Source: a virus. Taken from it: a stretch of 20,846 bases of DNA. A model generated the notes under the pieces. The model did not search any database and was not told the origin of the DNA. It was given only the letters and a program-made list of their open reading frames with translations. A program made the translations under genes and the position numbers. Numbering within the stretch: the stretch's first letter is position 1; each line of letters opens with the position of its first letter. Positions 1 through 20,846 of the stretch are shown here, in pieces. The DNA lies in the IMG/VR virus record IMGVR_UViG_3300043544_000038, positions 1-20,846 of that record. One strand, given 5' to 3'.

Positions 1-1013
1 AAACCAACGGGAGTTGCTACCAATGTAGCGGATCTTGTTCCTTCTGACGAAAAGGCGGGGATGCTGATTGAAAGTTGAACCTGAGTGGTGTTTCCAGTGA
101 AAGTAAACGAATTAGGAACAACGCTCCCACTTTGCCCCGTGATAGACAGGTTTACCGTTCCACTCCATCCCGACTGAGCCGCATCGTAAATGGTTAAGGT
201 AGTATTCAGATTAACACTCTCACCTACATCCACTCTGACCGAATTTGGAGCCAAGGATGCAGCCAATATCGGACATCTCACAACGGTCACCGTTTCTTTC
301 ACATCCAGCACCAACCGGTGTCCACCGAAAAACACTGTTCCACCACAGGCAGTTCCGACATTAGCACTAGCATTTATTGATACACCATAACTGCCCACCG
401 CTGATATTGCGCTGTGGGTTACAGTGACTTCGAAATCCTGAGTTGGAATGTTGGGTTTAAATTGAACTGAGCTAGGACTAATGCTTACTGTAGCTCCAGG
501 AGCCTCTGACGTCGCTTGAAGAGATATAGAACCACTCCATCCTGAAGAATTGGTATCACGAATAGTAAGCTTAACAGGAACAGTTATTGACTTGTTTTGC
601 TCCACTTGGAAATAGCCGGGAGTTCCTGTCATGTAGAACGATGGGCATCGTGGCGTGGGTTGGGTTACTGGCTGAGTGGTCAAAGTGAGAACATCCATCA
701 GCGAAACCGTTCCACCACAAGCAATTCCAACATTGGCTCGAGCAGTTACGGTTATGTGATATGTCGAGGAAGATGATATAGCACTGTGGGATATAGTGGC
801 GCTTACCGTCTGTGTCCCGCCTCGGAAATTCACTGAGCTGGGATTGATTGAGACGGTCGCTCCAGGCACATCACTCGTAACCGATAGAGACACCTGTCCA
901 GTCCACCGTGATACTGTCGCATCGCTGATAGTAAGGACAACCGGTATGGACAGCGCTTGATTCAGCTCATACTGAAATTGCCGATTGGACAAAGCTATAG
1001 ACAACGATGGGCA
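1..1013 (-). repeat. Three tandem Ig-like repeats in the fibre protein
   Basis: Units are 1013-648, 647-276 and 275 to the edge, about 122-124 residues each. Each begins with a Cys-Pro pair (CPSLSIAL, CPSFYMTG, CPILAASL). A shared middle contains a W-S/T-G tryptophan motif and, in units 1 and 2, PGATVSI(N/S)PSSV. Units 1 and 2 end with ANVG(I/T)ACGGTV, giving one N-terminal and one C-terminal cysteine per unit that could form a disulfide. The pattern resembles Ig-like domains common in secreted bacterial adhesins and hydrolases (family knowledge). DNA identity between units is low, so the duplication is old. Confidence 0.8.
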
Positions 1014-4000
1014 ACTGGGAGAGGGTGGCGGTGGAGGTGGAGGTGAAGGTATTGGAGATGGAGCTGGAGATGGAGGAGGAGGGGTAGGTGTTGGTTCACT
1101 GGGCTTAGATCCCAATACGCCCACATACAAGCTCTCCGTAGTCTGAGTTACGAGGGTGTTGTTAGTAAATTCTCTCCGCATCCCCTGTGTGAAAAAGTAA
1201 GTGGAAGCATTTAGGCGTGGATCGGCTATAGAGGTAACCTCTATCAACTTCTGACCAGGCGTAAGATTTGAAGGCAGGATGAATTTAGCCGTTACCATTC
1301 CATTGGCATTAGCTTTGACCGTGTTGGGAAGGGTTCCTGTCGTTCCAGTGGGGGACATTCGCACGCCGCAAGCTGATAGATCGTAAGCCGTAGCCACGGA
1401 GAGGGGAACCGTCTGGCCGTCTATCTTAGCGATAATTCCATCTTCGTAAGGATAGCAACCTCGAATCACTAGCACTATGGTTCGAGGTCTTGGCGTGGGA
1501 AGTAATTCCACATTGCTTAGTGCGAATATGCTAAAGCTCGATTGGCTAGATCTAGACATAGCCAGTGATAAGCTTCCGGGCTTAAGATCCAATTTTTCAT
1601 CATTGAGGACCCAACCGGCATCCCTTTTAGCAAAATCTTGTAAAAGTTCCTTTGCAGAATCAGGATCAGTAGACGGGGGAAGTGCCACCAGCCCTGAAAC
1701 CTCTACGGTGTTCACTTGGACATTGTTCTGTGTGGAATCGGAATACCAGATGTCCACTTTGGGAAAGCATTCAACCGAGGCTTGAGGTCGTGCAAAGAGG
1801 AAACCTGCGATCTCTTTCGCAAAGTCTTCAGTCCAAATTAGCTGAGAATCAACTGGCATTTCGGTTGCTTTTATGGTCGCTGAACTGGTCCAGAGGGACA
1901 CATCTTGGCATTCTGCTTCGCTCAAATCCAAATCCACGCCAGTAAAGCTCCGATGGATGAAAGCACGATTCTTTCTCGAGTCAATGGAGCAAGTGGAAGC
2001 ATTTATATCCATCGCAAGGTTATCCACAAAAGCATCAGTGAATAGACCCTTTTTGGGTTGGATGGTGTGCTTGGATAAAGCTTCTTGTTCCAGCGCAGTG
2101 AGAGCTAGGTTATATTCAAGTGTCTCTATTCGCTCTCTCAATACGTTGACGTCATAATCCCGAGCTACTCGATACCGAGTGGTGTTTATCATGATGGGAT
2201 CTTGTGAAAAGGCGGGCATATACATACATGACAGCGGTAACACGCCGTCGGGAGTCTTGGTCTTAGCTGGCTGTGTAGAAGATACCCCACGAATCAATTT
2301 AAAATGGCCTTCATCATCCAGAACTAGCCAAGCGAATTGGGACAGGAAGATTTGATATTCAACTAGTATATCCTCGTTTTCCGAAGCTGGCTTAAGAGTG
2401 CTAGTGGTCCGGAAATCAATATAATCTTTGTAATCCACTTCATCGTAATCATACGTGGTGGTATCATTATTCGTATAGCTATCAATGCTTACATAATCTC
2501 CTTCAACCTCATGATCCCAATAGTAATATTTCACATAGAATTTGGTTCCATCGGGCATTACATTCCCGTTGACAAATGTTATCTCTGGATACCCGATGGA
2601 TGTATTGGTCTTATTCAAATTGATAGTCCAATGTGTAGTTTCCAGGTAAGCGTTCTCATTCTCATCCACTACCACAACTGGACTTCTCGCGGATTTGATT
2701 CCATCCTTCTTGGACAATTGATAAGTTAGAATGTTGGAGTTGAAAGTGAATTCATCTTCTTGATAAGCTCGAGAACGCTTACCTTTGGTCGCAGTGGTGT
2801 AAACCAGATATTCAATGTAATAGGTCTGGCCCTGTGAAAAGACGGATGGATTCAAAGCAAAGCCATTCGACGACAGGTATACGTTCAACGTCCTATTAGC
2901 ACACCCAGGATCCGTATTGCTGAAAGTGTAAGGCGTGGTCTTAGAGCTGTTGGTCCAAACTCCAACGATTTCAGTTACTCGATACGATGTAGCATCGTAA
3001 AGCCAGCTACAGCTGTCGTAAGTGTTAGGGACAACACGGGTTTCACTGATTTTTTGTCGGACATCCACCTGCAGGACTTTCGCCACAGGATATGATCCCA
3101 TCTTATACAAATAGCCGCTCGAAGGCGAGACCTCTTCTAGCATCTCCTCCGATAAGTCCTTGGCCACATCTTCTCTCAGCCGCACTTCTCCAGATTTTCG
3201 AATCTCTCTTCCCTTTACAAAAGCCACTCCAGGAGCAATGGCTATTCGAATCTTGTCCCGATCATATGGATCTGGACTGATTCTAGTAGTGTATCCACTT
3301 ACCCAAACGAAGCCATGTAGTGAATGAAGCTTTCGAGCTATGGTTCGATCCATAACTGAATACTCGTAAACTGGACGAACCGGGTTGATGTTTCCGTCTA
3401 TGATTTCCCACATTGGAATATCAATATCATCTTTCCTAGACGACCAGGTCCAGTAGAAATACAAAAGTCGGCGTGCTGCTCCGGCTTGAGCATAGCCGGG
3501 ATAACCTTGTGCAGGGTCTAAAAGTGCTGGATCATCATTGGAATCGATGTAAACCTCTCGAACGTTTAGTCCAACATACCATGTTCCGAGGAACGGAATA
3601 GCTAACTCGCCTCCGTCTATGTCTCGGACTGCTCCCCAAGCATAAATCCTTCCAGAAGATATTTTCACTCCATTTCCAGTCCAAGTTATGTCGCAGCCCG
3701 CAACTATATCACCATTCTGGAAGAAGGCCCCTCCTAGTGACTTGATTTTCTCGTATAGAACACTTTGAATTTCGTTCAACTCGGCCGACTGCAAGCTTCG
3801 GCCAGGGAAGAATATGATGTTTTCCCAGTTGTATCTCCCGGTGGTGTTCTCCTCTGGAGGGCTCTTAGTAGAATCGGGAGCCAATACACCATAATCAACG
3901 AAAGACGTTTCCTCAGTCTCAGTCATTAAACCGAAAGCAGGTCCAATCAATCTTCCATACACACGGTATTTTTTAGCGTAAGCAACTGAACTCCAATTGA

Positions 4001-4205
4001 GGGTTATATATTGATTGTAGCCGAGATTGTCCGGAGCTCCTGAAACTACGACGCTGCCTCCATCAGTTTCTCCAGTTTCATTTACAGCCGTTACAACATA
4101 ATAGTAAACACTAGTCCCACTACCAGTTACAGTAGCCGAGACGACTGGATTTTCCATTCGAGGCTTATACCGATCATAAACATAACGGAGCAAGCTGTTA
4201 TCCAT
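1..4205 (-). CDS. Giant tail fibre/baseplate protein, DUF4815-like with C-terminal Ig-like repeats (3' end outside window)
   Basis: The frame opens at ATG 4205, nine bases after a GAGGAGGT ribosome site (4215-4222). I read it triplet by triplet to base 1 without a stop, so at least 1401 codons. Residues 1-115 look like a fibronectin-III-type domain (TVTGSGTSVYYYVVTAVNET). From about residue 124 (NWENIIFFPGRSLQSAELNE) to about 740 (GLFTDAFVDNLAMD) the pattern is that of DUF4815 phage structural proteins. This is recalled, not searched. Residues 940-1030 have a linker-like module (PSNLTPGQKLIEVT) common in large baseplate and fibre proteins. A 30-residue proline-rich hinge (1035-1064) then leads to three Ig-like repeats from residue 1065 to the window edge. 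It is the last visible gene of the wedge operon. By position and architecture it should be attached to the baseplate and extend outward to the host surface; receptor binding is inference. Confidence 0.85.
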   Translation of the reverse strand, partial: MDNSLLRYVYDRYKPRMENPVVSATVTGSGTSVYYYVVTAVNETGETDGGSVVVSGAPDNLGYNQYITLNWSSVAYAKKYRVYGRLIGPAFGLMTETEETSFVDYGVLAPDSTKSPPEENTTGRYNWENIIFFPGRSLQSAELNEIQSVLYEKIKSLGGAFFQNGDIVAGCDITWTGNGVKISSGRIYAWGAVRDIDGGELAIPFLGTWYVGLNVREVYIDSNDDPALLDPAQGYPGYAQAGAARRLLYFYWTWSSRKDDIDIPMWEIIDGNINPVRPVYEYSVMDRTIARKLHSLHGFVWVSGYTTRISPDPYDRDKIRIAIAPGVAFVKGREIRKSGEVRLREDVAKDLSEEMLEEVSPSSGYLYKMGSYPVAKVLQVDVRQKISETRVVPNTYDSCSWLYDATSYRVTEIVGVWTNSSKTTPYTFSNTDPGCANRTLNVYLSSNGFALNPSVFSQGQTYYIEYLVYTTATKGKRSRAYQEDEFTFNSNILTYQLSKKDGIKSARSPVVVVDENENAYLETTHWTINLNKTNTSIGYPEITFVNGNVMPDGTKFYVKYYYWDHEVEGDYVSIDSYTNNDTTTYDYDEVDYKDYIDFRTTSTLKPASENEDILVEYQIFLSQFAWLVLDDEGHFKLIRGVSSTQPAKTKTPDGVLPLSCMYMPAFSQDPIMINTTRYRVARDYDVNVLRERIETLEYNLALTALEQEALSKHTIQPKKGLFTDAFVDNLAMDINASTCSIDSRKNRAFIHRSFTGVDLDLSEAECQDVSLWTSSATIKATEMPVDSQLIWTEDFAKEIAGFLFARPQASVECFPKVDIWYSDSTQNNVQVNTVEVSGLVALPPSTDPDSAKELLQDFAKRDAGWVLNDEKLDLKPGSLSLAMSRSSQSSFSIFALSNVELLPTPRPRTIVLVIRGCYPYEDGIIAKIDGQTVPLSVATAYDLSACGVRMSPTGTTGTLPNTVKANANGMVTAKFILPSNLTPGQKLIEVTSIADPRLNASTYFFTQGMRREFTNNTLVTQTTESLYVGVLGSKPSEPTPTPPPPSPAPSPIPSPPPPPPPSPSCPSLSIALSNRQFQYELNQALSIPVVLTISDATVSRWTGQVSLSVTSDVPGATVSINPSSVNFRGGTQTVSATISHSAISSSSTYHITVTARANVGIACGGTVSLMDVLTLTTQPVTQPTPRCPSFYMTGTPGYFQVEQNKSITVPVKLTIRDTNSSGWSGSISLQATSEAPGATVSISPSSVQFKPNIPTQDFEVTVTHSAISAVGSYGVSINASANVGTACGGTVFFGGHRLVLDVKETVTVVRCPILAASLAPNSVRVDVGESVNLNTTLTIYDAAQSGWSGTVNLSITGQSGSVVPNSFTFTGNTTQVQLSISIPAFSSEGTRSATLVATPVG
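1014..1103 (-). other. Proline-rich hinge in the fibre protein
   Basis: Thirty codons with 19 prolines interleaved with Ser, Thr, Ala, Ile and Glu (residues 1035-1064), seen on the plus strand as a GGTGGAGG-rich stretch. It separates the DUF4815-like body from the Ig-like repeats. Such linkers usually hold domains apart as a stiff or extended spacer; that role is inferred. Confidence 0.8.
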
Positions 4206-4223
4206 TGTCTGACTACCTCCTCA

Positions 4224-4745
4224 TCAAGTCACTTTTGGAAGGATCTCAATCACTATCTCCAAAAGATTCTTACTCGAAGCCGTTCGAATGATTGGTGGAT
4301 GATTCACATATGCTAACAACTTACCCGGATCGGCCACTTGATCTGGCAGTAGCACATTATCATTTTCATGTCCCGAAGCTGGCGTGAGATCTACTGTGAT
4401 ACCGAACTGGCGAAATGTAACAACTGGAAACACATCAAATTTTAAAAGTGTAGAAGCGTAAATCCAACGAGCTCCTTCATCGTAAGCATTAGCATCAGTA
4501 ACCAAGGAATATTTTTGACCTCGGAATTCGATGTTACCACCTGGATCCTCTTTACAAAGTGAGACGGTCTCGGCCTTCTGATAACCGCCCACCTCGGAGA
4601 GAGATGAAGTATCGATGCTTTCGGAAGGTGGATTATTTTCATCGGTCCAAGGCGTCTGTATCCTAGCGACTAGAAACCACCACGCCCATTCATTCTTCAT
4701 AAACAAAGCTTGCTTAACGGTCCCAGCTATGACTGTGGTTGCCAT
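4224..4745 (-). CDS. Small baseplate protein, possibly gp8-like wedge subunit
   Basis: This 173-residue product starts at an ATG behind an AAGGAGG site. It lies between the gpI-like gene and the giant fibre gene, so a baseplate or fibre-attachment role is likely. The C-terminus (LLAYVNHPPIIRTASSKNLL then EIVIEI) resembles the ending I recall for T4-type gp8 wedge proteins, where a Y-x-N-R/H-x-P-I-x-R-S block precedes a hydrophobic beta strand. T4 gp8 is about twice as long, so this would be a reduced version or a protein sharing only that end. The N-terminus contains an aromatic run (EWAWWFLVARI) that does not look like a signal peptide. Position supports a structural role; the gp8 link is tentative. 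Confidence 0.55.
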   Translation of the reverse strand: MATTVIAGTVKQALFMKNEWAWWFLVARIQTPWTDENNPPSESIDTSSLSEVGGYQKAETVSLCKEDPGGNIEFRGQKYSLVTDANAYDEGARWIYASTLLKFDVFPVVTFRQFGITVDLTPASGHENDNVLLPDQVADPGKLLAYVNHPPIIRTASSKNLLEIVIEILPKVT

Positions 4746-4764
4746 AATTCGATCCTCCTTCCCA

Positions 4765-5466
4765 TTATGACAAAATCACTGAACATTCATTCATAACAAA
4801 ATAATACCCAGTATGCTTAGCGCGGGCCTGAGTGTCAATTTCGGATGTATATGGAACGTCTAACAGAATGTTATAACTCACTCGGTCTTCGATGTAATGT
4901 CGAGTTGCTTTTGAATCGGTATAGCATCGAGTGGCTTGCGTCTCTTCCAGGAAATAGCGAACTCCTGTGATAACAGAATACCATACGTAAACTCCAGCAC
5001 TTACGAACCTGGACAGCTCCTGGACCAAATACCACATGGACACTGGAACGGTCACTTCCACACTACCATCTCGATAATAGCTAGCGTTTTCCAAATATGA
5101 CCCAGAGAGGATTCCCTGATATGACGGCATCAAGACATCTTTAGACAAATCTCGAAGCGCATAAGTGTATCCCAGAAGTTCGAACAATCTTTGAAAAAAT
5201 TCCAGTGAACCTTTGTGGCGTATGAATCCTTTAGCAATGTCTAACAGTAACCGGTTAACTTCGTCAGTAGTCCGGTATATCAGTCCGAAACTGAATTGAT
5301 CTGCAACTTTTTCAAGAAATTCTCCACACTCATAGGCATCATAAAGCTTTTTCAGATCCCCGATATTGGATTCTATGTCCGATACCACACTTTCCAGGGC
5401 TTCAAGAAATTCCACCCATCGTTCCTCTTCAAGAAGCCATTGTGGTATCATCATGTCAAGCTTCAT
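4765..5466 (-). CDS. Baseplate protein, P2 gpI-like
   Basis: A 233-residue protein. Its first half matches the pattern of phage tail protein I: LEKVADQFSFGL, then a helix (EVNRLLLDIAKGFIRHKGSL) and a helical F-x2-LF-ELLGY segment. In the family this is the A-x-x-F, then L-L-x-x-I-x-x-H-x-x-KG signature. The second half is aromatic and beta-rich (VPVSMWYLVQELSRFV). Start ATG 5466 has GGGAG eight bases upstream and lies just past the stop of the gp6/gpJ-like gene. In P2 and Mu-type phages gpI follows gpJ in the operon and bridges wedge and fibre; the same order here supports the call. Confidence 0.75.
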   Translation of the reverse strand: MKLDMMIPQWLLEEERWVEFLEALESVVSDIESNIGDLKKLYDAYECGEFLEKVADQFSFGLIYRTTDEVNRLLLDIAKGFIRHKGSLEFFQRLFELLGYTYALRDLSKDVLMPSYQGILSGSYLENASYYRDGSVEVTVPVSMWYLVQELSRFVSAGVYVWYSVITGVRYFLEETQATRCYTDSKATRHYIEDRVSYNILLDVPYTSEIDTQARAKHTGYYFVMNECSVILS

Positions 5467-5469
5467 AGT

Positions 5470-6804
5470 TTATGCTCCCACTATGTCTACACGAGTAGAT
5501 CTCAAATTGAGAACTTGAGTAGTCAATTGCATATCCACAGATGGCGTAACCAACAGCACTCTTTTAACACCATTGATGGATTCCAATTCCGCTGTGATCT
5601 CATTGCGGTAGATCCATTGACCAATCTTAGCAGGTTTGAACAGGTTTTCTATCCGACTTAATGCTTCGGCCCTTATGGCTGAAGTTAATGCATATTTTCC
5701 AGTATATAGCACAGCGTATACATCTATATCATAACTCGGAGCTTTGAACAGCCGATAGTCCACTCCAACTGACCCCATCTGTGTAAGAACAGTCCGAATT
5801 TGGTTCTTCAATGTGTCAGTAAATACTCCGCCAGCTCCTTTTACATAAATGTCCACAGACCTGAACGGCGCGGCAAAATTATCTTTTACATCAAGAACCA
5901 TCACATCTTCCACCCCAGGAACGCTCATCACCACATACCAAAAGTCCTCTTTGGTTACAGCTCGTTTTCCAACTCCAAAAAACTTACTACACCGTTCACG
6001 GAAGGTCTCTACATCTTCATATCCGGCTCCAGAAGTGAAAGGCAAAACCGGTTCTACATCAAACCGAGGATCATCAATGGTCCAAGAGGCCGATACCGAT
6101 GGAAGATAATCAGGATCGACCAATATGTAGTAAACCGAAATGGTTTGACCGTATAGCGGTAAGCCAAATCCTCGGGAAAAATGAACTACTAGAGACTTGT
6201 CTATATCTGTGAAGACGCGAACCTGGTTGGCGTCTAGTGATTCCATAAAGTGAGTGACTACAGTGTAATTGGCGTCTCCAACTTTCACTTCTATGTCTAC
6301 ATCTGTAGCCATATCATTCGAGATCTTGTATTGTTGGGCTAGGGAATTGCCGTCCGAATTGAACTGAGTTAGAGTTCGGATTCCCTGTCGAACTGAAGCC
6401 ACTTTGTAAGGATCCGAAGGAGATATCACTGTATCCTCAACGAGGTAAAACTCCGCATCTTCACACCAAAGTTTTGTGAACTTTGGCAGGATGACGGAAG
6501 TCCCCAGCGGAGACTTGGGAATCAGTTTCACCTCACCACAAGCCCCAATCGGCCTCTTCACATAAATCTCCAACATTTTACATAGGTGGGTAAGAGATTC
6601 CCAGTATTGTGCCGTATCCACGAACATTTCCTCATAAGTGCGCTTCAGATAATAGCCAAGAATCTGTGGAATATAAGCACACAATTCGATTAACATAGTC
6701 CCTGTGGAAGACAGCCTCGCATCCTTCCACGCATTCTTGGACTGAACCAAATTCTTGAATTGAGCTACTAGTTCTTCAAATGTAAGTTTAGTCAGATCTA
6801 GCAT
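5470..6804 (-). CDS. Baseplate wedge protein, gp6/gpJ-like
   Basis: A 444-residue protein in the size range of T4-like gp6 and larger than P2 gpJ. Residues 1-80 are helical with the pattern typical of gp6/J proteins (GTMLIELCAYIPQILGYYLK). The central and C-terminal part contains FRERCSKFFGVGKRAVTKED followed by VPGVEDVMVLDVKDN, the Baseplate_J-type core in which a conserved helix precedes V-x-G-V-x-x-V. In contractile tails this protein dimerises around the hub to form the inner ring joining the wedges. GGAG lies seven bases before ATG 6804, three bases after the previous stop. This is one of the more secure assignments in the wedge operon. Confidence 0.88.
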   Translation of the reverse strand: MLDLTKLTFEELVAQFKNLVQSKNAWKDARLSSTGTMLIELCAYIPQILGYYLKRTYEEMFVDTAQYWESLTHLCKMLEIYVKRPIGACGEVKLIPKSPLGTSVILPKFTKLWCEDAEFYLVEDTVISPSDPYKVASVRQGIRTLTQFNSDGNSLAQQYKISNDMATDVDIEVKVGDANYTVVTHFMESLDANQVRVFTDIDKSLVVHFSRGFGLPLYGQTISVYYILVDPDYLPSVSASWTIDDPRFDVEPVLPFTSGAGYEDVETFRERCSKFFGVGKRAVTKEDFWYVVMSVPGVEDVMVLDVKDNFAAPFRSVDIYVKGAGGVFTDTLKNQIRTVLTQMGSVGVDYRLFKAPSYDIDVYAVLYTGKYALTSAIRAEALSRIENLFKPAKIGQWIYRNEITAELESINGVKRVLLVTPSVDMQLTTQVLNLRSTRVDIVGA

Positions 6805-6807
6805 CCC

Positions 6808-7101
6808 TTATCTCCATTCCATCCATTCCCACACGTCCAGAAAATGAGGCACTTTCAAGAATGATCCTATCAACTTGGGGTCCATTAGATCCAGGATATC
6901 ATTCGCCACTGGAATCACCCACCAAAGATACGGATTCTGATAAACTTCATTAGCCAATATATCCCATCTTCCCACGTATGCTTCAGTGAACAGAACTATG
7001 GATGTGGGACGTCGAAGGTGCTTCTTGAACTCGGAAAGATTCTTGTTCCAGATGTTTAATTCATTATTTTCTTTTGGAAAAATTTCCCAAATTTCTTTCA
7101 T
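6808..7101 (-). CDS. Baseplate wedge protein, gp53-like
   Basis: A 97-residue protein with the gp53-type core: GRWDILANEVYQNPYLWWVI then PVANDILDLMDP, followed by a short hydrophobic strand (GSFLKVPHFLDV). The D-x-x-A-x-x-x-Y-x-x-P-x-L-W-W-V-I-x-x-x-N motif is what I recall for T4 gp53 and related LysM-like wedge proteins. The ATG overlaps the gp25-like stop as ATGA, so the two are probably translationally coupled. In T4, gp53 and gp25 sit together at the inner wedge, in line with the adjacency seen here. It is shorter than T4 gp53. Confidence 0.78.
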   Translation of the reverse strand: MKEIWEIFPKENNELNIWNKNLSEFKKHLRRPTSIVLFTEAYVGRWDILANEVYQNPYLWWVIPVANDILDLMDPKLIGSFLKVPHFLDVWEWMEWR

Positions 7102-7469
7102 AGTGTAAGCACCTTAGACCAGATCAATGGTAGGTTCAGTTCGCGTAAGATCGCGTGAACCGTGACTTGATAACCTCCTAGCTTATGGTTAGCTACTACA
7201 TCAATCTTATCCACCATTACTCGGTCTTCCCACTCCCTGAGAGCAGAAAGAACCTCCAAACCAATTTGGTGGGCTATGGCTGGGCTGATGGGCTCGTGAA
7301 GGAGATACTCTAGCCGGGTTCCGAAACTCGGCCGCATTACCCTTTCGCCCACTCGGGTCAACAGAATGTTCTCAATGCTCCGGGCCACAGCGTCAAGGTT
7401 TCGATCCACCTTGATGTCGCCCGAAGGCAAAATTTGCAACCGATTGTTGATATCAGACCACAGTTCCAT
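7098..7469 (-). CDS. Baseplate wedge protein, gp25-like
   Basis: A 123-residue product with the gp25/gpW family layout: LDAVARSIENILLTRVGERV, then MRPSFGTRLEYLLHEP, and a C-terminal beta strand region. The R-P-x-F-G-x-x-L block is the family hallmark. gp25 initiates sheath assembly at the baseplate in T4 and is conserved in contractile systems generally. The start is unusual: the first A of ATG 7469 is the last base of the 20-bp promoter-like element, and no Shine-Dalgarno lies at a workable distance. Nearby alternative starts have no ribosome site either, and the N-terminal LWSDINNRL fits the family. It is either leaderless or translated on read-through mRNA. Confidence 0.88.
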   Translation of the reverse strand: MELWSDINNRLQILPSGDIKVDRNLDAVARSIENILLTRVGERVMRPSFGTRLEYLLHEPISPAIAHQIGLEVLSALREWEDRVMVDKIDVVANHKLGGYQVTVHAILRELNLPLIWSKVLTL

Positions 7470-7488
7470 CTCACTAAAAATCTAAATT
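7469..7488 (-). promoter_or_regulatory. 20-bp element, copy C: candidate late promoter
   Basis: Plus-strand sequence TCTCACTAAAAATCTAAATT, 19 of 20 identical to copies at 15207-15226 and 19047-19066. On the coding strand it reads AATTTAGATTTTTAGTGAGA and its last base is the first base of the gp25-like ATG. It sits in the 22-bp gap after the PAAR gene, at the head of the wedge operon. A promoter giving a leaderless message is the simplest reading; an operator or processing site is possible. Confidence 0.55.
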
Positions 7489-7491
7489 TAC

Positions 7492-7788
7492 TCAATCTCC
7501 AGCGAAAACGTTGGGGGATCCGGTCATCATATTGGAACAACAGTCGACCTTGTCCCCAATCCGACACAACGGCCGGCTATTCACATAAACGGTGCGACTT
7601 CCTGAAGCTGCCCTTCCATCATGACATCCTCCACCGCAACAATGAACTTCCCAATGATCTCGAAGCCTGTGAGCTCCTCTTTGATTGATGAAAACATTGG
7701 GAGAAGCTTCATCATTCGGCCGAGGTGGCCAACATCCGTGCCCTGTGCAAAGGTCCCGCAGTCTTACTACACGCTTAGCATTCGCCAT
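7492..7788 (-). CDS. PAAR-type spike tip protein
   Basis: A 98-residue protein with PAAR-repeat spacing: an early CTGHGC, a central HCCGGGCH, then SRTVYVNSRPLCRIGDKVD. The V-x-V-N-x-R-P-x-x-R-x-G-D pattern is typical of the family. PAAR proteins fold as a sharp cone capped on the beta-helical spike and bind a metal ion near the tip. Eight cysteines (14, 19, 50, 51, 55, 75, 83, 84) and five histidines (17, 40, 45, 49, 56) are more than a single site needs. GAGG lies seven bases before ATG 7788. It directly follows the OB-fold spike gene, as expected for the partner it caps. Confidence 0.9.
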   Translation of the reverse strand: MANAKRVVRLRDLCTGHGCWPPRPNDEASPNVFINQRGAHRLRDHWEVHCCGGGCHDGRAASGSRTVYVNSRPLCRIGDKVDCCSNMMTGSPNVFAGD

Positions 7789-7797
7789 CGCATCGCC

Positions 7798-8313
7798 TCA
7801 CGGGTTAAGATCAATTCTTCGACCGAGAGCATCTATCGTAATTCGACCATCTTCATGAATTCGAATGTAACTTTTGTTCACACTTCTAAGCTCTATCGCT
7901 CCATTCGCATAAAAGACCATATAACTCCCCATTGGGAACCTTAGAATCACTGCCCCGGGATATTCAGCTCTCAATTCTTCATACATGCCTTTGGAATCCA
8001 TAACACCTTTGCCGAATTCCTCCCAGGTGCTGCCTTTTTGGAATCGTTGCTCATTGAAGGGAGTGGACCATCCCATCCATACTGGCCTCTCAGGATCCCC
8101 TTCCTCAAAAAAGACCCATACCCAGGAGTTGACGGGAGGGATGTAAAGGATCCCCGCCTGCCAACAAGGGGTGGCCCAAGGACAATCCGAGTCATTTATC
8201 CTCTCCATGAATGGGAATACTTTGACTTGGAGCCTTCCCAGTTGTAATTCATCTTGGTTGTTTATGACTTTGGCTCGATAGATGTGATTGAAACGATACT
8301 TACCGTTGATCAT
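7798..8313 (-). CDS. Baseplate spike protein, OB-fold (gp5 N-terminus/gpV-like), no lysozyme domain
   Basis: A 171-residue protein whose residues 8-85 follow the OB-fold pattern of phage spikes and VgrG: YRAKVINNQDELQLGRLQVK, then CPWATPCWQAGILYIPPVNS and WVWVFFEEGDPERPVWMGW. The last 50 residues (ILRFPMGSYMVFYANGAIEL through DGRITIDA) look like the start of the C-terminal beta-prism. Unlike T4 gp5 there is no lysozyme domain, and the prism is very short. It overlaps the hub stop as ATGA, with GAGGG just upstream. It should trimerise below the hub and carry the PAAR tip. Confidence 0.87.
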   Translation of the reverse strand: MINGKYRFNHIYRAKVINNQDELQLGRLQVKVFPFMERINDSDCPWATPCWQAGILYIPPVNSWVWVFFEEGDPERPVWMGWSTPFNEQRFQKGSTWEEFGKGVMDSKGMYEELRAEYPGAVILRFPMGSYMVFYANGAIELRSVNKSYIRIHEDGRITIDALGRRIDLNP

Positions 8314-9572
8314 GCTTCCCTCGTCTCTGACTTTAGTCTAGAACTGACTAGAACAGCTTTGATGAAATAGTGACGTCCCAACGCTGAATACAAGTGTATT
8401 AGCTCTCCAATGATCCAATCTCCACTTATCGCATTGAACATATCTCCGTATCCCGTGGGCATTATCACTCGAACCTTCTGGCCCACCCGGAGATCTGTGC
8501 ATCCTGGAATGGCCACCAGCAATTTCCGCAACATTCGGGTTCGCCGAAACCTCCCTCCCCAAAGACCTGGCTGGTTGGGAGAGTGTTTAGTGCCTTCATT
8601 CTGGAAATTGGACAATTGACCTTCATCGTTCTTCAGTATGAGAGACACGATGCTGTTTTTGGTCTTCCCACCAGTGAATTCATCCAAATTGGAAACCCTC
8701 TCTTTCTTCACAGAAAGGCTTTTCAGATCAAACCATCGGCGGTCTATCACTGATGAATGAAAATCAGCCACTGAATTCCTTGACAGAAGTTGGAACCAGA
8801 GGAGGGGAAGCGTTCGAGTTTCTCGGTCCATGTATCCATTGTCGGACATTGCTCGATTAAGATCTTCATGATCTGGAGTATATTGGAATCGGAAACTTAC
8901 TTCTTGATTTTCCAGTCGTGAAAAGCTTTTGAAGTAAAATTTTATCGGAATTCGGTCTCCCGCCCCTGATTCTATCCAAGTGAAGAAATCATGTTGGCGA
9001 GGTCTTCCCGAGAATGCCGAATCCACCAGGTAGCTCAAAAACATAGCATTGCTAGTTCCCAGCTGGAGATAATCCCTGCGGTCGGCACTTCGATCCACAT
9101 CAGAATCAAATTCCAGATATGGATTCACTTTGCGGTAATTCTCCACTTCTGTATTGATGACCTCTTGAGCCACCTCAGAGGCACTCTTATTGTTCCAGGC
9201 TCGGTTCTTCTTCTCCAAAAGCCACGCTCCTAATATCCCCATTCCCACCATGCCGAGGGACACCGCTGAGGGGCGGTAAAAGCCCTCCTGCTTAGTGTCG
9301 CGGAAATCGGCTACAGCCATGTCAAAGGTCCTGCGGTTGCCTTCCTCCAGACCGATTTTCACTACAACATTGCCCAGATGACGATAGTCCAAATATCCCG
9401 CTCCAGGATCCCGTATCAGAATCTTGAAAGCTGGAACTAGAAACCAGAGGGCTTCCCAGACAACTAATTGCTCAATGAATTCATCCGGAACATGAATACC
9501 TTCATCAAAGCGGTATCCCTCCACTACCGCGTTCATAACATAAGCATCTACCATAGTGAGCTTGTAGTACAT
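8310..9572 (-). CDS. Baseplate hub protein, gp27/gpD-like
   Basis: About 420 residues. The C-terminal part contains a pattern typical of hub proteins of the gp27/gpD/gp44 type: GCTDLRVGQKVRVIMP, then SGDWIIGELIHLYSALGRHY ending in FIKAVLVSSRL. Earlier parts are mixed alpha/beta with an insertion rich in charged residues (about 150-185). A GTG three codons earlier (9581) is open in the same frame, but ATG 9572 sits seven bases after GGAG and is preferred. It lies between a tube-like protein and the OB-fold spike, exactly the position of the hub that matches tube symmetry to the trimeric spike. Divergent overall; the family call rests on the C-terminus and context. Confidence 0.75.
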   Translation of the reverse strand: MYYKLTMVDAYVMNAVVEGYRFDEGIHVPDEFIEQLVVWEALWFLVPAFKILIRDPGAGYLDYRHLGNVVVKIGLEEGNRRTFDMAVADFRDTKQEGFYRPSAVSLGMVGMGILGAWLLEKKNRAWNNKSASEVAQEVINTEVENYRKVNPYLEFDSDVDRSADRRDYLQLGTSNAMFLSYLVDSAFSGRPRQHDFFTWIESGAGDRIPIKFYFKSFSRLENQEVSFRFQYTPDHEDLNRAMSDNGYMDRETRTLPLLWFQLLSRNSVADFHSSVIDRRWFDLKSLSVKKERVSNLDEFTGGKTKNSIVSLILKNDEGQLSNFQNEGTKHSPNQPGLWGGRFRRTRMLRKLLVAIPGCTDLRVGQKVRVIMPTGYGDMFNAISGDWIIGELIHLYSALGRHYFIKAVLVSSRLKSETREA

Positions 9573-9577
9573 AGCTC

Positions 9578-10246
9578 TCACTCCGACATCCTGGCACCGA
9601 CTTCACCGACTCGGATTATTGTTTGGTTTCCTGAGGCAATTTGATCCCTACCGACAGCATAAACAGTCGTAATAGACAAATCCACTTCACAGCTCAAAGG
9701 AACTCCATCCACACTGACTTTCGAAAATCGATGTCCAATTCTGTCCACAAAACATTGGTCGAAGATTAACCATCCGCCGATGGAAACTTCTACTACCATT
9801 TGGGACACCCAGCTTATAGCCGGAGAAATCCTCGGAACCGTTATGTCATAAAGAGTCTGTAGAGCTCGCTTTATGTCCTCCGTTGACTCCTCACTTACCA
9901 ACATACATCTTAATCCAAACTGTATATGCTCCGGCATTCCGCCAAATTTCCTAGTCCAAGATATACCTTGTGTTAAAATCTTATACATATGTTTCTCGAC
10001 CTCTCCCGGAATGGAACCAATCTGATTCAGCAACATTGAGCCACCGGCTAAAAGCTGATTGAGAAAACCACGCCAGTTGAGCATATTACCGAACAGCGTA
10101 TCATACATCATATTCAGACCAAAACCGACTTCATCTTGGATATAAGCCTGAAATACTTTATTGTCTCTCTCCATATAATATGGATTGGGAGGGACTGGTC
10201 TAATTGTAAGCAAGTTGTAAGCCGGAAGTTTCAAGGTATCGGGCAT
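9578..10246 (-). CDS. Baseplate tube/hub protein (gp48/gp54-like position)
   Basis: A 222-residue protein directly after the tape measure and before the hub. Residues 1-60 carry no recognisable domain. A helical middle (GFLNQLLAGGSMLLNQIGSI) is followed by a tube-like C-terminal sheet: VEVSIGGWLIFDQCFVDRIG and VDGVPLSCEVDLSITTVYAV. In T4, gp48 and gp54 are tube-fold proteins joining tube to hub; position and the beta-rich end fit such a role, but I see no diagnostic family motif. GAGAGGGGTGAG precedes ATG 10246. A gpU/gpX-like connector is the alternative. Confidence 0.6.
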   Translation of the reverse strand: MPDTLKLPAYNLLTIRPVPPNPYYMERDNKVFQAYIQDEVGFGLNMMYDTLFGNMLNWRGFLNQLLAGGSMLLNQIGSIPGEVEKHMYKILTQGISWTRKFGGMPEHIQFGLRCMLVSEESTEDIKRALQTLYDITVPRISPAISWVSQMVVEVSIGGWLIFDQCFVDRIGHRFSKVSVDGVPLSCEVDLSITTVYAVGRDQIASGNQTIIRVGEVGARMSE

Positions 10247-10261
10247 CTTCTCACCCCTCTC

Positions 10262-13200
10262 TCAATTTAGACCAAGTTGCAGCATAAGTATTGCAATATC
10301 ATCTACCATCAATGGAACTCTGTTAAACTCCTCGCTTGCAATCATCGGAAATGGAGATGGTCTTTCGCCAGAGATGGTCTCGGGTTTCAACTGTTCGGTC
10401 ATGCTAGTGGCAATGGTTTCGGCTACCACCCTTTGCTTTTCGGCTTCAGCTCTGGCGGTCCTTTCCCTTCTCATTGCTTCCTCCCTCACCAGGTCTTCTG
10501 GATAATAGTCAATCACTGGTTGGGGAGGGGCTTCCATTCCCATTCCTTCAAAAGATGATCTCAAAGCTGAAAAGTCAGTCTGCAATTGATTTACAAAAGT
10601 TCCAATTTCCATTCCCTCAAAAGATGATCTCAAAGCTGAAAAGTCAGCTTGTAGCTGATCGGTAAAGGTCTCGGGAAGCCTTGCTTCGACCACCTGTCTA
10701 GCGGGCGGAGCTGGTGGAGGTTCATAGTGGGGGATTTCCTCGAAAGCCCTAGCCGCCTGTTTCATATAGCTGTCAATCTTCGACAGATACAAGACAGCTT
10801 CCTCTTCCTCTTCGAACCGCCGAGCCAGAGATTTTTGCAAAGCGGGATCTCGGGACAAAACGGTCTTGAAGAAACGTGGAAGGGTTTCCTTCTGAGCTTG
10901 GTAGATTTTGCGAATGATTTCCTCTTCGCTTAGCCTTTCCACCTCTTCCCGTTTCATTCCACGGAAGGCCTCCCCCAGAAGCCTTACTACACCTCCGGGA
11001 CCCAGTTGAACTGCCCGAGCCAACATTGCCTCGGTCAAAGCTTGACTCCGCTCAATGTCTATTCCCCAATGCTCTTTCGCATACTTGGCGGAAGGAGCAA
11101 GAAATTTTTCTCGAACGAAACCAATTTGTGCCTCAGCGAACGCTTTTCCAATGCGAGGATCGGCTGCTACTTCTTGCCACCGCTTCTTAAATTCCTCTGT
11201 TCCAGGGATCACATCTTTGAAGTATTCTTTGAATCCGGTGGCTTCGAGGAACTCTTGCACAGACTCGGGAGTGAACTGTGGTATACCATATCCCCAAATT
11301 CCCGCCACTCGAGAAACCATTCCTGCAGCCTTGCGAAGATCTTTGATAGTGGCTCCTAGCCCAGTCTCAAATCTAGCAAAGACTGCCCCAGGACCTTCCG
11401 TGATCTGGAGCTGAGCCTCGCGGATCTGCTTTACAATGGGAGTTAATTTAACGCCAATTTGCTTCAAGACGTCTTCGCTAGGCACTTCGCCTTTCGCCCA
11501 CCACCTATAAGCCTGTCCAATCTGCTTCTGCGCAAATTGGGTGGCTTCTGACACAGTTCTGGACACGGATTCAATAGCCCTTCTCGCAATCTCATGGCCT
11601 TCGCCTATTGCATCTCTTGCGGTGTCATAAGTCCATTTTGCAGCATCTTTTACCGCTCCAACGATTGTTTCGCCCACTCCGAGCACTCGGTTCAATATCC
11701 CAGAAAGTGATTTCCACGCATCCGACGCCAGCTCAACCAACTTATCAACTCCCCTTTTGATTCCATCCCAAAGATCTCCGAAGAATCCTTTCACCGCTTC
11801 CCAAGCTGACGTGAAAGCATTAGACAATGATCCGATCCAATCTTGGGTCTTGATTATCTTCTTCATTCCTTCATAGACACCTTGTGCAAACTCACCAATT
11901 TTAGGCAGAGCTGGTTCGATGAAATACTCGCTGGCTAAACTGCCGAGAATGGATCCCACTATGGCGCCAATTGGACCAAGTCGCGCCCCCAATAGACCCC
12001 CAGCCAGAGTCGCACCACCTCGAACTAGCGCCTTCCCAACTTCGCCACTTTCCAAAAATGTCTCTATCCCCGCTATTCCTGCGCCGAGATAAGGAGCCCG
12101 CTTTCCCAGAAAACCGAGAAACCTTCCAATTCGCCCCAACCTTCCCGCCTTTCCAGGAACTCCCCCTCCAGGAATCTCTGGAACCTTCCCCCTCCTCATA
12201 AGTGCACGAATTCCTATCACATCCAAAATTCGGTCAACTAAGCTCCTTCCAGCACCTTCCGCTCCCTCTATGTCCACTCCTTTGGCTTCAATTCGGAGAG
12301 TTTTGGCGGTGATTTTGGCTTCGCGATCCTGTTTAATTTCACCTTTGGAAATGCTGAGACGGGCTTCCTCTATTGACAGGTCTTCTAAGCTGGTAGCCAC
12401 CTGTGTTGCGAAAAGAGTGGGACGGAAAACTTCCGCCTCTTCCACTGCTTCATACCTGCGTCCCCAAAGTCCCCTTTCCCTTCTCGACCAAGGCACCGTT
12501 GGCCCTGCGGTAAAAGGACCCAAAGCAAATTCCATCCCACTTCGAGGATGCCTAAGAGTTGTCAATCTCCTGGGAACACCCCTTCCACCACGTCTTCGAC
12601 CCCCTCCTAACGTTCGCCCCTGTCCCCATGTCCATCTTTCCCACATTATTTCTTCATATAGCGTCCTTAACACCTGTCCAATTGGACCGAGTGCAGTGAA
12701 AGCTACATCAGCTAATTCTCGCTTCAATCCCCTCCACAACGATCCCAACATATGAGTTCCGAATGAAGCAAAAATCTGCGGGCTAAAAATCAATCTCCTA
12801 AACAGTCTCCCCAAGAAGGTTTCGCCACCTTCGGGCCGAGCCTTCTTGCGCCGATCTTTTTCCCACTCCCTTCTCCATTTTACAATCCGATCATCAATGC
12901 GTTTGAAATAGTTCTCCAACTCTTGTCGCTCTTCTGGAGTTCTCGCGGATTCATAAATTGTTCGCCGAATCTCTTCGGCCATTCGATCTCCCACTTCACG
13001 GGTCTTTTCCACTGCTTTGCGGACTTTCCGAACTTCATCGACAAGGATGGTCTGTGGACGTCCCGCCGCCACCGCAACAGGTGTAACCGGAACCGCTTTA
13101 GCCAACTCCGGCTTCATAGCATCAACGGCTTCTTTGAACGAATCTCGGATTACGGTAGACAAGTTGGCTAAGTCAAGATTCAGTTTTTCGACGCTTTTCG

Positions 13201-13720
13201 TGGGAAGGGACAAAAAATAGTCAGCGGACCTTCTCAAATTCTGTCTAAAATTTCGCAACTCATTGGTGGTAGCGGAAAGGGACATCCTGAATCCACGAGC
13301 CACTCTGCCGAATCCAGAAGCCAGTTCTCGAATCTCTTTCTTAGCTGAAGAAGCCGTGTCGGACACTTCAGTCATATCATCGGTCATAGTTTGAAAAGCA
13401 GATCGAAGATCCCTAAGCTGTCTTTCAAGTTGAGAAACCACCTGTGACACAGCTTGCAAACTGCGGGAGGAATCCGCACCAGCTTTAGCCAATTCGCTAA
13501 GTGATCGGACGGCTTCTCGGTGAGCTCGCTCCTCTTCCCGTTGCGCCCGCTCTTCTTCCATTCGCTTGCGGATGCTTTCGCGCGGCGGCCTTCTACCCCC
13601 ATATTGGGGAGCCACTTCAGGCGCCCCAGGCTCTTCGGGAAGATCTCCTTCTCCCCTTTCATAGAACTTCTCACGTTGTTCTATGAGCCGTTGTCGATTG
13701 ATTTCAAAATCTTTTTCCAA
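10262..13720 (-). CDS. Tail tape measure protein with internal lysozyme-like domain
   Basis: A 1152-residue protein, the longest complete gene here, starting at TTG 13720 behind GGAGGGGG. Residues 1-300 are charged and coiled-coil-like (Arg/Glu-rich helices). Residues 303-350 and about 544-600 are hydrophobic and glycine-rich (for example LAGGLLGARLGPIGAIVGSI), as in tape measures thought to insert in the host membrane. Helical amphipathic repeats follow (600-740), then a lysozyme-like domain (about 775-950), a proline run and a 23-residue tandem duplication (about 1022-1067). Tape length sets tail length; at the usual 1.5 Angstrom per residue this would give about 170 nm (family rule, not measured). 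It follows the frameshifting chaperone gene, the standard arrangement. Confidence 0.92.
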   Translation of the reverse strand: MEKDFEINRQRLIEQREKFYERGEGDLPEEPGAPEVAPQYGGRRPPRESIRKRMEEERAQREEERAHREAVRSLSELAKAGADSSRSLQAVSQVVSQLERQLRDLRSAFQTMTDDMTEVSDTASSAKKEIRELASGFGRVARGFRMSLSATTNELRNFRQNLRRSADYFLSLPTKSVEKLNLDLANLSTVIRDSFKEAVDAMKPELAKAVPVTPVAVAAGRPQTILVDEVRKVRKAVEKTREVGDRMAEEIRRTIYESARTPEERQELENYFKRIDDRIVKWRREWEKDRRKKARPEGGETFLGRLFRRLIFSPQIFASFGTHMLGSLWRGLKRELADVAFTALGPIGQVLRTLYEEIMWERWTWGQGRTLGGGRRRGGRGVPRRLTTLRHPRSGMEFALGPFTAGPTVPWSRRERGLWGRRYEAVEEAEVFRPTLFATQVATSLEDLSIEEARLSISKGEIKQDREAKITAKTLRIEAKGVDIEGAEGAGRSLVDRILDVIGIRALMRRGKVPEIPGGGVPGKAGRLGRIGRFLGFLGKRAPYLGAGIAGIETFLESGEVGKALVRGGATLAGGLLGARLGPIGAIVGSILGSLASEYFIEPALPKIGEFAQGVYEGMKKIIKTQDWIGSLSNAFTSAWEAVKGFFGDLWDGIKRGVDKLVELASDAWKSLSGILNRVLGVGETIVGAVKDAAKWTYDTARDAIGEGHEIARRAIESVSRTVSEATQFAQKQIGQAYRWWAKGEVPSEDVLKQIGVKLTPIVKQIREAQLQITEGPGAVFARFETGLGATIKDLRKAAGMVSRVAGIWGYGIPQFTPESVQEFLEATGFKEYFKDVIPGTEEFKKRWQEVAADPRIGKAFAEAQIGFVREKFLAPSAKYAKEHWGIDIERSQALTEAMLARAVQLGPGGVVRLLGEAFRGMKREEVERLSEEEIIRKIYQAQKETLPRFFKTVLSRDPALQKSLARRFEEEEEAVLYLSKIDSYMKQAARAFEEIPHYEPPPAPPARQVVEARLPETFTDQLQADFSALRSSFEGMEIGTFVNQLQTDFSALRSSFEGMGMEAPPQPVIDYYPEDLVREEAMRRERTARAEAEKQRVVAETIATSMTEQLKPETISGERPSPFPMIASEEFNRVPLMVDDIAILMLQLGLN
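10548..10647 (-). repeat. Tandem 69-bp duplication in the tape measure C-terminus
   Basis: Two identical 31-bp cores (10548-10578 and 10617-10647) lie 69 bp apart. They encode two consecutive 23-residue units, QLQADFSALRSSFEGM and QLQTDFSALRSSFEGM plus linkers. Near identity at DNA level indicates a recent in-frame duplication of three helical turns' worth of sequence. Confidence 0.85.
10871..11398 (-). other. Lysozyme-like (peptidoglycan hydrolase) domain inside the tape measure
   Basis: Residues about 775-950 of the tape measure read AVFARFETGLGATIKDL, then GIWGYGIPQFTPESVQEFLE, FKKRWQEVAADPRIGKAFAE, Q-x-x-F-V-R and a G-I-D helix. This follows the order I recall for lysozyme-superfamily, chitosanase-like domains: E-T/S-G, then (S)YG-x-x-Q, F-L, a W-x-x-x-A helix, A-x-x-Q-x-x-F-I, and G-I-D. 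Glu785 is the candidate catalytic acid and Gly810-Gln815 the substrate loop. The serine usual before YG is replaced by Gly. No search was run; activity is inferred. Confidence 0.5.
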
Positions 13721-13723
13721 CCT

Positions 13724-14615
13724 TTATTTCCCCCTCCGCATTTGTTTCATTAACTCGGCTTCCATCTTTTTGGTTTCTTCTAACTCAACTGCGAACCGTT
13801 TCCATTGATACACATACATTGACTCTGGAAGCAAAATGTGAAGAAAGTAAGCAATTTGAAACTGAATCTGTAGCAACCATTCCCAATGCCTACCACTGGA
13901 CAATAAGTAGAAAAAAGGGAATGGCTACCTCTACCTCCTTTCCACAAGTGGAACAGTTAGCAGTCGCGGTCTCTTTGATCCCATATGATCCTTCCCATTT
14001 TCTCACGAATTCCAGAGCCTCCCTCATCTCTGCTAGAGAAAGATCATCCACCCTTCGACCCATCACCACAGACTCCAGAACATCGAAATCATCCACTTCA
14101 CGGAACCAATCCTTGCCTTTGGGAAAATAGCCCGAGGCTCTGGGGAACCGCACCTGGACCCCACAAGGGAGAGTCACCGGCTCGGTGAAATCGTTGGGGA
14201 TAGTGGTTTCGTCCAATTGCATTAGATCTAACTTCACTCTTCCGCTAGCTCCACAGTCACATGTGTAGCCAACATCAGCCAGAGCTCCGATACTGTTCAC
14301 TCTGTGGGCCAGAAGGACCTTTTTCAGATCTGGAAGGGTGAGATCCATGAGAGAAACCTGAGGAGTGTTAGCTGTAGCTGAATAGAGAGTTCCCTGCAAG
14401 ATGGATATCATTCTCCGAATGTAACCCAGCTCAGTTTCATCAGTAGCTCGAACCAGAGGCTTGATATCCGCAACTTTCAACGGTCTAAAGGTCAATGTGG
14501 AAGGGTATCCATGTCTCCCTTGTGAGGGAAGAGTGACTGCGAAGACTTGTTCTGTGGTGGGTGGTTGAAGAACTACATTGGATCCTTCCTGAACATCCAT
14601 CATGCGGATTGGCAT
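13724..14615 (-). CDS. Frameshifted (long) tail assembly chaperone
   Basis: After codon 235 the ribosome can move +1 (or -2) on CCC-TTT-TTT-C and continue 61 codons: YLLSSGRHWEWLLQIQFQ, then IAYFLHILLPESMYVYQW and a charged helix ending MKQMRRGK, with TAA at 13724-13726, three bases before the tape measure start. The product would be about 296 residues. The extension is rich in Trp, Tyr and amphipathic helix, unlike noncoding translation. It fills a 169-bp hole that would be the largest gap in a tightly packed operon. The extension frame has a TAG six bases before the slip site and no start codon with a ribosome site, so fusion is more likely than a separate gene. A short/long chaperone pair is the rule upstream of tape measures. 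Confidence 0.7.
13890..14615 (-). CDS. Tail assembly chaperone / gp26-like hub assembly protein, unshifted product
   Basis: The frame stays open upstream to ATG 14654, but that would add a start of six consecutive arginines that are simply the ribosome site (AAGGAGGAGGAGG, 14622-14634) read as codons. ATG 14615 follows it directly and gives 241 residues (MPIRMMDVQEG). Four cysteines form a Zn-finger pattern, C119-x-C121 and C221-x2-C224, with C151 between. The helical middle (LTLPDLKKVLLAHRVN) and the two Cys pairs fit what I recall of T4-type gp26 baseplate-hub proteins. The unshifted end is IPFFLLIVQW then TAG. It sits immediately upstream of the tape measure, where tail assembly chaperones lie, and the upstream gene's stop is a TAA 14644-14646. 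Confidence 0.75.
   Translation of the reverse strand: MPIRMMDVQEGSNVVLQPPTTEQVFAVTLPSQGRHGYPSTLTFRPLKVADIKPLVRATDETELGYIRRMISILQGTLYSATANTPQVSLMDLTLPDLKKVLLAHRVNSIGALADVGYTCDCGASGRVKLDLMQLDETTIPNDFTEPVTLPCGVQVRFPRASGYFPKGKDWFREVDDFDVLESVVMGRRVDDLSLAEMREALEFVRKWEGSYGIKETATANCSTCGKEVEVAIPFFLLIVQW
13910..13941 (-). promoter_or_regulatory. Candidate programmed frameshift site with internal Shine-Dalgarno
   Basis: On the coding strand AAAGGAGGT (13941-13933), a perfect Shine-Dalgarno inside the gene, is followed after 13 bases by CCCTTTTTTC (13919-13910). Zero-frame codons are CCC TTT TTT CTA. Phe-tRNA on the second TTT can re-pair with TTC at +1, or with TTT at -2; both enter the extension frame. 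A long Shine-Dalgarno-to-slip spacing is known to favour backward shifts (as in dnaX), which favours -2 as in phage Mu. Direction is unresolved. Confidence 0.65.
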
Positions 14616-14643
14616 AGCGCGCCTCCTCCTCCTTCTTGTTCTG

Positions 14644-15186
14644 TTATCGGGCATTAGTCATTCTCTCTATAGACATCACGGCAAAGCTCACCGTGATAGT
14701 CAAAAGATCGCTTCTCGAATAATCCAACCTGAACGGTTCGGCAGAGGTGGGATAACATTCTATACATTTCACTCCCCACACCCGTTCGCCTTTCAGATTC
14801 AAAAACCAAATTTCAATATTTTTCCGAAACTCTTTCAGTGGCTTGAAATAGCGATATTTATCAGAATCACTCCGATCACTAATTAGCATACTTTGAATCC
14901 ACTTCTGGAAGTAGTTCATCACTACCATATCGTCACTTTCCCAGAAAGTGATAGACAGATCGAAGTCTTGCCAACGGGCGGGGATTTGTAGCACTCTTCC
15001 ATATGCAAGGAAGTAATTCTCAGTGTCAATTCTATCAAAAATTGGAAGGCTTACATCTTGCACCTGATATGCCAACCGCTGGACCACATCCAGAGAGGCA
15101 AAGTCCGAGGGCAGTATGACTTCAAAATTGTAAGCCCTCAATGGCTCGCGAACCTTGCCGATTATGTCAGAAAGTGCAACGGGCAA
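14644..15186 (-). CDS. Second tail-tube-like protein (tube or baseplate-tube adaptor)
   Basis: An upstream ATG (15204) is in frame, but it lies two bases after the promoter-like element and its first codons contain a GGGAGGT ribosome site (15196-15202). TTG 15186, nine bases further, gives 180 residues. The new N-terminus (PVALSDIIGKVREPLRAYNF) then aligns with that of the tail tube gene (PGLTQIAGIVEPQRAYNWEV), which strongly supports the TTG start. Conserved core: FDLSITFWESDDMVVMNYFQ and a closing LLTITVSFAVMSIE strand, typical of gp19-type tube folds. Either this or the 167-residue protein forms the tube. The other may cap the tube at the baseplate. It heads the module with chaperone and tape measure. 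Confidence 0.7.
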   Translation of the reverse strand: MPVALSDIIGKVREPLRAYNFEVILPSDFASLDVVQRLAYQVQDVSLPIFDRIDTENYFLAYGRVLQIPARWQDFDLSITFWESDDMVVMNYFQKWIQSMLISDRSDSDKYRYFKPLKEFRKNIEIWFLNLKGERVWGVKCIECYPTSAEPFRLDYSRSDLLTITVSFAVMSIERMTNAR

Positions 15187-15206
15187 CTTCCTCTTACCTC
15201 CCATAT

Positions 15207-15226
15207 TCTCATTAAAAATCTAAATT
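15207..15226 (-). promoter_or_regulatory. 20-bp element, copy B: candidate late promoter
   Basis: Plus-strand TCTCATTAAAAATCTAAATT, identical to copy A. It lies right after the terminator at 15242-15273 and just before the second tube-like gene. If transcription starts at its end, the leader to TTG 15186 is about 21 bases and contains GGGAGGT, much like copy A's 25-base leader. The terminator-then-element layout argues for a promoter. Confidence 0.6.
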
Positions 15227-15241
15227 GGCAAGAAATCAATC

Positions 15242-15273
15242 AAAAAGAAGGGGCCCGAGTTGCCCCGGGCCCC
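15242..15273 (-). terminator. Rho-independent terminator
   Basis: On the coding strand GGGGCCCG (15273-15266), an eight-base loop and CGGGCCCC (15257-15250) form a perfect 8-bp all-GC stem, followed by TTCTTTTT. It lies 37 bases after the stop of the 185-residue gene and ends the sheath/tube transcription unit. The stem is symmetric, but only the minus strand has a T tract after it. Confidence 0.85.
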
Positions 15274-15309
15274 ATCATCAAGGAGGTGGAGGAGATGGAA
15301 AGAAGGGAA

Positions 15310-15867
15310 TCAGGCGAACTTCTTTGCAACCGTCTTTCCCAGCGCTTTGGGAATTTCACCAACTATTGCATTAACCAACCTGCTTTCTCTAGTCCACGCT
15401 GGGAGATCATAAGTAACGTCCACCCACTCTATTCCAGCTGATTCTAATTTCTTTTCCAAATACTCTATGAACTCATCCAGATACATATCCCAAGCCAAAC
15501 GATCGTTCACTTCCTTGACCACACTTTGGACAATTTTCTGTGCTTCTGGATTCTCATTGACGCGCGGCAGATGATAGCTAACATTCATAACCCGAGCTTT
15601 TGGAAGCCATCCGAAATGATCATAATGCACTCTGAACAACAGGTTCTCAAGCATCTCGGACAGCTCTGCTCCCAAATCTCCATCATAAGCCATAGCAAAG
15701 AAATTTTCAGGATCCATTGGCAAAGATCGGCCCTTTTCTTCCAAAGCTGTAGTGATGAGGTCCTCGATGTAGTGTTCCAACTGGGACCTTCGAGGATCAT
15801 CGTAGCGACAACTCGCTATAAGATCCTGTGAAAAATCTCGAGCTTCGACTGTTATGTAAATGTCCAT
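15310..15867 (-). CDS. Protein of unknown function, last gene of the sheath/tube operon
   Basis: A 185-residue acidic, mainly helical protein that I do not recognise. It has an N-terminal strand (MDIYITVEARDF), a helix-rich middle (SQLEHYIEDLITTALEEKG, MLENLLFRVHYDHFGWLPKA) and a basic C-terminus (GKTVAKKFA). No signal peptide, membrane segment or catalytic motif is visible. ATG 15867 follows AAAAGGAGC by six bases. It lies between two paralogous small genes and the terminator. Its place in the tail operon suggests a tail-assembly or minor structural role, but an unrelated accessory (moron) is equally possible. A remnant resembling its start region lies upstream at 16249-16281. Confidence 0.8.
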   Translation of the reverse strand: MDIYITVEARDFSQDLIASCRYDDPRRSQLEHYIEDLITTALEEKGRSLPMDPENFFAMAYDGDLGAELSEMLENLLFRVHYDHFGWLPKARVMNVSYHLPRVNENPEAQKIVQSVVKEVNDRLAWDMYLDEFIEYLEKKLESAGIEWVDVTYDLPAWTRESRLVNAIVGEIPKALGKTVAKKFA

Positions 15868-15879
15868 CTTAAGCTCCTT

Positions 15880-16233
15880 TTACCACCATAAAGATTCTTC
15901 AAACTCTTGAAACTCGGGATATTCATTAAGGAGCTCTAGCAACATTTTCTCCATTTCACGTTCAACACGTTGGCTAAATTGATTGCTATCTATACTTTTT
16001 CGATCAATTGGCACATTCCCCACCTTAACATAATCCATTATATCATCCCAAACCACTTTACAAGTGAGGTAATAGCTACCATCCTCTTTATTGGAAGAAA
16101 ATCCTAACAAAATCCCACCCGTAAAAGGGTTGCCATACCGATCTCTACCCTCTATCCAATACGCAGTTCCAAACTCATTACGACTCTTATATGGTTCTAC
16201 ACTTATAATCTCCGCATCCGTATATATGGCCAT
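15880..16233 (-). CDS. Protein of unknown function, paralogue of the gene at 16276-16617
   Basis: A 117-residue acidic protein. Shared with its neighbour: FGTAYWIEGRDRYGNPF, a K/N-E-D-x-x-YYLTCKVVW strand, DY, a P-I-D/S-I-D-x-x-S block, FSQRVEREME and YPEFQEFEESLWW at the end. The layout (a beta-rich first half, then a charged helix) suggests a small alpha/beta domain; family not recognised. GGAGGT lies five bases before ATG 16233. It overlaps nothing but shares a 24-bp downstream block with the neighbour, showing tandem duplication. Codons look more AT-rich than the sheath or tape measure genes (by eye). Confidence 0.8.
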   Translation of the reverse strand: MAIYTDAEIISVEPYKSRNEFGTAYWIEGRDRYGNPFTGGILLGFSSNKEDGSYYLTCKVVWDDIMDYVKVGNVPIDRKSIDSNQFSQRVEREMEKMLLELLNEYPEFQEFEESLWW

Positions 16234-16248
16234 GAGTGACCTCCTTAT

Positions 16249-16263
16249 TTACTTTACGCCCAT
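16249..16263 (-). pseudogene. Four-codon remnant of a duplicated gene start (MGVK)
   Basis: After the 113-residue gene, AAAAGGAGC-N5-ATG GGC GTA AAG TAA mimics the ribosome site and start of the 185-residue gene (AAAAGGAGC-N6-ATG GAC). The surrounding 24 bp (16258-16281) match 15862-15885 at about 21 positions. It looks like the end of a duplicated segment interrupted by the second gene copy. Whether it is translated is unknown. Confidence 0.5.
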
Positions 16264-16275
16264 CTTGGGCTCCTT

Positions 16276-16617
16276 TTACCATTCCAAAAATTCTTCAATA
16301 TCTTCAAACTCGGGATAATTATGAAGAATTTCTCTTAACAATGCCTCCATTTCACGTTTAACTCGAGGACTAAATCGACCGCTCTCCATGCTTTCGTGGT
16401 CAATCGACTCTTCTCCCCAATCAGCATAATCCACCGCACCATTCCAAATCACTGAACAGGATAGGTAATAATCATCATCCTCTTCATTGTAAACAAATCC
16501 AAAATAGGCTATAGCCTCAAAAGGGTCACCATTCCGATCTTCGCCCTCTATCCAATACTTAGTCCCAAATTGGTAGTAACCTTCATATGAACTCTGTCTT
16601 ACGATTTCAGCATACAC
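16276..16617 (-). CDS. Protein of unknown function, paralogue of the gene at 15880-16233
   Basis: A 113-residue acidic protein, aligned end to end with its neighbour: FGTKYWIEGEDRNGDPF, N-E-E-D-x-x-YYLSCSVIW, S-I-D-x-E-S, FSPRVKREME and YPEFEDIEEFLEW. The start is GTG 16617, seven bases after AAGGAGG (16625-16631). The paralogue's ATG corresponds here to an ATA two codons upstream, only two bases from the ribosome site. The conserved Y-W-I-E-G and the YYL-x-C strand suggest a conserved fold whose function I do not recognise. The position right after the tail tube gene suggests co-expression with it. Confidence 0.8.
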   Translation of the reverse strand: MYAEIVRQSSYEGYYQFGTKYWIEGEDRNGDPFEAIAYFGFVYNEEDDDYYLSCSVIWNGAVDYADWGEESIDHESMESGRFSPRVKREMEALLREILHNYPEFEDIEEFLEW

Positions 16618-16636
16618 AGCTATTCCTCCTTATTCA

Positions 16637-17140
16637 TCAGCTTTCTTCAAAGTAGTCATACATAATAGTTGCCGTATACTCGACAACATCCGATGCCTCA
16701 TAAGTCACGTCCACTGTATCAACTGCCGTTATCATTGCATTCTTCAAAGTGACCGTCCGGGTGGTATTCTCTTTTCCATCTAGCAATCTTATGCGGATTT
16801 CACCGGACACCTCAGACTTATCACCTTGGGCACCACTAAACCAATCTCCCACCAGAGTCGCCCATTGAATCAAAGCGTTGCGGATCATTTGATCCACACC
16901 TTCCCAGAACCGGACAGTGATAGTCTTGTCTCCAGTTTCACGACCACTCACCTTCCAGTTCATCCATCTCCAATTGATGTCTATGGTGTCGAATGAACGA
17001 CCTGGAACCCCGGTCCCGCGGGCTCGGAACTTCATATTATCTGAAGCTGCTAAGCCCACTGGAGTTCGAATTATTTCGACCTCCCAGTTGTAGGCTCGCT
17101 GGGGTTCTACGATTCCTGCAATTTGAGTCAAGCCAGGCAT
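16637..17140 (-). CDS. Tail tube protein, gp19-like
   Basis: A 167-residue protein with the length and pattern of T4-like tube proteins: N-terminal AGIVEPQRAYNWEVEIIRTP, a central W-M-N-W-K-V-S-G-R segment, then TITVRFWEGVDQMIRNALIQ and a final strand (ASDVVEYTATIMYDYFEES). The F-W-E-x-x-D-x-M-I core and the Y-E-A-x-D-V-V-E-Y ending are typical of gp19-type proteins. It follows the sheath gene, the near-universal order. AAGGAGGT lies eight bases before ATG 17140. It would stack as hexamers around the tape measure. The other tube-like gene at 14644-15186 is a related fold with a different role. Confidence 0.88.
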   Translation of the reverse strand: MPGLTQIAGIVEPQRAYNWEVEIIRTPVGLAASDNMKFRARGTGVPGRSFDTIDINWRWMNWKVSGRETGDKTITVRFWEGVDQMIRNALIQWATLVGDWFSGAQGDKSEVSGEIRIRLLDGKENTTRTVTLKNAMITAVDTVDVTYEASDVVEYTATIMYDYFEES

Positions 17141-17164
17141 ATCGATGACCTCCTTATTCCAGAG

Positions 17165-17416
17165 TTATACGACTTGTTTTCGAAAATCCTTCTCAAATTC
17201 TCGGATCATCTTCTCCAATTCTTCATTGTCACGCTCAAGTCTGTCTACCCAATCTTCCATCGATTCTAACGCATCGGTTAAATACCACCGGAATTCGCGA
17301 ATCTCTGACAACGCTTCGTCGAGAAGCTCTTCACTTACCAGATCCGCTATTCGGTTCAACCACCGCTGCGTTATCCCGATCAGATCATCATCCCGTTGCT
17401 TTTTTACACGAGGCAA
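17165..17416 (-). CDS. Small helical protein of unknown function between sheath and tube
   Basis: The protein is almost entirely charged helix (LNRIADLVSEELLDEALSEI, then DWVDRLERDNEELEKMIREF) with a strong coiled-coil look. The frame is open from TTG 17437, but its first codons (TTG AGG AGA GGA) are the ribosome site. TTG 17416, ten bases after GAGGAGAGG and one base after the sheath stop, gives 83 residues (MPRVKKQRDDD) and is preferred. No family recognised. A role as a small tail assembly factor or scaffold is a guess from position. The tight coupling to the sheath suggests matched expression. Confidence 0.7.
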   Translation of the reverse strand: MPRVKKQRDDDLIGITQRWLNRIADLVSEELLDEALSEIREFRWYLTDALESMEDWVDRLERDNEELEKMIREFEKDFRKQVV

Positions 17417-17417
17417 C

Positions 17418-19022
17418 TTATACCATCCTCTCCTCAAAGTTGTATCCAGTCCTGGTCACTATCACCTTTAGCCAGATGAATCTAATCGCCCTCGTTGGCT
17501 TGAGGTAGACCTCGACTGTGAGCATGCCTTGGTCAATCTGATTGGGAGGATTGTTTCCGGTCCCAATCGGATCGGAAACCACTCGGTAGTCCAAAACACC
17601 GAATCGCCTCTTGATCGCCGCCATAAAATCATCCAACACTGCAACCACTCTCTCACGCGTAAAATCGGTCAGCGGCTCGAAGAGGAACTGATCCAAAGTT
17701 CTGCATACATTCTTCTTAATGTAATTGAGAAGCCGTCGAACCTCTATGAAAGAGAAGGCACTCTCTTGAGTCTGCAAAGTGCGGTTGTTCCACAGCGCTA
17801 TAGCACCGGGCTTCCGTATGAAGCAATTGATCTGAAGCTTGTCCAGTTCATCCCTCTCGGCCAGGGAGTAGTAAATCTTAAGCCCCAGCACATTGGCACG
17901 TCCACGATTCAAACCAGCGGGCACCCACCATGGGTCATGTTCATAATCGCATCGGGCCATCATTCCCGCTACCAGTCCCGAAGGTGGGATGTAAAGTTGA
18001 ATATCATTGTCATAGTCGTAAACCTTGAGCCAAGGCGCTATAGCCCAAGCGTACGATGAGGACACTAGGAAATTGGTATTTCTCCAAGTCTGGATATCAG
18101 CAACTTTGTAAGTTCCCTCATCCACATCTAACACCGCTACAGCATCCCCCCGACCTTCGGCCAAGTTGACTAGAGCGGTCCGAAGAGTGTCTCCACCGAT
18201 TCCGCCCTGTATGAAAAGATCCACATCGTATTCCTCGGTGTTGGAGAAGAGATTGTAGCGGTCCACTATCTTTCCCACTTGGACCGCCGCTCCATCATCT
18301 CCACCCGCTAGACTCACCGCTGTAGTGAAGGTCTTGGGATAAGCTGAATATGTATCAGGATTAACCACTGCTCTCACATAATCATTATTCGCTAAAACAT
18401 TTTCAACGAAAATGCTATTACCATAGCCATCCTTTGCATCAGGATTCAAAGACACCGTTCCATCGAACCGCGTCTCAACAGATCCATCGGGAAGCGTTTC
18501 TGTAATCACTAGGCGGAAGGTCTTGTTGGTTGCATTGGCCTGAGGAATGGCTACTTTGATATTCTCTCCAACATCCCCCGGGCTCCATGCATACAAGAAC
18601 ATACAAGGCGTAATATCCTGCTGCGTATAATCACTCCAATTGGGAATCACTGGTCCACTTCGATCAGTCTGAACAGACATTCCAGAAGTTGGGGTAGTGG
18701 TAGCTGAAGTTGAATCACTAGTGTTCACCACTATGAAGGCGAATTTAGCATCATCAGCCACAGCCCTAACTGCCCAAAGGCCTGCATAACCGCTCTGAAG
18801 GAAACTAACCGCTGCGTAATGAGAAATGAAGCCCTTGTCTAGTCGATGCTGAGTGGTGGAGTAGAGCTCTTTGAATTTGCGTGTGGATGAAACGAATTGT
18901 GGAGTGACCGGACCTCTTTTCGCACTGAACGCTATCACTCCAACACTAGTGGGCAGATTGCTCACAAATTGAGATATGTCTATCTCCGTAATCTGAACTC
19001 GAGGGCTAGCGAATGTTGCCAT
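17418..19022 (-). CDS. Tail sheath protein
   Basis: A 534-residue protein with the typical sheath layout. The N-terminus (ASPRVQITEIDISQF then LPTSVGVIAFSAKRGPVTP) has the P-G/S-V-x-x-x-E-x-D pattern. A large insertion domain lies in the middle (about 80-290), and VNLAEGRGDAVAVLDVDEG and YAWAIAPWLKVYDYD are typical of the sheath core. The C-terminal part has RRLLNYIKKNVCRTLDQFLFE and VEVYLKPTRAIRFIWLKVIV, the handshake strands that link neighbouring subunits. Length is close to Mu/P2-type sheaths and shorter than T4 gp18. GAGGAGGT lies eight bases before ATG 19022, 25 bases downstream of copy A of the promoter-like element. Confidence 0.95.
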   Translation of the reverse strand: MATFASPRVQITEIDISQFVSNLPTSVGVIAFSAKRGPVTPQFVSSTRKFKELYSTTQHRLDKGFISHYAAVSFLQSGYAGLWAVRAVADDAKFAFIVVNTSDSTSATTTPTSGMSVQTDRSGPVIPNWSDYTQQDITPCMFLYAWSPGDVGENIKVAIPQANATNKTFRLVITETLPDGSVETRFDGTVSLNPDAKDGYGNSIFVENVLANNDYVRAVVNPDTYSAYPKTFTTAVSLAGGDDGAAVQVGKIVDRYNLFSNTEEYDVDLFIQGGIGGDTLRTALVNLAEGRGDAVAVLDVDEGTYKVADIQTWRNTNFLVSSSYAWAIAPWLKVYDYDNDIQLYIPPSGLVAGMMARCDYEHDPWWVPAGLNRGRANVLGLKIYYSLAERDELDKLQINCFIRKPGAIALWNNRTLQTQESAFSFIEVRRLLNYIKKNVCRTLDQFLFEPLTDFTRERVVAVLDDFMAAIKRRFGVLDYRVVSDPIGTGNNPPNQIDQGMLTVEVYLKPTRAIRFIWLKVIVTRTGYNFEERMV

Positions 19023-19046
19023 TGGATTTTACCTCCTCTTCACAGA

Positions 19047-19066
19047 TCTCATTAAAAATCTAAATT
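19047..19066 (-). promoter_or_regulatory. 20-bp element, copy A: candidate late promoter
   Basis: Plus-strand TCTCATTAAAAATCTAAATT, identical to copy B. On the coding strand it reads AATTTAGATTTTTAATGAGA and lies in the 56-bp gap between the neck genes and the sheath gene. A start at its end would give a 25-base leader with GAGGAGGT. No other motif is visible in this gap. Confidence 0.6.
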
Positions 19067-19078
19067 CAAGCCACTCAT

Positions 19079-19795
19079 TCATACCTCCAAAAGACAAGGC
19101 AACGTTTCCTCTATCTCTACTCCTTCATCCGAGAAAACACTTCCTCCAATCTTGAATTTTAAATTGATCTTTCTCAATGGAACATATTCAGCTGGTTCCA
19201 TCACCGTCAAACTATATTGATCCACTCCTCCCATCTCTGGGACGTTCTGTGGAACTATGTAAGTCAAAGCTGATATAAGCCCATTGAATCGGTAAAGCTT
19301 AATCCCGCGGTCTCGCAAAGTGAAATCCACTGATGGAGGATCCACATGTTCCATCAACATTGATACCGGAATGCGATACTGATTTCCCCAGAGATTCAGT
19401 CCCATTTCGGATGATCGATTGAAATAGAAAAAGTATGATAAGAGACTGGTGGCCTGTCGACCAAATGGAACGAACAGAGACATCTGGTATCCCGCCTTCA
19501 CAGTGAAGAAGTTGAGCTCTGTGTATTTGCCTCTCACCTGAACATAAAGTCGAAAGTGTTTTCGACTTCTGAATGCAGACCTTCCTGAATCATAACCAAA
19601 TTCTTCTAGCTTCAAGAAAACCAATGGACGGTCGGGAACCTTAAGCTTCCCCTGTGTCGCATCAAAGTCAGTAGTCCTGCGAGCCAAGTTCAAAAATTCC
19701 TCACTTTCGTGCAGGAGGAAATACAAGTCGCCTTCTCCCACTTGGAAGTGGGTGATGACCTCAGCTGCTACAGTTCTGTTAAGTGCGTCCAACAT
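19079..19795 (-). CDS. Neck/tail-terminator region protein of unknown family
   Basis: A 238-residue protein lying just before the sheath gene. It looks beta-rich with alternating hydrophobic strands (RPLVFLKLEEFGYDSGRSAF, HFRLYVQVRGKYTELNFFTV) and an acidic end (EGVEIEETLPCLLEV). No family motif is recognised. In myoviruses this slot usually holds the sheath terminator or a neck protein (T4 gp15 or gp3-type), so such a role is inferred from position alone. ATG 19795 overlaps the previous stop as TAATG, which suggests translational coupling. Confidence 0.7.
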   Translation of the reverse strand: MLDALNRTVAAEVITHFQVGEGDLYFLLHESEEFLNLARRTTDFDATQGKLKVPDRPLVFLKLEEFGYDSGRSAFRSRKHFRLYVQVRGKYTELNFFTVKAGYQMSLFVPFGRQATSLLSYFFYFNRSSEMGLNLWGNQYRIPVSMLMEHVDPPSVDFTLRDRGIKLYRFNGLISALTYIVPQNVPEMGGVDQYSLTVMEPAEYVPLRKINLKFKIGGSVFSDEGVEIEETLPCLLEV

Positions 19796-20313
19796 TATGC
19801 ATACGTCCTAAAGATCACATCTGTATCAGAAACCTCTAAACCCCACTCCAACGTATGATGGTAAACCAGCGCATAGGATTGGGGGGATATCCTCTGAATC
19901 AATCTAACGAAAGCCGGCTTAGTATATTGCGAAAAATCCTTCAACTCGGCCATTTCTCCGAACAGTCCCGCTGTAGTCACTACATCGCCCACACGAAGAG
20001 ACACCCGATTTTTCCTCAATGCTACATCTGGCACTACAACAATGAAAGAATGTCGGAATATGTAGCCCAGATCATCGGGCTCAGTGTCGGTAGTGTTTCC
20101 AATGATTCGAGCGGGAAGAGTAACTTTGGGGAGAGATTGGAAATAGTTGATCACTCGGTCCAGGTAAAAGCTGTAAAGGTCGCTTTGAGCTGGTCTTAGG
20201 TCAACAGTTTCATCCACAGCATAAAAGTCCACCGGATACCAATACATTCCACTATAGCTTTCCAACCAAGCTTCAGCTGACCCATATTTCGCGGACATCC
20301 AATCGTAAAGCAT
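19795..20313 (-). CDS. Neck/connector protein of unknown family
   Basis: A product of about 172 residues. ATG 20313 with GAGG seven bases upstream is preferred to the in-frame TTG at 20319. Aromatic N-terminus (YSGMYWYPVDFYAVDETVDL), helix with DLYSFYLDRVINYFQSLPKV, a strand with FIVVVPDVALRKNRVSLRVG, and a C-terminal strand with ALVYHHTLEWGLEV. No membrane segment or known motif. Position between a partial gene and the terminator-like gene suggests a head-to-tail connector or neck protein; family unknown. Confidence 0.65.
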   Translation of the reverse strand: MLYDWMSAKYGSAEAWLESYSGMYWYPVDFYAVDETVDLRPAQSDLYSFYLDRVINYFQSLPKVTLPARIIGNTTDTEPDDLGYIFRHSFIVVVPDVALRKNRVSLRVGDVVTTAGLFGEMAELKDFSQYTKPAFVRLIQRISPQSYALVYHHTLEWGLEVSDTDVIFRTYA

Positions 20314-20322
20314 TTTCAATCC

Positions 20323-20846
20323 TCAAAATGTTGTGACGCTAAGGTCTGCCAGTTGTACGATTCGCTCCCTAGCCCTTTCGATCAATTCCTCGCCTTCTGT
20401 GACCATGGCTTCGGCATCGAATTCAATATTGGCATCACCAATTCGGATCATCCTCCGGGACCTTCCTAATGCCGATAAGACATGCCCCGTACAAAGGTCA
20501 TGGAGAAGGTCCTCAGTTTCTGGATCTATCTCAGCGGTATCATTGGCTTCGTCGAAGACTAAAGGCCAATGTGCAACGATTTCCACCTGTCCCTGATAGC
20601 CAACATAAAGCATCGGCTTTTCATACCGGTAAGCTATCATGAATCGAGATAGCGGCTTAGTAGACAAATATGATGTATGAGTAATAAACCTGAAGTTGAA
20701 AAACTCGCCTAGATACAAACCATAGATGCTAATTGGTATTACATTGGACACTATCTCTGGAGGCGGATTGTCAAATTGGAACGGCTGAGCAAACGTCACA
20801 TATGTCCGGACATAATCGGTCTTGTAAAAATACTTTTTGTAGAATG
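20323..20846 (-). CDS. Neck-region protein of unknown family, 5' end outside window
   Basis: A GTG at 20799 could start a 158-residue product, but the frame stays open to the window edge and reads as protein (FYKKYFYKTDYVRTYV then TFAQPFQFDNPPPEI). The GTG has no Shine-Dalgarno at a usable distance, so the true start is probably beyond 20846. Visible content: a strand-rich N-terminal half (VIPISIYGLYLGEFFNFRFI), an acidic middle and a C-terminal helix (EGEELIERARERIVQLADL). Not recognised. Being first of the neck genes, a connector or head-completion role is plausible. Confidence 0.65.
   Translation of the reverse strand, partial: FYKKYFYKTDYVRTYVTFAQPFQFDNPPPEIVSNVIPISIYGLYLGEFFNFRFITHTSYLSTKPLSRFMIAYRYEKPMLYVGYQGQVEIVAHWPLVFDEANDTAEIDPETEDLLHDLCTGHVLSALGRSRRMIRIGDANIEFDAEAMVTEGEELIERARERIVQLADLSVTTF

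Follow-up and report, generated by a model that had tools for sequence, protein, structure and literature searches.

Late promoters offer a handle on how a phage takes over transcription. In T4 they carry the sequence TATAAATA, read by gp55, gp33 and gp45 together with the host core polymerase, and consist of a single AT-rich element in the -10 position, with no -35 and the start 6-8 bp downstream, ahead of the late structural genes (PMC2988020). The middle and late promoters of phiEco32 (tAATGTAtA) are recognised by the phage's sigma factor, gp36; they are likewise single elements without a -35, located before late genes with the start 6-8 bp downstream, and the phiEco32 relative 7-11 has promoters at similar genome positions but of different sequence (PMC8948821). 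Phages of the phiKZ group have extended AT-rich early promoters, while their late ones end in a T-purine step (AACA-6N-T(A/G) in AR9 and TATG in phiKZ; PMC5312081). Finally, most middle and late mRNAs of the Thermus phage phiYS40 are leaderless (PMC3594737). For the uncultivated contractile-tailed phage lineage studied here we found no late-promoter description in the literature, and a literature search with the core string of the element described below returned nothing relevant.

The window, a 20,846-nucleotide stretch of viral DNA, contains a repeated 20-bp element which on the strand as given reads TCTCACTAAAAATCTAAATT at 7469-7488 and TCTCATTAAAAATCTAAATT at 15207-15226 and 19047-19066. 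Since the structural genes all lie on the minus strand, it is read in gene direction as AATTTAGATTTTTA(A/G)TGAGA. On the gene strand, copy A (19047..19066, minus strand) and copy B (15207..15226, minus strand) are both AATTTAGATTTTTAATGAGA and copy C (7469..7488, minus strand) is AATTTAGATTTTTAGTGAGA, the three being identical over 19 of 20 bases. The first-pass annotation had described three copies in the same orientation with one variable base, and this is borne out, with three occurrences in 20.8 kb when dinucleotide shuffles give 0.00 expected. Matches to phrog families also confirmed the genes that it had placed behind the copies, namely the tail sheath gene behind copy A (17418..19022, minus strand; phrog_23, E 1.2e-78), a second tail-tube gene behind copy B (14644..15186, minus strand; phrog_45, E 7e-14) and a gp25-like baseplate wedge gene behind copy C (7098..7469, minus strand; phrog_261, E 1.2e-24). 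All three copies are intergenic and oriented with the genes; copies inside genes or in random orientation, named in the annotation as the pattern that would speak against a promoter, are not what the window holds. The mismatch search that it proposed was run on both strands of the window and yielded no further copy at up to 3 mismatches, the next best match being intragenic, with 5 mismatches, and at chance level. The only 12-mers occurring three times in the window are those of the motif, and the flanks of the three copies are unrelated (4-15 identities out of 40). The element has neither dyad nor hairpin, and the missing dyad led us to reject a dimeric-repressor operator.

Copy B lies 23 bp downstream of a hairpin resembling a Rho-independent terminator (15250..15273, minus strand; GGGGCCCGGGGCAACTCGGGCCCC then TTCTTTTTGA), with 10 pairs, 9 of them G-C, and a free energy of -25.6 kcal/mol; the site before the second tube gene (tube2) of the related contig G007 is likewise downstream of a strong terminator. 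From the end of copy A to the sheath ATG at 19022 there are 25 nt, which contain GAGGAGGT. The second tube ORF is open from an ATG at 15204, while the proposed start is a TTG at 15186; this choice appears plausible because the resulting N-terminus (MPVALSDII..) parallels that of the first tube protein (MPGLTQIA..) and GGGAGGT stands upstream, and the length of the N-terminus from the TTG agrees with relatives. The annotation's leaders for copies A and B, of 25 and 21 nt and with ribosome sites, thus stand, provided that the second tube gene starts at TTG 15186. The last base of copy C doubles as the first base, A, of the gp25-like start codon, leaving essentially no leader. Such a fusion of motif end and ATG, without a ribosome-binding site, is found at four sites (copy C and one site each in G002, G005 and G007), and the mRNAs are therefore predicted to be nearly leaderless. 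A short leader peptide (ATGAGATCTGTGAAGAGGAGGTAA) within copy A was also considered and rejected, having no ribosome site and no conservation.

Searching for relatives by DNA in a phage collection returned none that was near-identical; single-sequence scans with the sheath, tube and gp6 proteins gave just one distant sheath relative (31% identical), and a broad sheath alignment gave relatives at about 40% identity or less and none closer. The best named-phage match to the window sheath is phiLo (33%), which infects Thermus. No cognate repeat was seen in phiXF1, QdP_Psa3, phiLo or SRB7757, which share tail order or sheath with the window. Scanning viral and genome collections for the exact motif returned chance matches and an insertion-sequence end; the one exact 20-mer in another virus, L004, was set aside, as no similarity was seen between its proteins and those of the window and the match is apparently intra-coding. 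The relatives used below, found through a sheath alignment including phiLo and L112, are contigs of related phages whose sheath proteins are 60-71% identical to that of the window.

These relatives carry a diverged version of the element, RTTTTATATTTW-NARTRAGA, before the same genes: the sheath (G008 and G002, with near-core sites in G003 and G004), tube2 (G002, G003, G004, G007, G008, G009 and G010) and the gp25/gp6 baseplate operon. Their sites were initially located with a window-derived seed, and near relatives contribute some homologous copies, which means that not all are independent; with this in mind, 15 strict sites lie forward and 0 reverse with respect to the gene strand, with 0.2 expected. 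Columns outside the site selection are conserved as well (T16 in 13/15, a purine at position 17 in 15/15 and A20 in 13/15), and when a weight matrix built from the relatives alone was run over both strands of the window, the three copies were its sole hits above 8 bits. Conservation across the family covers a core, TTTA(T/G)ATTT (9-11 bp), and a looser NARTRAGA, not the whole 20 bp. When compared to every relative, all three window copies show T2 changed to A and T7 to G, which is the pattern expected of sites following one trans-acting factor. One strict match in G008 (at 11028) falls inside a small ORF, and neither G008 nor G004 shows a clear copy of the element at its major capsid gene. The start codon lies 8-9 bp past the core at four sites; an archaeal TATA/BRE promoter, with its TATA about 25 bp upstream of the start, was rejected on this spacing.

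If +1 is placed at motif position 17, a purine that follows the conserved T16, the invariant core would extend from about -14 to -6 and the hexamer TATATT (TAGATT in the window) would fall exactly at the -10 position (-12 to -7). The conserved T16-purine17 step sits 6 bp past the core, and RNA would start at motif positions 17-20 (R-A-G-A), that is at about 19050-19047 for copy A, 15210-15207 for copy B and 7472-7469 for copy C. Predicted leaders in the window would be 21-28 nt with ribosome-binding sites for the sheath and tube2 genes, and 0-3 nt for gp25. There is no -35 box, or at most a very weak one; the window has none that is consistent (best matches 2-4/6), and a sigma70 scan of the gene strand found no TTGACA/TATAAT pair with a 16-18-bp spacer at the window copies. 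The annotation had judged the element to be unlike both a sigma70 -35/-10 pair and the T4 late box; as regards the -10 and TATAAATA, this is true of the window variant, in which TAGATT has 4/6 of TATAAT, but not of the relatives, in which TATATT(T/A) has 5/6 of TATAAT and 5-6/8 of TATAAATA.

That the element is repeated, where and in which direction it lies, its conservation and co-divergence with respect to relatives, and the terminator context all lead to a promoter reading. A signal to start transcription is very probable, because the relatives carry a co-evolved version before the same genes, and we consider that the element is probably a phage-specific late promoter, made of a single element and serving three operons of the tail module. 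This proposal of the first-pass annotation is well supported by the sites in relatives, the 15/15 strand agreement, the terminator, the -10-like core, the T-purine step and the concerted change; we infer from these that transcription starts at the element, together with the exact start and the late timing. By analogy with T4 (gp55) and phiEco32 (gp36), the recogniser would most likely be either a sigma-like specificity factor encoded by the phage or a host polymerase that the phage modifies. The annotation had also proposed looking for a phage polymerase or sigma gene; none lies in the window, none was found in the relatives' contigs, which span the structural region only, and across 16 records the sigma region-2 search turned up a single weak match, from a remote phage.

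The annotation argued from length and strict conservation that the element suits a dedicated polymerase or sigma factor. A promoter of the phage's own RNA polymerase, either T7-like single-subunit or phiKZ/AR9-type multi-subunit, would indeed be some 20 bp long and contiguous through the first transcribed bases (-17 to +6 in the T7-like case), and the window copies, 19/20 identical and ending in purines (GAGA), have this appearance; virion polymerases in the phiKZ group recognise extended promoters that are AT-rich and highly conserved (PMC5312081), and a concerted change between lineages would also fit. However, the relatives keep just the 9-11-bp core, in -10 register, and a loose 3' half, which weakens the argument from length, and PF00940 was not found in 16 relatives' records, mostly distant or incomplete, in a search whose controls gave no signal either. 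We regard this reading as rather unlikely; the polymerase half of the claim is not established, and a sigma-like factor acting with a multi-subunit polymerase is no less likely. An ordinary host sigmaA promoter, -10-dominated and with a weak -35, is an unlikely explanation too: the relatives' TATATT at the -10 position and a faint family-wide trend towards TTKAAA at an 18-bp spacing (mean of the best -35 matches 3.5/6, against 2.9 in random sequence) leave room for the host sigma, but the window's TAGATT has no -35 and is missed by the sigma70 scan, its shared change departs from the host consensus, and conservation reaches well past the -10 hexamer.

An element acting at the RNA level in 5' leaders, as a translation control or processing site instead of a promoter, would account for the closeness to start codons and for the merging of the motif 3' end with ribosome-binding sequence in some relatives (GTAGGAGG in G003). 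It is nevertheless very improbable, given that the distance to the start codon ranges from -1 to about 70 nt, that coding sequence begins within the motif at some sites, that copy B, being downstream of the terminator, is outside the upstream transcript, and that the sequence forms no dyad or hairpin. Lastly, 18 bp of the element match an insertion-sequence end in genomes of Ignavibacteria, Thermodesulfovibrio and Thermodesulfobacteriaceae; yet neither the outer GCAATTCG/TCAATGCG nor a transposase accompanies the window copies, the same junctions in relatives hold a different sequence, and the genome-wide scan gave about 30 independent matches, mostly in unrelated places and chance-like, making remnants of insertion-sequence ends a scarcely credible origin.

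A phage-specific late promoter would point to a phage-specific transcription switch. It is conceivable, if doubtful, that the contiguous AT-rich element, together with the start region, is read by an undescribed specificity factor or by a phage RNA polymerase of a new type, giving mixed leadered and nearly leaderless late mRNAs, and that this arrangement co-evolved within an uncultivated myovirus lineage. The consensus makes these ideas testable in complete relatives, through the late regulon and a factor co-varying with the T-to-G change in the core.

Set against the described systems, the element resembles T4 late promoters in being single, AT-rich and placed at -10 before structural genes in gene direction, in the window as in the relatives, whose TATATTTA has 6/8 of TATAAATA. 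It departs from them in that the window's TAGATTTT has only 4/8 over the T4-type 8 bp (-13 to -6) and in that conservation extends to the start region; no gp55 or gp33 homologue was seen in the structural-region contigs of the lineage. The T-purine step at the predicted start recalls phiKZ and AR9, but sequence and spacing differ, polymerase genes of their type are not seen in the structural-region contigs, and the lineage, judged on its structural-region genes, is not phiKZ-like. Unlike in phiYS40, a missing leader is predicted for just some genes and the majority retain strong ribosome-binding sites; the recurring overlap of the promoter's end with an ATG would make a clean natural example of late genes with almost no leader. 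With respect to phiEco32, the core TTTA(T/G)ATTT is not tAATGTAtA, the phage family and host are others, and no sigma gene was identified in the window or in the relatives' structural-region contigs; the window and its relatives nonetheless behave as phiEco32 and 7-11 do, with the same places occupied by a changed sequence.

The first-pass annotation had placed a 20-bp element at 19047–19066, 15207–15226 and 7469–7488, and all three copies (A, B and C, respectively) were found at exactly these positions. Allowing up to three mismatches, no fourth copy appeared on either strand of the window, a viral record of 20,846 bases, and scanning it down to seven mismatches returned, beyond copies A, B and C, chance-level matches only. 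Shuffled sequence yielded zero copies as compared to three in the window, where the sole 12-mers found three times are those of the motif. The sequences flanking the copies are unrelated to one another, indicating that these are not duplicated segments. Since all structural genes lie on the minus strand, the element is read as AATTTAGATTTTTA(A/G)TGAGA, pointing into the genes: on that strand, copy A lies 25 nt upstream of the sheath ATG, copy B upstream of the gene for the second tail-tube protein (tube2), while copy C occupies the 22-nt gap from the PAAR gene stop to the gp25-like gene.

Among terminator-like hairpins in the window, the strongest (10 bp with nine G-C pairs, then TTCTTTTTGA; −25.6 kcal/mol) is located 23 bp upstream of copy B, so that transcription of the first tube operon would stop there and a new start would be needed directly after. 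In a more distant relative (L104:2040–2110), a strong terminator-like hairpin directly upstream of the second tube gene is followed by an AT-rich stretch with CTAAATATAG, the same terminator-then-new-start layout. Downstream of copies A and B are the ribosome-binding sites GAGGAGGT and GGGAGGT, taking the proposed TTG start at 15186 for the gene behind copy B. The final base of copy C is the A of the gp25 ATG, with no properly spaced ribosome-binding site; this gene start is solid, since MELWSDIN.. agrees with the family's N-termini and the motif itself contains an in-frame TAG.

The decisive test of the element came from relatives. Simple scans did not find close relatives of the window, and the query that retrieved them was an alignment combining its sheath with the sheaths from Thermus phage phiLo and contig L112. 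Nine contigs were recovered (L198–L205 and L218, here G002–G010), which span structural genes only, show 60–71% sheath identity and the same gene order, and each carry a diverged element with the core RTTTTATATTTW. With only this structural region covered, no gene for a polymerase or sigma factor could be assigned. As G005 overlaps with G006 over one stretch, eight records were taken forward for comparison; strict matches numbered 15 on the gene strand and 0 on the other (0.2 expected over both), several being homologous copies of each other and hence not independent. Sites lie upstream of the sheath in G008 and G002 (near-core copies in G003 and G004), of tube2 in G002, G003, G004, G007, G008, G009 and G010, with the G005 tube2 site one small gene further upstream, and, within the baseplate operon, of the gp6-like gene in G008 and G005; in the window, copy C is found two genes before that position instead. 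One match (G008, 11028) falls inside a small ORF, no clear copy was seen at the major capsid gene in either G008 or G004, and the core is absent from seventeen more distant relatives, bar one single match and one AT-rich 190-kb record. Separately, Nitratidesulfovibrio phage SRB7757 carries, about 300 bp upstream of its sheath gene, a 24-bp unit with GGAAATGCAAATGTTGACATCGGTGG duplicated in tandem (L097:5674–5722).

A weight matrix built from the relatives' sites alone, window excluded, scored above 8 bits at exactly three positions over the two window strands together, namely copies A, B and C. Fourteen sites align without gaps in the element (MAFFT) with TTTA.ATTT invariant, these core columns being partly selected because the seed for the relatives' first sites included the window copies. 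Columns 13–20 lay outside the strict pattern used for site selection, and conservation among 15 non-redundant sites extends to such unselected columns (A14 11/15, T16 13/15, purine 17 15/15, A18 12/15, A20 13/15). Two core changes, T2 to A and T7 to G, are shared by all three window copies and differ from nearly all relatives' versions.

The tail region showed further features. The baseplate cluster is T4-like and includes a T4_baseplate hub protein (PF12322), except for one minus-strand baseplate protein of SPO1/Staphylococcus-phage type (4224–4745; PF25691, phrog_1394). Long gaps with small candidate ORFs precede the tape measure gene (13721–13889) and separate sheath from tube1 (17141–17417); comparable gaps occur at the corresponding positions in phiXF1 and QdP_Psa3.

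Judged from sequence, the element is very probably a promoter of some kind. The 8–9-bp distance to start codons rules out an archaeal TATA box, and an RNA-level role fits poorly, as the distance from element to start codon varies. The element also matches, over 18 bp, an insertion-sequence end in genomes of Ignavibacteria, Thermodesulfovibrio and Thermodesulfobacteriaceae; we judged this coincidental because the window copies are without the outer bases and transposase and relatives differ in sequence at the same junctions. That insertion-sequence-like repeat occurs at ten places in an Ignavibacteria genome (L008, L014, L015, L017, L041, L025, L026, L028, L029, L040), its end (ATTTAGATTTTTAATGAGTCAATGCG) exactly 5 bp upstream of a TTGnnn-17-TACATT promoter in 10/10, and similar ends (L042, L043) precede TTGAC promoters in Thermodesulfovibrio, ahead of a tRNA gene, and in a Thermodesulfobacteriaceae bacterium; it looks like a mobile element targeting the −35 box of host promoters. 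A conserved stretch (..CCATTTTTTAGAAATTTAGATTTTTAATGATTTGATTTACGTCGAATTTT..), common to L049, L051, L056, L059 and numerous other viral contigs, includes a 17-bp part of the motif, apparently a chance match.

With the purine at position 17 taken as +1, the hexamer at 5–10 (TATATT; TAGATT in the window) would fall at −12 to −7. This is the canonical −10 place, and the conserved T16-R17 is a typical start step. The start of the transcript, its late timing and the recogniser are all inferred. A strong −35 was not seen in the family and none is present in the window; family-wide, a faint TTKAAA tendency with an 18-bp spacer was noted (mean best match 3.5/6 versus 2.9 at random, significance not computed). 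The concerted T2/T7 change at three copies, moving away from the host −10 consensus, favours a dedicated trans-acting factor. The most likely recogniser, with about an even chance of being correct, is thus a putative phage-encoded specificity factor acting on a multi-subunit polymerase. Next in rank, a phage-encoded polymerase reading the element is improbable, and a host sigma acting alone, against which the window's shared change speaks, is less likely still.

In four cases (gp25 of the window, tube2 of G002 and G007, and G005 position 3473) the ATG begins at motif position 20 with no ribosome-binding site before it, and mRNAs from these would carry 0–3 nt before the AUG. Most middle/late mRNAs of Thermus phage phiYS40 were reported leaderless (PMC3594737), and the best named relative of the window sheath is that of Thermus phage phiLo; this is a parallel only and no proof of a Thermus host. 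The single-element architecture of the putative promoter in the window and its relatives is the same as that of T4 late promoters (PMC2988020) and of phiEco32 middle/late promoters, where starts lie 6–8 bp downstream of the single element (PMC8948821).

Follow-up and report, generated by a model that had tools for sequence, protein, structure and literature searches.

Comparative evidence for a probable programmed +1 frameshift in the T4 gp26-type tail assembly chaperone gene of contractile-tailed phages

Frameshifting in tail assembly chaperone genes has been described for lambda gpG/gpGT and for other phages (Xu, Hendrix and Duda, 2004; reviewed in PMC5009743). The locus studied here resembles that of lambda in that the gene lies just upstream of the tape measure gene, the shift falls near its 3′ end and a short and an extended form would be made, whereas lambda shifts by −1 in a G gene unrelated in sequence and our locus uses the +1 frame in a gene of the gp26 family. 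Phage Mu gpGT and haloarchaeal HSTV-2 (probably +1) reach the same reading frame as our locus in a chaperone of like kind, but Mu is described as a −2 case and HSTV-2 is archaeal. T4 gp26 and gp51 are known hub assembly chaperones (PMC3004832), and in an earlier view T4 was an exception to G/GT frameshifting; PMC12846349 and PMC10885494 credit the T4-like tail assembly chaperones to Vladimirov, Gautam and Davidson (2022). These proteins share with our locus the family PF12322, and the extension of T4-like phages sits at the same Phe-Phe, whereas the cyanophage-type genes shift by −1 at T_TTT_TTC and our locus and the SP-15 group use the +1 frame. Bacillus phage SP-15 (SP15_045/SP15_046) and its relatives LIS04 and SagM-GXN1 likewise have a gp26 homologue with a +1-frame extension at this Phe-Phe, the difference being that their extension is annotated as a separate gene or left as a gap.

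The DNA analysed (the window) is a stretch of 20,846 nt from IMG/VR virus record IMGVR_UViG_3300043544_000038, and its relevant features are collected in Table 1. The zero-frame product, G, matches PF12322 (T4_baseplate) at E=6.6e-14 and 52.5 bits, above the curated cut-off of 24.5 bits, and phrog_150 at E=1.4e-12. An AlphaFold2 model of G (pLDDT 86) has the SP-15 baseplate hub subunit as its best match in BFVD (E=4e-15) and also matches ACP17 and other hub proteins. A sequence search of the PDB gave no match, a fold search of the PDB gave no significant match (the HK97 chaperone 2ob9 came up at E=4.6), and an Rfam search found no element. In the window, in its relative L001 and in SP-15 the next gene downstream of the gp26-type gene encodes the tape measure protein, the expected client of the chaperones; the tail-tube-like protein encoded on the other side is a candidate partner of the extension. 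The preliminary description of this DNA had regarded a zinc-finger zero-frame partner as unusual, a view that does not survive comparison: the cysteines are no peculiarity of the window because they are near invariant in the aligned gp26 proteins of the +1 group (C132 and C234 invariant, C237 nearly so), and CxC/CxxC motifs are found in both T4 gp26 and T4 gp51.

Table 1. Features of the gp26-type chaperone locus (positions are those of the window)
Feature	Position	Strand	Evidence
Tape measure protein, 1152 aa, TTG start	10262..13720	-	phrog_167 E=2.3e-15 and other tape-measure profiles
Extension 'T', 61 codons + TAA, +1 frame, YLLSSGRHWEWLLQIQFQIAYFLHILLPESMYVYQWKRFAVELEETKKMEAELMKQMRRGK then stop	13724..13909	-	homologues in 4 relatives, purifying selection
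Gene for 'G' (254 aa), the zero-frame product, a tail assembly chaperone / hub assembly protein of the T4 gp26 family	13890..14654	-	PF12322, phrog_150, BFVD match
Overlap, bounded by extension-frame TAG 13927-13925 and zero-frame TAG 13892-13890	13890..13924	-	
Shift site CCC_TTT_TTT_C(TA)	13910..13919	-	T6C kept in L001, L002, L010, L012, SP-15; TTT_Y in 26/29 lineages
Internal Shine-Dalgarno-like AAAGGAGGT, codes part of CGKEV zinc-knuckle	13933..13941	-	anti-SD duplex -9.5 kcal/mol
Tail-tube-like protein, directly upstream, same tail operon	14644..15204	-	phrog_45 E=7e-14

The anatomy of the shift region can be read directly. The 3′ end of the G gene is GCC ATT CCC TTT TTT CTA CTT ATT GTC CAG TGG TAG, so that G ends in ...VAIPFFLLIVQW. 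In minus-strand order the Shine-Dalgarno-like element (13941-13933) is followed by 13 nt (13932-13920), CCC (13919-13917), six T (13916-13911) and a C (13910). The +1/−2 frame, once past its own TAG, stays open down to a TAA at 13726-13724, leaving 3 nt to the TTG start (13720) of the tape measure; because that TAG closes the extension frame just upstream and the zero-frame stop lies downstream, the shift is confined to an overlap of ~32 nt, within which the T run reads TTTTTTC. Without a shift, a gap of 169 nt is left before the tape measure gene. As the extension lies in the +1/−2 frame, the classical −1 pattern X_XXY_YYZ does not apply in the window. The distances, frames, 61 codons, 169-nt hole and 3-nt spacing given in the preliminary description are all correct to the base.

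Four IMG/VR relatives, from four other metagenomes, were long enough for close comparison (L001, L002, L010 and L012), and both the slip site and a homologue of the 61-residue extension, which the preliminary description had proposed to look for in related phages, are present in them. Their gp26 proteins are 46-51% identical to that of the window; all four carry CCG TTT TTT CTN, with the zero-frame stop six codons past the last TTT as in the window, followed by +1-frame extensions that share 43-48% amino acid identity with the window's and stop shortly ahead of the tape measure gene. Downstream of the zero-frame stop, pairwise differences in the extension total 171/114/260 over the three codon positions of the extension frame, and dN is 0.11-0.26 against a dS of 1.5-2.5 in the pairs where both rates were computable. 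These differences, a dN below dS and the recurrence of the break in the relatives show that the break is no indel and that the extension is a protein under purifying selection. Its conservation starts directly after Phe-Phe. The extension is predicted to form a two-helix hairpin (helices 9-27 and 30-61 of a 62-residue model, pLDDT 78); its small size and divergence explain why it gave no hits when used as the sole query.

The same arrangement extends well beyond these relatives. In SP-15, GAA TTT TTT CAC ... TAA is followed by a +1-frame extension, annotated as a separate short gene (SP15_046), and the SP-15 paper does not mention a frameshift. A like arrangement occurs in Listeria LIS04, Streptococcus SagM-GXN1 and Mel-JY01, as well as in ~20 environmental lineages. 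A scan of IMG/VR with SP-15, LIS04 and SagM as queries yielded 35 loci, and in nearly all that are complete the extension lies in the +1 frame, as a rule after GAR TTY TTT CGT CCN. Counting lineages as gp26 proteins below 80% identity with the extension in the +1 frame gives 29, and 26 of these have TTT_Y, an in-frame TTT with a pyrimidine after it, inside the overlap, TTT TTT CGT being found in nine and TTC TTT CGT in five, besides other forms; the three exceptions are LIS04 (TTT_AGT) and L053 and L062 (TTA TTY AAT CCC AGT). No position of the alignment is better conserved than Phe-Phe at the shift site. In a profile comparison the window-family and SP-15-type extensions are weakly linked (P=0.02). 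Scans of genome contigs gave no close relative of the window and one of the SP-15 type. These data are strong, as comparative evidence, for a programmed +1 frameshift in the T4 gp26-type tail chaperone gene that is conserved over a wide group of myophages.

We consider it highly probable that the window encodes the tail assembly chaperone of a T4-type contractile-tailed phage and that a +1 slip on UUU_CUA yields its extended form, GT. Standard translation of the gene would give G, while in a minority of ribosomes the P-site tRNA-Phe would slip by +1 from UUU (13913-13911) to UUC (13912-13910), so that the next codon becomes TAC (13909-13907) in the +1 frame. In the resulting GT, a 61-residue helical extension would replace the last seven residues of G. 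If lambda gpG/gpGT is a guide, the tape measure protein may be coated by G and the tail tube protein recruited by the T part, a fixed G:GT ratio setting up tail assembly and both forms being gone before the virion is finished. The chaperone role, like the occurrence and rate of the shift and its +1 direction in the window phage, is something we infer. The window has UUU_CUA within the overlap, and sites of the form UUU_Ynn are reported to be especially prone to +1 shifting in bacteria (PMC5009743). The +1 site of influenza PA-X is UUU_CGU (PMC3498833), and influenza A PA-X (UCC_UUU_CGU) and amalgaviruses (UUU_CGN) share the P-site tetranucleotide of the window, with no evident stimulator and with the A-site codon of many relatives; they differ in using eukaryotic ribosomes and an unrelated gene, and the parallel is mechanistic only.

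What else the site might need can be narrowed. Because another in-frame TTT_C stands upstream in the window gp26 (reverse-complement position 6721), the tetramer alone is insufficient. The A-site codon is not consistently rare (CTA makes up 10% of Leu codons, CTT 22%), and 3′ structure, tested as a stimulator, was not consistent across sites. The preliminary description had included the internal Shine-Dalgarno in the mechanism, a part that we do not retain: the duplex with the anti-Shine-Dalgarno is strong in the window and in L001 (−8.6 kcal/mol in the latter), but weaker or absent in the other 16 sites tested, including L002, L010, L012 and the SP-15 group. The arrangement is also not prfB-like, the element being unconserved and placed 19-27 nt upstream of the P site. 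We have therefore rejected it as a conserved feature, and AAAGGAGGT is probably no required stimulator; a low-level, stimulator-free shift would be the simplest view.

The direction of the shift was left as +1 or −2 in the preliminary description; the frame stands, and +1 is now much the likelier of the two by virtue of homologues with TTC TTT CGT and AAC TTT CTA. A −2 ribosomal frameshift at the six T, as in phage Mu gpGT, would move tRNA-Phe back two bases and give PFFFY at the joint, and the T6C of the window itself permits re-pairing in either direction, as the T run of the window family and SP-15 allows full re-pairing after −2. LIS04 (TTT TTT AGT) even re-pairs better at −2 than at +1. 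Against this, at least eight lineages have an extension in the same frame after TTC TTT C (SagM, L036, L042, L044, L050, L059 and L060) or AAC TTT C (LR756508), where a −2 slip would place tRNA-Phe on UCU or ACU and a +1 slip on its cognate UUC; moreover, a pyrimidine follows the T run in almost every lineage, a condition for +1 but not for −2 slippage. Since −2 re-pairing is impossible at TTC TTT C or at a single TTT C, and since the pyrimidine is kept, +1 is favoured: for the family we hold it with considerable confidence, the window's own case following by homology, and a −2 shift appears unlikely. The two would differ in the joint peptide, predicted for SP-15 as NSEFFTPDSTTK for +1 and NSEFFFTPDSTTK for −2.

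A +1 slip must also be weighed against explanations that need no ribosomal shift. The 61-codon reading frame might be a separate small gene, on which translation re-initiates by coupling at a TTG or GTG in frame, in line with the SP-15 and cyanophage annotations, and the window does have in-frame TTG codons at −11 and +16 from the zero-frame stop, L001 has a TTG at +19 with a strong Shine-Dalgarno, and T4-like gp51 is annotated as a gene of its own. Such starts, however, vary in place and kind: there is none in L002 before the conserved W-E-x-L-L motif (WEALL), the 69-codon extension of L052 lacks any ATG, GTG or TTG, and 17 of 27 loci have no ATG near the extension start, while the conserved protein begins right past Phe-Phe and the shift codon itself is conserved. 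We thus regard a separate gene as very improbable, and the preliminary description's central proposal, a programmed +1/−2 shift in a gp26-like gene upstream of the tape measure that makes a long chaperone form, is supported by distant phages that keep the arrangement and by L052 with no alternative start. Transcriptional rather than ribosomal slippage on the T run would be conceivable for the six T of the window family, but the run is short, and in homologues whose extension is in the same frame it is interrupted (TTC TTT C); we give this explanation hardly any credence. Least credible of all, with a probability close to nil, is a sequencing or assembly indel or a decayed gene: a frame break next to a homopolymer in a single contig would invite this suspicion, yet the identical break recurs in independent contigs as well as in complete phage genomes, and the sequence on either side of it is under selection. 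The relatives thus already refute it, and the T-run indel that the preliminary description had named as a refutation is excluded.

Among T4-like homologues the same junction is decoded differently. In all 78 distinct cyanophage-type contigs the gene reads NNT TTT TTC NNN stop and the extension lies in the −1 frame; whichever amino acid the codon before Phe-Phe specifies (Ser, Asn, Ala, Asp or Gly), its last base is T, and the site is the classical −1 sequence T_TTT_TTC. The extension in these phages is what is annotated as 'gp51 hub assembly catalyst' (phrog_634). Cyanophage 'gp51' would come at least in part from the −1 shift, which is probably its sole source in some genomes. T4 has two PF12322 genes and the 14 other phages tested have one each (Mel-JY01 falls below threshold). 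Both T4 gp26 and T4 gp51 belong to the family; gp26 is without the extension and gp51 consists of a gp26-like part fused in frame to an extension that matches phrog_634 at E=1.2e-23, as if the G and GT forms had been turned into separate genes. Profile comparison relates the extensions of SP-15 type and of T4-like phages (P=1.6e-7) and also links the C-terminus of T4 gp51 (P=8e-5); window-family against T4-like extensions gives P=0.62. In the T4 record (L033) the paralogous genes 26 and 51 lie on opposite strands at 3803-4429 (−) and 4480-5229 (+). We also note gp51-type −1 extensions after GAT TTT TTC that are unannotated in Aeh1 (L029, 1917-2126) and ACP17 (L026, 1866-2123).

The 2022 work of Vladimirov and colleagues is said to have identified gp26 and gp51 of T4-like phages as tail chaperones; both this and tail-chaperone frameshifting are already published, and the conserved +1 version of the family is what is new. 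On balance we lean towards a scheme in which one broad contractile-tailed clade (the window family and SP-15-like phages) uses a conserved, stimulator-free +1 shift at UUU_CGN/UUU_CUN, T4-like phages shift by −1 at the same Phe-Phe, and in T4 a duplication replaced the shift. If this is true, the same homologous pair of genes has persisted under three different ways of decoding. With the T4-like homologue shifting by −1 at the very pair of Phe codons used here, this gene family would offer a natural experiment on how shift direction changes under constant products. Natural +1 sites that lack a stop codon are scarce and easily overlooked, and the present set would add ~25 conserved lineages in bacteria with a minimal site UUU_Y, often UUU_CGU like PA-X. 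For annotation, SP15_046-type orphan reading frames, or the gap before the tape measure gene in many myophages, should be read as encoding the chaperone's C-terminal part. Few of the bacterial genomes scanned carry PF12322 (5 of 395 in the class, 4 of 392 in the phylum), and the gp26-type family therefore looks to be mainly one of virulent phages.

Several minor observations concern the same genes. L053, L056, L057, L058, L062 and L063 have AAT CCC AGT near the end of gp26, without TTT_Y and yet with the extension in the +1 frame, and in these the shift may occur on CCC_A. Residues 809-973 of the window tape measure protein form a VgrG3-like C-terminal domain (PF21277, E=4.5e-20) that is probably cell-wall lytic. 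Two tail-tube paralogues (phrog_45; 14644-15204 and 16637-17140, both on the minus strand) flank a block of small unknown genes, and L001 and L002 apparently also have two such paralogues. Within the window, two adjacent proteins of ~115 aa (15880-16233 and 16276-16617, minus strand) look alike by eye and have no PHROG match.
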